DNA of 58,142 nucleotides from a virus, in the IMG/VR virus record IMGVR_UViG_3300042352_000458, positions 1 through 58,142 of that record; one strand, written 5' to 3'. Every line of letters starts with the position of its first letter. The first letter of the stretch is position 1. The translations under genes and the position numbers were made by a program. This document shows positions 1-58,142 of the stretch, piece by piece. The notes beneath the pieces were generated by a model. It ran no database searches and was not told where the DNA came from. It saw only the letters and a program-made list of their open reading frames with translations.

Positions 1-49
1 AAGTTAAATAGAGGTCAAGGTAAATAACAAACAACTAAACTATAACACT

Positions 50-286
50 ATGAAAGAATTATTTAATGATGAAAATAAAATAAATGAGAAAAGCCTTATT
101 GGATTTTTAGCATTTTTAGTAATGGTAGGATTTGCAGCAGCAGATGTACTTACAGGTTATTTCGGAAAAGACCTAATTGTAAATGAATTTATATTTAACG
201 CATTCCTTGTACTTTGCTTAGGAGCATTTGGATTTGGTTCTGTTGATAAGTTCATCAACTCTAAAAAAGAGGATTCAGAAGAGTAA
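50..286 (+). CDS. Holin-like small membrane protein
   Basis: This 78-aa protein has two predicted membrane helices (about residues 16-36 and 44-63), a charged N-terminus and an acidic/lysine-rich tail (KKEDSEE). Small size, two helices and a charged tail fit class II/III phage holins, which permeabilise the inner membrane at lysis. The endolysin and spanin-like genes lie about 5 kb downstream on the same strand, which supports a lysis role without proving it. The ATG at 50 follows an A/C-rich leader typical of Bacteroidota. The stop codon overlaps the next ATG by one base (TAATG), which suggests translational coupling. It could instead be an unrelated membrane protein. Confidence 0.55.
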   Translation: MKELFNDENKINEKSLIGFLAFLVMVGFAAADVLTGYFGKDLIVNEFIFNAFLVLCLGAFGFGSVDKFINSKKEDSEE

Positions 287-759
287 TGATTAAAAGATCA
301 GCATTAATAATTTTTATGTTGATATCTTCTATAGCATTTTCACAAGAGATAAGTATAGGGCCTATTAATAATAAAATAGAGATAGGCCCATTATCTGGAA
401 ACAGAGACTTAGCCTTTGGTATAAAAAATATATTAGAGGAGATATTACAAGAGAGAGGATATGAATTATTACCTAGTGCTGAAAAATCTATAGGAATAGA
501 CATACTTTACTTCGATGTTAAAAGCACCAATATGCAAATAGCATTATATGCTAACAACTTAGAGGTTACAGAAATAATAGCACAAGGTAAGATAATCACA
601 CAAGGAAAAGAAATAAAAACAGTTGTAGCAAAAGGTCAAGCAAAGTCAGTATCAACAGCTACACTTATTATAGATCAAGGAGGTAAGTTTTCTCAAACTA
701 ACGTTTCATCAGCACTTAAGAAAGTCTGTGAACAAATTATCGACAAATTAAAAATATGA
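286..759 (+). CDS. Exported protein, possibly CsgG/YajG-like
   Basis: This 157-aa protein begins with a signal peptide (about residues 1-19, ending AFSQ) and has no lipobox cysteine, so it should be periplasmic or secreted. The rest alternates short beta strands and helices and ends in an amphipathic helix (ALKKVCEQIIDKL). The pattern loosely resembles the small alpha/beta domain of CsgG/YajG-type envelope proteins, but I cannot assign a family with confidence. It is coupled at both ends: TAATG with the upstream gene and a four-base ATGA overlap with the downstream one. It therefore belongs to the operon of exported proteins that includes the CsgG-like gene at 3196. Confidence 0.5.
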   Translation: MIKRSALIIFMLISSIAFSQEISIGPINNKIEIGPLSGNRDLAFGIKNILEEILQERGYELLPSAEKSIGIDILYFDVKSTNMQIALYANNLEVTEIIAQGKIITQGKEIKTVVAKGQAKSVSTATLIIDQGGKFSQTNVSSALKKVCEQIIDKLKI

Positions 760-2351
760 AAAAGCTTATAACACTTTTATTGCTAATACCAATATTTTCA
801 TTTGGTCAAGTTATAATTGATCAAACAATACTAGAGCCGGGTCCTTACAAGGTAGGCGATATTATAACATTAGAATACAGGCTTAACCCATCAAATTTAG
901 ATGTAAATTACATTTGGTTTAGATACGACTATAACAACAAGAACTTAGAGATGATACCAAACTCTACAGTTTTTACGCAAGGTCAGAGTACACAAACTTT
1001 CTATACTCACTGGAATAACTACATATTTAACCCAAATCCTCAAATAGGAGTTGGAGAATTATTAAGACAATACAATTCTGGAGGATGGAATTACACACAA
1101 AACAATGACTGGAATGTAGCTCAACTGTCTATACAAAGAGCAGACGCTAGTATATCAGGCATAATAGCTACACAAAAATATAGAATAAAAGATAACACAA
1201 GCTTTAAAAATGTACACAAGTTACATTTAGCTTATGCTACAACTAGAAATAACACAGCTGTAACTAGCATTGGATCTAATGTATTGTGGCTAAGCTTGGA
1301 CAATGTGTCAAGGTTAGTGTCCAGCGTTAAGTTTAAGGTAGCTTTTCCTGCTGGGTATGATATAACAAAACATAATGTACAAGTTATGGCTACTAACGCA
1401 CAAGGCACAGTTGATTGGTCAACCAATCCTCAACCAGTTGCTATAGGACCGTTAGATTCATCTGGAGAGTTTTTGACAGACAAGCTAGAAAAAAATAAAC
1501 AATACCTAGTTATGGTAAACCCTGCTTGGGGGCAAAACGTACCAAGTAATATCATAACTGTGACGGATGCTTATAAAGCTTTTAAGGCACTAAACGACAG
1601 AGGCATAAACAATACAGATGCACAATTTAGCACAAGCTTAGAAAGCAGGATTGCCAATGTAACACAAGATCAGTCCTTTGATAGCCAAGATGCTTATTAT
1701 TTGTTTGCTACAGTAATGGGAATTGACTTATCTAGTGTACAAGGGCTTATGCTTCCTACAAAAGATATGACAAAACCCGTAAAGTTTTTATCAGGACCTA
1801 CAGCAACATTTTCTAATATGACTGGTCCAAACAACATTACACCGGTAGCAGATGCAGAAGTATATAACTTATCTTATGCTTGGGGAGGAGATCTTGATTT
1901 TTCTCATTCATCTCCACTAGTAGTTAGTACAACAAGTGCATCAAGCAAAGGATTATCCATATCTAGCGTAGTACCACAGATTGTATCAAAAGCAGATACA
2001 TCAATTAATACATCATTAGTAAACGGAAAGGTTGTTGTTACTATAGGATTAAATGCCGAATCACTTGCAGGAGCAGAGTACAAAATTGGATATGACGACA
2101 GCAAGTTAAAGCTAGATGATATAACATTCGATACGGGTAATACAGTTACAAATTTTTCAACACACAAAGAAAACATAGTAACATTTGGTTCTCTAGATAA
2201 ATCAGGTAATTCTTCCATAAAACAAGGAACACCATACAAGTTAATCTTTACACCAAAAGTGACATTGATTAACACATCAGGATTAATATTCACATACTTT
2301 GCAGAAGCCGTAGACACAAAAGCTAACAAAGTAAACTTAACTATAAAATAA
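756..2351 (+). CDS. Secreted protein with dockerin-like and cohesin-like modules
   Basis: This 531-aa protein has an N-terminal signal peptide (MKKLITLLLLIPIFSFGQ). Residues about 20-130 look like a cohesin or immunoglobulin-type beta sandwich, and 135-265 like further beta-rich domains. Residues about 268-328 contain two helical segments with a dockerin-like pattern (VTDAYKAFKAL and DSQDAYYLFATVMGI), though the calcium loops are degenerate. Residues about 420-531 match the cohesin pattern: VVVTIGLNAESLAGAEY, then IGYDDSKLKLDDI, then a late LIFTPKV strand. Cohesins bind dockerins in multiprotein surface assemblies. It overlaps the upstream gene by four bases. A surface or extracellular role, perhaps with the downstream CsgG-like and barrel proteins, is inferred from context only. 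Confidence 0.6.
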   Translation: MKKLITLLLLIPIFSFGQVIIDQTILEPGPYKVGDIITLEYRLNPSNLDVNYIWFRYDYNNKNLEMIPNSTVFTQGQSTQTFYTHWNNYIFNPNPQIGVGELLRQYNSGGWNYTQNNDWNVAQLSIQRADASISGIIATQKYRIKDNTSFKNVHKLHLAYATTRNNTAVTSIGSNVLWLSLDNVSRLVSSVKFKVAFPAGYDITKHNVQVMATNAQGTVDWSTNPQPVAIGPLDSSGEFLTDKLEKNKQYLVMVNPAWGQNVPSNIITVTDAYKAFKALNDRGINNTDAQFSTSLESRIANVTQDQSFDSQDAYYLFATVMGIDLSSVQGLMLPTKDMTKPVKFLSGPTATFSNMTGPNNITPVADAEVYNLSYAWGGDLDFSHSSPLVVSTTSASSKGLSISSVVPQIVSKADTSINTSLVNGKVVVTIGLNAESLAGAEYKIGYDDSKLKLDDITFDTGNTVTNFSTHKENIVTFGSLDKSGNSSIKQGTPYKLIFTPKVTLINTSGLIFTYFAEAVDTKANKVNLTIK

Positions 2352-2353
2352 CT

Positions 2354-2725
2354 ATGAAAAGAGTACTCACAGGTATTGCACTATTCACATTAATTTTTTC
2401 ATGCTCAGACATGGACACAGTTACAGATATCCCCACTTCATCTGTACCATTAGAATTAGGACTAAACACCGTGGGGATAAAACTAGCTTCTAACTTTGTA
2501 ACAACAGAAGCAAGAATGAATGTTAGGTTAGAGGCAGCAGATAAAGTAACAATTAAAATAGTGGACTTATCTGGAAAAACTGTTTCTTCAGAAACTGTAG
2601 AAGCTAAAGCAGGAGACAACTTATTAAATGTTTACACAAAAGCATTACCAAGAAGTTCTTATGAACTTCATTTATACAATTCAAATAATCAACAAATAGG
2701 TAAAACCTTAATCAATTTATTATGA
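2354..2725 (+). CDS. Lipoprotein with T9SS-sorting-like C-terminal domain
   Basis: This 123-aa protein has a lipoprotein signal peptide with a lipobox-like cysteine (FTLIFSC, residue 17). The C-terminal half (about residues 60-123) has the pattern of the type IX secretion C-terminal sorting domain: a strand ending in a KIVDLSGKTV-type turn, a short strand with N-L-L-N-V, then YELHLYNSNNQQIGKTLI. In Bacteroidota that domain directs proteins through the outer membrane. A lipoprotein carrying it is unusual, so it may simply share the beta-sandwich fold. It lies two bases after the cohesin-like gene and overlaps the next gene by four bases, in the same coupled operon. Confidence 0.55.
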   Translation: MKRVLTGIALFTLIFSCSDMDTVTDIPTSSVPLELGLNTVGIKLASNFVTTEARMNVRLEAADKVTIKIVDLSGKTVSSETVEAKAGDNLLNVYTKALPRSSYELHLYNSNNQQIGKTLINLL

Positions 2726-3024
2726 GCGAAGAACAAGGAGGAAACTCAATTAAGAACATCCTTATAGGATTAGTTAGTACTGTAACAATAGGAGTTGGTA
2801 CATTTGTAACAAATAAATTAACAGGTGGAGAAGAGGAAGCTAAGACGGAAGTTTCTGCACCAGCCCCTGCCCCAGTTATTAATATTACAAACACAAACCA
2901 ACAAAAACAGGAACAAGCCGCACCAGCTGGAAAAACTATTATAATCAAAGAGAAAGCAGCACCAGTAAAAGCACAAGAGCCGGCACAGGAAAAAAAGAAA
3001 AAAGAAGAAGAAGAAACTTGGTAA
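2722..3024 (+). CDS. Membrane-anchored protein with Pro/Lys/Glu-rich tail
   Basis: This 100-aa protein has one predicted membrane helix near the N-terminus (about residues 10-30, IKNILIGLVSTVTIGVG). A low-complexity hydrophilic stretch follows, with an Ala/Pro segment (APAPAPV), a Gln/Asn stretch and a Lys/Glu-rich end (EKKKKEEEETW). A TM anchor with a long extended spacer recalls TonB-like or inner-membrane spanin proteins, but no family motif is visible. It overlaps the upstream lipoprotein gene by four bases, and the next small gene starts one base after its stop. Function unknown; a periplasm-spanning structural role is a guess. Confidence 0.5.
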   Translation: MSEEQGGNSIKNILIGLVSTVTIGVGTFVTNKLTGGEEEAKTEVSAPAPAPVINITNTNQQKQEQAAPAGKTIIIKEKAAPVKAQEPAQEKKKKEEEETW

Positions 3025-3025
3025 T

Positions 3026-3202
3026 ATGGAACAACTATTAACATTTATAGCAGTAGTATTTATAAGCGTATTTTCAATACTAGTTAATTTTCCAGAGCTG
3101 TTTGCATTATCTTTTATAGGGGGACTTATTTACTATAAAGTAGTCGGTCACAAAAAAGGTTGGGAATTACCAAAAGAAGTAAAAAAAAGACACCAATGGT
3201 AA
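3026..3202 (+). CDS. 58-aa membrane microprotein
   Basis: This short ORF encodes 58 residues: MEQLLTFIAVVFISVFSI, a second hydrophobic stretch (LFALSFIGGLIYYKVV), and a basic end closing in KKRHQW. Two close membrane segments are likely. Three points support it as a real gene. Its ATG comes one base after the preceding stop. Its stop overlaps the next gene's ATG (CAATGGTAA). It fills an otherwise empty gap in a tightly packed operon. It could be a holin-type or antiholin-type protein, but function cannot be assigned. Confidence 0.55.
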   Translation: MEQLLTFIAVVFISVFSILVNFPELFALSFIGGLIYYKVVGHKKGWELPKEVKKRHQW

Positions 3203-3912
3203 AATTAATAACAGCAGTACTGCTTCTTATATCATTTACAACATCAGCACAAGTGATAGGTAAGACATCTACTGAAGATTACCAAGCAGGTTTTGAAGGC
3301 AAAGAATCAATATACACTTTACCAGAATATAACGGAAAACCTGTACCAGTAGCATTGTTAGATATTGGAGTATCAAAGGAGGTAATAGAGCAGTATCCAG
3401 AGTTGGGGGACTATCGTGTAGGACTAGGATTGACAAACATAGTTGTAGCATACTTAGAAGAAACATTCAGATTTGAATTTGTAGAAACTAAGAATGATAT
3501 TAAACAAAGAATGATAGCTCAGTATAAAGCCTCACAGAAGGGTATATCAACAGAAAAGATAGAACTGAAGGGAAACATCGTTTTAGCAAAATACTTCTGT
3601 TATATCGAAGTATATGACTTTTCTATTTCAGAAGACGAGACTATTAATCTAAAAGATGGTGTAAAAAATAAGCTAGTAACAAGGCTAGGTCTACAAGTTA
3701 AAATGGTAGATGCACAATCTGGAACTTATATGACAGGATCTGGATTAGGAAAAGCAGTAACAACAAGAGAAGTTACATTACTAAACAATGAAAATTTAGA
3801 GGAGGTAAAATTTAATCAGTCAAGTATAGGGACATCAACTAAAAAAGCATTGGAAAGTGCTACAGCTAAGGTTGTTAAAAGAATGATTCAAAAACAAATA
3901 TTTACAAACTAA
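3196..3912 (+). CDS. CsgG-like outer-membrane secretion channel protein
   Basis: The best start is the ATG at 3196, not the upstream in-frame TTG at 3160. It gives a clean signal peptide (MVKLITAVLLLISFTTSAQ) and overlaps the preceding stop. The 238-aa product has the CsgG pattern. A strand reading PVPVALLDIGVSKE is followed by an amphipathic helix region with a TNIVVAYLEETFRFEFVE segment. A central KYFCYIEVYDFSIS strand comes next, then VTRLGLQVKMVDAQSGTYM, and a final helix (KALESATAKVVKRMI). CsgG forms the oligomeric outer-membrane pore for curli export. The usual lipidated cysteine is missing, so membrane anchoring may differ. Its neighbours are exported or outer-membrane-like proteins. 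Confidence 0.6.
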   Translation: MVKLITAVLLLISFTTSAQVIGKTSTEDYQAGFEGKESIYTLPEYNGKPVPVALLDIGVSKEVIEQYPELGDYRVGLGLTNIVVAYLEETFRFEFVETKNDIKQRMIAQYKASQKGISTEKIELKGNIVLAKYFCYIEVYDFSISEDETINLKDGVKNKLVTRLGLQVKMVDAQSGTYMTGSGLGKAVTTREVTLLNNENLEEVKFNQSSIGTSTKKALESATAKVVKRMIQKQIFTN

Positions 3913-3914
3913 GA

Positions 3915-5189
3915 TTGAAAAAATTCCTGTACATACTATTATTTTTTATAAGCACAGCGACATATAGTCAAACTGTTACACAAACTTATTACGATAAGTG
4001 TACTGGAGAAACTAAGGTATTTACAATACCAATACAAGGAACAACTGTGGTGGTTTATTATAATAAGACGATGAACGTCAGTTATAATGACGTACAATCA
4101 GGAGCTTTCCAAGCTTGGTTAGAGGCAACTTATCAATGGTGGACAACATATAATCCTTGCTCAAGTGCTCAAGCTACTCAGAATGTTGTACAGCAAACAG
4201 CTCAACAAGCTACTCAGGCCGCAACACAAGCAGCCTCAGCAGCAGCAAGTGCAGCTAGTAGTGCAGCAGCTTCTGTACCAGTACCTTCAGCAACAACTTC
4301 TACCACAAACACCACTTCTACAAGTGGCAGCTCTTCATCATCTGAAACAAAAGCAGAGACAAAGACTGAAGCTAAGTCCGAAACAAAGTCAGAAGACAAA
4401 AATGAAGAGTCAAAGTCTGAGTCTAAGAAGGAAGAGAAAAAAGAAGAAGAAAAAAAAGAGGAAAAGAAGAAGGAAGATAAGAAAAAGCAACAATCTGTAC
4501 AACCTGTATTACTTGCAGCCAACTACATGACAATGCAAAACCTAGATGGCTCATTTAATCAAGTAGCATCTTTTGGTTTATCAAAAAGTTCATTGACTGG
4601 AGCTACATCTTATAGTGCAAATGCAATGATATGGAGTAACCTAAAACAGTTCTCTTTATCATTATCTAAAACAGACATGTTGTTTAACTATGATAGAAAG
4701 ATACCTGTTAAAGTAGGTAAAGAAGTTATAGGGCATACATACGTAAGAGGTTCAATATATAAAATAACAGGACTTAGCGTAACAGCAATGCTAATGTTTG
4801 ACACAAGAGTATTATCCATAGGAATGAATGACGTATTCCTATTAAAGAAAGGAATGGTATTTGGTTATGCTTTAGGAGCAACTTTCATAAATGTTGGTAA
4901 AGATGTAACAATGTCCCCTTTAGGAACAACGTTTATAACAAGACCTTTCCCATTTAAAAGGATAACTTTATCTCCAATGGTGGCTGTATCAGGATCGCCA
5001 ATATCTTATACAACTTCGGCAAAAAAGCCCACTTTTAACCAACATGTTGTATACATTTTAGGAAACAATTTTGACTTTAATCTAACACAAAGATTTAAAG
5101 CTAACTTAGGAATAAACACAATAGGAAACACAAATAAAGAAGTACCTATGACTTACGCAATAACAATAGGAAGTAAGATTAACCTTTAA
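3915..5189 (+). CDS. Outer-membrane beta-barrel-like protein with charged linker
   Basis: This 424-aa protein starts at TTG 3915, three bases after the CsgG-like stop, and has a signal peptide (KFLYILLFFISTATYSQ). Residues about 20-80 form a small domain with two cysteines (DKCTGE and NPCSS). Residues 85-120 are Ala/Gln-rich, 120-145 Ser/Thr-rich, and about 145-200 an almost uninterrupted Lys/Glu/Ser helix-like linker. From about residue 205 to the end there are alternating amphipathic strands (SFGLSKSSLTG, LKQFSLSLSKTDML, GMVFGYALGATFI), ending in TYAITIGSKINL. That fits an outer-membrane beta barrel or a related porin-like domain. The gene closes the exported-protein operon just before the endolysin. 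Exact family unknown. Confidence 0.55.
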   Translation: MKKFLYILLFFISTATYSQTVTQTYYDKCTGETKVFTIPIQGTTVVVYYNKTMNVSYNDVQSGAFQAWLEATYQWWTTYNPCSSAQATQNVVQQTAQQATQAATQAASAAASAASSAAASVPVPSATTSTTNTTSTSGSSSSSETKAETKTEAKSETKSEDKNEESKSESKKEEKKEEEKKEEKKKEDKKKQQSVQPVLLAANYMTMQNLDGSFNQVASFGLSKSSLTGATSYSANAMIWSNLKQFSLSLSKTDMLFNYDRKIPVKVGKEVIGHTYVRGSIYKITGLSVTAMLMFDTRVLSIGMNDVFLLKKGMVFGYALGATFINVGKDVTMSPLGTTFITRPFPFKRITLSPMVAVSGSPISYTTSAKKPTFNQHVVYILGNNFDFNLTQRFKANLGINTIGNTNKEVPMTYAITIGSKINL

Positions 5190-5202
5190 AATAGAATAAA
5201 CA

Positions 5203-5820
5203 ATGAGCAAAAAGATTGCAGAATTTCAAGCAGCTAACGGTTTAGTAGCCGATGGTATTTTAGGAAAAGCTTCATTTTCAAAAATGAAAGAATTGTGGAA
5301 AGTTTCAGATGAGCAACTTGCACACATACTAGGACAATGTCACCACGAGTCAGGAGGATTTACAGCTGACGTAGAGAACTTAAACTACGGAGCCAAAGGG
5401 TTACTAGGTATATTTAAAAAATACTTCCCTACAGAAGCACTAGCTAAAGCTTATGAAAGACAACCAGAAAAAATAGCTAACAGAGTTTACGCATCTAGAA
5501 TGGGTAACGGAGATGAAAAGTCTGGAGAAGGATGGAAATTTCGTGGAAGAGGAGCTCTTCAATTGACAGGCAAAGATAACTACAAAGCTTTTACAGCTTT
5601 TATCAAAGAAGACTGTGTAGCTAACCCAGATCTTGTAAGAGGTAAATACTTTTTAGAAAGTGCATTATTCTTTTTCAACAAAAACGGATTACTTCCATTA
5701 TGTACTACAGTTACAACTGACTCTATCACTAGAGTATCTAAAAGAGTAAATGGAGGAACACACGGACTAGAAGATAGAATCGTACAAACAAACAAGTTCT
5801 ATAAACAAATCAAAGGATAA
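5203..5820 (+). CDS. Endolysin, GH19 chitinase/lysozyme-like
   Basis: This 205-aa protein combines a short N-terminal peptidoglycan-binding-like segment (IAEFQAANGLVADGILGKAS, about residues 5-24) with a glycoside hydrolase 19-type catalytic domain. The first catalytic glutamate is likely E49 in GQCHHESGGF. The substrate-cleft signature is NLNYGAKGLLGIFKKYFP, followed by ASRMGNGDEKSGEGWKFRGR and GALQLTGKDNY, the usual GH19 lysozyme sequence. There is no signal peptide, so export would depend on a holin. It cleaves the glycan of peptidoglycan at lysis. The spanin-like pair follows directly, completing a lysis cassette. Confidence 0.85.
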   Translation: MSKKIAEFQAANGLVADGILGKASFSKMKELWKVSDEQLAHILGQCHHESGGFTADVENLNYGAKGLLGIFKKYFPTEALAKAYERQPEKIANRVYASRMGNGDEKSGEGWKFRGRGALQLTGKDNYKAFTAFIKEDCVANPDLVRGKYFLESALFFFNKNGLLPLCTTVTTDSITRVSKRVNGGTHGLEDRIVQTNKFYKQIKG

Positions 5821-5825
5821 AAATT

Positions 5826-6131
5826 ATGAACTTCATCAAAAACCAATGGTTAGCTGGAGTTGTCATCATAATTTGGATTATTGTCTCACTATCCAGCAAC
5901 AATAATAAAGAGTTGCTGGAAGAGACAAAACAGCTAAAAATAGAAGTTGACAGCTTACAAACCATATCAGCAGGAAAAGGAAAACAAATTGACAGTCTAT
6001 CAGAAGTAGATACATTAATAGTCAATAAAATAAAAACCATTAAAGAAAAAGAATATGTTGAAATTAAAGTTATTGATAGTCTTCCTATTAGTGGGCTTCA
6101 GCAGTTTTTCACAGACCGTTACGAAAGATAG
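5826..6131 (+). CDS. Inner-membrane spanin-like protein (Rz-like)
   Basis: This 101-aa protein has an N-terminal membrane anchor (about residues 8-23, WLAGVVIIIWIIVSL). A long charged, heptad-like periplasmic helix follows (KELLEETKQLKIEVDSL, then SEVDTLIVNKIKTIKEKEY). This is the standard inner-membrane spanin layout, which joins an outer-membrane partner to disrupt the outer membrane after peptidoglycan degradation. It starts five bases after the endolysin stop. The next gene begins inside it in another frame, overlapping by 77 bases, like Rz/Rz1 pairs. Assignment rests on architecture and position because spanins share little sequence. Confidence 0.7.
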   Translation: MNFIKNQWLAGVVIIIWIIVSLSSNNNKELLEETKQLKIEVDSLQTISAGKGKQIDSLSEVDTLIVNKIKTIKEKEYVEIKVIDSLPISGLQQFFTDRYER

Positions 6132-6525
6132 TGTAGTAGTACTTACAGAAAAACAAGCTAGAGCAGTAGCTACAGACCTAGTTAGGTACGATGCCTTAAA
6201 GCAAGTATCTAAATTACAAGAAGACAGAATAGTAAACTTTCAAGCAAAGGAGAAGCTATTCGGAGAACAAACAGAAATAAAAGATCTAATAATATCTAAA
6301 CAAACTAGTATTATAGACAAACAAAATAAAATTTTGAATGCACCTGAAAAAATAAAACTTCACAGTTATTTAGGAGTACAAACAAAAGAGCTTACACTAG
6401 AACAACCTACTCTTAGAGGAGATATATTTCTAGAATATAAAAAGTTAAGGGCTGGAGCAATTTATACAATACAGCAAAACAACCCGTCTAACTGGGGGAT
6501 ACTATTCCAATACAGATTATTTTAA
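6055..6525 (+). CDS. Exported spanin-partner-like protein, overlapping gene
   Basis: This 156-aa protein starts inside the preceding spanin-like gene in a different frame. It has a clear signal peptide (LKLKLLIVFLLVGFSSFSQ). The mature part begins with a long helical stretch (about residues 30-100, coiled-coil-like, with KQTSIIDKQNKIL). It ends in beta-rich sequence (RGDIFLEYKKLRAGAIY, then WGILFQYRLF) ending in an aromatic residue, as outer-membrane beta proteins often do. A periplasmic coiled coil plus a C-terminal outer-membrane segment would fit an outer-membrane spanin partner, but there is no lipobox cysteine. It could instead be a separate envelope protein. The 77-base overlap suggests coupled expression. 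Confidence 0.55.
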   Translation: MLKLKLLIVFLLVGFSSFSQTVTKDSVVVLTEKQARAVATDLVRYDALKQVSKLQEDRIVNFQAKEKLFGEQTEIKDLIISKQTSIIDKQNKILNAPEKIKLHSYLGVQTKELTLEQPTLRGDIFLEYKKLRAGAIYTIQQNNPSNWGILFQYRLF

Positions 6526-6536
6526 AACAAGAACAA

Positions 6537-6974
6537 ATGAAAAACTGCGGAAACAAAATTAAACATACATGTGCAGAAAAAAACTATGCAACATGTGTAC
6601 ACTATGAATTGGAAGTACCAACTTTCTCTAGCCTAGTTGATCAAGATTGCATTACCATTGAAGAAACTACAGAAGATTTATACGAAGTAGTAGGTGGAGT
6701 AAAATCAGAAATCGAGTTATCAGAATTAGGAGACAGTTGCTTAACTTATGTACAAGAGGGCGGGAAGACTATAGTAAAAAATGTATTACTAAAGTATGAA
6801 GAGGAAATCTGTGCATTAAAAGAAAGAGTGTCTGTATTAGAAACACAAGCTATTTGTGACAAAGTAGTTACAGATTGTGTAGATCTTTCTGGAATCACTG
6901 ATCAATGTAACTCTCCAGTAAACACTTTAGGTGAGCTATTACAATACTTATTAGATAACACACAAACACCTTAA
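6537..6974 (+). CDS. Cys-rich virion appendage or adaptor protein
   Basis: This 145-aa protein has many cysteines (CGNKIKHTC, ATCVHYELEVP, DQDCITIEE, ICDKVVTDCVD) and a central helix with heptads (EEEICALKERVSVLET). It ends with a TLGELLQYLLDN segment. It shares its general plan with the N-termini of the following fibre proteins: paired Cys motifs, then a helix that could trimerise. It is the first gene of the appendage block and starts 12 bases after the spanin-like gene. A role as a short fibre, adaptor or collar protein is inferred from these neighbours; no catalytic motif is visible. Confidence 0.5.
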   Translation: MKNCGNKIKHTCAEKNYATCVHYELEVPTFSSLVDQDCITIEETTEDLYEVVGGVKSEIELSELGDSCLTYVQEGGKTIVKNVLLKYEEEICALKERVSVLETQAICDKVVTDCVDLSGITDQCNSPVNTLGELLQYLLDNTQTP

Positions 6975-6979
6975 TAAAA

Positions 6980-7297
6980 ATGACAGCATGTAGCCAAACA
7001 AGCGGCCCAATAATAAATAGAGTAGTAGATCCATGTAATGGAATACACACCTCTACAGATTGTGTCGTACACAGTGAGCCTATAACTTACTTATTTATAG
7101 AAGATAATACAAACTTGACTACTGTTTTAGAAGCAATTGTATTATCACTACAAAGTAATAATACTAGAGTTACTCAATTAGAAGAAGAAAACGCACAACA
7201 AGCGTCAGCAATTACAGTCTTACAAGGACAAGTAATTGATATACAACAAGCAATATTAGATATCCAAGGAAGACTAGATACTTGTTGCCCACAATAG
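6980..7297 (+). CDS. Stand-alone fibre adaptor domain
   Basis: This 105-aa protein closely parallels the first 110 residues of the 1100-aa protein encoded next. The shared elements are MTACSQTSGPIINRVVDPC versus MAACNQTDIPVLNIQEDPC, then an STDC/STNC motif, a long helix (LEEENAQQASAITVLQGQVI) and a final CCP. It looks like an adaptor or attachment domain made without a distal fibre. It could be a truncated fibre, a shorter assembly partner, or a donor for domain exchange. The following gene starts 26 bases after its stop. Confidence 0.55.
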   Translation: MTACSQTSGPIINRVVDPCNGIHTSTDCVVHSEPITYLFIEDNTNLTTVLEAIVLSLQSNNTRVTQLEEENAQQASAITVLQGQVIDIQQAILDIQGRLDTCCPQ

Positions 7298-7323
7298 TAA
7301 TAATAAAAAAACAAAAACCAATC

Positions 7324-10300
7324 ATGGCAGCATGTAATCAAACAGACATACCGGTTTTAAACATACAAGAGGATCCTTGCATTCAGGGGTCCTTATCAAC
7401 CAATTGCATATTCTACGGATTAGCAATAGCTTATTTGGGCACACAAGACAGCACAAATTTTGCAGACACTTTAGGACATATCGTAGCAAAACTTGAAGCT
7501 GGTAATAATTTAGCAACTGACTTAGAAGAGATTAATAGAGCACAGTCATTATTAATAGAAGAATTACAGGAGAGTATCTCTGAAAGCCTAATTACTTTAT
7601 CTGAGATACAAGTATTACTAGACGAGTGTTGCCCTGAGCCTACCACAACTAGTACAACTACTTCGGTACCAACTACTAGTACAACAACAATTTATTCTAC
7701 TACAACAACTACTCCAAGTTCAACTATATGGTTTGGCAAATTTTCAAACACGAATAATAAATATGAAGTATGTTTTGGAGGAAATTGGAGCAGTGCAAAT
7801 GTGTATACCACAGTTAGCTCTGGACCATTTGCCCCAGGAACACCACTTTATACAAACCAGTCATTAACAACATTGTGGCCAACTAATGGAGTGATGTCTA
7901 TTAATGATGTTGCATACACAATTGTAAATGGATACACTGTTGGAGCTGGTGAACCTTGTTCAAGCACAACTACTAGTACAACAACAGTTATAAACCAAAC
8001 AGCTGGGTCTTACGTAACTGAGTATGGAGTTGGAGTAGCTTTATATAATGCGGATGGAACAGAAGCAGGTAAATACTGGACAGTAGGAAATAACTATAGT
8101 CAATTTACCAATATACCAGCAGGGCAATATTTAGGTATTGGAACTACTTTATATTTTGACGTAGCATGCACACAACAATGGACTTTCCCTTTAATTTACT
8201 TAGTTACAGGTGTAACAGACCAATACAATATAAATCCATATACAGTTATTTGGAAAGTTGAAAATGGGGTAGTTACAGAAAACTTTGGACAATTTGTAAA
8301 TAAGGCATACTCAGTATTTAATGGTTCAAAAGTACAAAATGATCTAGTGCCTTGTAACGAATTTTTACCAAATGGAGTATTTTTAGACAATGGCTACACT
8401 GCTCTTATGCCTGGAATAAATGTTTACAGTGCACAAGGATCTGCAATTACACCAGTACCCTTATCTTATAACTATATAACAGATGGCACAAATGTGTATA
8501 CAATTGTAAACAATGTTTTAACATCTCCACAGCCATGTAGCGGAATAACTACGACAACGAGTACTACAACTACTACTACAACACCAACAACTACAACTAC
8601 TACAACAGTAGTACCTTCACTTGGTAGAACTTTTGCCTACGGTAATCCTGTTACATGTGAAGTAGGTCCTGGTGTACCTACTACGACAGTATATGTTAGA
8701 GATAATGTCGATGGTCAAAATTTAGCTATAGGTACTGGATTATATGCAGATGAAGCACTTACAACATACTTTAGACCATTTGGAAATACATCTTATGAAA
8801 TACGTTTTGCAGGAAATCAATATACTGTTTTTGCGATGATTACAGGTGAAGCGTATATCAATAGTGAACCTGTACCTTGTACTACTACAACTACTACAAC
8901 AGTTGCAGTACCGGGATCTTATATACTAGGAACAACTGGGATAAGCCCATGGGACATAGTTTTAGACTCAGAAGGTAACGTCTATACATCTAACGTTAGT
9001 AGTAAAAGTGTTTCAAAAATAACACCAGATGGAACTTCTACCATTTTAGGCACAACAGGAGAAATACCTAGGGGAATAACAATTGATACACAAGGTAATA
9101 TCTATGTGATAAATTCAGGGGATAATACTGTGACTAAAATTACACCGTCTGGAGTTTCTACTATCTTAGGATCAGCAGGCACTGGAGCAAATGATATAGC
9201 AGTAGACCAGCAAGGCAATGTCTATGTAAATAATAATGGGCCAAATACTGTGACTAAAATTACACCACAAGGGGTATCTACAACTTTTGCATCAGTAGCC
9301 TCAAATCCACAGTGCATAACAATAGACGCACAAGGAAATGTGTACACTGCTAGTCCTAATGTAGTTAATAAAATTACACCGTCTGGAGTTTCTACTATTT
9401 TAGGTAACACACTTTACCACCCTCTTGACATAATTGTTGATGACTTAGGTAATGTTTATGTATCCACTGCAGGAAACCAAGTTGTTAAAATAACACCTTC
9501 AGGAGTTTCTACATCATTAGGCTATGTTGGAAGCTCTCCTTATGGAATAGCTTTAGACAGCTCTGGAAATGTGTACACATCGAATGCATTGTCTGACAAT
9601 GTTTCAAAAATAACACCAGATGGAGTAATAACAGTTATAGCAACAACAGGACTTGGTCCAATGGCTATTGTAGTAGACCCAGCAGGTAATGTATACACTG
9701 CAAACTCTAACTCAAACAACGTAACTAAAATTGTACAAGCACCTACCACAACTACTACCATAGCCCCTACAACTACAACTACAACAACTGTAGCACCAGG
9801 CACACTTGGGCTTTTAGGAGATGCCGGTGATGGTCCAAAGTCAATAGTACTAAATGCGGCAAGCGATGTATTTATTGCCGCACAAAACAGCAGTAGAACG
9901 TTTAAGTTTACTACAGCTGGATTAGATAATAGCTATGGTATATCAACAAATCCTGAGGATTTAGCTATAGATCAGAGTGGTAATGTATACGCAGTAACTA
10001 CTATTAATAATAATATTATTAAAATATTACCTAATGGAACAAGTAGTATTTTTGCAACATTGCCTTCACAAGGGTATCAAATAACCATAGACAGTTTAGG
10101 AAATATTTATACATTGCACCCTAATCAAAACATCATATACAAAACAGAACCAAACGGTACAGTTACAAATTTTGGATCTATTACTTCAAGCTCATATAGT
10201 CTTGTAACAGATTCTCAAAATAATATATACGTAACTAACTTAATGGATAAAACTATATTTAAGTTTACACCAAGCGGTAATAAAACAACATTTGCCACAC

Positions 10301-10626
10301 TTACTGCTAATCCTAGACAAATTACAGTAGATACCTTAGATAATTTATATGTTTCTACTAATAGTAACACTGTGTTAAAAATAACACCTTCTGGAGTAGT
10401 TAATGTAATGGCAACTTTAGGCACAAACCTACAAGAGCTTACAGTAGACGCAAGTGGGAATGTTTATGTAACTGATATAATATTTGATAAAATATATAAG
10501 ATAACACCTTCCGGAACAGTTACAGATCTAGTAACAATGAGTGGAATGTATAATCCTATAGCAACAGATTCAAACTATGTATATTTTGGAATATCAAGTG
10601 GTAACACTTATAAAATAAAATTATAA
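7324..10626 (+). CDS. Large modular fibre protein with two NHL-type propellers
   Basis: I choose the ATG at 7324 over the in-frame TTG at 7282. It follows an A-rich leader and gives the MAACNQTD start that matches the preceding paralogue. The 1100-aa protein has an adaptor domain (about 1-105) and a Thr-rich linker (106-134). Small beta domains follow, with recurring GTxLY motifs (about 135-518) broken by more Thr-rich linkers. Next come a propeller (about 533-805), a Thr-rich linker (807-826) and a second propeller (827-1100). Each propeller has seven GNVY-type repeats followed by KITPSG-type turns, as in NHL or Vgb-like seven-bladed propellers. A receptor-binding or carbohydrate-binding fibre is likely; enzymatic activity is not evident. 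Confidence 0.75.
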   Translation: MAACNQTDIPVLNIQEDPCIQGSLSTNCIFYGLAIAYLGTQDSTNFADTLGHIVAKLEAGNNLATDLEEINRAQSLLIEELQESISESLITLSEIQVLLDECCPEPTTTSTTTSVPTTSTTTIYSTTTTTPSSTIWFGKFSNTNNKYEVCFGGNWSSANVYTTVSSGPFAPGTPLYTNQSLTTLWPTNGVMSINDVAYTIVNGYTVGAGEPCSSTTTSTTTVINQTAGSYVTEYGVGVALYNADGTEAGKYWTVGNNYSQFTNIPAGQYLGIGTTLYFDVACTQQWTFPLIYLVTGVTDQYNINPYTVIWKVENGVVTENFGQFVNKAYSVFNGSKVQNDLVPCNEFLPNGVFLDNGYTALMPGINVYSAQGSAITPVPLSYNYITDGTNVYTIVNNVLTSPQPCSGITTTTSTTTTTTTPTTTTTTTVVPSLGRTFAYGNPVTCEVGPGVPTTTVYVRDNVDGQNLAIGTGLYADEALTTYFRPFGNTSYEIRFAGNQYTVFAMITGEAYINSEPVPCTTTTTTTVAVPGSYILGTTGISPWDIVLDSEGNVYTSNVSSKSVSKITPDGTSTILGTTGEIPRGITIDTQGNIYVINSGDNTVTKITPSGVSTILGSAGTGANDIAVDQQGNVYVNNNGPNTVTKITPQGVSTTFASVASNPQCITIDAQGNVYTASPNVVNKITPSGVSTILGNTLYHPLDIIVDDLGNVYVSTAGNQVVKITPSGVSTSLGYVGSSPYGIALDSSGNVYTSNALSDNVSKITPDGVITVIATTGLGPMAIVVDPAGNVYTANSNSNNVTKIVQAPTTTTTIAPTTTTTTTVAPGTLGLLGDAGDGPKSIVLNAASDVFIAAQNSSRTFKFTTAGLDNSYGISTNPEDLAIDQSGNVYAVTTINNNIIKILPNGTSSIFATLPSQGYQITIDSLGNIYTLHPNQNIIYKTEPNGTVTNFGSITSSSYSLVTDSQNNIYVTNLMDKTIFKFTPSGNKTTFATLTANPRQITVDTLDNLYVSTNSNTVLKITPSGVVNVMATLGTNLQELTVDASGNVYVTDIIFDKIYKITPSGTVTDLVTMSGMYNPIATDSNYVYFGISSGNTYKIKL
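7640..9800 (+). repeat. Thr-rich linkers encoded by ACN trinucleotide tracts
   Basis: Five tracts of ACA/ACT/ACC codons, about 30-85 bases each, lie near 7640-7725, 7960-7995, 8545-8613, 8878-8906 and 9743-9800. Each separates two folded domains of the large fibre. Reading is uninterrupted across all of them. The DNA similarity between tracts could promote recombination between modules. Confidence 0.8.
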
Positions 10627-10645
10627 ACAAATAAAACAAATAAAA

Positions 10646-11650
10646 ATGTGTAATTGCGGAAAAACAACAAATACAATATGTACGTCAACATGTCAAACAG
10701 TTGACTGTGCTTGTCCAGTAAAAGATTTAAGTACAGATTGCGTACTATATACAGGAGAAGATTTACCTTGTACAGAAATAAAGACCGGCACCTTATTAAC
10801 AGAGGTGTTCGGTCAATTAGATACCTATCTTTGTGACCTGTCTGCTCAATTAGCTAATGCTTTTAGTTTGATAAGCGTTGGTCAAGGAGTTAGAGTTTAC
10901 AAAGGAGTAGACGGAATTGGTAGAAAAGAAATTAGATCTCTAGTTAGTCCAGACGGATTCTTAAATATAGGCTTATCGGCAGATAATAAGGAGATAGAAT
11001 TCAGTATAAACAATGCAGTACTAAAACCTTTTATACAAGCTAATCAAATTACTTATTCTGCATCTAATATAGGATCAGGTGCAGGATTGTATAAAGAAGC
11101 AGTTAGGACCGCAGACAATGTCAACTTTAGTTTTAAGAGATTAAAATCTCAAAATAACACGATAACTATTACAGAAGAAGCAAACGAGATAAATCTTCAA
11201 GTGACCTCACCAGACCAAACTGTAACTATAACAGGAGGTGGTGCAACAACTGTAACAGGATCTTATCCAAACTTCACTGTTAGCTCAACTGACAATGATA
11301 CAACATACTCAGCAGGGCTAGGTTTAAACTTATCAGGTACAACTTTTGGAGTAGTAAACTTACAAAAAGTAATTACAGGAAACTATACTTTAACAAGTGC
11401 AGATACTGAGTACACAATATTTATAGACAATGGAACCTCACCAGTAACAATAACAGTTCCTGCAGGTTTGGTAGCAAATTTTGAAGCAGGTTTTATACAA
11501 GAGGGTACAGGAGCAGTTACATTTTCTGCAGCTGGTACTACAATAAACACACCTACTGGGTTGAAGATTAAAGGACAAAGATACCAAGCTTTTCTTGAAA
11601 AGAGATTATCTTCAGAGACTTTTTACTTATTAGGTAACGTAATAGCATAA
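10646..11650 (+). CDS. Virion fibre or appendage protein with shared adaptor
   Basis: This 334-aa protein starts with a Cys-rich N-terminus (MCNCGKTTNTIC, CQTVDCACPV). A module follows with DLSTDCVLYTGEDLPC and IKTGTLLTEVFGQL, related to the short adaptor genes upstream. The middle is beta-rich and Asn/Thr-rich, as in trimeric fibres (QTVTITGGGATTVTGSYPNF). The C-terminus (about 240-334) has a capping-type beta domain (ITGNYTLTSADTEYTIFID, then GLKIKGQRYQAFL). It probably assembles on the virion through the same adaptor as the propeller protein and ends in a beta tip. It lies 19 bases downstream of the propeller gene. Confidence 0.6.
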   Translation: MCNCGKTTNTICTSTCQTVDCACPVKDLSTDCVLYTGEDLPCTEIKTGTLLTEVFGQLDTYLCDLSAQLANAFSLISVGQGVRVYKGVDGIGRKEIRSLVSPDGFLNIGLSADNKEIEFSINNAVLKPFIQANQITYSASNIGSGAGLYKEAVRTADNVNFSFKRLKSQNNTITITEEANEINLQVTSPDQTVTITGGGATTVTGSYPNFTVSSTDNDTTYSAGLGLNLSGTTFGVVNLQKVITGNYTLTSADTEYTIFIDNGTSPVTITVPAGLVANFEAGFIQEGTGAVTFSAAGTTINTPTGLKIKGQRYQAFLEKRLSSETFYLLGNVIA

Positions 11651-11653
11651 GGT

Positions 11654-12211
11654 ATGAAAAACTTTAAAAGAAACATTTACAGACTTAGTAGCTCAGACTG
11701 TACCTTTACTGGTACAGCTTCTGAGGTTGAAGTCGTAACTTTACCTGTCACAGGACTAGTTTGGGACACAACTGTAAACAATGCCTGTAATGCAACTCCA
11801 TGGGTAATAAGCAACTCAAACTTAACAATAAGGTATAACATAACCAACTCTGTAAACTGCGGAGGTACATGCCAGTCACTACAAGCAGGTACAGCAACAG
11901 CAACAATAACAGTAGGAGCTAAGGATGTTTATATGGGGTTAGACTTTGATGGTATAGGTGAATTACAAGCTTCACAATTTGAAATAATAAAGTTTAGCCT
12001 AGATGGAGTACAAATAGCTGACGCACATGCTGCAGGAGGTAATTTAGGCTGTGCAATGGGGCCAGTTGTAAAAACTTTTACACAACCATCACCTTACTTC
12101 TTAGCTGCTAATAGTGTACACACACTGTTTATTGATTTTACAACAGCAGATCCTTTATTCCACGTAGGAGCTTACTATGAAGTACAACTATCTTTTACAG
12201 AAATACAATAA
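11654..12211 (+). CDS. Predicted beta-sandwich appendage protein
   Basis: This 185-aa protein has no signal peptide or catalytic motif that I recognise. It is rich in beta strands (TATATITVGAKDVYMGLDF, then YYEVQLSFTEIQ at the end) and contains scattered cysteines (SSDCTF, VNCGGTCQS, LGCAMG) that could stabilise a lectin-like or jelly-roll fold. It starts three bases after the preceding fibre gene and is followed 14 bases later by another Thr-linked protein. A small receptor-binding, decoration or baseplate-type component is likely from position. Function otherwise unknown. Confidence 0.45.
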   Translation: MKNFKRNIYRLSSSDCTFTGTASEVEVVTLPVTGLVWDTTVNNACNATPWVISNSNLTIRYNITNSVNCGGTCQSLQAGTATATITVGAKDVYMGLDFDGIGELQASQFEIIKFSLDGVQIADAHAAGGNLGCAMGPVVKTFTQPSPYFLAANSVHTLFIDFTTADPLFHVGAYYEVQLSFTEIQ

Positions 12212-12225
12212 ACTAAATAACTAAA

Positions 12226-13305
12226 ATGATAATATCAGTAACAATAACATCAGCGGGGTCAGATTCTGGCCCTTTTGATATCTACAGTAACTCAACAGGT
12301 TCCTTTGTGTTAGTACAATCAAACGTAAGTAAAGCTGTACTATTTCAAGGGTATACTATGACTGTACCAGATGGCACAACTGTAGTTAGAGTAGAGTCTA
12401 AAGGAGAGTGTACAAACTACGAAGATATAATTGTGGATCTTATTACCACCACTACCACTAGTACTACAACAATTGCTCCTACTACTACCACAACTACAGC
12501 CGCCCCGACAACCACTACAACAACAACGGCTGCACCATCAAGCGATTATAGAATAAGAAGTTATGTAATAGCTAATAATATAAATCAGGTAGAATGTGGC
12601 AGTGCAACTTACTACGATTATATAGAGGCAGTAAAATTCGAGCTAACAGAGCTTGACGGTATTACACCAAAAGTTAACACAACTGGGGCTGACATTGTAG
12701 TAAATATGCAATTTGATACTATTGGATGCTTTGGTTCAGGAAGTTTTTATAGAGATGTTATAATACCTCCAGGACAGTCATCAGTAAATGCAGAAAACAA
12801 AGGTATAACTAATAATTGTGGAGGTACAGGATGTGTAACTGAAACAGAAATTATGTCATGTTATACATCAATAACACCTAGCACAGTATTACCATCAGGT
12901 CAGTTTTACTCACTTTGTGAAGCACCAACCACAACTACCACAACCACTACAGTAGCACCTACAACAGCAAGGTTAGACTACCAAGTTACTTTGGCAGGAG
13001 GTATATCATATGGAACTTTTAACATATCAGTTAATGGAACTAATGTTTATAACACAAACGCAACAGATAGTGGGTATATAGATGTTCCTATTAACAGCTC
13101 TATTGAAGTTAATATATATGCACCTCCAGGAGAGGCAGAAGCAACATTTAATTCGCAAGTTTTTGCAAACAATAGTTCAGGAAGTATAGCAAGCGATTCT
13201 GGCCCTAATGCATCAGCAACAATAAGCTTTACAGCAAGCGAAGACACATCCATAGTAGGTACAGCAACTACTAGTGGAAGTAATGGAACTCCTGTAATAC
13301 AATAA
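12226..13305 (+). CDS. Modular appendage protein with Thr-rich linkers
   Basis: This 359-aa protein has three beta-rich domains joined by Thr-rich linkers. Domain 1 is about residues 1-70 (ISVTITSAGSDSGPFDIY). The first linker is about 73-105. Domain 2 is about 107-230, with several cysteines including NNCGGTGC. The second linker is about 234-246. The C-terminal domain runs from about 250 to 359 and echoes domain 1 (ITSAGSDSGPFDIYSNS versus VTLAGGISYGTFNISVNG). This is a typical fibre or surface-decoration layout. It directly precedes two glycosyltransferase genes, so its Thr-rich linkers are candidate glycosylation targets, an inference not shown by the sequence. Confidence 0.55.
   Translation: MIISVTITSAGSDSGPFDIYSNSTGSFVLVQSNVSKAVLFQGYTMTVPDGTTVVRVESKGECTNYEDIIVDLITTTTTSTTTIAPTTTTTTAAPTTTTTTTAAPSSDYRIRSYVIANNINQVECGSATYYDYIEAVKFELTELDGITPKVNTTGADIVVNMQFDTIGCFGSGSFYRDVIIPPGQSSVNAENKGITNNCGGTGCVTETEIMSCYTSITPSTVLPSGQFYSLCEAPTTTTTTTTVAPTTARLDYQVTLAGGISYGTFNISVNGTNVYNTNATDSGYIDVPINSSIEVNIYAPPGEAEATFNSQVFANNSSGSIASDSGPNASATISFTASEDTSIVGTATTSGSNGTPVIQ
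12441..12966 (+). repeat. Two Thr-rich linker tracts in the 359-aa appendage gene
   Basis: ACN-codon tracts at about 12441-12540 and 12925-12966 interrupt the gene between domains. They resemble the tracts in the propeller gene about 3-5 kb upstream and a shorter one at 22628-22680 in the large tail protein gene. They may act as recombination joints. Confidence 0.75.
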
Positions 13306-13323
13306 TATAAAAACAAAACCAAA

Positions 13324-14007
13324 ATGAAAGTATTAATATTTACCCCCTCACATTACAAGAGGGGGGCAATGTTAAGGTACACTTTATTAGATGTACTTAA
13401 CCAAACATATCCAGACTTTACTTTTGCACTAAGTCTAAAAATTGATGACTTCCAACAAGTCTACAATAATATTTTAATTGATGACATCAAAGATCCAAGA
13501 GTTGTTTACACAGAACAAATAAATCATAAAGTTTGTTTTACTCATTACAATGCAATGGACACTATAAAGTCAGTACCAAACTACCAAGACTATGACTTAT
13601 TCATAAAAATGGATGATGATGACATTTATAAAAAAGACTATGTAAAAAATGTAGTAGAGTTTTTTAAAAACAACCCAGATGTAGACATAGCATCTTCAAA
13701 AGTAAACACACAACTAAACGGATTTACAGTAGTAAGAAATAAGTATGGATACGAAACCTTAGGCAGAATAGCACAAGAGGACCATTCAAATATGCCTATG
13801 ACTTTTGCCTTTAATAAAAAAGCACTAGACCTTATAATAAACCTAACAAGGTCAGAGATAGGAAACGATTGGGAAGACATGGCATGGAGAAGAGCTTGGA
13901 TGAAAGCAGGGCTTGTGCATAAGACTGTAGATAATTCGGAGCAAACTATCTGGAATGTACATGGAAAAAATACTACTACTTCTCAATTATTAATACCAAA
14001 AAACTAA
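13324..14007 (+). CDS. Family 2-like glycosyltransferase
   Basis: This 227-aa protein has a GT-A fold pattern. The N-terminal strand is KVLIFTPSHYKRGAML, with a helix and a DVLNQTYPDFTFALSL strand. An acidic metal-binding motif follows (FIKMDDDDIYKKDYV, about residues 93-107), and the acceptor-side region contains GNDWEDMAWRRAWMKAG. The DDDD cluster would bind the nucleotide-sugar through a metal ion. There is no membrane anchor, so it should act in the host cytoplasm. It is encoded between the Thr-rich appendage genes and a second glycosyltransferase. Virion-protein or host surface-sugar modification are the main options. Confidence 0.75.
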   Translation: MKVLIFTPSHYKRGAMLRYTLLDVLNQTYPDFTFALSLKIDDFQQVYNNILIDDIKDPRVVYTEQINHKVCFTHYNAMDTIKSVPNYQDYDLFIKMDDDDIYKKDYVKNVVEFFKNNPDVDIASSKVNTQLNGFTVVRNKYGYETLGRIAQEDHSNMPMTFAFNKKALDLIINLTRSEIGNDWEDMAWRRAWMKAGLVHKTVDNSEQTIWNVHGKNTTTSQLLIPKN

Positions 14008-14013
14008 TACTTT

Positions 14014-14943
14014 ATGAGATATATATGTGCACAACCTGCCAATAATTATTATACTTGGCAAGTAGAAGTTTTAATAAATAATTTCAAAAAACAAGGTGTA
14101 AATCCTAATAAAATTGATATACTTTGTGCTATACAAAATAATCACATACCACAAGAGTGGATAAAACTACAACAACATTATAATACAGTAAGATTCTTTT
14201 TTTACAACGACACCAGGCCAGATAAGAGCTATATCCCATCTGTGTATTTTAACTTAATGAGCAGCCACATGAAAGCTCATCCTGAATTAATTCACGAAAG
14301 GTTATTTTTACACGATAGCGATATAGTTTTTACAAGGCCTCCACAACTAGATTGGGCAATGTATGGAAAAGTTTGGTATATGAGTGATACTAATTCCTAC
14401 ATAAACTATGACTACGTTATGCAAAAAGGTGATGAGAACTATGAAAAAATGTGCGAGATAGTAGGTATAGATAAAGTAATACCTAAGCTAATGAACAGTA
14501 ACTCAGGAGGAGCACAGTACATAATAATAGGAGAAGACCATAATTTTTGGGACAAAGTAGAGAGAGATAGTGTAGAGATGTATAAGTACTTCTGCAAAGT
14601 TGAGCATCTATACAAACCTAAATATGAAGGTGACCCACCAATACAAAAATGGACAGCAGGTATGTGGGCACTACTTTGGAACGCTTGGAGAAGTGGACAT
14701 GAAACAAAGGTAGACAGCAGATTAGATTTTGGATGGACTACACACGGGATAGACACTGTAGAAAAGCATTGGATACTACATAACGCAGGAGTAATGGCAG
14801 ATCAAAAAGATTTATTCTATAAAGCAAATTATATGAATAAGCTGCCTTACAATGAAGACTTACAAATAAGAGAAAATAGTGCTAGTATGTATTACTGGCA
14901 ACAAGTACAAGAAGCTGGAAAAGTTTCTGTACTATTACGATAA
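14014..14943 (+). CDS. Second glycosyltransferase, GT-A-like
   Basis: This 309-aa protein resembles GT-A glycosyltransferases of the hydroxyproline/serine galactosyltransferase type. It has an N-terminal CAQPANNYYTWQVEVLI segment and a clear metal-binding motif LFLHDSDIVF (H100, D101, D103). Then come a GGAQYIII strand, a KWTAGMWALLWNAW helix and a late HWILHNAGV segment that could supply a catalytic or metal-binding His. It starts six bases after the first glycosyltransferase and ends directly before tandem terminators, so the two are cotranscribed with the appendage genes. The sugar and acceptor cannot be determined from sequence. Confidence 0.65.
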   Translation: MRYICAQPANNYYTWQVEVLINNFKKQGVNPNKIDILCAIQNNHIPQEWIKLQQHYNTVRFFFYNDTRPDKSYIPSVYFNLMSSHMKAHPELIHERLFLHDSDIVFTRPPQLDWAMYGKVWYMSDTNSYINYDYVMQKGDENYEKMCEIVGIDKVIPKLMNSNSGGAQYIIIGEDHNFWDKVERDSVEMYKYFCKVEHLYKPKYEGDPPIQKWTAGMWALLWNAWRSGHETKVDSRLDFGWTTHGIDTVEKHWILHNAGVMADQKDLFYKANYMNKLPYNEDLQIRENSASMYYWQQVQEAGKVSVLLR

Positions 14944-15009
14944 GAGGTTTTTGGTTTTCCTCTTTTTTCTGTTGGGTGAGGAGGGGGCTTCGGCCCCCTT
15001 TTCTTTTTT
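14942..15009 (+). terminator. Tandem intrinsic terminators
   Basis: Two hairpins follow the glycosyltransferase stop. The first pairs AAGAGG (14942-14947) with CCTCTT (14959-14964) and runs into T residues. The second pairs AGGGGGC (14982-14988) with GCCCCCT (14993-14999) around a TTCG tetraloop, followed by a T-rich run to about 15009. Together they should end the first late operon. Confidence 0.85.
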
Positions 15010-15024
15010 AAAATTTTTAACTAA

Positions 15025-15056
15025 TTTGGTAAACATAAAAAAATTTACTAATTTTG
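15025..15056 (+). promoter_or_regulatory. Late-type promoter upstream of the tail operon
   Basis: TTTG at 15025-15028 and TAATTTTG at 15049-15056, spaced 20 bases, match the Bacteroidota -33/-7 consensus. The first gene starts 20 bases after the -7 element, behind an A-rich leader. The same element pair recurs upstream of four other late genes. Confidence 0.75.
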
Positions 15057-15076
15057 CAACCTAAATACATATAAAA

Positions 15077-15745
15077 ATGACAAACGCAGAATTTGTATCA
15101 AGAGTTCTCAATGGACTTAATTCCTTAGACAAGGATAGCAGAATTTCCCGTAGATATATTCTACATGTAGGGAGACAAAAATCTGCGTTCTACATTTCTC
15201 AAAAAATGAATGATAGAAGCTTGTTCAGAGAAGACAACTTATACACAACATTAAACTGCTTTGAGCTAGAAAAAATAGAAGTTACAAAGTGTGATATCAT
15301 AGAGTTCAGAAGATGTAAATCTATTATGAAGTCAAAAAAGAAGTTACCAGAACTTATCTATAACAGGTATGGTAATACGCTAAAAGAGGTTACATCTATT
15401 GATGATGAAAAAGAGTTCAAAAGTACTACACCTTCACAATACAGAAGAGATAAGAACAGAACATCTATCTCAGATTACGTAGACTATTACGTAAAAGATG
15501 GATACCTTTACTTACTAGATTCAGATATACAAGTAGTAAATTTATACTTGATAACAACTGATTTACAAGCAGTAGAGGAAGTATCTTCTTGTTCATCACC
15601 AGGATGTAAAAGTTTATGGGACTACGATTTTGTGGTTGCAGATAAACTTGAGGAGTTAGTTATAGGTGAAACAGTGAGGGAGATTTCTATGAAGAAACAA
15701 ATCCCGGCTGACGAAAATCCTAACTTAAACAGCAACGAAAAATAA
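15077..15745 (+). CDS. Tail connector/ring-type protein
   Basis: This 222-aa protein starts with a helical region (TNAEFVSRVLNGLNSLDKDSRISRR), then a segment with CFELEKIEVTKCDIIEFRRC and a KSKKKLPELIYNRYG stretch. A beta-rich part follows (YYVKDGYLYLLDSDIQVV), and it ends in a helix and a charged tail. The helix, Cys-containing beta core and KKLP segment resemble ring or connector proteins of crAss-like phage tails, recalled from general familiarity rather than a search. It opens the tail operon directly behind a promoter, followed by two more tail-associated genes at spacings of two and one bases. Alternative: another small tail or neck protein. Confidence 0.5.
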   Translation: MTNAEFVSRVLNGLNSLDKDSRISRRYILHVGRQKSAFYISQKMNDRSLFREDNLYTTLNCFELEKIEVTKCDIIEFRRCKSIMKSKKKLPELIYNRYGNTLKEVTSIDDEKEFKSTTPSQYRRDKNRTSISDYVDYYVKDGYLYLLDSDIQVVNLYLITTDLQAVEEVSSCSSPGCKSLWDYDFVVADKLEELVIGETVREISMKKQIPADENPNLNSNEK

Positions 15746-15747
15746 TA

Positions 15748-16290
15748 ATGGCAGAGTACAAAAAACCATTTTCTAAAGAAGAGTACAAATACTTTTTTAG
15801 AAACAGGGGTAGAAAAAAATCTTTAGGTGAACTAGGAAGTAGTTTTTCACTAAGGGACTACAAAGCTTACCAATACTACAGAGATAACTCAAAGCTAGCA
15901 AACCTAGAAGATATACAAAATTTTGTAGAGCACGGAAAGATAATTTCTAAGTTTTATGAATTAGTAGGAGAAAAGCTAACAGAGGCTTCTGGAGGAGTTT
16001 TTGTAGAGGGCCTAGGGTATTTTGGAATAATCCAAGAAATGGGCAGAGGAGTGTCACACAATCCCACAGACGGCTCTGTAAAATTAAATCCACGAACAGA
16101 TAATAAAATTTACAATTTAGCTTTTGTACCAATAGAAAAAGAGAACATCTTTAAATCTTGGGTATTCGATTACAGCTTCTCTAGAAAAGTAAAAAAGAGT
16201 CTTTGTGACAATTTAAAAGCAGGAAAGAAATATACATTTAACGCATCTTTGTTTTTCAATAAACTCAGACAAACAGGAAACGACTTATAG
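15748..16290 (+). CDS. HU/IHF-like DNA-binding-type protein
   Basis: In this 180-aa protein, residues about 62-95 (IISKFYELVGEKLTEASGG, then VFVEGLGYFGI) resemble the helix pair and beta-arm start of HU/IHF proteins, where a VxIxGFGxF motif is usual. It has an additional basic N-terminus (KPFSKEEYKYFFRNRGRKKS) and a C-terminal beta/helix part (SWVFDYSFSRKVKKSLCDNL). Such proteins bend DNA. In a tail operon it could act in virion assembly, genome end handling or late regulation. Fold assignment is moderate; there is no direct evidence for DNA binding. Confidence 0.5.
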   Translation: MAEYKKPFSKEEYKYFFRNRGRKKSLGELGSSFSLRDYKAYQYYRDNSKLANLEDIQNFVEHGKIISKFYELVGEKLTEASGGVFVEGLGYFGIIQEMGRGVSHNPTDGSVKLNPRTDNKIYNLAFVPIEKENIFKSWVFDYSFSRKVKKSLCDNLKAGKKYTFNASLFFNKLRQTGNDL

Positions 16291-16291
16291 C

Positions 16292-17152
16292 ATGAAAAGA
16301 AAAGAACTAATAGCTGAGATTTTATCAGACTTAAGACAATACGATGAGTCGGGTCTTATAGATTATAGATCCGTAAACTTATGGATAAAAAATGAGCTCA
16401 AGAGATTTGGTGCAAACATTACTGTCAAAACTGAGAAGTTTTTGGATGTGGAAAATGGAGAAGCAGAATTACCAGAAGATTTCTGGAATTTACACTTAGC
16501 AGCTAAATGCACAAGAGACAGCCATGAATTTGTAAAAGGCAGCAAGCAAGACGTACAAGATTCTCAATATTGGACTCAAAGAATTGAGAATACTTATATC
16601 TGGGACAACTTAGCCGGAACACATAAAAAGGAAAGCTACAAAGAGATTATAGAAAAGTCTTACTACAATAACACTGAAGTAAGAACTAGGTATGTAGACC
16701 CAGTAATTTTAAAGTTAACAAAAGGTTTGAAAAAAGAGTACTGTGCACCAGGTTGTAAAAATTTGCAATCATCATTGACACACTCTGCACCACATGAAAT
16801 AAACATCGTAGGTAACAAGATACAAACAAACTTTAAAAATGGAGTAATCTACATACAATACAACGCACTACCATCAGACGAGGATGGAGATTTGTACATA
16901 CCAGATGTTGTGAACTTACAAGAGTACTTGATGTATTTTGTAAAAAGAAAGATATTAGAGGGTATTTGGATGAATGATGACGATGTTAATTTAGTAAACA
17001 AACTTCAGTACATCAAACAACAAGAAAGAGAATACTTTGGACTTGCTATGACCCAAGTAAAATTTGAGGGGTTAGGAAATTGGAGCCAAAGATTAAAGAA
17101 AAGAATGGTACAAGATACGAATAGATTCGAGAGAATGTTCCCTAACGTTTAA
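16292..17152 (+). CDS. Tail accessory/connector protein
   Basis: This 286-aa protein has an N-terminal helical region (KELIAEILSDLRQYDESGLI, DYRSVNLWIKNELKRFG), then a DVENGEAELPEDFWNLHLA segment. That combination recalls tail-tube or head-completion proteins such as the gp4/gp11 types of podoviruses. The C-terminal half has a VVNLQEYLMYFVKRKILEGI helix and a basic end. It starts one base after the HU-like gene and 12 bases before the large tail protein. A structural connector role at the tail-capsid interface is the most consistent reading. Confidence 0.5.
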   Translation: MKRKELIAEILSDLRQYDESGLIDYRSVNLWIKNELKRFGANITVKTEKFLDVENGEAELPEDFWNLHLAAKCTRDSHEFVKGSKQDVQDSQYWTQRIENTYIWDNLAGTHKKESYKEIIEKSYYNNTEVRTRYVDPVILKLTKGLKKEYCAPGCKNLQSSLTHSAPHEINIVGNKIQTNFKNGVIYIQYNALPSDEDGDLYIPDVVNLQEYLMYFVKRKILEGIWMNDDDVNLVNKLQYIKQQEREYFGLAMTQVKFEGLGNWSQRLKKRMVQDTNRFERMFPNV

Positions 17153-17164
17153 TAAAAAACTAGA

Positions 17165-20100
17165 ATGGCACAACAACAGAATAAAAAGGTAAATTTAAGT
17201 TCTGCTAAATTGGGTATGAATAAGGACACTCATCCTTCACAACTACAAGAAGCACAATATACACACGCCTACAATGCTAATACGGAAAACGAATCAGGTA
17301 ACAGCTTAAACATAACAAACGAAAAGTCAAATATATTAGCCTCCAAATTCAAATCAGGATTTAAAGTAATCGGTATTGGAGATGACATAGATACAGACGC
17401 AACCTACTTCCTCCTCACAAACCCAGTAACGGGTGTTGGGGAGTTTGGTGTTATAGAGAGTAACCAAAATAATAATGATCTACAGGACATAACCGTAGAT
17501 TGTACAGACTGTGATCAGATAAAGAATTTAGCAGAGCCTTTAGAGAACATTACTCAAACGCCTCTACAAACTTACAAAACTTTATTAACAGACGCAACTG
17601 GATACTTAGATGTAAATACAAATACTTGTATGCCTTTTACAAAAGGCCAAGGGTTTAACTTTGACATAAACCACCCGGTAAAAAGAATAGTAATAAAAAA
17701 TGAGAAGTCAGGTAAAACAGCTTACTTTTCAGATAACTACAATTCACCTAGACACATAAACATAACAAACATAGACAAGTACTTTGTACAAAACGTACCA
17801 TGTAATGATGATGTTACTACAAGCTGTATTAATTTTGACGAACTTAGAATTTTTAAAAGGTACAATATACCAAAAATAGTAGCCTCATCTATTGAGCTAG
17901 GTGGTAGGTTAAAGATGGGTGTGTACGAGTTTTTGTTAGCTTACTGTGATGCAGAAGGAAACGAGATCTCTCCTTATTACTCTATAACAAATCCTGTATC
18001 AGTATTTGATAAAAATAATGTAGTACTTGAACAAAAGGAAACAGCAGATAGAACAAGCTTAGCGATAAGATTAGACGTTTCTAACTTAGATAAAAATTAT
18101 TCCCACTATAAAGTAGCAGTAATACAAACTGCAGATATTGAGGGGGCTACTAGATATTTTATAGAAGGTATCCACACTATAAATGATAACTCAGTTCTTT
18201 ATACAACAGAGCAGGGTAAGTTAGCAACAAGTGTAGACAAGCTTTTGATAAAACCTTTGGACATAGAAAGAACAGAAAGTCTAACAGACTCTAACAATAT
18301 ACTATTCCAAACAGGGCTTACTATAAAAAAAGAAATAAACTTACAACCTGTAGTAAACTTACTTGGTCAGTTCTTAAAATTTCAAACTCACATTGCCCCT
18401 GAAAACTTATATGATAATGGAGTACTTAGTTCTAAGTATTTAGGATACAACAGAGACGAAGTCGTACCTTTTTCTATTAGATTTTTAATAGATGGAGGAT
18501 ATGAAACTGCACTATTCCCACTTATTTCTAGAGCTTTAAGACCTGGAGAAGATTCACTTATGGTGGACGGTTCCGGAGTTGGGATAAATGAAGATGTTAG
18601 ATCTATCATAGAAAACTTACAAGACTGTAATTCTAACAACAGGACTAAAAAATGGCAGTTCTACAACACCGCAGATTCTCCACAAGGATCAGTTTGCGAA
18701 GGAGTAGGAGTTGACACAGTAGAAGTAGAAGAAGAAGTTTCCTTAACTTGTATAGTTGAAGGAGTAGGTACAGTTGGACCAGATACATTACAAATAGATA
18801 TAGAAGACGATACATACGTTAACTTATACCAATACATAGAAGATAATAAATCAAACTGTAATGATGAGTTTTTAGGTACAGATATCTGTGCAGTACTTAC
18901 AGCAGATTATTCATCTATACCTTGCGAAACAGATATGTTTGAAGGGTATAATGTGTCTGGGGCAATAAGCACAGAATCAGATACTATTATAGGGGACATT
19001 ACAGATGTTGTGGAGACAAAAATACAAAAAGTTTTCCCAACTGAATATATTAAAGTTAAGCCCCCTGCAAATTGTAGTATCTATGTACCTAAGTCAGATG
19101 GTACAGGATATCAAACAGACCCAGCAATAACATACAACAACGTATACTTAAGAAACTTTTCTTTTGACAATGAAGACTGTACTTATTCAAGTATAATTAG
19201 CACTTTTATTGGCTCAGGGAGCAATCCAAATATTGCATTTTTTAATAACTACTACGCAAGTCAAGTACAAGCAGATTTAAAGTCATCTAAGGTAGTACAC
19301 CCTCTTGGGGTAGAATCTGGATTTTTAGGGAATCTACATAAGGGTGCACTATGGTTTAGCGGAGACACAGAAGGAAACACCAGCTTTGTTTTAGACTTAA
19401 GTAAGCAAAAAGATGCACCAGGAAATGACTACTTATCTACCCTTAATATAAAAAAACAAAGGGTATCTATATTCAAAAAATGCTCAGACTCATCCGCTAT
19501 CTACTCTAGAGTTATAGATATGGAGGCAGGAGAAATGTTCTTTTTTGAAAAGGTAGGATCAGATTTAAAAATAACAACCTCTTCTGGAAATGTACAAGTC
19601 ATAACAAACGGATGGCCTACAAATAAAAAGTATTTTGTAGCTATTGACTCATATATGGCTGACTTAACATCCCAGTCTAACGGCTACTTAATTGTTCCTA
19701 CAGATGGATGTTACACCTTAACCAAAAGACCAATAGAGTACAGTAGAGTAGATGTAAGCTGGAGTTCTATAAGAGTAGATAAAAGAATGATTTCTACTGC
19801 TACTTGCATATTTGATCAACCTGTTGTACAAAGTTGTAAAGCAGTGCCTTATAGAAAAGGTAACTTTGCTTATTGGGAAAGTGAAGAATCTTATCCTGAT
19901 AATCCAGAGTTGTTTGATTCAAGAAAGTTAGTTGTACCAGAAAACTTAATACCAAACTCTATAAAAACAGAGTTTAATAATATTTTTGTACTAGGAGTAA
20001 ATGATGGTAACTACATACTTGGAGACAAAGCTAATTTTACATGTAAGCCAATTAGACACTTTAGATTTCCTGACAATAAGGTAGCACCTTTTATGTCACC

Positions 20101-23100
20101 ATCTGCACAAAGTCCTTTTAGCAGTAGTTTAATTTTCCCATTAGGTATAACTATAGATGAGGAAGTTATAAATTCATTTCTAGACATAGCTGTAGTAAAT
20201 GGATTACTTACACAAGAGGATAGAAACAAAGTGTCAGGTTATGAAATATTTAGAGGAGACACATCTTTAGACAGAAGTGTTCTAGCCTCTGGCTTATTGT
20301 ATGATATGAGGCAGTATACAGAAAGCGGTAAAAAAGTACAATACTCTAACTACCCTTTTAATAGCTACCAAAGTGATTTACTAAATAAGGATTCAGACAC
20401 ACCTGCAAATTGGGGTATATCTAATACTAATTATACATTTCACTCACCAGAGACAGACTACTATAGACAAACACTTCCTTCAGAGCTAAGCATACAAGGG
20501 TATATGTACGGTAACTCTCGTGGACATTTTGATGAAGTTAAGGATCACCCTAAGTGGGTTATACTATCACCTGCTGCAAAAAATCTAGCTGGAACATTAG
20601 CTACCTTAGAAGTTGCAGGAGAAATAATAATAAAAGCAGCTGAAATTACATCCAATGCACAAGTTTGGGCTGTAGGTGGTCTTGTATTTGGAGCAAACCT
20701 AGGTCTTCCAGCATTCATTGCTGCAGGAGCTGTTACGGTTTTTGGTACAGCTGAAGCCATAGTTTATAAATACTCTCAGTATAAATACCAATGGCTAAAG
20801 ATATTTAGAGATTTAGGAAGCCCTCAAAACTTTGCTTATTACTATTTTGCTGAGGGGCATTACAATTACACATTGCCTATTCAACAAGATGGTAATAGAT
20901 TAAGAGGGATGCATGTAGCAAAGTACTTGAATGACGGAAGATTCAGAGTTACAAATGAAGTAACTGCAGAAAGAATTGATATAAATAATATTGACAGAGA
21001 AAGATCAGTATTTGTATCCTTAGGAGATAAACCACTAGTTTATCCTAACTCTGGATATACAACTTACGATAAAGGATCTAGCTCAAGTATTACTTATCAA
21101 TCAGAGGCAGGGTTTAACACTAGCGGAAGAAGCCCAGAAGTTATTAAAAACATAGCTTCTCCTTATGCTGCAGTAAAAAACTACTTACCTTCTCAGTACG
21201 GAACTATAAACTCAGTTAAGTGGTTGTCAACAGGATATGTAGGGAATTTAAAAAATGCAACAGCAAACTGCCTTTCTATATTTGGTGGAGATACATATAT
21301 CTCAAGACACACCTTAAAAAGAAAGATGCCACTATTTTTAGTGACAGCTATGAAGCAAGCAGACCTAACACCTTTTAATTACTTTTTTTATAGTAATATA
21401 GGAAAAGATCCTAGGTTCTTTTGTAGCTACGAGCAAAATACAGATTTTTCTAGAGGAGGTAAAACATTTCCAGATATAGATAGTACGTATAATTTTGATA
21501 ACAGATCTGCAACAGGTAATTACCTAGTTCCGCCATCTAAGTTTTATCTTTATTATTATGGTGTACCAAGCTTTTTAACAGAAACTAGAATCAACACTAA
21601 TTACAGATATGCCGGAAAGACTTATGATAAAAGCTTTTTCCCGCAAGTTGGAGATCTAGGAACTTGGACACAAGAGACTGTAGTTTCAATAAGAGAACCA
21701 AATGTTTTCTTATATAATAATACATACTCTAAGCAAATATCTTACACTAGAAGAAGAGTATTATCAGACACATACAGCAAAGAAGTAAGCGATAAACTAC
21801 AAGATATGCCAAATGGTATTATAGCTAGTTTACCAGACAGTACAGAGAATTCTATATACGATCCATGGTTAATATACAGACCACTAGATACTTTTGAGTT
21901 CCCTTCTAGCTACGGTAAGTTAAAAGATATCATAGATATCGAAGGACAAGCTATACTGGCCAGATTTGCAAATACTTCTGTTCTATATAACAAAGTAGAT
22001 AGTAAGATAGATGATGGCTCTAAGCCAGAATTAGCCACTTTAGGAGGAGCATCATTCTTTCAAAGAAGATCGACATCTTTCCATAATACTAATCTTGGAT
22101 ACGGAGGTACAGAAAACTTTGCTTACATCTCTAATGAGTACGGACATTTTTATGCAGATGCTAAGAGAGGACAAGTAGTTATGGTACCTACTAACGGAGA
22201 AGGTATGGTAGAAATATCAGCTATGTCAGGAAACAATCCTAGCGGTATGAGAAACTGGTTTAAGGAACACTTACCATTTAAGATTCTAAAACACATACCT
22301 AATACAGATATAGATAACCCTTACAACGGAGTTGGTCTAACAATGGGTTGGGACAGTAGATATAGAAGAGTTTTCTTAACTAAGAAAGACTACATACCTA
22401 AGAGTGATTGTATAGAGTACTTACCTGGACAAGGTTTTGCTATTAACAATACAAAATGTGGAGAGGATCAAACACCAAGTTGCCCAGAAGGGTTTACATA
22501 CAACGAGGATACAGAGATGTGCGAAAGAAGCTTTATTTCTGATGAACTATGTCCAGAGGGGTACACTTACGATAGTGTAGCAAAAACTTGTACATTAGTT
22601 GAAACAGTAGATGCTAATTGTATAGATGAAACAACTACAGTACAACCAACAACTACGGTACAACCAACAACTACAGCAGACCCATGTTTAGATTGTATTG
22701 CACACGATGTTACAATAGGCTCACAAATTTGGACAGGTTGTAACTTAGATGTAACAACATATAGGGACGGAACCCCGATACCACAAGTATCTGACCCATC
22801 TGCTTGGGCTAACTTGACTACAGGTGCATGGTGTTATTATAATAATGACCCCGCTAATGGAGCAACATACGGTAAACTGTATAACGTGTATGCAATTTTA
22901 AATACAGCTAACGGTGGTTTAGCACCAAATGGATATAGAGTACCATCAAATGATGATTGGACTACGTTAACTGCAACATTAGGCGGAGGTACTTGGATTG
23001 ATACATGGGGTGGAGGAACTAGTTTTTATCAACCTGAAATAGGTGGTTACCTAAAAGAGGCCGGGTCATGCCATTGGTTTGGAGGCCTATCTGTTGGAAG

Positions 23101-23323
23101 TAATACATCAGGATTTACTGCTCTCCCTGCTGGAAATAGAGCAACCGCAGGATATTTCGGTGAATTACAAGGTGCAACAATATTTGCTAGTTCTTCTAGA
23201 ACTAATACCACACCAGGAGTTGATCAAATTTGGGGCTATTCATTAACTAATATATCCAATGTAATTGATAAAGGCTGGGTTAGTCCAACTCAGGGAATTT
23301 CTGTAAGATTAGTAAAAGATTAA
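17165..23323 (+). CDS. Giant tail protein with C-terminal FISUMP domain
   Basis: This 2052-aa protein starts with a segment (KLGMNKDTHPSQLQEAQYTH) and a region (KGFK-type GIGDDIDTDATYFLLTNP) characteristic, to my recollection, of tail hub or muzzle proteins of Bacteroidota podoviruses. The core is beta-rich and probably forms a large tail spike or muzzle. Near the end there are two EGF-like Cys loops (SCPEGFTYNEDTEMC and LCPEGYTYDSVAKTC) and a short Thr-rich linker (22628-22680). A FISUMP domain (residues about 1841-2052) follows, with GYRVPSNDDWTTLTATLGGG, SGFTALPAGNRATAGYFG and GISVRLVKD. The stop at 23323 precedes a 304-aa ORF that looks like the natural C-terminus. Confidence 0.7.
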   Translation: MAQQQNKKVNLSSAKLGMNKDTHPSQLQEAQYTHAYNANTENESGNSLNITNEKSNILASKFKSGFKVIGIGDDIDTDATYFLLTNPVTGVGEFGVIESNQNNNDLQDITVDCTDCDQIKNLAEPLENITQTPLQTYKTLLTDATGYLDVNTNTCMPFTKGQGFNFDINHPVKRIVIKNEKSGKTAYFSDNYNSPRHINITNIDKYFVQNVPCNDDVTTSCINFDELRIFKRYNIPKIVASSIELGGRLKMGVYEFLLAYCDAEGNEISPYYSITNPVSVFDKNNVVLEQKETADRTSLAIRLDVSNLDKNYSHYKVAVIQTADIEGATRYFIEGIHTINDNSVLYTTEQGKLATSVDKLLIKPLDIERTESLTDSNNILFQTGLTIKKEINLQPVVNLLGQFLKFQTHIAPENLYDNGVLSSKYLGYNRDEVVPFSIRFLIDGGYETALFPLISRALRPGEDSLMVDGSGVGINEDVRSIIENLQDCNSNNRTKKWQFYNTADSPQGSVCEGVGVDTVEVEEEVSLTCIVEGVGTVGPDTLQIDIEDDTYVNLYQYIEDNKSNCNDEFLGTDICAVLTADYSSIPCETDMFEGYNVSGAISTESDTIIGDITDVVETKIQKVFPTEYIKVKPPANCSIYVPKSDGTGYQTDPAITYNNVYLRNFSFDNEDCTYSSIISTFIGSGSNPNIAFFNNYYASQVQADLKSSKVVHPLGVESGFLGNLHKGALWFSGDTEGNTSFVLDLSKQKDAPGNDYLSTLNIKKQRVSIFKKCSDSSAIYSRVIDMEAGEMFFFEKVGSDLKITTSSGNVQVITNGWPTNKKYFVAIDSYMADLTSQSNGYLIVPTDGCYTLTKRPIEYSRVDVSWSSIRVDKRMISTATCIFDQPVVQSCKAVPYRKGNFAYWESEESYPDNPELFDSRKLVVPENLIPNSIKTEFNNIFVLGVNDGNYILGDKANFTCKPIRHFRFPDNKVAPFMSPSAQSPFSSSLIFPLGITIDEEVINSFLDIAVVNGLLTQEDRNKVSGYEIFRGDTSLDRSVLASGLLYDMRQYTESGKKVQYSNYPFNSYQSDLLNKDSDTPANWGISNTNYTFHSPETDYYRQTLPSELSIQGYMYGNSRGHFDEVKDHPKWVILSPAAKNLAGTLATLEVAGEIIIKAAEITSNAQVWAVGGLVFGANLGLPAFIAAGAVTVFGTAEAIVYKYSQYKYQWLKIFRDLGSPQNFAYYYFAEGHYNYTLPIQQDGNRLRGMHVAKYLNDGRFRVTNEVTAERIDINNIDRERSVFVSLGDKPLVYPNSGYTTYDKGSSSSITYQSEAGFNTSGRSPEVIKNIASPYAAVKNYLPSQYGTINSVKWLSTGYVGNLKNATANCLSIFGGDTYISRHTLKRKMPLFLVTAMKQADLTPFNYFFYSNIGKDPRFFCSYEQNTDFSRGGKTFPDIDSTYNFDNRSATGNYLVPPSKFYLYYYGVPSFLTETRINTNYRYAGKTYDKSFFPQVGDLGTWTQETVVSIREPNVFLYNNTYSKQISYTRRRVLSDTYSKEVSDKLQDMPNGIIASLPDSTENSIYDPWLIYRPLDTFEFPSSYGKLKDIIDIEGQAILARFANTSVLYNKVDSKIDDGSKPELATLGGASFFQRRSTSFHNTNLGYGGTENFAYISNEYGHFYADAKRGQVVMVPTNGEGMVEISAMSGNNPSGMRNWFKEHLPFKILKHIPNTDIDNPYNGVGLTMGWDSRYRRVFLTKKDYIPKSDCIEYLPGQGFAINNTKCGEDQTPSCPEGFTYNEDTEMCERSFISDELCPEGYTYDSVAKTCTLVETVDANCIDETTTVQPTTTVQPTTTADPCLDCIAHDVTIGSQIWTGCNLDVTTYRDGTPIPQVSDPSAWANLTTGAWCYYNNDPANGATYGKLYNVYAILNTANGGLAPNGYRVPSNDDWTTLTATLGGGTWIDTWGGGTSFYQPEIGGYLKEAGSCHWFGGLSVGSNTSGFTALPAGNRATAGYFGELQGATIFASSSRTNTTPGVDQIWGYSLTNISNVIDKGWVSPTQGISVRLVKD

Positions 23324-23349
23324 TAAAATAATAATCAATATATTAAAAA

Positions 23350-24264
23350 ATGAATTGTACTTGCGAAGAAGGATACACACTATCCGGACAAGAGTGTATT
23401 AAAACAATAGTCATAACCAATGTAGTATGCCCTCCGGGGTGTACTACTGTTATGCAAGAAGGCGGGAATGCTGTATGCGATTGTAATGAATCGGTAGCAC
23501 CATCTTTTGAGAACAACTACACACTTATAGACATAACACCAGAACACTTTGAAGATGTATCATGGACTGCTGCCTACTCGCCAGTACTCGGCTCATGGAT
23601 CAGTTTTTACGGGTTTAAGCCTAATTATTACATTAGTCACAATAACTATTTCCAAACAGGTATAAACAGCAGTGTTGATCCTACAGAGTTTGGCCTATGG
23701 TCACACTTATTGACAAACAAATCATACCAAGTATTTTACGGTAAAAAACAACCGTTTACAATTGAGTATCCAATAAAAGAAGAATTCACTACAAAAACAT
23801 TAAACAATGTTCAGTTGTGGACAGAAGCTAGAAGATACCATAACGAGTATGACTATGTAGAAAATATAGGTCTTACTTTTAATAAGTCTATGATATACAA
23901 CAACATAGTAAACTCAGGTAATCTTAATTTGATACCTGAAAAAACTAAAATGGCTAACTCTAAAAAGTATCCTAAAACAAACACAGACAATACTCAGGAT
24001 ATTATGATAACAAACCCTGATGGATTTAAGTGGAACTATGACTACTTTTATAATAGAGTTAAGAGTAATACTAGTAATATACCTATGTTACTTCAAGACA
24101 AGAACCAGATAGACAAATATGTAAACTCTTCAGCTGTAAGTTTTAAAGGAAAAGCATTACTGGATAGAATGCTAGGAGACTGGTTTTTAAATAGATTAAC
24201 TTATGATAAAGATACTAGATATAACGTAGCTTTAAAGTTTACTATCAATGAATCAGAAATTTAA
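23350..24264 (+). CDS. Separated C-terminal part of the tail protein
   Basis: This 304-aa ORF begins with another EGF-like Cys loop (CTCEEGYTLSGQEC, CPPGCTTV). It continues with a SFENNYTLIDITPEHFEDV segment and a region containing PVLGSWISFYGFKPNYY, then YHNEYDYVENIGLTFNKS and a basic Tyr-rich end. These look like the C-terminal part of the same kind of tail protein that ends upstream at 23323. It has its own ATG behind an A-rich leader, 26 bases after that stop, so it may be translated as a separate subunit. I infer that insertion of a FISUMP cassette split an ancestral gene. Confidence 0.6.
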   Translation: MNCTCEEGYTLSGQECIKTIVITNVVCPPGCTTVMQEGGNAVCDCNESVAPSFENNYTLIDITPEHFEDVSWTAAYSPVLGSWISFYGFKPNYYISHNNYFQTGINSSVDPTEFGLWSHLLTNKSYQVFYGKKQPFTIEYPIKEEFTTKTLNNVQLWTEARRYHNEYDYVENIGLTFNKSMIYNNIVNSGNLNLIPEKTKMANSKKYPKTNTDNTQDIMITNPDGFKWNYDYFYNRVKSNTSNIPMLLQDKNQIDKYVNSSAVSFKGKALLDRMLGDWFLNRLTYDKDTRYNVALKFTINESEI

Positions 24265-24269
24265 CTAAT

Positions 24270-24300
24270 TTTGTAAATTCAATAATTTTTCTTAATTTTG
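24270..24300 (+). promoter_or_regulatory. Late-type promoter upstream of the tail lysozyme gene
   Basis: TTTG at 24270-24273 and TAATTTTG at 24293-24300 are spaced 19 bases. The -33 element begins just after the preceding stop codon. The sequence immediately after the -7 element folds into the hairpin at 24300-24322. Confidence 0.7.
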
Positions 24301-24322
24301 CCCCTAACTTACAACTAGGGGC
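24300..24322 (+). other. Hairpin overlapping the promoter start region
   Basis: GCCCCTA (24300-24306) pairs with TAGGGGC (24316-24322) across a nine-base loop, followed by TTAATTTTTAT. It could be an upstream terminator nested in the promoter or a 5' leader structure; the tail is only moderately T-rich. Confidence 0.5.
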
Positions 24323-24345
24323 TTAATTTTTATATAAACACCATA

Positions 24346-26451
24346 ATGGCAGTAGACGATAAGAAAAAATACGCATATAATTATTTAATAGGCAAGGGAT
24401 TATCTCCTATAGCCGCAGCAGGCATAGTAGGGAACTTAGTAGCAGAGTCAGGGCTTAATACAACAATACCAGGCAAAGCGGACAATAAAGGTTCTATAGG
24501 AATAGCACAATGGCACAGCGATAGAAAAGAGGGCCTTATGAATTTTGCAAAGCGTGCTAATCAGCCTTTTAGTAAATTATCTACACAATTAGATTACTTA
24601 GTATACGAGCTTAATAGCCCAGGATACAGTAAGGCACTGTCGGGGCTAAACTCAGCAAGAACTCCAGGAGAAGCTTCCATAGCTTTTATGAACCATTATG
24701 AGAAACCGGCAGAGTGGGCTAAAAAACAAAGTGTAGGAAAGAGGGTAAATGAAGCAGCCTCAGTATACACAGGTAAACCTTATACAGAAGTGGCTTATAC
24801 AGAAGAGGAAGGCAGTAGCTCTTACTATGATCCTAACCAAGACTTTAACTACGACAAAAATCCACAAGGCTCAACCTATGTAGCTGAAGAGGAAGAAGAC
24901 TTTGAAGCAGAGACAGCAAAACAAGAGCTTGCACAAAAACAAGTAGAAAAAAACTTTTTGGCAGAACTACAATCACAAATATCAACACAACCACAAGTAC
25001 AACAAGATGTACAACAGGCATACGAAATAGACCCCTCTTTGTACCAAATGCCACAGATAGCACTTCCAGAGTATGGAGATACAAATATTCCAACTATGCA
25101 AATAGGGGGTATAGCAGGAGAAGATCAAAAGATACTTATAAAGGATAATAGAAAAATAAGTGCCACTACAGGAAAACCTATAAATCCAAACTCGGATATA
25201 GTGACAGGAAAGTACGATAAAAAGGTAATAAGAAATTTAGCTTTAGCTGCAAGTAAGTACAATGCTGACCCATATACAAATATAGCAGTAGGGTTACAGG
25301 AATCAAAGCTAGGCACTACAGATGGAAACATAGGTCATATTATAGGTAAACATGATACAAAGTTTACAGGCAGAGAAGAAGAAGATCTAGTAAGTATCTT
25401 ACAAGACAAATTAAGATACGCAAAAAGACTAGGCATAGAAGATGAAGCTACTATGCTCCAAGCTTATAATGGTCTAGGTAAAATAACACCTCAGACAGAG
25501 AAAGGCTATCATGGGTTTGAAATGGCAAAAATATATGGAGTACCTTTGCCAAAAGAAGGCATAGATATGAGGAAGAACCCTCTGTACGGAAAAAGAGTAA
25601 TAGACTTAAGAGATAATGTAATAAAGAAAAATCCAGAGTTAGTAAGGTACGTAGAAAGCTTACCTAAGTACAATCCATTTTCTGGGGAATACGAAGACAA
25701 AAACAACCCTTTACCGATGCTAAACTATAGAAGTAAAAAAAGGTTTCAAGAGGGAGGACAAACAGATCCAGTAAAACAGTGGACTTTAGATTACATCAAT
25801 TCCCCAAAGTATAGAGAAAGATTAAAAGGAAGCGGCTACGAAGATGTAAACGGAGAAATCAAAGCTAGAGCAGAGGATGTAAAAAATACAAAGATATCGT
25901 ATAGCAGACCTACTGCATTAGAGGCATTAAAAAGCTTCAGGCTTCCGGTATATCCCTCAAGCCATTTTGATGATGATATTGTTAATTTAGACTACAAATC
26001 GGATTTAAAATATCTTAAAAAGGCTTATCCTGAATTACCAATGCCTACAAAAAATGAAATATTGGCTCACGAAATGAGTCACGCAGAGACGGAATACGGA
26101 GGTAGGGATAATAGGATGAATGATTACGATACTAGAAACCTTAAAGGGAGGGGGATGAATATTCCTTGGGTAAATAGTCACGACAAAGAGCCAGATGAAA
26201 ATAAGTCAGACCTAAATGCTTTTAGATACTTATTAAAACAGCAAGGTATATATGATGCAGGAAAAGAAGACTTTACAAAAGAGCACTTAAAAAAAGCAAA
26301 AAATACTTTTACAAAAGGCAGACTTAAAAGAAATTATTCAGACAAAAGCCTAATTTGGTTAATGAACCATGTAGCACAAACAGATAAACAAAATGACAAT
26401 ATACAGTACGTCAAAGACGGAGGTACTATAAAACCCAGATTTACAAAATAA
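24346..26451 (+). CDS. Tail lysozyme fused to a second lytic-like and a peptidase-like domain
   Basis: This 701-aa protein has three parts. Residues about 5-135 match phage tail lysozymes: KYAYNYLIGKGLSPIAAAGI, then a VGNLVAESGLN motif with the likely catalytic Glu, and GSIGIAQWHSDRK. Residues about 290-395 look like a second lysozyme or transglycosylase-like domain (ALAASKYNADPYTNIAVGLQ, ESKLG). Residues about 540-700 carry a zincin-type motif, LAHEMSHAET (H575, E576, H579), with further acidic residues in DKEPDENKSDLNAFRYL. It should open peptidoglycan during DNA entry, and the peptidase may process virion proteins. It has its own promoter and starts a group of virion genes. Confidence 0.7.
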   Translation: MAVDDKKKYAYNYLIGKGLSPIAAAGIVGNLVAESGLNTTIPGKADNKGSIGIAQWHSDRKEGLMNFAKRANQPFSKLSTQLDYLVYELNSPGYSKALSGLNSARTPGEASIAFMNHYEKPAEWAKKQSVGKRVNEAASVYTGKPYTEVAYTEEEGSSSYYDPNQDFNYDKNPQGSTYVAEEEEDFEAETAKQELAQKQVEKNFLAELQSQISTQPQVQQDVQQAYEIDPSLYQMPQIALPEYGDTNIPTMQIGGIAGEDQKILIKDNRKISATTGKPINPNSDIVTGKYDKKVIRNLALAASKYNADPYTNIAVGLQESKLGTTDGNIGHIIGKHDTKFTGREEEDLVSILQDKLRYAKRLGIEDEATMLQAYNGLGKITPQTEKGYHGFEMAKIYGVPLPKEGIDMRKNPLYGKRVIDLRDNVIKKNPELVRYVESLPKYNPFSGEYEDKNNPLPMLNYRSKKRFQEGGQTDPVKQWTLDYINSPKYRERLKGSGYEDVNGEIKARAEDVKNTKISYSRPTALEALKSFRLPVYPSSHFDDDIVNLDYKSDLKYLKKAYPELPMPTKNEILAHEMSHAETEYGGRDNRMNDYDTRNLKGRGMNIPWVNSHDKEPDENKSDLNAFRYLLKQQGIYDAGKEDFTKEHLKKAKNTFTKGRLKRNYSDKSLIWLMNHVAQTDKQNDNIQYVKDGGTIKPRFTK

Positions 26452-26463
26452 CTAACATTAGCT

Positions 26464-29400
26464 ATGGAAAGAAAATACAGAAAGAAGTCAAACTTAGTAA
26501 ACAGTACAGGATATACTCCAGGGTATGCTTCAGAAAATAACGCTATGAATATTATTCCTAGCAATATGATAACTATGGAAAATACTCCGTATCCGGTATA
26601 TGGGCAACCATTGGATGAATTAGGTAATCCAATTGCTGAACCTACTTACATGGAGCCTGGAGAAAATTATAATTATGGAGACGAGGCTTCTTATGTAGCA
26701 GAGGTTCCAGCATACAAAGATGGAGGAAAAAAGCAAGATTGGATAAGTGCTAAGATATCAATGTTGATGGGAGAGGGTAAGCCTCAAAAACAAGCTATAG
26801 CTATTGCCTACTCAATGTGGAACCAGAAACACGAAAACGGTGGATACCAAATGCCACAATATCAAAATGCAGGAACCTTTAGTTTTAATCAACCAAAAAA
26901 TGCATTTAGCCAACCTATTGACTTTAGTAAAGGCTTAGGGCTAGATACAAAGATAGACCCAAAAGATTATGGGTTTGGTGCAGATAGTCAGCTATCTAAT
27001 AACGCACTTACAGCTGGCGAAGATTGGAAAAAAAATAATCCTTTACCACAAGGAGTTTTTGCCAGCAACATATCAGATGACGCTACAAATTCAACTAGCA
27101 CTCAATCAAGTGAAGGCTCTGGCATGGGGAGTAAAGGTATACACCAATTTTACAACCCTTATGGAGACATAGGAATGGGAGATGCTTTGTATTTTGGTGG
27201 CCAAGAGTTTGCTAAGGGTAATAACTGGAAAGGTGCTGCAGGAGTAGGCCTTGGATTGCTAAAAGGGACTAAAGACTTTTTGGCAGGTATGGGTAACCAA
27301 AAAAGACAAGATACCATAATGAAAAGCTATAATGAAAACCAGAGAAAAAACATGACTGGTGAAAATAGAGCTCTAGCAATGAAAATGGGTGGATATTATC
27401 AAGATGGTGGAAATAAGGATAAATCTAACTATGAAGAAGAAGTAAACAAAGAAATAGATAGAAATTACCCAGAAGATACACAAACTTGGTATGACCAAAA
27501 TCCTCCAGGATTTAACTTACCTTTAGACGAAGCTCCAGCATCTTCTGAGACAACACAAAAAGAAGTTTGGCAGGTCTGGGAAGAAAAGACAGGAAAGCCT
27601 TGGAGCGAAGCTAAAAAGCTAGGGTACACAGATGGTACAGCAAAAGACAACTTAAAGTTACTCTCTGAACTAAATGACCCTAGATTTAAAGCTAGTAATC
27701 TAAGAGGCTCAGCATTAAAAACAACTACTAAAAAGAAGCAAGAAGCTGACAGCAAAGTAAAGAAAGAGATAGAAAAAGCTAAGAAAACACTTAACTACTC
27801 AGAGTACATGAAAAAGCTCCCTAAGTCAAACAGACCAAAAGGAGAAATAAAAGAAGCAGACGAATACAATATTATTTCTAGAACAGGGGAAATATTAGCA
27901 AACCCTTTACAAGCCCTAGGGGAATACGCAAAATACGGAGAGTTACCTGCATCAGGTTTTTCTAAAAATGATAAAAATGCCTATGACCAAGTTTTAGGGA
28001 TAATTAACCCAGCTTATTGGGCAAATGCAGCAGGGAATGCATTAGATTTTGCAACAGAGGGTGAATATATGAGAGCCGGAAGAGAGGCACTGGACGTATT
28101 ACCAGCACTAAGAACAGCAAAACTTGCTAAATTTTTACCTGTAGGTAGAGGAGCATCTGTTGGTAGTGAAGTAGCAACAGTAGGGAATAGAGCAGCTTCA
28201 GTAGCAGCACCTAGGATGACAACAGCCGTAGGACAAGCACGTAGAGCAGCACCATTAAGAAATTATTTTGAACCAGCATTGCCAGCAGGAAGAGGTGCAA
28301 ATCAACTAGGACAAGGAGCTTTAAGATTACCTCAAGGTGCACCTAGATTAGGACAAGGGCCTCAGCAGTACGGACAGCTTAGTTTTGGATTTAAGCAAGG
28401 AGGGTATTACCAAGAAGGTGGAGAACAAATGGGTGGAGAGATGCCAATGCCTCAAGAAGAATCAGCAGGACAAGAAGCTCAAGTAATGCAACAAGTAGCA
28501 CAAATGTTACAGCAAGGTGCTAATCCACAAGAAGTATTACAACAGCTAGTTCAAGCAGGAATACCGGAAGAACAAGCTTCACAAATGATACAGATGGTTA
28601 TGCAGGGATCTCAGGAAACACCCCAATTAAAAAAAGGGGGAGAGATGATTAAACGTGCTGACGGAAGTTATTCTAAAAGAGGGCTTTGGGATAACATCAG
28701 AGCTAATGCCGGATCTGGTAAAAAGCCAACTAAGCAAATGCTAGAGCAAGAAGCTAAGATAAAAGCTAACAAAAAAGAAATGGGCGGTTATATGTATGCC
28801 GAAGGGGGTACAAATAATGAAGGTTTTAAATCTTTGCCTGGGTATGTGCAATCTAAGATACTCTCTAATATGCAAGAAGGAGGGGAACAAAATGACAATT
28901 CTATAGAAGTCATAATGGACCAAGTAGAAGATATGTTAGACCAAGGAGCTGATCCACAAGAAGTTCTTCAAATGTTAGTATCTTCAGGAATGTCAGAAGA
29001 TCAAGCCATACAGATAATAGAAGCTGTTATGCAAGACTCTGAACAAGTTCCTCAAATGAGAGATGGGGGTATTCCAGAAAGATATAAAAATATGGGATTC
29101 AACAAAGTTGGTGCCAAGAAGAAATCAAGTCGACCAGGAAAAAAATGGATGGTCTTAGCTAAAAAAGGAGACCAGTATAAAGTAGTACACGGTGGGGATA
29201 ATAAGATGAAAGATTTTTCTCAACATGGTTCGGAAGATAGAAAAGAGAACTTCTGGAACAGAATGGGAGGCAGAAATTCAGCTAAAGCTAATGACCCATT
29301 TAGTCCACTATATTGGCACAAAAGATTCGGAACATGGCAAGAAGGTGGAGAGATGATGGAAGAGGAAGATGAAATGGTAGAAGGAGAAAATCCACAACAA

Positions 29401-29685
29401 GAACAAATTGAAGACCAAGTAGAGCAAGCTTTACAACAAGGAGCTGATCCACAGGAAATCTTACAACAACTTGTACAGATGGGAATGCCAGAAGAAGAGG
29501 CAATACAAATGATACAAGAGATATTACAAGAGTTGCAAGGTGGGGAAGAGCCAGAAGAGGAAGAGTCTATGCAACAACCTGAAATGAAAAATGGCGGAAG
29601 CTATTTAGAAGCGATGAAAGGTAAGACAATAAAAAACTATACGTACAATAAAAATACAGGGAACTATGATGTCGAATTCGAATAA
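26464..29685 (+). CDS. Modular virion protein with GG tags and helical repeats
   Basis: This 1073-aa protein is a string of short modules separated by tags such as DGG, EGG and NGG. Modules include KKQDWISAKISMLMGEGKPQ plus QAIAIAYSMWNQK, a GLWDNIRANAGSGKKPTKQM unit, and a basic unit ending FWNRMGGRNSAKANDPFSPL. Three related helical repeats occur at about residues 668-716, 810-859 and 978-1024; each has a QGAxPQEVLQ-type turn followed by a Gln/Met-rich helix. No enzyme motif is visible. It sits between the peptidase-bearing lysozyme and another GG-tagged protein, overlapping the latter by 20 bases. A processed scaffold, internal or cargo protein is the most plausible role. Confidence 0.55.
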   Translation: MERKYRKKSNLVNSTGYTPGYASENNAMNIIPSNMITMENTPYPVYGQPLDELGNPIAEPTYMEPGENYNYGDEASYVAEVPAYKDGGKKQDWISAKISMLMGEGKPQKQAIAIAYSMWNQKHENGGYQMPQYQNAGTFSFNQPKNAFSQPIDFSKGLGLDTKIDPKDYGFGADSQLSNNALTAGEDWKKNNPLPQGVFASNISDDATNSTSTQSSEGSGMGSKGIHQFYNPYGDIGMGDALYFGGQEFAKGNNWKGAAGVGLGLLKGTKDFLAGMGNQKRQDTIMKSYNENQRKNMTGENRALAMKMGGYYQDGGNKDKSNYEEEVNKEIDRNYPEDTQTWYDQNPPGFNLPLDEAPASSETTQKEVWQVWEEKTGKPWSEAKKLGYTDGTAKDNLKLLSELNDPRFKASNLRGSALKTTTKKKQEADSKVKKEIEKAKKTLNYSEYMKKLPKSNRPKGEIKEADEYNIISRTGEILANPLQALGEYAKYGELPASGFSKNDKNAYDQVLGIINPAYWANAAGNALDFATEGEYMRAGREALDVLPALRTAKLAKFLPVGRGASVGSEVATVGNRAASVAAPRMTTAVGQARRAAPLRNYFEPALPAGRGANQLGQGALRLPQGAPRLGQGPQQYGQLSFGFKQGGYYQEGGEQMGGEMPMPQEESAGQEAQVMQQVAQMLQQGANPQEVLQQLVQAGIPEEQASQMIQMVMQGSQETPQLKKGGEMIKRADGSYSKRGLWDNIRANAGSGKKPTKQMLEQEAKIKANKKEMGGYMYAEGGTNNEGFKSLPGYVQSKILSNMQEGGEQNDNSIEVIMDQVEDMLDQGADPQEVLQMLVSSGMSEDQAIQIIEAVMQDSEQVPQMRDGGIPERYKNMGFNKVGAKKKSSRPGKKWMVLAKKGDQYKVVHGGDNKMKDFSQHGSEDRKENFWNRMGGRNSAKANDPFSPLYWHKRFGTWQEGGEMMEEEDEMVEGENPQQEQIEDQVEQALQQGADPQEILQQLVQMGMPEEEAIQMIQEILQELQGGEEPEEEESMQQPEMKNGGSYLEAMKGKTIKNYTYNKNTGNYDVEFE
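28465..29535 (+). repeat. Three helical repeats within the GG-tagged protein
   Basis: Three units of about 45-50 residues, near 28465-28610, 28890-29040 and 29395-29535, share QQGA(N/D)PQEVLQQLV and (G/M)PEE-type turns followed by a Gln/Met-rich helix. They resemble UBA-like helical hairpins, but the DNA copies are diverged. Confidence 0.65.
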
Positions 29686-31543
29686 AATATCAATACCAAA
29701 AGAGGTTTTTGAAAATATGTTTTTTGCAGAAGGAGGAGAAAAAAGGGATTTATTCAAGGCGGTAACTGGCGAATACCAGTTCGCCTTGGACCCAAAAAAA
29801 CCAATGGTTGAACCAAATGCTGAAATAGAGGGCGGGGAATACCTTTTTGACTCTCAAGGAGTAAGAAAAGCAGAAGGAAGATCTCACGAAAGGGGAGGTA
29901 TGAAAGTCTCTCTTGAAGACGGCACCAGAATACTAAGTGACCACTTAAGGATAGGGATTAACTTGGCTAAAAGAATAAAAAATCAATTAGACATTGCAGC
30001 TAAACCTACAGACACTTATGCAAAAGTACTAGACAGGTACAATAGAAAGTACGGCTTAGACGACTTAAATTCAAAACTAGAAAGTCTTGCTAGACAAGTA
30101 AAGGTACAAAAAACAAAAGTAAAGGATGAAGAAACTTCAAACCTAAACTTAGACTACCTTACAAAACAACTTTTTGAAACAAATCAAAAAAAGAAACCTC
30201 TTGAAAAAGAAAGAGAAGGGTTGTTTAATTTTCTTTTTGAAGCACAAGAGTCTACAAAAGAATCCCCAGAGTATTCAAATAAAATGGAGAACGGTGGAGC
30301 TATTGAACTGGCTAATAAGTATGGAATAAGTCAAGAAAGAGCAGCCGAACTGTTATTGGATTTGCCAATGTATCAAGACGCTGGGCAATACTTAAGAGGA
30401 GATATGAACTTAGATGGAGTTGTAGACGAAAAGGATAACTTATACAGAGACTATAAACAACTATATGATAAAAATAGGGATATTATTATAAAGTCTTCAG
30501 GAAGAACAGATTTTACAAAATCCCCTATGACTGTGAACACTTTACCTTATACTCCTAGAGAAGCTAGTTCAAACCCTATTTGGAAGGGAGCTTCTTATGA
30601 CACAGCATGGATACCTTTAGTAGAAACTAGTATGTCAGACGAAGCAAAGGCTAAAAGCATAGATGAGTGGTTAACTAAGAACAAAGACAAGTACTCACCT
30701 AATATACAAAAACAATTAGAGGGACTTACAGGTGCTGATAGAATGGCAAAGATAAAGCAGTTAGCTACCGACTATAAACCGGGACCTTTCCACAATGCAC
30801 TTTTACAAGCCATGGTTGAAACTACAGAACCAACTATTGCTAAAGAGGAAGAGGTAAAAAAAGAAGAAGTTAAGCCTATACAAGGTAAAGATAAAACTTA
30901 CGGGTCCTTAAATTTACCACAAAGACTGTATATACCCCCAACACTACAAAATGCGTTAAAGGTATCAACCAGATTAAATAGAATAGAGCCAACTTTAGTC
31001 TCACCTGAGCAGCAAATTGCAGAAACAGATAGAGCTGTGCTTGCAGCACAACAAAACCTTGCAGGTATGTCAGATGCACAAAGAGCAGTTGCAAATATTG
31101 GCTTAACAGCTAATCAAAGCTCTGCTACAGGTAAAGCTATACAAGAAGCAAATAGATATAACGCACAAGCAAGAGGCCAAGCAGATATTTATAATGCAAG
31201 AGTAGGAGATACTGAGCAACTTTATGAGAACCAGAATGCTTTGAATTACGAAGGTAGAATAATGAGAGGGTTAGCTAATTATGAAAATGATATGCAGAAC
31301 TTAAGAAACTTGAGATACTCAGACCAAGTAAACAATTATAAAACTGTAGAGATGATGAATGCACAAAATGCATACAACCCACAAGTACAGTATATGGGGA
31401 CAGGCTTAGGGTATGATACAAATTACACTCCAGATTTTGGAAGAGTGCATGAAGCAGAGATATCAAGTATTGCAAATGCTGGAAAAAATAAGAAAGTGGC
31501 AAAAAAAGCTTCAGCTAAATTTGGAGGAAGATTTAAAAAATAA
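29666..31543 (+). CDS. Virion protein with EF-hand/dockerin-like loop
   Basis: This 625-aa protein starts inside the upstream gene. Residues about 15-110 carry GG tags and a conserved-looking unit (PNAEIEGGEYLFDSQGV, SHERGGMKVSLEDGTRILSD). At about residues 246-257 is a near-ideal calcium loop, GDMNLDGVVDEKD, as in dockerin or EF-hand repeats. The C-terminal half is Gln/Ala/Asn-rich and helical (EQQIAETDRAVLAAQQNLAG) and ends with basic residues (KVAKKASAKFGGRFKK). It probably belongs to the virion interior or tail with the neighbouring GG-tagged proteins. Calcium binding is inferred from the loop alone; only one loop is visible, whereas dockerins usually have two. Confidence 0.55.
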   Translation: MMSNSNKISIPKEVFENMFFAEGGEKRDLFKAVTGEYQFALDPKKPMVEPNAEIEGGEYLFDSQGVRKAEGRSHERGGMKVSLEDGTRILSDHLRIGINLAKRIKNQLDIAAKPTDTYAKVLDRYNRKYGLDDLNSKLESLARQVKVQKTKVKDEETSNLNLDYLTKQLFETNQKKKPLEKEREGLFNFLFEAQESTKESPEYSNKMENGGAIELANKYGISQERAAELLLDLPMYQDAGQYLRGDMNLDGVVDEKDNLYRDYKQLYDKNRDIIIKSSGRTDFTKSPMTVNTLPYTPREASSNPIWKGASYDTAWIPLVETSMSDEAKAKSIDEWLTKNKDKYSPNIQKQLEGLTGADRMAKIKQLATDYKPGPFHNALLQAMVETTEPTIAKEEEVKKEEVKPIQGKDKTYGSLNLPQRLYIPPTLQNALKVSTRLNRIEPTLVSPEQQIAETDRAVLAAQQNLAGMSDAQRAVANIGLTANQSSATGKAIQEANRYNAQARGQADIYNARVGDTEQLYENQNALNYEGRIMRGLANYENDMQNLRNLRYSDQVNNYKTVEMMNAQNAYNPQVQYMGTGLGYDTNYTPDFGRVHEAEISSIANAGKNKKVAKKASAKFGGRFKK

Positions 31544-31552
31544 TTTAATTAA

Positions 31553-31584
31553 TTTGCAGAATATAAATAAAAGTTGTAATTTTG
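31553..31584 (+). promoter_or_regulatory. Late-type promoter upstream of the 872-aa gene
   Basis: TTTG at 31553-31556 and TAATTTTG at 31577-31584 are spaced exactly 20 bases. The next ATG follows 17 bases later, behind an A-rich leader. Confidence 0.75.
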
Positions 31585-31601
31585 CAGAAATTATAAAGTA
31601 A

Positions 31602-34220
31602 ATGGCAAACGCATATTCTACACCGATTAACTACGGACAAACAATACCAACCACAGATCTAGCACAGTATTTGGGGACTATTCAGCATGGGATGCAGCAA
31701 AAATTTGATGTAAACTTGGCAAAAATAGACGAGCTTATATCTAAAGTTTCTGCGGTACCTTTGGCTAGAGATAAGGATAAGAGATATTTAGGAGAGAGAT
31801 TACAAAACCTACTTTCAGTAGTAGATGCAAACTCTAAAATTGATCTTACCGACAATGTAGTTGCTAGACAAATAACAGGACAAATTGCATCGGCTATTGA
31901 TGATAATGTCAGAACTCAACTACAGAACTCTGCTAAAATAAATAGCTTTAATCAAGAGCTGTCAACAATAAAGGCAAAAAAGCCTGAACTTTACAATGCC
32001 GCAAATCACGGATATGCTTTGGAGCAAGCTGGGTTTAACTCTTATATGAATGAGGATATAGACGAATTAGGGTCTTTATCTTATAGCCCATATATAGATG
32101 TAACTCAGAGCATGCTAAAAAAAGTAAAAGACCTAAAAGATTTAAAGGGAGATGAAGTAATACAAATACCCGATCCCCTAAATCCAGGAGGTATGAGAGA
32201 AAGAACCATAAAAGGTTTGACTAAAGAAGAGCTTTTTCAGTATATGCCAAACATACTTACATCTGAAGAACAAAATCAGTTAAAGATAAATGGATGGGCT
32301 AACTATAAAGATAACTTAGTTGGAGCAAAAGCTAAATTATCTGAGTATTCTGAAAAGAGCCTTAGAAACTATGATGATGAAATTTCTCATCAGCAAACCA
32401 TAGTAGACAACAAAGCATTATCAGAAGAAGAAAGAGCGATTGCAAAGTCAAAGATAGAGGCTACAAAAAAAGGAAAAGAAGTTTTTTCAGAAAATCTAAA
32501 ATCTATAAACGTAAATAAAGCAGATTCTATAGGATACTTCTTAGAATTGAATTCTTGGAAAGACGGATTTTCAGAGTTAGCAAGTGCTAGGGTATCTGAA
32601 AAATACGTAAAAAATGATTACTACTTTGAGGTAGAAAACTTAAAAATAAAACAAGAAGAGCTTGGCATTAAAAGAGCAGAAGCCCTAGCAAAAGCAGGGG
32701 TAGACGCAAATGGAAAACCTATTGTTAACCCAAATAGTGTATCTATAGCTAAGAGAGAGGGAGCTTTACCTGAAAATCTTGATGCTATAGGAGCTCTTAA
32801 AAAAGACTACGATGACACTTATAATAGTATTGTAAGTGAAGTAAAGGCTGCATATGATAGCGAAAGTATGCCAGAAGAAGTTAAGAAGAACTTCAAATCA
32901 ACTCTTGCTAAATATGGATATTCCCCAGACGGTACTATAATAAACGAAGCTTTAGCAAAAGGTAATTCAAGAGCTTCTGCAATGAAAGTAGCTTTTGATA
33001 GTTCAAAAATGGGTGTGTATAGACCAGATGCAGCTAAAGCTTTAAGTGGATTAGACGCAAAAAGATTAAGTATAGCAACTGACATAGCTGTACCTAAAGG
33101 CGAAGCTATAAAAGAAACATTTATAGCAAATCCTGATTCTTATGTGAGAGGGTTTACAAATGTACTAAAGAATCTAGAAACACCTACAAGAGCGGCTGCA
33201 AGTCCAGGTATAGGGGGTTCAGCAACAATGACAAGTAGCGACATAAACCCAAAAGTTTTAAAAGAAGCTAAAGATTTTCTACAAAACAATGGTGGAGCAA
33301 AGGGATTAAAACAAGCTCTATTAAAAGATCCAAGAAAGATCCAAGAGTTTAACAGGATATCTAAGGCTATAGGTGGGGCTGGTGCAAACTTAGAAAGCGA
33401 CTCTAAAAAAGTAGCCAACGAAAAACTGTCAAAAAATACAGAGAAAGGAAGAACAGCCTATTTTAATACTTTCCAGATAGCTAATATTACAGATGAAAAA
33501 GCTAGAGAGATTATCATAAGCAAAATACCACAAACAGAGAGTGGTCAAATATTTGACTCTAAAAAACCTTTATCGTTTTATAAAAACGAAGATGGAAGCG
33601 TAACAATAACTCAAAATGCAGGACTTGGTGAAAACAAAGAAGGTATTTGGGCTAAAGCAAGACCTGAGGTAAGAGTAGATAAAGAAGACGATTTATATAA
33701 AGATCTTATGAACTACGTTGATATAAATGAGTCAAATAGAGGTTTAGATGCAAGTAGGACAAAGATAAAAATAAAGCCTGAAACTACACCTAGCTTTAAT
33801 AGTTCAAATAATGAAATTATTTTAAGCAAAGTGGCAGAATCTATAAAAACTTTATCTCCAGATGTTACAAGTCAGTTTGTGGCACCCCCGGCTAATTTTG
33901 TAACAAAAAAAGATACAAAGAATGTATTTTTAGCAACTTTGGCAGGTGACATACCAAAAGCAGATATAGAAGCTTTTGTTGAGAAGTTACCTAGTAAGTT
34001 AAAAGACTTTGATGTAGAGTTAAAACCTATGGATGGAGTTTGGGCAGTTAATATAGAAACTAAAAATGGTTTGCTTATAAAAGAGTACTCTACAAAATCT
34101 CAGTTTTTACAACAAGACATGGCTTATTTAGTAAACCATCACCCAGAGATAATAATAAGTAATGCTTTGTTAGTATACTTAAAAGATAACCCTGAGAAAA
34201 TTAATACAATATTAAAATAA
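31602..34220 (+). CDS. Large internal virion protein, family unknown
   Basis: This 872-aa protein is soluble and mainly helical, with no signal peptide or recognisable enzyme motif. Its N-terminus (NAYSTPINYGQTIPTTDLAQ) is followed by long helices rich in Lys, Ala and Glu (EERAIAKSKIEATKKGKEVF; KIKQEELGIKRAEALAKAGV), then a more mixed C-terminal region. It is the first gene behind its own promoter and is followed two bases later by a 1697-aa protein with membrane-like segments. Size, composition and position fit an internal or ejection protein of a podovirus-like phage; this is inferred. Confidence 0.5.
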   Translation: MANAYSTPINYGQTIPTTDLAQYLGTIQHGMQQKFDVNLAKIDELISKVSAVPLARDKDKRYLGERLQNLLSVVDANSKIDLTDNVVARQITGQIASAIDDNVRTQLQNSAKINSFNQELSTIKAKKPELYNAANHGYALEQAGFNSYMNEDIDELGSLSYSPYIDVTQSMLKKVKDLKDLKGDEVIQIPDPLNPGGMRERTIKGLTKEELFQYMPNILTSEEQNQLKINGWANYKDNLVGAKAKLSEYSEKSLRNYDDEISHQQTIVDNKALSEEERAIAKSKIEATKKGKEVFSENLKSINVNKADSIGYFLELNSWKDGFSELASARVSEKYVKNDYYFEVENLKIKQEELGIKRAEALAKAGVDANGKPIVNPNSVSIAKREGALPENLDAIGALKKDYDDTYNSIVSEVKAAYDSESMPEEVKKNFKSTLAKYGYSPDGTIINEALAKGNSRASAMKVAFDSSKMGVYRPDAAKALSGLDAKRLSIATDIAVPKGEAIKETFIANPDSYVRGFTNVLKNLETPTRAAASPGIGGSATMTSSDINPKVLKEAKDFLQNNGGAKGLKQALLKDPRKIQEFNRISKAIGGAGANLESDSKKVANEKLSKNTEKGRTAYFNTFQIANITDEKAREIIISKIPQTESGQIFDSKKPLSFYKNEDGSVTITQNAGLGENKEGIWAKARPEVRVDKEDDLYKDLMNYVDINESNRGLDASRTKIKIKPETTPSFNSSNNEIILSKVAESIKTLSPDVTSQFVAPPANFVTKKDTKNVFLATLAGDIPKADIEAFVEKLPSKLKDFDVELKPMDGVWAVNIETKNGLLIKEYSTKSQFLQQDMAYLVNHHPEIIISNALLVYLKDNPEKINTILK

Positions 34221-34221
34221 T

Positions 34222-37200
34222 ATGGATTTTAACCCAGAGAAATTAGCCAACCAGGAAGTAGACCTATTCATTAAAAATTTGAATAAGTCTGCTAACCCAG
34301 AGATAAATACTGTAGGAGATAGTATAAGAAGTTCTTATACTAAGCCTAATCCAGCTACAATGGTTCCTGACTGGTATGATACAGCTAGTTCTAGGCAACA
34401 AGAGAATATTTTTGGACCAACAGTAAAACCTACTTTAGAAAAAAGAAATTATAATGTAGATCAAGCTTATGCAAAGTTAAATGACGGTACATACATAGCT
34501 AAGTACGATACTTTTAAAGAAGGTAGAGATAATGCAGAGTATTTTGCACAAACTCAAGCAACCTCAGATAAGTGGATTAATGGACTTACTAAATTTACAG
34601 GTAAGTTAGCTACAGGGATAGTAGGAGGTACAGTAGGTACAGTGTACGGAATTACTCAAGGGATTAAAGAGGGAAGCTTTAGAGCTACCTATGACAACGA
34701 TTTTCTAAACTATTTAGATGACTTAGATCAAAAATTAGACTATAAGCTACCAAACTATTACTCAAAATCTGAAAAAGAGGCTGGGTTTTTTGGTAGTTTA
34801 GGTTCAGCGAATTTTTGGGCTAAAGATGTGCTAGGTGGTGCGGCATTTACTGTATCAGCCATAGGGTCTGAAGCAATATGGGCTTGGGCAACTGGTGGTA
34901 CATCTTTAGCAGCAACAGGAGCTAGACTAGGTATGAGAGCCGAAAGGCTTTTAGGAGAAGGCAGTATGGCACTAAGAGCCATAAACAAGACAAAAGATTT
35001 AGTGCTATCTCCAGTAAGAACAGCATTCTCAAAAGCTGCAGAGGCAGAAACGTTAGTTAATAAAACTATGTCAGTAGCTTCTGCGACAAAGCTTGGGAAA
35101 GCTGGTGCTATGGCAAATACTGCAAGATTTATGTACACCTCTGCAGGATTTGAAGCAGGGGTTGAAGCTAGATCTTACATAAGAGAACAAAGAGAGTCAT
35201 TTGACCAAATGTTTGAGAGCAAAAATGGAAGAGCAGCTACACCAGAAGAAAGAAAGGATTTTGAAGAGAATTTAACAAACTCAGCAAACGCTTTATATGG
35301 AGCAAATACAATAATAGTAGGTACAAGTAATCTAGCCATGATAGGCAAGATAGCGGACATAAAAAACCCTTTAACTTCTCCTACTAGATGGGTAAACTCT
35401 AAGATATTTGGTGCTGGGGTAAAATCAACAGAAGCAGGATTAGAAAAAATAGCAACAAGTAAAGCACAAAAAATTGGGCAATACGCATGGAGCTTATCAA
35501 AAGGGCCACTTACAGAAGGGGTTTGGGAAGAAGGTATGCAATCTGTAGCAAGTAACACAGCTAAAAATTGGATTAACGCAAAGTACGACCCAAAATATAC
35601 AAAAGATACACTATCATTAACAGAAGCTTTTAACGATGGATTATCCCAAACTTATGGTACCAAAGAGGGTATGAAAGAAGTTGGTATAGGTATGTTGATA
35701 GGTCTTATTACAGGTACAGGTATAGGAGTTGCTAGCGGTAAAGGTATTAACTCTGAGTTTTATAATGTAAACAAGAGAACTGAAGGGTTAGAAAGCTTAT
35801 CTAAGTACTATTCCCCAAAAAAAATGGCAGAGAATTTTGCCTATGCAAATAGAGTACAGCTAGCTAATGAGTCTTATGAGTCAGCTAATGCAAAAGGAGA
35901 CATAGTTGGTGGAGAACTTGCTAGAAAATCCTCTGCAATAGCTCAGTTAAACTACGCATATAACTTAGACTACTTTGATCAGACCATAAGTGATACAGAA
36001 ATAGCTATAAAAAATATAGACAATCAGACTATAATGAAAGAGCACGGAGTGGACGAAAAAGGTGCCATGGCTTTGAAGGATAGTATGATACAAGAATATA
36101 AAGATACAGCTAAAACTTTTAAAAAGTATAGAGACTTTTCCGAATATTTTGTTAGTGATAAGTTAACTAAGGAGAAAGAATTATTAGGAGATCACAATGC
36201 AGACAGTGTTAAAGAAGCAATTGCTTACGAATTGACACTAGGAGAGAGTGCTCATAATTTTTCTGGAGACTTACTTCAAGCAATTAAGCAAAAAGTAGGA
36301 ACTAGCATACTAGGCACAGATATTTCAAATGCTTTAAATATCGAAGACATTCTTTTAAAAGCAGGTAAAGAGACTAAAGTTGAGGCTACCAAAAAAGAAA
36401 AGCAAGCTAAGGCTATAGCTAGAGAAATAGAAACTTTAGATAAAGAGTACTTAAATTTAGAGGCTACCTTTAACAACACAAGGACAGACGAAGAAAAGAA
36501 AACTTTCTTGGGTACAATGGACTCTAACAGAGCCAAAAAGACTAAGTTAGAAAAAGAAAGAGAGGTTTTAACTTCTGAATACAATGCCTTATTGAGTTCT
36601 GCAAAACTAAAAAACCCATTTGGAAAATACGGTGATGAAGTTTTCATAAGCACTAAGACATTAGAAGATAGAGTTAATAAAGTTAACAACATAAATGAGA
36701 TAATAAAAGCTCATCAAACAGTTGACCCTCAAGAGGCATTACAACTAGAGAAGCTTGTAAAAGAGTATTCTAAGTCTATCTACGCATTCCAAAGATATGC
36801 TGAATTGTCAAGACAATTGTCTGACCCTACATTGGGGCTAAGAGGTAAAAGAAATATTATCTCTGAAATTATGTCAGAAAAGTCGCCTAGCCAAGCCACA
36901 GTAGAGACATTAGAAAAACTAATGGAGGGATACGAAGAAAGATTAGGGCAAAACTTGGAAGAAATAGTATCTCAACAAGAGGATGTTGAAAAAGTTATTT
37001 CAGAGGACAAAGATAAAAAAGGAGCCACTATTGATAAGATTAACCAAGACACAAGTAATGAGTCTGTGCAAAATCTTAGAGCTAAGGAGCAAGAGGAGTT
37101 AGTAAGAGAGATACCAAATATCGAAGATTACAAAGTAGACGGTAAGGTAGACAAAAGTAAGATAACTGATCCAAAGGATAGAGCCAAGTTTGAAGAGATT

Positions 37201-39315
37201 TATAATAAGTACGATAAACTTATAAGCCCTTTACTAAACAAAAGTGCTGAAAACACAGAGGCTAAAAAATCTATAAGAGACACTGTTCTTGAAATGATAA
37301 ATAATAGTCCATACTTATTAGATTATTTTGGAGAAGGAGTCCCAGTTTTGCCTACTCAGGAAGAGTTAGATGAGTATACAGATTTAGCTAGCAGGGCAAT
37401 AAATGACCCTAAGATAGATAATGACACTATAGCTTACAAAAACCCTTACTCTTACAATAGACTAACACCAACAACAAGACCGTCATTGAAAAAGGCAGAA
37501 GTAGCTAGACTACAAGAGCTTAATAATAAGATGTCCAAATGGGGTCTTTTAGGGGCTTACTCAAATGCAGGAGGGGTTAGTATAAAAGATATGTTACTAC
37601 AAGATATAGCAGTAAACCAATCAGTTGACCCTATTATAACATCTGAAGTTACAGAAGATGAGTTAGTAACTAATTCAAACGTAGAGCCAAAACAAACAGA
37701 TAAAGGAGATGGAATAAGAAATGAAGAGGTACTTCAAGTCTATCAAGATGTTTTCATAAAAAGAAATCAAACTGGTACTACTATATCACATCTATCTTTA
37801 CCAGGACTTTTGTCTAGAATGGATATTTCAGATAGTATAGGTTATGCACAAGTAACTACAAATAAAGGCAAACAAGTAATCAAAAAAGGATCTATAAAAA
37901 CTATAGATATTTCTCAAGTAGAAGATAATTTAGTTCCAGGTGCCAATTTTGTATTGACTTTTTCTGATGGAGAAACAGCTACTATATCAGTGAAAAGAAG
38001 CGGTGCTCTTTTAGTTAGTAAGGCAGAAGACTTTACAAAAATATTTGACGCAGCCGGATTAAGATATGTAGACAATACTCTGACAAATAAAGCAGGATTT
38101 TCTCCGGTTTATGATCAAGATACAGGCAAAAAGCTTAGCACAGATTACACTGATACTAGTGAATACAGTCCAATGGAGTTATACAATATGATTCCAGGAA
38201 ACAGTGTAACTTTTAGTATAAATCTAGCTAGTGAGTATAATCAAAAACTAATAGCAGATTATTTAGCAGCGACACCAGAACAAGAGGAGGAAGCTTCTAA
38301 AGAACTAGCAAGTAATCTTAAGATTAATGTAATAGATATTAAAGGAAGAAAGCTAGGAGATCTAAAAGCAAATTACGAAACAAACGAGAGCCCGGAGTTT
38401 CTACTATTAAGAGAAGAAGCTGCAAAGTTAGCTAAAGAGAAAGAGGCAGACGTAAGTGATATAGATATTAGATTATCTAAAGAAAGTTTTATTAAACATA
38501 TTTTCTTAGGGGTACCTAACTTTGTTTTTGAGAACGGTAGTGTAAAGTATTTTGATATTGTACCAGATGCAATAGTTGATTACGGCTATGTACAAGATGG
38601 AGAAGTTTCTTTAAAAGGAAACACAAAGAATGTCAGAATGGATTACGTAAAAGACCTACTTAAGAAAGAAGGATTGCCAATAGCAGTGTTTAAGCAGGGC
38701 CAGTATCTAGTTGCGTTCCCTATGAATTTAAAAGAAGGGGATACAAAAATAGGAGACAAAGCCTTAGAAACATTGATGCAGTCAGATAGCTTAGGAAAAG
38801 GAGTTTTAGAATTAAACAACACCTTAGCCAATAATGGTATATCACCTTCTAGTTACAACTTATTCTACTTAAGTGAAGATAACCAATCTTTATTCACAGA
38901 GGATAAAATGACTAAATCTTTAGAAGAAGCTATTAACAAGCTTAATGAAGTAAAGCAAGTAGCAGATGTTACAGAGTGGATGAGTCCAGGTCACACTAAA
39001 GAAAACTTAGTAGATCAAGCCAGTATTGCCATTGACATAACAAACAATCCTCTTACTTCTCCAAAACCTATTATTAACCTTAATAGAATGGTTGAATTTA
39101 AGGACGACTGGTATGCAGAAGCACTAAGAACTGGAGAACTTTCTGATGAAAAGGCAATAGAAATTGCTACTAAAATTTTCTCAGGGGATTCTATAACACC
39201 AAAAGAAAGCAATTTTGTGGACGACCCTAAAGTTGTAGGAGTTATAAGTCAGTTGACTAAGCTAGAAGATGACTTAGATGCTGCATCAAGAAGTGCACAA
39301 AATGAACCTTGTTAA
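34222..39315 (+). CDS. Giant ejection-type protein with membrane-like segments
   Basis: This 1697-aa protein is mostly helical with three hydrophobic or Gly/Ala-rich stretches: GKLATGIVGGTVGTVYGITQ at about 125-145, GGAAFTVSAIGSEAIWAWAT at about 205-225, and VGIGMLIGLITGTGIGVASG at about 487-506. Long charged coiled-coil regions follow (about 650-1000). The C-terminal part is mixed beta and helix (about 1150-1697) with no enzyme motif that I recognise. Membrane-inserting stretches in a giant virion protein fit a DNA ejection protein that forms a channel through the host envelope. It starts two bases after the 872-aa gene. Confidence 0.5.
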   Translation: MDFNPEKLANQEVDLFIKNLNKSANPEINTVGDSIRSSYTKPNPATMVPDWYDTASSRQQENIFGPTVKPTLEKRNYNVDQAYAKLNDGTYIAKYDTFKEGRDNAEYFAQTQATSDKWINGLTKFTGKLATGIVGGTVGTVYGITQGIKEGSFRATYDNDFLNYLDDLDQKLDYKLPNYYSKSEKEAGFFGSLGSANFWAKDVLGGAAFTVSAIGSEAIWAWATGGTSLAATGARLGMRAERLLGEGSMALRAINKTKDLVLSPVRTAFSKAAEAETLVNKTMSVASATKLGKAGAMANTARFMYTSAGFEAGVEARSYIREQRESFDQMFESKNGRAATPEERKDFEENLTNSANALYGANTIIVGTSNLAMIGKIADIKNPLTSPTRWVNSKIFGAGVKSTEAGLEKIATSKAQKIGQYAWSLSKGPLTEGVWEEGMQSVASNTAKNWINAKYDPKYTKDTLSLTEAFNDGLSQTYGTKEGMKEVGIGMLIGLITGTGIGVASGKGINSEFYNVNKRTEGLESLSKYYSPKKMAENFAYANRVQLANESYESANAKGDIVGGELARKSSAIAQLNYAYNLDYFDQTISDTEIAIKNIDNQTIMKEHGVDEKGAMALKDSMIQEYKDTAKTFKKYRDFSEYFVSDKLTKEKELLGDHNADSVKEAIAYELTLGESAHNFSGDLLQAIKQKVGTSILGTDISNALNIEDILLKAGKETKVEATKKEKQAKAIAREIETLDKEYLNLEATFNNTRTDEEKKTFLGTMDSNRAKKTKLEKEREVLTSEYNALLSSAKLKNPFGKYGDEVFISTKTLEDRVNKVNNINEIIKAHQTVDPQEALQLEKLVKEYSKSIYAFQRYAELSRQLSDPTLGLRGKRNIISEIMSEKSPSQATVETLEKLMEGYEERLGQNLEEIVSQQEDVEKVISEDKDKKGATIDKINQDTSNESVQNLRAKEQEELVREIPNIEDYKVDGKVDKSKITDPKDRAKFEEIYNKYDKLISPLLNKSAENTEAKKSIRDTVLEMINNSPYLLDYFGEGVPVLPTQEELDEYTDLASRAINDPKIDNDTIAYKNPYSYNRLTPTTRPSLKKAEVARLQELNNKMSKWGLLGAYSNAGGVSIKDMLLQDIAVNQSVDPIITSEVTEDELVTNSNVEPKQTDKGDGIRNEEVLQVYQDVFIKRNQTGTTISHLSLPGLLSRMDISDSIGYAQVTTNKGKQVIKKGSIKTIDISQVEDNLVPGANFVLTFSDGETATISVKRSGALLVSKAEDFTKIFDAAGLRYVDNTLTNKAGFSPVYDQDTGKKLSTDYTDTSEYSPMELYNMIPGNSVTFSINLASEYNQKLIADYLAATPEQEEEASKELASNLKINVIDIKGRKLGDLKANYETNESPEFLLLREEAAKLAKEKEADVSDIDIRLSKESFIKHIFLGVPNFVFENGSVKYFDIVPDAIVDYGYVQDGEVSLKGNTKNVRMDYVKDLLKKEGLPIAVFKQGQYLVAFPMNLKEGDTKIGDKALETLMQSDSLGKGVLELNNTLANNGISPSSYNLFYLSEDNQSLFTEDKMTKSLEEAINKLNEVKQVADVTEWMSPGHTKENLVDQASIAIDITNNPLTSPKPIINLNRMVEFKDDWYAEALRTGELSDEKAIEIATKIFSGDSITPKESNFVDDPKVVGVISQLTKLEDDLDAASRSAQNEPC

Positions 39316-39332
39316 AAATAAAAGTTAACAAA

Positions 39333-39364
39333 TTTGTTTTTTATAAAAATATTTGCTAATTTTG
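39333..39364 (+). promoter_or_regulatory. Late-type promoter upstream of the 1382-aa gene
   Basis: TTTG at 39333-39336 and TAATTTTG at 39357-39364 are spaced 20 bases, in the short gap between the 1697-aa and 1382-aa genes. Confidence 0.75.
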
Positions 39365-39384
39365 CATAAAATAAAATAATAAAA

Positions 39385-42300
39385 ATGAGCTTAAACTGTA
39401 GAGTTTTTAGAACAGAGAATGGAGCTATAGATTTTGTCAATGCACCAAATGGCAATAGAAGTACCTTATTTGATAACTTAGTTAAGATAGCGGGCGGTAA
39501 TAAAGATATCGCCCTAGATCTTTACGCATTGACAGAAACCCCTGAATTTAAGGACGGTGTAGATGTCAAAACTAGCCAAGCAAAAAGAAGACTTCTAGAA
39601 AAAGCCAAGCAGTTAATGAAGGAGACAGCCCCAGTACCAACTGCTGAGGAGACAAAAGTAGCCGGATTTAATAAAGGGGTTGAACAAGTAAGAAAGATAG
39701 CTGAGGATTTTAAAAAGGAATTCAAAAGAGTTGGCCTACAGCACATGCCTGTACAAAAACTATTTACTGTTGTATCTGAGGAAATAGCAAAGGTGTACGA
39801 AACTATACCAAATAAACCAAAAGATAAAAAAGTAAAAGAGGCTTATAAAGCAATGGTAGATGAAACCTTAGAGCAATACAACTACATAATAGGCAAAGGG
39901 CTTAAAGTAGTAAGGCATGTAGTTACAGGAGAACCTTATGTGAACTCTAAGCAAATGTTAGAGGACTTAGAAAAAAACAACACATTGAAGTTTTTACCTA
40001 ATGATGTTGCATTTGGACAAGGTAACATAGACGTTTCAGATAACATAGGCTTACAACCTAGCGGCATAAAACTAGAAGACGGTTATGAGCTTACTAACTC
40101 AGAAGTTTTTAGAGTAGTACACGACTATTTTGGTCACGGTATTCTAGGGAATGAGTTTGGGGCAATAGGAGAAGAAAATGCAACTTTACAACACTTAGAC
40201 CTTTATTCAGAAAAAGCAGCACCTGCTGTAATTTTTCAAACAAGAGGCCAAAACAGTTGGGTAAACTATAGTGGTGCAAACGAAGAAGCAAACTCTTTAA
40301 GAGCTCAAGCCAGAGATCTAAGAAAGCAAGGAAGAGAAGAAGAGGCAGACAGATTAGTAGAAGAAGCAAATAATATATTTAAGTTCGCAGAACCTAAAAT
40401 AGGAATTTTTCCAAACAAGTACAATTTTAAGAGATATGAAACAGCAAGAAGAATCAAAGAAGACGCAGAAATCCAAGGTAGAAAATATAGATACACTAGT
40501 GCTGCAGTATCCAGCACATTACCAAACATATCTAAGAAAAGCGTTGGAAGAAGGGGACTCACTAGAACAGGCTTTGGCATCCCTAAGAGCCTTCAATCTT
40601 TAAAAGGCAAAACAACTAAAGTAATAGTTGACGATAAAATAAAATCAGATATTACTAAAGCTTTCCCTAAAGTAAAGGTTTTTCCTAATGTATATGAAAT
40701 ACAAGACGGTGAGGCTTATAGAAAAATGCAAGAAAGCTCTCTTGTAAATAATGAATACAGAGACTCTGTAACAGTACATACAGCCGAAGAGTACAATCAA
40801 ATGAGAATGTTTATCTCAGAAGACGGTATGACTGGGGTTACTTTAGATAAAGACGGTCATCTTGGAGGAGGGTTTTCTGACCCAGACTCTGGAAGACCAA
40901 ACGATATAGCACAATTGTTGATAATAGGTATAAAAGAGGGGGCTACAAATGCAGAAGCTTTTGACACAATTCTCCCAGACTATTATTCAGCATTTGGTTT
41001 TAAAGCAGTATCTAGAGTGGCATTTAATGAAGAAGAGGTACCAAAAAACTGGAACTACGCTACGTATAGCAGATTTAATAATGGTAGACCAGATGTAGTT
41101 CATTTTGTATGGGATGGTGGAGATAGAAATACTATAGAAGAAAGAGTAGGCCAGTTTGATAACTACTCTACTTACCAAAAAGATCAAACAAAATCTTTTA
41201 ATAAAAATAGCTATGCCGCATCTTATGAGTACATGAGAAAAGCAGTAGCTAATAGATTTACATACGAACAGGAGCAGATAATACAATCGGCAACTGAAAT
41301 TATAAGTAAGAAGTCACCATCAATGACTTATAAAAACTCTAACCTTTATTCTAAAGACAGAGTTAATCCAATTACAGGTAAATCTACAAAACAAGTTGAG
41401 ATTGAGCTAATAGAGACAGCACCTGAAAGTAAAGGTAATGGGGACGCTAGGCAACTATTAAGAAACTTCTTAGACTATACAGACGCTTTAGGAAAAGATG
41501 TTTACTTAGCAGTATCACCAAGAGATGTAACCACAACAGCTGAGGGATTAGAAAGGTTATATGCTTCAGAGGGATTTGAAAAAGTCTCAGATTTTGAGAT
41601 GGTTAGAGTAGCAAAACCTGTAAAAGTAGAAAGTTTTGATAACAACGGGGAACCAACCGTAAAAAACTTGATGGAGTATATCAATGGGACAAATAAAACT
41701 TTGTCTAATGAGAGATTAGGTATGGCTATGAATTCTATGATGGCTATGGGAGTTACAAGCTCTTCAGAGTTATTAAGTAAGTTAGAGTCAGCAATAGTTA
41801 AAAATGGAGCCATAGTTTTTGATAAGGTATCTTTACAAAGCAGTGGAGTATTTAATAAGTACGAAGCTACAAAAATATCAGAGTCTTTGGCTTTGCAAAA
41901 TAAGATAAAGCAGTCGTTTTTGGAACTAAGGAATCAAGAACCTTTTACAATTGAATACGATAACAATTTTGCAATAACTGAAGGGTCAACATTAAACGAT
42001 TTTGGTAAACAAAAAGTATCTAACCCTTTCATAGTAGAAAAAGAACTTCTTATGGACATCGCTGGATTAGAAGAAAACGAAATAGAAAGTAACTTACTTC
42101 CTGAATTAGGAGATAAGTATTCTACAAATGAAGAGTTTAAAGCCAAGATTGATAACTTAGCAAAAACTACCAGACTAGTAACCATAAAGACAGATTCTGA
42201 AGAGGGGTTAGTTGACAAGAAAGCAAACACAGAAGAGATGCTTTTAGAAACTGTTATAGATAAAGGTAACCCAAAACTAGAAGAGAATATAGATTTCTTA

Positions 42301-43533
42301 AAAACAAGAATTTCAGAAGAGGTTTGGGAAGAAAGCCCTAGGCAAGTAGTTGCTGTATTGAACAGCATAAAAAAATCTGCTATAGAGAATGGAATAGATC
42401 TAAAAAATCTTTCAGCAAAAGTTCTTACACACAGTAGAGAAGATATACTAGCATTACTAGACTCTATGGAGAACTTTTTACAAGACACTGAAGATGCAGA
42501 TGCTCTTAGTACATTCGCAAGATTGTATGACGAAGTGTTTGAAACAGCGGAGTCACAAACTGAACTAATTGTTACAGACAATGAATTTGATGTGTTAGTA
42601 GACACAGAGAAAACAGAGTATCAACTGTTCTCAGAATACGGTCTTGTAAAGAAACAAGGTGACGTTTATAGACAAGTGGAAGAGCAATCTTTGGAAGAGT
42701 TGTACAATAACATGATTGAGTACTCTGACATTTTACCTACCGGGGTAAAAACTGTAGAAGATCTCAAGAACTATGTAGAGAAACAGCTTCCAAACTTAGA
42801 AATTTCTGATTATGAAGTTAATACAGATAATTTGGAGAAAATGGTTTTATACAAAACTTTCTTTAAGTTTCCAATATCTTCTCCAGATCCAAGAGTCTCT
42901 ACAGAAGAGCTTTCTAAAATAAGTAAAGACCCAGAGTACCTAGTTAGTGACTTTGTAAAAGAATTCAATAAGTGGGTAATTAAAAAAGCAAATCCTTACT
43001 TCAAAGTTACAGAAAGAGGAATAGAATTGGTAGAGAATGATCCTATATCAAAACAGGAAGCCATATTAAGCTTACCAGAGGACTTAAAATCAGATTTGGC
43101 ACAATATAACGCATTGTCAAAAAGATTGAACCTGGAGCTTCCTATGGAAGAAGTTTTCCCTGATTATGACGCACAAAGCCAACAAAGAGAAAGAGTAGTA
43201 AACAATCCTAAAAGTGTTAAGAAACTAGAAGGAGATTATTTATACGTAGAAGACGGAGTCCTAGCAGTAAGAAACTCAACAGACACTTTCATAAGAACAC
43301 CTAAGGGGGTATATGAAATGATCTACGAGGCAGGTAATGTCAAGTTCTACGGGGCTCTTCCAGAAGCGAATGCAGATTACAAAGTATTTGGAGTAGCCTC
43401 ACCACTATCAGATATGGATTTTTCTAAGTACCAGTATTTAGAGAATTCACCTGGAGTATTTAAGACTATGAAGAAATATTATACAAAAGAGGAATTAGGA
43501 CAAATAGATGAAGAGTACTTCAGCTGTCAATAA
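39385..43533 (+). CDS. Giant multidomain (polyvalent-type) virion protein
   Basis: This 1382-aa protein starts with a short domain (CRVFRTENGAIDFVNAPNGN, STLFDNL) related to the start of the 1904-aa protein encoded next. Residues about 235-310 contain FRVVHDYFGHGILGNEFG, with H246, D247 and H251 as a possible metal-binding set, then QTRGQNSWVNY. Residues about 473-596 and 648-746 look like two GNAT-type folds (LPDYYSAFGFKAVSRVAF; YLAVSPRD plus ASEGFEKV). A long helical C-terminal half follows. This mosaic matches the idea of polyvalent phage proteins injected with DNA to counter host defences or reprogramme the cell. Catalysis is unproven. Confidence 0.6.
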   Translation: MSLNCRVFRTENGAIDFVNAPNGNRSTLFDNLVKIAGGNKDIALDLYALTETPEFKDGVDVKTSQAKRRLLEKAKQLMKETAPVPTAEETKVAGFNKGVEQVRKIAEDFKKEFKRVGLQHMPVQKLFTVVSEEIAKVYETIPNKPKDKKVKEAYKAMVDETLEQYNYIIGKGLKVVRHVVTGEPYVNSKQMLEDLEKNNTLKFLPNDVAFGQGNIDVSDNIGLQPSGIKLEDGYELTNSEVFRVVHDYFGHGILGNEFGAIGEENATLQHLDLYSEKAAPAVIFQTRGQNSWVNYSGANEEANSLRAQARDLRKQGREEEADRLVEEANNIFKFAEPKIGIFPNKYNFKRYETARRIKEDAEIQGRKYRYTSAAVSSTLPNISKKSVGRRGLTRTGFGIPKSLQSLKGKTTKVIVDDKIKSDITKAFPKVKVFPNVYEIQDGEAYRKMQESSLVNNEYRDSVTVHTAEEYNQMRMFISEDGMTGVTLDKDGHLGGGFSDPDSGRPNDIAQLLIIGIKEGATNAEAFDTILPDYYSAFGFKAVSRVAFNEEEVPKNWNYATYSRFNNGRPDVVHFVWDGGDRNTIEERVGQFDNYSTYQKDQTKSFNKNSYAASYEYMRKAVANRFTYEQEQIIQSATEIISKKSPSMTYKNSNLYSKDRVNPITGKSTKQVEIELIETAPESKGNGDARQLLRNFLDYTDALGKDVYLAVSPRDVTTTAEGLERLYASEGFEKVSDFEMVRVAKPVKVESFDNNGEPTVKNLMEYINGTNKTLSNERLGMAMNSMMAMGVTSSSELLSKLESAIVKNGAIVFDKVSLQSSGVFNKYEATKISESLALQNKIKQSFLELRNQEPFTIEYDNNFAITEGSTLNDFGKQKVSNPFIVEKELLMDIAGLEENEIESNLLPELGDKYSTNEEFKAKIDNLAKTTRLVTIKTDSEEGLVDKKANTEEMLLETVIDKGNPKLEENIDFLKTRISEEVWEESPRQVVAVLNSIKKSAIENGIDLKNLSAKVLTHSREDILALLDSMENFLQDTEDADALSTFARLYDEVFETAESQTELIVTDNEFDVLVDTEKTEYQLFSEYGLVKKQGDVYRQVEEQSLEELYNNMIEYSDILPTGVKTVEDLKNYVEKQLPNLEISDYEVNTDNLEKMVLYKTFFKFPISSPDPRVSTEELSKISKDPEYLVSDFVKEFNKWVIKKANPYFKVTERGIELVENDPISKQEAILSLPEDLKSDLAQYNALSKRLNLELPMEEVFPDYDAQSQQRERVVNNPKSVKKLEGDYLYVEDGVLAVRNSTDTFIRTPKGVYEMIYEAGNVKFYGALPEANADYKVFGVASPLSDMDFSKYQYLENSPGVFKTMKKYYTKEELGQIDEEYFSCQ

Positions 43534-43538
43534 AAGAA

Positions 43539-43570
43539 AAGGCTACCCAAAAAGTAGCCTTAACTTTTTT
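43539..43570 (+). terminator. Intrinsic terminator after the 1382-aa gene
   Basis: AAGGCTAC (43539-43546) pairs with GTAGCCTT (43554-43561) across a seven-base loop, followed by a T-run ending near 43570. Confidence 0.85.
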
Positions 43571-43576
43571 AATGTA

Positions 43577-43608
43577 TTTGGTTATTCCAAATAAAATTAC
43601 TAATTTTG
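43577..43608 (+). promoter_or_regulatory. Late-type promoter upstream of the 1904-aa gene
   Basis: TTTG at 43577-43580 and TAATTTTG at 43601-43608 are spaced 20 bases and lie immediately after the terminator at 43539-43570. This gene is therefore probably controlled as a separate unit. Confidence 0.75.
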
Positions 43609-43629
43609 CACTATAATTTAAGATAAAAT

Positions 43630-46600
43630 ATGAGCTGTACTATCAATTACAACCAAAAAGGAGAAATAAAAAACGTGCTTACACCAGAAGGTGCAGAAAG
43701 CAAACTATTCAGACAAATCGCTAGACTACCTCATATAGATAGTTTAGAGGAGGCTTTAGGTATTTTCAAAAACATCTACTCTGAAGATTTTCAGGGGGAG
43801 CAGCCTCTTACTTTTAAATCAGATAAAGGCAGTTTCCATACTACTTATGCAGAGGCTTTAAAAAACTCTACTTCAGGTAATATTGAAGCTGGGATATCTT
43901 CTGAGCAAGGATTTAAAAGCTTAGTTAGCGTATCTGCTAACACTAACACTGCAACTTATGAAGGGTTAATAAATAACTTGATTAAGAGTGATATACTTTC
44001 TGATGAGAGGATAATAGAAGACGGTAAAACTTACCATAAAGCTGCCGGGAACCACGGCCCTCTTCAGATAGCAAATGAACAGGTTATTAAAGAAGAGCTT
44101 AAAATAAACCTAGGCAGAAAAAACTTTACTATCCACAGAGATGGTAGAATTGAAATTAAAAATAAAAAGAATACTGTAGAAGTAGGAAATAAAACTATGT
44201 CTTTAGAAGATATAAGATCTTCTGATATGAGAGAGCTTGAAAAAGTTGTCGGGAAAGATGCAGCTTTAACTCTTACTATAAACAATGCGGTAAAAGACTC
44301 TCTACCAACAGGTATTAGCGAGGAAAAAATATCAGCAGATGAAACAGCCTTAAAGCTAAACCTGTTAGATTTCCTTAACAAGATAGGTGTATCTATTACC
44401 TCTATCAATAAGTATGTAGAAAAGTACAGAATTACAAATGGAGTAGATCCGTCTGCACAATCTTTAGTTGACATATCAAGACAAACTATTGCATTTAAAG
44501 ATGGCATCATAAACCTAGATGGTCTTACAGAGGAGACTATACACTTTATAGTTGAAACTTGGGACGATGTAGAGATTGAAAACTTACTAAGAAATGCACA
44601 TAAGACATCTTCTTACGTAGAGTTTGCAAATTCTTATAGGGAACTTTACGCAAAAGAGAATCCTAAAATGTCTGCTGAAGAGGTAGAAAACTTGGTTAGA
44701 AGAGAGATCTTAGGTAAAGAGTTGTCTAAAGCAATACAAGAAAGATTCACAACAGAAGGAAAGACAGATATACAAAAAAGTATATTGACTAAGCTATACG
44801 AGTTACTACAAAAGTTTTTTAATTCGCTAGTTGTTACTGATGCATTCTATGAAGATTTAGGGGCATTGACGTTAAAAGTAGAGGACTTGCTATTAACTAA
44901 AGATGTAAATAAATACTTAAATTTAGAACAGGCCAAAACCAAAAAATTCAGAATGTATCAGCAACAAGCGAGTGGCGATTTGCAAATTGATACTAAGAAT
45001 GCTATCACAAAACAATTAGTAGCAGTACTTCTTGAACAAGAAAAAAATATAAAAAGAGCCGGAGGAGGTTCTAATGCTAGTATTAAAATGCTTAATCAAG
45101 CATTGGATAAAGCTTTTACTAAAGGTTCCATATTAGATTTGATCTCTTTAGCAAAAAGGCAAGCAGATTATGTAGAGATTGCAATAACTAGAGCAAATAA
45201 AATAGGCGAAACTTTGTCTAATGAAGAAGGGATTGTACTACACGGTTTAAAAAACCAGATTGTGCCAGTTCTTGAAAAGCTAACCGCTATAGTAAACGAG
45301 GATCCAGAATTATCAGATATTCTTGGCGATGTAGAAAGAGTAACTAAAAAGGTTAATTTAGTAAACGGTATAGTTGCAAACTCTCAAAATAATATACTAG
45401 ATAGGATTATTGATAGACTTATGGTAAGACATAGTTTAGATGAATCTGCTAAAAAAGGGTTGAAAGATGCTGTTACAAATGCTACCAGAGATACTCAAAT
45501 GTTGTATGCGGTGTTTGGTCAAATAACACATGCACATGATCCCTTGTTAAATATTTTAGGGTCAGTTGTAGCTGATATGACTATGGATGCTGAGCAGTCT
45601 TATATAAAGAGAGCCAAAGACTTCCAAAGTAAGATTAGAGAGTTAGGATTTACCGAGAAAGATTTACCAAAATTTATGGGTAAAGATGGGTACATACTAA
45701 GCATGCACGATTTTAGTACTTTTGAGAAAGACATTTTAAATTTAAAAGTTGCAGCCTACAAAAAGCACAGTGGTACCACTATGACTGATGAGGCTATTGC
45801 AGAAGGTATAGAAAACTCTACTTTGCCTAAAATAAAAGATTCTGATGCAGAGCAAAGATATTACAAAGAAGTAAATGATCAAGTAAATGAAAAAATTGAA
45901 AGAAGTTTTACTAATGAGTATTATGAAGAAAGAGAAAAAAGGTTTACTGATCTAGGAATAAGCGAGGCAACAAAGCTACAACTAAGACTTCTTTCTTCAG
46001 ATTTAGGGAGTTTACTGTCAAAAGTAAAAAATGAAAAAGGTTTACCTAGATACACTGAACAAAACAAATACGACCTTGATGCACTTAACTTAAAAAGAAG
46101 ATCTATAAAGTCTTTTTATGATGGATTAGGTAATAAGAAAAAAGGTATAGAGTTTGTAGACAATGCCGGACCTGATACTATAGAGGTAGGGGGAGCATTT
46201 GTAAAACTTGGAAGTAATCCTTCAGAGGAGGCCTCTATTGCTTTTGAGATAAACAAACTAGACCAAGCATTCTTAAAAGAGAAACAGCAAGAGTCTCTAG
46301 CAGCAGGGAACCAAAAAGTAGACGTAGAAAAGTTAGCCCCTAAATTTTTAGAAGAGCTAGCTAGAATAGAGCAAGAAGAGGGTAGAGAAGCAGCAGTAGA
46401 ATTCTTCCTACTTAACTCAAGCGTAGGATTTTCAAATGAGTTTTGGAATACTTTTGACAACACAACAGGCACAAACGCTGCCATGGATGAGTATTTACAA
46501 AGACCTGATGCCGAAGATATTTGGGCAATCAGAATAGAAAACTACAGAGCTAAGTTACAAACAAGAAAAGCTGTCCTTAAGCAGTATCAAGATTCTAGGA

Positions 46601-49344
46601 ATTTCACCAATACAATGGCGAATGAGATGACAGAGAAGCAAAGGAAACACATCTTAGAGCTATCTGAAGACATTGACTCAGATTTTCTTGAGATATCTTC
46701 TATTTTAAAGAAGCAAGATATAGATATAGAGCAAGAACCTCTAACAGAATCTACGCCTAATCAAGCTTATTATGATGCTTTGAGAGATGCTAGAAAAACT
46801 TCTCCGGAAGATGTGTTAGACTTTACTATGTCAAACATGACTGCTGACAACGCCAGAAAAGTAAGAAAGTTTGCAGATGCTTTGGAAGACGCTATTAGTG
46901 GAAGGAGAATATCAGAAGGGCATAAAGAGCTAATACTAAGACTTGCTGGTATAAACGAGATAACAGAGCTAACAAGAGAGGACATAAGCAGGGTAAAAGT
47001 TAAGTATGCAGAATCTAAATTGGCACCTTACTATAAAGCTTTCGCACCTGTAGGATTAAACGAATTTTACAATTCACTAAAAACAGGAAACCAAACTGTA
47101 CTAAACTTAGTTAAGGATCTTAACTCAAGAGAGGATGTAAAAGTAAGTAACAACTTCTCATACTATGAGATGGGAGAACTTAAGTACAAAAACGCAAATT
47201 TCAAGGAGGATTTTGAAGGTGGCCCAAGACAACCTAAGCTATCACAGTACTTAAATAAAGATTTCGTTGATCTTTTTGGACCTACATTAGATAGTAAAAA
47301 CAACCCTGTACTAGATTCGGAAGGTAAAATTCAACCTACCAAAAATAAAGAGCTGTTTAAGTTGTATGAGACATACTTAGATTTTCAAAGAGAGACATTA
47401 AGATCTTATGGCGAACTAGGTATGCATAATCTATACTTAGCACCTCAAGTATCTAAGTCAGGTTTAGAAAAAGCAAGTGACTTTATTACAAAAGGTAATA
47501 AGGGACAGACTATAAAGAACTGGTGGCAAGATATTACTAGATTTAGAGTAGACGAGCAAGCATTTGGGGAGGAAGTAAAAGGAGAAATCTTGATTGAAAA
47601 ATCAGATATGAGACTTATTCCTAAATACTTTTTGAAAAAGTTAGAGTCTTCTACAGATGTATCTACAGATCTATTTTATAGCTCTATGTTACAGGCCCAA
47701 CAAGCTCAATTATATAAAGCTAGAAAAGAAAGGTTTTCTGAAATATCTGTATTACATGATGCAGTATTAGCTAGAACATATCCAGGAGGTAAAGAAGCAA
47801 AAACTACCAACACTTACAAAATGTTTACTTCCTATATGGATTATAACTTATTCGGAGTAACAGAGAGAAGAAACTGGAGAGTTAGTTTACCTGTTATAGG
47901 TCAAGTAGATGCAACAAAAATTATTAACTGGTTCCATAGTTGGGTTAGAAATAACTCATTGGCAGTCAACTTTGTAGTACCTATTACATCATGGCTTACA
48001 GCAGAGGCCTCATTAATTGTAGAGAAGTATGTTGGGCAATATGTGGACCCTAACTCTATGAGCTTAGCGACAAAAGAGTTTACAAAACTATCTTTACCAG
48101 CTATGAGAGAGAGTATGAAAATTAACTCTAAATCAAAACTTTCTGTACTAGGAGAGCACTTCAAGATTTATGATTTATCTAATAGATTTGAAAACTCTAA
48201 GTATAGTGTAGCTCCTAGAAACCTTTCTAAGTCTATGTACGTTTTACATACAGCAGGTAACTTTGTACCTTTATCTAAAGCTATGCTATCTCAGCTTTAC
48301 GGACACCGTATTTATGAGGGTAAGTTTTTAGATTTTGAACAGTTTGGAAAACTATTTAAGCAAGTAAACCCAAAAGCCACTAATAAGGATGTAAAGGGAA
48401 CTTGGGAAGGTCTAAAAGAAAAGTCTTTATACAACTATACAAAAGTAAGTGAAACTAGTGTAGACTATGATTATGATGCTTTAGCAAAGGATTTAGGTAA
48501 AACTAATGACGAGACTTTCAAATCAGACTTTAGAAATATCGAATTAGGTATCTCTAATAAAATGAGAAAAGTTATAGAAAGAATTGATGGTATGATTTCT
48601 GATGAGGAGAGAACTTCTCTACAAAGAGACGTACTTGGTAGATTCGTGATGACCCACAAAGGTTGGCTATCTATTTCTGCGTCTAATCGTTTCAAAAGAA
48701 GACACTTGAACTTACAGACAGGAAAAGTAGAAGAGGGTACCTACTTCTCACTATACAACTTCTTTGTGAACAACTTCAATTCAGGCCTTGAAAAAGGTGG
48801 CCTAAAAGGAGCTATGCGTGAGATCAAAGATCAATATTTGAGTGGAGATGACGTACAAAGACAGAACTTGAAAAGAGTAATGGTAGATATGACTTTTATG
48901 ACTACACTATTCTTACTTACTTTAGGGCTGTCACATTGGGCCGATGATGACGAAGATAACTGGACAGCACAGTTTACTGCCTACATGTTCGAGAGGTTAC
49001 AGACAGAAACTGCCTCTTCTCAATTTGGAGTAGTTGGAGAATTCTATAGTGGTATTAAAGAGCCTTTAGTAGGTGTACAAAAGTTAGAAAACTTCTTTGC
49101 ATTTACTGACATATTTGATACAGAAAAAGTAGCAAGTGGTAGATATGCTGGATTAACAAAACAACAAACATACTTTATTAAGAACGTTGTTGGAGCCAAG
49201 CCTACCTTTGATATCTGGTCTGCGAAGAACCTGAAATCTCAGAGAGATTCATACGACTTCTTTAACAAAGAAGAAGCCTTCTTACCTATAGCATGGTTTA
49301 TAGATGAAGAAGATTTACAAGATGGGCCAGAGACAGCCCAATAA
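43630..49344 (+). CDS. Giant virion/ejection protein of 1904 residues
   Basis: The N-terminal segment (CTINYNQKGEIKNVLTPEGA, SKLFRQIA) parallels that of the 1382-aa protein, suggesting a shared virion-targeting domain. Around residues 298-310 there is LTEETIHFIVE (E301, E302, H305), a degenerate zincin-like motif. Long helical regions follow. The C-terminal part (about 1480-1904) has RFVMTHKGWLSISASNRFK, a hydrophobic stretch MVDMTFMTTLFLLTLGLSHW, then KQQTYFIKNVVGAKPTFD. I see no convincing polymerase active site; one DYDYD string is not in a typical context. It probably enters the cell or spans the envelope with the DNA. Expressed from its own promoter and terminated at 49351-49389. Confidence 0.55.
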   Translation: MSCTINYNQKGEIKNVLTPEGAESKLFRQIARLPHIDSLEEALGIFKNIYSEDFQGEQPLTFKSDKGSFHTTYAEALKNSTSGNIEAGISSEQGFKSLVSVSANTNTATYEGLINNLIKSDILSDERIIEDGKTYHKAAGNHGPLQIANEQVIKEELKINLGRKNFTIHRDGRIEIKNKKNTVEVGNKTMSLEDIRSSDMRELEKVVGKDAALTLTINNAVKDSLPTGISEEKISADETALKLNLLDFLNKIGVSITSINKYVEKYRITNGVDPSAQSLVDISRQTIAFKDGIINLDGLTEETIHFIVETWDDVEIENLLRNAHKTSSYVEFANSYRELYAKENPKMSAEEVENLVRREILGKELSKAIQERFTTEGKTDIQKSILTKLYELLQKFFNSLVVTDAFYEDLGALTLKVEDLLLTKDVNKYLNLEQAKTKKFRMYQQQASGDLQIDTKNAITKQLVAVLLEQEKNIKRAGGGSNASIKMLNQALDKAFTKGSILDLISLAKRQADYVEIAITRANKIGETLSNEEGIVLHGLKNQIVPVLEKLTAIVNEDPELSDILGDVERVTKKVNLVNGIVANSQNNILDRIIDRLMVRHSLDESAKKGLKDAVTNATRDTQMLYAVFGQITHAHDPLLNILGSVVADMTMDAEQSYIKRAKDFQSKIRELGFTEKDLPKFMGKDGYILSMHDFSTFEKDILNLKVAAYKKHSGTTMTDEAIAEGIENSTLPKIKDSDAEQRYYKEVNDQVNEKIERSFTNEYYEEREKRFTDLGISEATKLQLRLLSSDLGSLLSKVKNEKGLPRYTEQNKYDLDALNLKRRSIKSFYDGLGNKKKGIEFVDNAGPDTIEVGGAFVKLGSNPSEEASIAFEINKLDQAFLKEKQQESLAAGNQKVDVEKLAPKFLEELARIEQEEGREAAVEFFLLNSSVGFSNEFWNTFDNTTGTNAAMDEYLQRPDAEDIWAIRIENYRAKLQTRKAVLKQYQDSRNFTNTMANEMTEKQRKHILELSEDIDSDFLEISSILKKQDIDIEQEPLTESTPNQAYYDALRDARKTSPEDVLDFTMSNMTADNARKVRKFADALEDAISGRRISEGHKELILRLAGINEITELTREDISRVKVKYAESKLAPYYKAFAPVGLNEFYNSLKTGNQTVLNLVKDLNSREDVKVSNNFSYYEMGELKYKNANFKEDFEGGPRQPKLSQYLNKDFVDLFGPTLDSKNNPVLDSEGKIQPTKNKELFKLYETYLDFQRETLRSYGELGMHNLYLAPQVSKSGLEKASDFITKGNKGQTIKNWWQDITRFRVDEQAFGEEVKGEILIEKSDMRLIPKYFLKKLESSTDVSTDLFYSSMLQAQQAQLYKARKERFSEISVLHDAVLARTYPGGKEAKTTNTYKMFTSYMDYNLFGVTERRNWRVSLPVIGQVDATKIINWFHSWVRNNSLAVNFVVPITSWLTAEASLIVEKYVGQYVDPNSMSLATKEFTKLSLPAMRESMKINSKSKLSVLGEHFKIYDLSNRFENSKYSVAPRNLSKSMYVLHTAGNFVPLSKAMLSQLYGHRIYEGKFLDFEQFGKLFKQVNPKATNKDVKGTWEGLKEKSLYNYTKVSETSVDYDYDALAKDLGKTNDETFKSDFRNIELGISNKMRKVIERIDGMISDEERTSLQRDVLGRFVMTHKGWLSISASNRFKRRHLNLQTGKVEEGTYFSLYNFFVNNFNSGLEKGGLKGAMREIKDQYLSGDDVQRQNLKRVMVDMTFMTTLFLLTLGLSHWADDDEDNWTAQFTAYMFERLQTETASSQFGVVGEFYSGIKEPLVGVQKLENFFAFTDIFDTEKVASGRYAGLTKQQTYFIKNVVGAKPTFDIWSAKNLKSQRDSYDFFNKEEAFLPIAWFIDEEDLQDGPETAQ

Positions 49345-49350
49345 AAGAAA

Positions 49351-49389
49351 AACCCCCAAAGACTTAAAAATCTAAGGGGGTTATTTTTT
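49351..49389. terminator. Bidirectional terminator between convergent blocks
   Basis: AACCCCC (49351-49357) pairs with GGGGGTT (49376-49382), with a short inner stem in the loop. T-runs occur on both strands outside the stem. It separates the plus-strand late genes from the minus-strand endonuclease gene. Confidence 0.85.
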
Positions 49390-49392
49390 GCA

Positions 49393-50061
49393 TTAAACAT
49401 ATACAAGAGCAGTCGTATTTTTCCTGCCGTTGCTAAGCATCTTTTTTAAAGAAGAGTAAGGAATACTATTAAATATAGCGGCTTCTTTTATACCGTAATA
49501 AAAAATACCTGTGTTAGTGTTTAGTATAATTTTAGAATTAGGATTATCTTGTCCATATTTACCAAACATACTATTACCAGATCCTTTACATGTAATTTTC
49601 ATAGTAGTACTTATCCTTAACTTTTCTTCTTCAGATCTAATTCTATTTAAAGAGTAAGTATTACCTAACATTCTTGCAGAGGTATTCTTCCTATTCTCTA
49701 AGGAGGGGGCCCTGCCTATGTTGTGTTTTCGTATTTTATCTATAGTATCTTCAGATAAAATCCTTCTTTTTTCACCACATTCTTGTAAAATGCAGTTTAA
49801 CCCCTCCACCACCACGTTATAAAAATCTTGCCAATAACGTTCTCTACAGTTTAAGATTGACACTTCACATAATTCTACTATTTCAAATGTGTGATTTTCA
49901 ACACCGTATTTTAAAAAAGATCTCCACAACTTAACTTGTCTTTTTGTTTTGTTGTTTTTTGTTTTATAATCTCTCCATCTTTTTTCTATATTAATACCTT
50001 GTCCTATATAAACTCTTTTACTAGGAGAGGTTATCTTATAGATACCACACATGATATTCAT
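49393..50061 (-). CDS. GIY-YIG homing endonuclease
   Basis: This 222-aa protein has the GIY-YIG nuclease core at the N-terminus: CGIYKITSPSKRVYIGQG, with an EKRWRDYK Arg-containing helix and a later ERYWQDFYN segment with the catalytic Glu. The C-terminal half carries DNA-binding modules of NUMOD type (GSGNSMFGKYGQDNPNSK and a YYGIKEAAIFNSI helix-turn-helix-like end). This is the layout of free-standing phage homing endonucleases, which cut intronless or empty sites and spread themselves. It lies between the bidirectional terminator and the metallophosphoesterase gene, starting two bases after that gene's stop. Confidence 0.8.
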   Translation of the reverse strand: MNIMCGIYKITSPSKRVYIGQGINIEKRWRDYKTKNNKTKRQVKLWRSFLKYGVENHTFEIVELCEVSILNCRERYWQDFYNVVVEGLNCILQECGEKRRILSEDTIDKIRKHNIGRAPSLENRKNTSARMLGNTYSLNRIRSEEEKLRISTTMKITCKGSGNSMFGKYGQDNPNSKIILNTNTGIFYYGIKEAAIFNSIPYSSLKKMLSNGRKNTTALVYV

Positions 50062-50063
50062 AG

Positions 50064-51290
50064 CTAGAATATATGAGTAATCCTACTCACTTGCCCGTGT
50101 ACCTTAGAATGTAAAAAACCTTCTACTGCTTTTGGTGCATGAGCATACCCAGATCTATGGTGCCAGCCATCTGTACCACTAGCACTTCTCATAGCTTCAA
50201 CATTTACTCCCATATAATCCTTACTTGATTTATGGTGTACGTGATGTGTATAGATATATTTATGTTTACAAACACTCCAATCAGGACTTTCGTGTGCCAT
50301 AAGTAATGGTAAATCAGCTGTTTTTGCACTATCACCATGAGTAGACCCTATTAAATTAGAATGGTATCTAAAGTACTTTCTATGGTTTAGATCACAATCG
50401 AAGGTTATGCTTTTACAATCTTTAAAATAAGTTTGTATAACATCTGCCAAAAAGAATCCATGAGTCCAATCATGGTTACTAGGATTAAAGACAAAATGTA
50501 CATCAGCTACCTCAATCAACTCTTCTAAAATATCAATATATAACTCCTTAGCTATTAAAAAGTTAGAATACCAGCTGCCATCACAGTCTTGGGGTGTACC
50601 TGAGGTAGTAGTCCTTTTTGGGGTGTCTATATGTAGGATATCGTTGCCTCCAATAAATAATATCTTATCTATAGAAAATCCTTTTGACTTATCTAAAATA
50701 CCTCTCACTCCCTCTTTAGCTCTTTTTACAGCTATTTGGCTATCATAATCTTCCCCAGTCTCAAAGCTCTCTGCCAATTTCCCAACATGTAAGTCGCAAG
50801 GATCTATGACCAATAAGTAGCTTTCTAAAAAAGGGTCCTCTCTTCTGTCCAATGTCTTAGGCTTACCAGGAATCTTTGCAATCTCTTCTAATAACTTATC
50901 ATAAAATTTTTGTGCACCATCTCCGGCAACAGTGTTTGATGCAATATTATAATAAGCACCTTTACCTGTATGAGTAACCAATTTATAGGTACGTACATCT
51001 TCGTAAGGGATCTTGTAAAATTCACAATACTCTTTGATGTTCATAATAGAACCATCAGGTTTTACTGCTGATAATGTAGGGATATTTGAATACTGATTTG
51101 TATCAGTTACCGTATCATTTTCAAGGTCTTGGTCCTCTGAACGTTCTAATTCATTTAATATCTTGTTTACTTTTTTTCTGAAACTCTCATCGTAAACGAT
51201 TCCGGCCTCTTCACAATAAGCTTTTGCGGCAGTTGTTTTGCTCTGCTCTTTTTCATAAAGCTCTTGTAACCTCTCTGTGTTTAAATTCAT
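50064..51290 (-). CDS. Calcineurin-like metallophosphoesterase
   Basis: This 408-aa protein has the phosphoesterase metal-binding motifs in order: DPCDLHVGK (D and H ligands), FIGGNDILH, FNPSNHDWTHG (Asn/His), a later GSTHGD and the last IYTHHVHHK. The N-terminal part (about residues 1-130) is a charged helical and HTH-like extension (KAYCEEAGIVYDESFRKKVN). Such phage proteins hydrolyse phosphodiesters and may act in DNA processing or nucleotide turnover; substrate unknown. It has its own promoter with the same core as the plus-strand late promoters, unlike the other minus-strand genes. Confidence 0.75.
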   Translation of the reverse strand: MNLNTERLQELYEKEQSKTTAAKAYCEEAGIVYDESFRKKVNKILNELERSEDQDLENDTVTDTNQYSNIPTLSAVKPDGSIMNIKEYCEFYKIPYEDVRTYKLVTHTGKGAYYNIASNTVAGDGAQKFYDKLLEEIAKIPGKPKTLDRREDPFLESYLLVIDPCDLHVGKLAESFETGEDYDSQIAVKRAKEGVRGILDKSKGFSIDKILFIGGNDILHIDTPKRTTTSGTPQDCDGSWYSNFLIAKELYIDILEELIEVADVHFVFNPSNHDWTHGFFLADVIQTYFKDCKSITFDCDLNHRKYFRYHSNLIGSTHGDSAKTADLPLLMAHESPDWSVCKHKYIYTHHVHHKSSKDYMGVNVEAMRSASGTDGWHHRSGYAHAPKAVEGFLHSKVHGQVSRITHIF

Positions 51291-51341
51291 ACTAGTCTTT
51301 GTTAATTAATTTTTAGATCTCTTTTATGGTAATTACTTTTA

Positions 51342-51373
51342 CAAAATTACGATTTATAATTGGTTTTTCCAAA
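51342..51373 (-). promoter_or_regulatory. Minus-strand promoter of late-type core
   Basis: Read on the minus strand, TTTG (51373-51370) and TAATTTTG (51349-51342) are spaced 20 bases, upstream of the metallophosphoesterase. The 167-base gap (51291-51457) holds this promoter and nothing else that I recognise. Confidence 0.7.
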
Positions 51374-51457
51374 CAAATTAAACTTATTGGCTGGTTATTG
51401 CACAAAAGTCTGTACTTTTTTTTGGTTGTTAAATAATCTTTACGGTAAAATACTTTT

Positions 51458-52366
51458 TTATTCATCTTTTAAATATAATGGGCTTCTCATACCTTTAGCA
51501 ATCATGTCTTTAGCTGTCTTTTTGTAACCACTTATGTTTTTCTTTAAGTAAGTGTTCTCTTCAATAAGACTGTTCATCAACTCCTCTGCGTCTTCCTGAG
51601 ATAAATAACCACTTGCTACATAGCCCCCCAATGATAAAGAAGAGCTTCTTACAATATAGTGGCCAGAATCTACAATCTTACCCATAGATATAGATATAAT
51701 ACGCTTAACCTTCTCTACTTCTTTTTCCGTAACATTCTCTAGGACTTCTATCTCCCCAACATGGGCTTTAAATTCATCAAGCTTCTCTCCTCTTTTAGTC
51801 CAAACCTCGGCATCATCTCTGTAAAGTAACCCAGGATCAATAGACAAATATAGTGGCAGAATACAATTCTGAGTAGAGGGATCAAACCCCTCATACTTCT
51901 CAAGATAGTAAGCCATACCATAAAAGTAGCTTTTGAACTCATCTGTAGTCTTACAAACAGGTATTCTAACTATAAACTTACACCCCTTTTTTGAGGGAGA
52001 TAAATAAGCAGCAATGATAGAAGGAACAGCATTAAACAAAAATTGCTTAAACTCTTCTGCTCTTTCTATCTTATCAAAGTCTAATACCATTAGTCCGGTA
52101 AAAGATAAAATATTACTGTAGCTTCTACCTAACCCATCTGTAGTAACACAAGGTGTGAAATAAAAAAGTTTAGATTTAAGTTTGTCTTTTAGTTGCAAAT
52201 CTCCTTTCTTAGTAGCCTCTTCTATCTGCTTGAATAATTCTGTAGTTGCCTCATTAGGGCTTTTGTTTGCTCTTATGAATTTCTCTAAGGTTATCTTACC
52301 AACAGGGTTAGGAATATGTATATCTGCAGGGTAATAAAAAAAACTTGTGTCTTTATAGTGATTCAT
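51458..52366 (-). CDS. VirE/BT4734-type primase-like protein
   Basis: This 302-aa protein resembles the BT4734/VirE N-terminal domain, a member of the archaeo-eukaryotic primase superfamily seen in Bacteroidota elements. Visible motifs are GLMVLDFDKIE (acidic metal site), YLSPSKKGCKFIVRIPVC (S-K-G-type strand) and ILPLYLSIDPGLLYRDD (strand plus acidic end). It likely makes primers for the family A polymerase encoded upstream. It overlaps the preceding 166-aa gene by 14 bases, so it is translationally coupled. Primase activity is inferred from fold and context. Confidence 0.7.
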   Translation of the reverse strand: MNHYKDTSFFYYPADIHIPNPVGKITLEKFIRANKSPNEATTELFKQIEEATKKGDLQLKDKLKSKLFYFTPCVTTDGLGRSYSNILSFTGLMVLDFDKIERAEEFKQFLFNAVPSIIAAYLSPSKKGCKFIVRIPVCKTTDEFKSYFYGMAYYLEKYEGFDPSTQNCILPLYLSIDPGLLYRDDAEVWTKRGEKLDEFKAHVGEIEVLENVTEKEVEKVKRIISISMGKIVDSGHYIVRSSSLSLGGYVASGYLSQEDAEELMNSLIEENTYLKKNISGYKKTAKDMIAKGMRSPLYLKDE

Positions 52367-52853
52367 CTACTTTATGTCTTTCGTCTAGTTGTTCATCGTA
52401 CAGTTTCATAAACTCTTCTTTTTTACCGAACCAATCGTTCTCCTCTAGCAAATCCCAAAATTTAACAAAGCTAGAATAGCCTAATTTTAAATCCTCTGTA
52501 TAAGTTTCACTATAGTGACACATTGGATCACTAGGATCGCAATTCAGGGGGCTACAACAGCCATCATGCCCACATCCAGAACATACTGGGCAATAAGGAC
52601 TTCGGTAATCTTTTTCAAAGTTATCTTCACAAAATATAGGCGTTTTATCCCCTATGTAAGCTCCTGATACATTGTATCCAAAATGCTCAATAGCATCTTC
52701 TTCTGACATATCTCTCATCAAGATGTCTATACACTTAGAGGTGCTGTAAATAACTCTCATTGAACCTAGCTCAATACCTATTATTGCTTCATCAAATCCA
52801 TCTGCAATAATTATTTCTTCATCTGAGTAAAACTCAATTATTTTATCTAACAT
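52353..52853 (-). CDS. Zinc-binding protein of unknown function
   Basis: This 166-aa protein has an N-terminal domain (FDEAIIGIELGSMRVIYSTS, then EDAIEHFGYNVSGAYIG) widespread in phages with unknown role. It is followed by a Cys/His cluster (YCPVCSGCGHDGCC, then NCDPSDPMCHY) that should bind zinc. The C-terminal part is helical (SSFVKFWDLLEENDW). It overlaps its upstream neighbour by 11 bases and its downstream neighbour by 14 and is coexpressed with the primase. Nucleic-acid or protein binding is possible. No catalytic motif is visible. Confidence 0.6.
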   Translation of the reverse strand: MLDKIIEFYSDEEIIIADGFDEAIIGIELGSMRVIYSTSKCIDILMRDMSEEDAIEHFGYNVSGAYIGDKTPIFCEDNFEKDYRSPYCPVCSGCGHDGCCSPLNCDPSDPMCHYSETYTEDLKLGYSSFVKFWDLLEENDWFGKKEEFMKLYDEQLDERHKVDESL

Positions 52854-53070
52854 ACTCTATAGCTTTTATTTCTATTTCACTAAAATCATCTTCCGAAATT
52901 AGATTGGAAATATCCCAACCTCCAACTAATATTTTACTGATGTGAAACTCTTCCCATTCAGCAGGAGATCCACCTAAATCAGAGTCATACATAACTTCAG
53001 ACATACCTTTATGGTATGATCCTATAATTTCCATTGGTACTTCACGGTAGGTTATAAATGCACTAATCAT
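52843..53070 (-). CDS. Small acidic protein, unknown function
   Basis: This 75-aa protein has no recognised domain. Its composition is acidic with several aromatic and Gly residues (EVMYDSDLGGSPAEWEEFHI). It overlaps the upstream 54-aa gene by eight bases and the downstream gene by 11, so it is clearly part of the coupled replication operon. A modulatory or host-takeover role is possible but not supported. Confidence 0.5.
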   Translation of the reverse strand: MISAFITYREVPMEIIGSYHKGMSEVMYDSDLGGSPAEWEEFHISKILVGGWDISNLISEDDFSEIEIKAIEYVR

Positions 53071-53227
53071 TGTCGTAATCTTCTTTAAATAAAATAATCA
53101 TTTTTCTAGTCTTACCTGATGTGTAATACAATACCCAAAGACTTGATTGTCTTATGTACTCTATCCTAGGTGCCCAAACTTTGTTTACAATATAGCCTAA
53201 GGCTATTAACATAAAAATCTCTCTCAT
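53063..53227 (-). CDS. 54-aa protein at the start of the primase operon
   Basis: This short ORF encodes 54 residues (MREIFMLIALGYIVNKVWAP at the start, KEDYDND at the end). One hydrophobic N-terminal segment could be a membrane anchor. Support comes from the promoter 24 bases upstream (53251-53282) and an eight-base overlap with the next gene (ATGATTAG). Function unknown. Confidence 0.5.
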   Translation of the reverse strand: MREIFMLIALGYIVNKVWAPRIEYIRQSSLWVLYYTSGKTRKMIILFKEDYDND

Positions 53228-53250
53228 ACTTTACTTTTTTAAATTCTATG

Positions 53251-53282
53251 CAAAGATATAACATTAAATCTGAACTCACAAG
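53251..53282 (-). promoter_or_regulatory. Early-type promoter before the primase operon
   Basis: Read on the minus strand, CTTG (53282-53279) and TATCTTTG (53258-53251) are spaced 20 bases. The 54-aa gene starts 24 bases downstream of the -7 element. Confidence 0.7.
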
Positions 53283-53299
53283 AAAATTGCAATATTTTT

Positions 53300-55243
53300 T
53301 TAGTGTACACTTGCATAACTCATTCCTGTTTGTATATCTATTTCAATCTCTACTGGGAAATTATATTGTTTGTTTACTTTAGCAATAGCTTTCTTAAGGC
53401 TATCAATAACTACATCTTTCTCCTCATTCTTACATCTAATCAAAACCTCGTCATGGGCCTGAAAGATAGGTCGAACTCCTCTTTTAATCATCTCGTAAAC
53501 GTAACCATCAAAAACCCTAACACCGGCAGATTGATTACATGCAGAAAAACGGTCCTTCTCTGATGCCAGGAAGTAGTAGAAGTTAGTTATAGGATTCCAT
53601 ATCCAATTCTTACCATCTACAGTCTTAACTGCTCGGTCTTCTGCATATTTTTTAACAGACCAGTTACGATCCCAATATCCGTTAAATAAAGTTTGTGCAT
53701 CTTTTCTTTTTAAAGAAGTAGACTCCATTAACTTTGGAACTCCACAGCCGTATGTTAAAGCATAGTTACCTGTTTTAGACGTAGCTCTTTTTTTACTCAC
53801 TATCTCAAATTGCTCAGATAACTCTTCATCTGTGTAAACTTTGAATATCTCAGGTAAATCCTCTCTCTTTTTATCCTTAGTCTTGTACCATCTGAAAAAG
53901 TCAGACTCTTCCTGTGAGATAATACCACTCCTAACACCTAGATCCAAGTGTGCATCCCATCCTGGTCTATTCATATCTTCTACGTACTCAGGGTCATAAG
54001 GGTAGATAGAAATCTGCTTCATCTTATCTTCCAAACTACTAACATCCGAACCAACTAATATGCTACCCTCAGGTGCAATAATCACACTACGGATAAATTC
54101 TCCATAAGGAGCAGTAGGTTTTGGTAAGTTAACAAAAGGCTTAGCGTGTTTAAGCCTCAAGGTCTTAGTAAACCCATGAGCGTAAGCAACTGCATAACCA
54201 TTCTCGTCAGCTCTTTCTAAAAAGCCTTTTAAGTACCCTGCCCTATGAGTAACAACAGACAGTCCATCTAAGTGTTCGATAGCCGGCTCTATTTTAGCTA
54301 ACTCTAAAACACTCTTACAAAGCATTTTTTCTTTATCACGAACTTGTGGAACTTTTCCGTTCCTTCCATCTTCAAATAAAAGAGGTTTCCAACCAAGACC
54401 CATTAACCAATCTTTAACTTGTATAGGACTACCTGCATTAGGCTCTGAAAATCCTGTTTGTACGGTTATTTCCTGATCGTAATCTTCGGGAATACCATTA
54501 TGTTCTAGTATCTCTAACCATTTAGCCCCGGCCACACTCAAACTACCATCTTTCTTGTACATAGTCTTTGGCTTACCTATAGTTTTTAAAATAGGGATCT
54601 TTGGCATAGCAGCTTCCAACAATAGTTTCTTTTCGTTCTCTATTCCTTGTAAGTACTCTAAGTTTTTCTTACATTGCTCTATGTCAATTAGTATCTTGTC
54701 TTCTTCTTGTATTCTTAAACAAAGTAATTTAAAATTAAGGTACTGAATTATACGAACAATATCATTAGGGTCAGAGTATATCTTTTTAAGGTAGTTATAT
54801 TGTTTAATCCAAAGGTTGGCATTAATTTTAACATCCTCTTGTACCCTGTGACAATACTCCTCAACTGTAAGATTTTCCCAGTCGTCAATCTTAGGCTTAG
54901 GTACACCAAAAGATTCACCCCAAGCTGCAAGACCGTGCTCTCCTTGACCCTTCTCTGGGTATAAATACCAAGATAGGCCTAGTGAGTCGATAACTGCTGC
55001 TTGAACTTTTATACCTAGAATTTTTTCACATAGAGGTATATCAAATCTAACTATGTTATGACAAGCTAGAGTGTTTTCAGGATTAGTCAGAATTTTACGC
55101 ATATCATCGTAATCAGTAGTTGACTTAACCTGCCACTTACCTTCTTTGTTTTTCCAAGAAATACCCATACACCAAATCTTAGTTGCTTCATCAACTAATC
55201 CATCTGATTCAAAATCTATTATAAATACTTTTTCTAAATTCAT
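53300..55243 (-). CDS. Family A DNA polymerase, T7-like with 3'-5' exonuclease
   Basis: This 647-aa protein has an N-terminal DnaQ-type exonuclease (residues about 6-160) with FIIDFESDG (D10, E12), CHNIVRFDIPL and an EDVKINANLW segment. The polymerase domain has motif A near residue 400 (GSDVSSLEDKM), motif B (KKRATSKTGNYALTYGCG) and motif C with HDEV (H597). This is the layout of phage T7 DNA polymerase and relatives. It should copy the genome with proofreading, assisted by the nearby helicase and primase-like proteins. It is expressed from an early-type promoter at 55266-55297 and is separated from the helicase gene by a terminator. Confidence 0.9.
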   Translation of the reverse strand: MNLEKVFIIDFESDGLVDEATKIWCMGISWKNKEGKWQVKSTTDYDDMRKILTNPENTLACHNIVRFDIPLCEKILGIKVQAAVIDSLGLSWYLYPEKGQGEHGLAAWGESFGVPKPKIDDWENLTVEEYCHRVQEDVKINANLWIKQYNYLKKIYSDPNDIVRIIQYLNFKLLCLRIQEEDKILIDIEQCKKNLEYLQGIENEKKLLLEAAMPKIPILKTIGKPKTMYKKDGSLSVAGAKWLEILEHNGIPEDYDQEITVQTGFSEPNAGSPIQVKDWLMGLGWKPLLFEDGRNGKVPQVRDKEKMLCKSVLELAKIEPAIEHLDGLSVVTHRAGYLKGFLERADENGYAVAYAHGFTKTLRLKHAKPFVNLPKPTAPYGEFIRSVIIAPEGSILVGSDVSSLEDKMKQISIYPYDPEYVEDMNRPGWDAHLDLGVRSGIISQEESDFFRWYKTKDKKREDLPEIFKVYTDEELSEQFEIVSKKRATSKTGNYALTYGCGVPKLMESTSLKRKDAQTLFNGYWDRNWSVKKYAEDRAVKTVDGKNWIWNPITNFYYFLASEKDRFSACNQSAGVRVFDGYVYEMIKRGVRPIFQAHDEVLIRCKNEEKDVVIDSLKKAIAKVNKQYNFPVEIEIDIQTGMSYASVH

Positions 55244-55265
55244 CTTACTCTATAATTTTATTTTG

Positions 55266-55297
55266 CAAAGATAAGAACAACTTTTTAATCTCGCAAG
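55266..55297 (-). promoter_or_regulatory. Early-type promoter before the DNA polymerase
   Basis: Read on the minus strand, CTTG (55297-55294) and TATCTTTG (55273-55266) are spaced 20 bases, between the helicase terminator and the polymerase ATG. Confidence 0.7.
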
Positions 55298-55319
55298 CTT
55301 TTTGTTAAATATTTTTTAT

Positions 55320-55349
55320 AAAAAACCCCAACTAAATTAATAGTCGGGG
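55320..55349 (-). terminator. Intrinsic terminator after the helicase gene
   Basis: On the minus strand CCCCGACT (55349-55342) pairs with AGTTGGGG (55333-55326), with one G-T wobble, followed by a T-rich tail into 55320. It ends the helicase transcript. Confidence 0.75.
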
Positions 55350-55355
55350 CAATTG

Positions 55356-56501
55356 TTAAAAGGGGGCATCGTCATCATCCTCTACATCAGTATTAAAAAC
55401 CGGCTCACCAAAAGCCGAAGCAACATCAAAGTTTGGTGCTACTGGTGAAGGCACTTCTAGTGGAGGCATTGTAAACAAAGGTACATCTTTTGTAATAGTA
55501 CCAGAGACAGTCTCAGATCTTCTTTTCTTTCTTATACTTTCCACATCAGGAATGTTAAGCTCCTCTGCATAAATATCTAAGTAAAGGCCATCTGCCTCAC
55601 GGCACTTCAATAAGTGAACATAGTTAACGCCAAACGGCTCTAATGAAACTCTACCTTTGCTGTCTTCATCTAAGAAGAACTTCTTTAGATTTGGGTATCT
55701 TTCGGGATCAATCTTACTGTATTCTTTAATACCAAGTTTTGTAGGGTTAGTCATAACTGCTACAAAGTCGGCAACCTGAAAGGTAAATTGTGAATAGTAC
55801 AGATCTGAGGGTTGAGGCTGTGACATAATATCTTTGTCTTTAGCTCTCTTTATCATCTCAGAGTTTGTTTGAGAAAGTAAAATAAAAATAGCATTCTCAT
55901 ACTCCATCTTCAAGTCATTAACTCTCTCGATAAACTTCTCAATTATCGCATTCCTAGCTTCACCAGAGTCAGCAGAGATTAAAGCCAAGTGATCGACAGT
56001 AATAACTACTGAGTCTTTATCTTTGTTTAACTCTAAAAACTCCTTACACCCCTCATAAAACTTAGCAGGTGTAGTTGGTACCTGTGAGATACTAACTCTA
56101 TCATCCTGTAGGGACTCAAAATAAGCCTTTGCTTGCAACTTCTCTTCGTCAGTGAACTCTTGTAACAAAATCTCTTTTTTCGTCTTAGATTTGATATTCT
56201 TAGCCATACCACGTAATACTAAACTAAGAACTCTCATCTCAAGAGATATATTCAGCACTGCAAAGTTCTTAGACAAAGGGTTGAGATCTTCGTTTAAGAT
56301 GTTCTCCACCATTCTTGCCAATGTATAACTCTTACCAATACCTGAACCGGCAGAGAAAACAATAACAGAACCGTTTACTACAGGAAACACATCATCAAAG
56401 TAAGGGAGACCTGTTTTAATAATCCCCTTTTTACCTACTTGGTATTTTTTAATCTCTGTGAATGCCTGTTTAGTAAGGTCTTTAAATTTTTGTATTTGCA
56501 T
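55356..56501 (-). CDS. DnaB/RecA-type replicative helicase ATPase
   Basis: This 381-aa protein has a RecA/DnaB-type ATPase core. Walker A is SAGSGIGKSYT (residues 50-60), followed by a strand (FAVLNISLEMRVLSLVL) typical of DnaB (E..M). Walker B is VVITVDHLALIS, followed by an AIFILLSQTNSEM strand with the sensor Gln. It lacks the DnaB N-terminal domain, as in T7-type or other short replicative helicases. The C-terminal tail is acidic (DVEDDDDAPF). It should unwind DNA ahead of the family A polymerase. The start is two bases downstream of the 195-aa gene. Confidence 0.85.
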   Translation of the reverse strand: MQIQKFKDLTKQAFTEIKKYQVGKKGIIKTGLPYFDDVFPVVNGSVIVFSAGSGIGKSYTLARMVENILNEDLNPLSKNFAVLNISLEMRVLSLVLRGMAKNIKSKTKKEILLQEFTDEEKLQAKAYFESLQDDRVSISQVPTTPAKFYEGCKEFLELNKDKDSVVITVDHLALISADSGEARNAIIEKFIERVNDLKMEYENAIFILLSQTNSEMIKRAKDKDIMSQPQPSDLYYSQFTFQVADFVAVMTNPTKLGIKEYSKIDPERYPNLKKFFLDEDSKGRVSLEPFGVNYVHLLKCREADGLYLDIYAEELNIPDVESIRKKRRSETVSGTITKDVPLFTMPPLEVPSPVAPNFDVASAFGEPVFNTDVEDDDDAPF

Positions 56502-56503
56502 TT

Positions 56504-57091
56504 TTATTCTAAAGTTTTGAATTTGTTATCAAAAGATGTTTTGTGTTTTAAGTAGTATCTGTACAAGCTAGACTGCTCTATGTCGAATCTAACTGAGAAT
56601 GCGTTACTAGGCTTAAAGAACAAATACTCTAATCTTTTCGACCACTCAAATTGAGAGCTGTCATTCATAAAGGATTTGCAGAGATAGGCTAACTTGTTTC
56701 TATCAATACCGGAATGTGCTCTAAACAGAGCAATATACAGTTTTGTTTTCTTCCTGTTACCTATCTCTTTATCTTCTGCTTTGTAAATGCTTTCTAACCA
56801 ATCGTATAACTTAAGATCATCTTCGTTGACCTCAGGTACTTGTAATGTCTCTAGTAAATCTGAACCCTTGCTAGTAAGTCTGATACGGTTCTGTATAGTG
56901 TCAGCTTTGTTTTTAGCTTTTACTAAAGACACATATTCAGATTTTTGATATTTATCAAGAACCTCCAAGGAGATGTTATTTGTTATAACTTCTTCTAGGC
57001 TCTCAGTTTTATTCTGAGAAATAAGTTGAAGATTTATAACATCAATTGGGGATAAACCCCACTTACACATAAGATCAAAATTTACATACAT
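56504..57091 (-). CDS. Replication-associated protein, possible helicase partner
   Basis: This 195-aa protein is helical with a possible winged-helix or loader-like N-terminal part (YVNFDLMCKWGLSPIDVINL) and a basic middle (SEYVSLVKAKNKADTIQNRI, RLTSKG). The C-terminal half is Tyr/Phe-rich (RLEYLFFKPSNAFSVRFD). It is directly upstream of the helicase gene and cotranscribed with it, so a helicase loader or accessory role is likely by position. No family is recognised from sequence alone. Confidence 0.45.
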   Translation of the reverse strand: MYVNFDLMCKWGLSPIDVINLQLISQNKTESLEEVITNNISLEVLDKYQKSEYVSLVKAKNKADTIQNRIRLTSKGSDLLETLQVPEVNEDDLKLYDWLESIYKAEDKEIGNRKKTKLYIALFRAHSGIDRNKLAYLCKSFMNDSSQFEWSKRLEYLFFKPSNAFSVRFDIEQSSLYRYYLKHKTSFDNKFKTLE

Positions 57092-57092
57092 A

Positions 57093-57194
57093 TTAAAAAA
57101 CTTTTTTACAAATCCATACTATCCCACAAATCTCAATCACAATTAAGGATAGGTACCAAATTATTGTTAGCCAAAAAAACACTTTATCTTTCAT
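57093..57194 (-). CDS. 33-aa membrane microprotein, possibly leaderless
   Basis: This short ORF encodes 33 residues with a long hydrophobic stretch (VFFWLTIIWYLSLIVIEICG, then IVWICKKVF). The stop is one base before the next gene's ATG. The ATG lies only four bases after the -7 promoter element at 57199-57206, so the transcript may be leaderless. Function unknown; a small membrane regulator or inhibitor is possible. Confidence 0.4.
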   Translation of the reverse strand: MKDKVFFWLTIIWYLSLIVIEICGIVWICKKVF

Positions 57195-57198
57195 TTTG

Positions 57199-57229
57199 CA
57201 AAGGTATAAATTATTTTCCAGTAAACCTA
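57199..57229 (-). promoter_or_regulatory. Possible early-type promoter before the helicase operon
   Basis: Read on the minus strand, TACCTTTG (57206-57199) matches TAnnTTTG. The -33 position has only TTAG, so the match is weaker than in the other promoters. Confidence 0.45.
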
Positions 57230-57241
57230 ATAATTTTACAA

Positions 57242-57769
57242 TTATTTTCCACTACTTCCGTATCCACCCTCTCCACGATCTGTATCAGAAAGTACAGGTG
57301 CTTCTTCAAACTCTATTCTAGGATAAGGTAAAATTAAAATTTGACCAATTCTATCTCCAATTTCGTAGGCACTAAACCCATATTCATCACAGTCTTGTCC
57401 TTTACCGTATGGTAATATTGTGTAGTCAAAGGTATGACTAATTCTGCCTAATTTTCCTGGCTCACTGTAAGCATTATCTGCAAAAATGGCAGAGGGCTTG
57501 AATTTAAAGAAGACCTCTCCTCTGTAACCTGAATCTAGTACTCCTACAGAGTTAGATAATATAAGGTCTTGTTTTGCATTTGAGCTTCTAGGGAATAATA
57601 GCCCAACGTATCCTACAGGAATCTCAAAAGCTAAACCGGTACCGAATACCATATTACCCTCTTCATCAAAGTGTTTAGAAGTTGCTGTTAAATCCATCCC
57701 TGCATCCCCCGGTTTCGCATAACTTGGTATTACTGCCTCGGGTACTAATTTTTTAATTCTTACTAACAT
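57242..57769 (-). CDS. dut: dUTPase
   Basis: This 175-aa protein has the five dUTPase motifs: GDAGMDLTA (1), PRSSNAKQ (2), VGVLDSGYRGEV (3), GDRIGQILILPY (4) and the P-loop-like RGEGGYGSSGK end (5). A 20-30 residue insertion between motifs 3 and 4 (with KGQDCDEYGFSAYE) makes it slightly longer than the common form. It hydrolyses dUTP to dUMP and PPi and keeps uracil out of the phage DNA. Its start overlaps the end of the upstream phosphoesterase gene by 17 bases, so translation is probably coupled. Confidence 0.95.
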   Translation of the reverse strand: MLVRIKKLVPEAVIPSYAKPGDAGMDLTATSKHFDEEGNMVFGTGLAFEIPVGYVGLLFPRSSNAKQDLILSNSVGVLDSGYRGEVFFKFKPSAIFADNAYSEPGKLGRISHTFDYTILPYGKGQDCDEYGFSAYEIGDRIGQILILPYPRIEFEEAPVLSDTDRGEGGYGSSGK

Positions 57770-58142
57770 TTTCTATAAATTTTATTTGGTTTGTATTCGG
57801 ATCCCAATCAAATGTCATGGGCTTTTGTGTGTACTCATAAGACTCGTCTAATACTGATGCATTAAAGAAGTGGGTACCGTCTTTAAACTCGTAGCCATAT
57901 CCTGAATGTATGTGACCACAAACATGAATCTTGGGCCTTAATCTTTCTATTCTTTCTGCCAATAACTCGCAACCTAATCCGTCCCAAGGTCTACCTGCCA
58001 CAGTATCTAAAGTACCAAAGGCTGGCCCATGTGTAATAAGGATGTCTGTATTGTCAGGAATTGCTTCCCACTTACCGGCTATCTCTATACTACCTTTGGG
58101 TAAATTAAATGCCCACGAGTAAAATTCAGGCTGCCATGGAGA
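57753..58142 (-). CDS. Metallophosphoesterase, 5'-truncated by window edge
   Basis: The reading frame runs to the window edge, so only the C-terminal 129 or so residues are visible. The motifs SPWQPEFYSWAFNLP, ILITHGPAFGTLD and HVCGHIHSGYGYEF are those of small calcineurin-like phosphoesterases related to the MPPED/UPF0046 group. The two His-containing motifs bind metal. It would hydrolyse a phosphodiester, substrate unknown. It overlaps the dUTPase gene by 17 bases. The start codon lies beyond the window, and the ATG at 58001 is internal. Confidence 0.75.
   Translation of the reverse strand, partial: SPWQPEFYSWAFNLPKGSIEIAGKWEAIPDNTDILITHGPAFGTLDTVAGRPWDGLGCELLAERIERLRPKIHVCGHIHSGYGYEFKDGTHFFNASVLDESYEYTQKPMTFDWDPNTNQIKFIENVSKN

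Follow-up and report, generated by a model that had tools for sequence, protein, structure and literature searches.

A conserved carrier with exchangeable enzyme-like modules in a probable virion cargo protein of a crAss-like phage

A 1382-aa protein encoded by a crAss-like phage is, in our judgement, probably virion cargo, a carrier that bears exchangeable enzyme modules in the manner of the 'polyvalent' proteins. The window analysed here is the whole of a 58-kb virus fragment (58,142 nt), and the ORF called for this protein spans positions 39385 to 43533 on the + strand. The protein begins with an N-terminal cap common to orthologues (residues 1-72; 39385 to 39600), followed by an HDxxGH domain predicted to be a metalloenzyme (residues 120-345; 39742 to 40419), which matches PHROG 3170 and contains the motif HDYFGH (residues 246-251; 40120 to 40137). 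Two GNAT-like domains come next, GNAT1 (residues about 429-578; 40669 to 41118) and GNAT2 (residues about 646-762; 41320 to 41670), and then a linker conserved in the GNAT2-carrying orthologues (residues 763-853; 41671 to 41943) and a C-terminal carrier region (residues 854-1377; 41944 to 43515) homologous to the 517-aa 'structural protein' (PHROG 29175) of phages phi17:2 and phi4:1. One large polypeptide accordingly combines several disparate domains: the HDxxGH domain, a pair of GNAT-like domains and a C-terminus of structural type. PHROG matches fell on residues 871-1378 (29175, virion structural protein), 133-298 (3170, function unknown; E 2e-17) and 465-547 (2563, unknown), and scans of the 1382-aa protein against Pfam and NCBIfam gave nothing above the cut-off, with no Pfam polyvalent domain in it. 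The first-pass annotation had marked the interval 40080-41620 for the motif and two acetyltransferase-like regions; the HDxxGH domain begins some 110 residues before that interval.

The gene lies between a 1697-aa homologue of crAss001 gp47 upstream (34222 to 39315, + strand; E 3e-19) and a 1904-aa homologue of crAss001 gp49 downstream (43630 to 49344, + strand; E 6e-18). According to the passages on cargo in PMC10172136, mass spectrometry of phiCrAss001 virions revealed gp47 and gp49, which belong to a cargo set of gp45, gp46, gp47, gp49 and gp50, in which gp47 is a putative RNA polymerase subunit; the cargo is proposed there to leave through the tail partly unfolded. The window gene shares this block, flanked by the gp47 and gp49 homologues. 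Unlike the phiCrAss001 cargo, its product carries enzyme-like domains, and a comparison of the 1382-aa protein with crAss001 gave no match below E 1 (best 2.5). We infer its presence in the particle from where the gene lies and from the annotation of its phi17:2 homologue as a 'structural protein', a label that reportedly rests on mass spectrometry. The synteny and the match of the C-terminus to this Cellulophaga phage protein lend support to the earlier description of the product as being of an ejected type. No simple pattern match to the aspartate motif of crAss001 gp50 (DFDVD) turned up among the 12 window proteins tested; the polymerase may be encoded beyond the 58-kb fragment or be different. 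Just downstream of the cargo block, an ORF on the - strand (49393-50061) starts, by eye, like a GIY-YIG endonuclease.

The carrier is best seen by comparison with relatives. The C-terminus (residues 854-1377) shares 27% identity over 509 residues with the 517-aa protein of phi17:2 and phi4:1, and in all seven phage records with a match (7/7) it is on that structural protein that the match falls. The two proteins have a homologous C-terminus and the same gene order, whereas the 517-aa protein is without the N-terminal cap, HDxxGH, GNAT1 and GNAT2. A profile of the C-terminus retrieved 11 loci, among which L241 is the window protein, L243 and L244, being equal in length and in domain scores, seem to be near-copies, and L250 encodes the same 517-aa protein as phi4:1. 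Across these loci, ORF length ranges from 517 to 2584 aa. The cap is clear in eight, weaker in L249 and L251 (scores 69 and 76 vs nulls of 39) and missing from L250; seven loci carry HDxxGH and nine GNAT2, while GNAT1 is confined to L241. Other carrier loci gain or lose HExxH, kinase-like and ART-like stretches, the kinase and ART names being our own reading of the sequence. The N-terminal cap and the C-terminus thus mostly stay across the 11 loci and the middle domains are exchanged, so that the domains first noticed in this protein form an insert that can be swapped within a conserved carrier, which goes beyond what the first-pass annotation had described. Since residues 1-850 have no counterpart in the phi17:2 orthologue, the enzyme part would not be needed for the virion.

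The cap pattern (G-x-I..V..P/N-x-G-x2-S-x-L-F) also heads the 1904-aa neighbour (39385-39600 vs 43630-43810). A pattern search matched 22 of 940 ORFs of ≥250 aa in the loci collected, all in the 1382-aa and 1904-aa families, although many of the 22 are the same gene fetched repeatedly. The cap may serve as a signal for loading or ejection.

The HDxxGH motif had been called conserved-looking, and the family alignment bears this out. Ten residues (Y185, R243, H246, D247, H251, F258, G262, E263, H270 and Q289) are each invariant in 115/115 aligned relatives, the alignment consisting of 115 rows of 134 after omission of 19 that were near-duplicates, short fragments or, in two cases, rows with a stop. 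HDYFGH is the sole H[DE]xxGH in the six frames of the window, and such a motif arose in 107 of 200,000 shuffles of the 1382-aa protein. Profile scans found at least 587 relatives among 600 matched stretches in IMG/VR, of which the best 80 were retained, and 49 among 108 stretches in 84,980 bacterial and archaeal species genomes. For the domain itself, sequence searches of Pfam, NCBIfam, PADLOC and the PDB returned no credible family; a Pfam scan of the 115 members gave one stray match (DUF6381, E 1.5e-5, in a single member), and a literature search for the motif found no paper. On this sequence evidence the domain is real and conserved, several of the ten invariant residues are of catalytic types, and the site looks like the metal-binding active centre of a widespread, uncharacterised family. 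We propose a single-metal enzyme that would use as ligands H246, H251 and one of E263, H270 and residue 285, with assistance from D247 or R243. The candidate ligand at 285 is E in 109/115 relatives, Q in five including the window protein, and S in one.

An AlphaFold2 model of the HDxxGH domain reached a mean pLDDT of 93.3, with the order strand-helix-strand-strand-strand-helix(HD)-helix(E). Foldseek returned zero rows against the PDB at E ≤ 0.001 and 19 rows against viral models at the same threshold, some of them proteins named ART-PolyVal-like, polyvalent-associated, NAT_SF or phage head morphogenesis. Separately, a distant BFVD fold match to the model (E 0.56) was gp7 of Pseudomonas phage LKA1 (L189, 3662-4228), a small protein with FRxxHDLGH and TxGQ by eye, which may be a short HDxxGH relative in T7-like phages.

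Structure prediction, which the first-pass annotation had suggested, gave a confident GNAT fold for GNAT1, but low pLDDT for GNAT2 and, for the HDxxGH domain, a well-predicted model without a clear fold match. For GNAT1, modelled from 28 sequences, pLDDT averaged over ten-residue blocks was 80-97 across model residues 31-210, with elements in the order b-a-a-b-b-b-a-b-a-b-b. Its best VIA match had Z 10.6 (131 aligned, rmsd 2.5), and the 50 VIA rows listed are acetyltransferases, by title or by the known nature of the proteins. Plain Foldseek gave no row for GNAT1 at E ≤ 0.001; its best row, at 0.012, was again an acetyltransferase. The model resembles RimI-like GNATs (E. coli RimI, 5isv: Z 10.2, 131 aligned, rmsd 2.7) and is confidently predicted to be a GNAT fold, but differs from them in the canonical CoA loop: the G-x-G pyrophosphate loop is missing in the window protein and 26/28 rows, and present by pattern in 2/28. 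Since this loop is missing in this clade, GNAT1 activity is doubtful. Relatives of GNAT1 were matched in seven phage records, under 'minor capsid protein' genes in four and 'acetyltransferase' genes in two. GNAT2, conserved in the orthologues, keeps the G-x-G loop (4/4 sequences). A profile-profile comparison with 20 Acetyltransf_7 sequences gave P 1e-6 (probability 91%, score 38.3 vs ≤14.0 in 40 column shuffles), which supports a GNAT-like domain on sequence grounds. The GNAT2 region of the same model was poor (block pLDDT about 38-62); it was modelled without relatives because MAFFT misaligned the GNAT2 rows onto GNAT1. GNAT2 scans gave three loci each, one being the window's own sequence. 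Of the two acetyltransferase-like regions claimed at first pass, both are therefore supported, the first by its fold (with its CoA loop missing) and the second by its profile.

Phage copies of the HDxxGH domain sit almost always in giant proteins. Across 71 loci chosen for long flanks, with stand-alone genome copies excluded, 61 of 63 complete phage ORFs exceeded 1000 aa (median 2590). Pfam matches in 19 giant HDxxGH ORFs comprised ART-PolyVal (5), DUF7178 (5), LPD23 (3), InPase (2), Acetyltransf_1 (2), Acetyltransf_7 (1), LPD38 (1) and DUF6782 (1). These features recall the polyvalent proteins as portrayed in the main text of Iyer et al. 2017 (PMC5512222): a giant multi-domain protein is encoded among virion genes, and relatives combine ART-PolyVal, LPD23, LPD38, InPase and GNAT. 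The inventory published there includes GNATs, to which the GNAT-like domains of the window protein may belong. Neither 'HDxxGH' nor 'crAss' appears in that main text, to which the comparison was confined. In contrast to those polyvalent proteins, the modules here ride on a crAss-like cargo carrier, and the window protein is most likely a variant of the polyvalent theme on such a carrier.

Stand-alone copies of the HDxxGH domain also occur in bacteria. Among 49 genome loci, 47 were measured, and 26/47 have an ORF of ≤430 aa, one of them (L098) frame-broken. In 14 of 20 actinobacterial loci (L116, L121, L123, L125-L127, L129-L132 and L134-L137), the HDxxGH gene lies back to back with an N6-adenine methyltransferase gene; similarity to L137 genes, the basis for the methyltransferase too, further identified in the 20 loci a Ser/Thr kinase (12), a UvrD-like helicase (11), a cas3-region match (10; the name cas3 is ours, from its position before Cse1) and a Cse1 match (10), counts that are not independent because the loci come from related genera with shared gene order, and the genes do not form one operon. 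Type I-E cas genes were found within about 7 kb in 10/14 of the methyltransferase-paired loci. Five other loci (L114, L115, L118, L122 and L133) have a SufS-like gene within 5 kb of HDxxGH, and L114, L122 and L133 also have, within 5 kb, ahcY and genes for an MFS exporter, a SAM methyltransferase, a cystathionine gamma-synthase-like protein and a homocysteine methyltransferase-like protein. The cluster at about 4500-13000 is conserved among these three loci, and the whole set, with HDxxGH between the MFS exporter and SufS-like genes, looks like a biosynthetic locus. L138 shows neither the methyltransferase/CRISPR nor the sulfur/methyl-metabolism context, and a literature search for the actinobacterial cluster found no paper. 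Gene context hints at small-molecule chemistry rather than proteolysis for the HDxxGH domain.

Two known enzyme classes were weighed as its identity. The domain could be a remote relative or mimic of the biopterin-dependent aromatic amino acid hydroxylases (PF00351), with both HDxFGH histidines and a Glu further on (position 285) holding Fe(II) for the oxidation of an amino acid or side chain. PF00351 proteins have the same HDxFGH spacing with D-x-F preceding it, the two-His motif H[DE]x[FILMVY]GH is present in the HDxxGH domain, and stand-alone HDxxGH genes lie in amino acid-related clusters. In hhalign, HDxxGH and PF00351 profiles matched at P 4e-4 to 6.4e-4 (score 32-33 vs ≤22-23 in 60 and 40 column shuffles), but over a span of only 14 to 44 columns around the motif. 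An hmmsearch with the HDxxGH model placed 13 hydroxylases slightly above their own shuffles (best E 1.1 vs 18), whereas with the hydroxylase model the HDxxGH domains fell behind the shuffles (best E 2.2 vs 0.05); without filters, nothing linked the two below E 1 in either direction. Foldseek places TPH2 at only E 8.7 (probability 0.01), and the window clade has Gln where the downstream Glu would be. PF00351 was not among the matches listed (25 of 66) in the Pfam scan of 115 members, TPH2 was absent from the VIA rows at Z ≥ 2, an absence that excludes nothing, and a search for literature joining phage, aromatic amino acid hydroxylase and polyvalent proteins found no paper. This identity was favoured at first and was lowered to an unlikely alternative because of the hmmsearch result and the short hhalign span; the likeness appears to be a motif resemblance, with homology beyond the motif not established.

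Alternatively, the domain could be a divergent metallopeptidase of zincin-like type, cleaving the polyvalent protein into its parts as polyvalent MPTase domains would. The single entry listed by VIA for the HDxxGH model was selecase (Z 2.8, 87 aligned, rmsd 4.6), a minimal metallopeptidase, and the strand and helix order of the model resembles that of zincins. This Z is nevertheless below the level typical of chance arrangement for models without a clear match and may mean only a common arrangement. Moreover, the catalytic Glu of zincin HExxH is replaced by Asp in 115/115 relatives and the spacing is longer by one, several relatives hold separate HExxH stretches in the same polypeptide, and stand-alone copies occur in metabolic clusters. 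Polyvalent MPTases with HEXXXH spacing are described in the main text of Iyer et al. 2017 (PMC5512222). MPTase-PolyVal (PF18818) had no match in four genomes and 40 viral records, nor in control genomes, and this result is hence uninformative; Peptidase_M78 was a weak zincin control because the four members displayed have no HExxH. Taken with the gene context, we regard a peptidase as unlikely.

A bolder proposal is that HDxxGH founds a new metalloenzyme superfamily acting on small molecules of the amino acid or SAM-cycle type, with actinobacterial stand-alone copies in biosynthetic clusters and beside the adenine methyltransferase at CRISPR loci. Phages would inject the same enzyme in polyvalent proteins to alter a host metabolite, for example one needed by methylation-dependent defences, in the first minutes of infection. 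We consider this proposal, as a whole, rather unlikely.

It is also conceivable that the 1382-aa protein serves particle assembly or forms a passive ejected channel, its enzyme-like domains being relics or binding modules. The retention of the C-terminus alone in phi17:2 and the GNAT1 domain without its CoA loop would fit such a role. Against it stand the ten residues invariant across phage and bacterial copies, the existence of stand-alone bacterial copies and the repeated exchange of the enzyme-like modules, and we hold it to be very unlikely. In the cargo model that we prefer, the C-terminal ~525 residues, perhaps with the N-terminal cap, would bring the protein into the particle alongside the RNA polymerase-associated proteins. 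Early in infection it would pass out through the tail in a partly unfolded state, and GNAT2 may then acetylate a protein or small molecule inside the cell.

What makes this cargo protein interesting is the uncharacterised HDxxGH family, which is large in phages and has bacterial stand-alone members with informative neighbours. If HDxxGH is an enzyme, a 220-260-aa actinobacterial copy would offer an easy route to its chemistry. Furthermore, the carrier and insert layout in crAss-like relatives would open a direct way to study protein loading and ejection in such phages.
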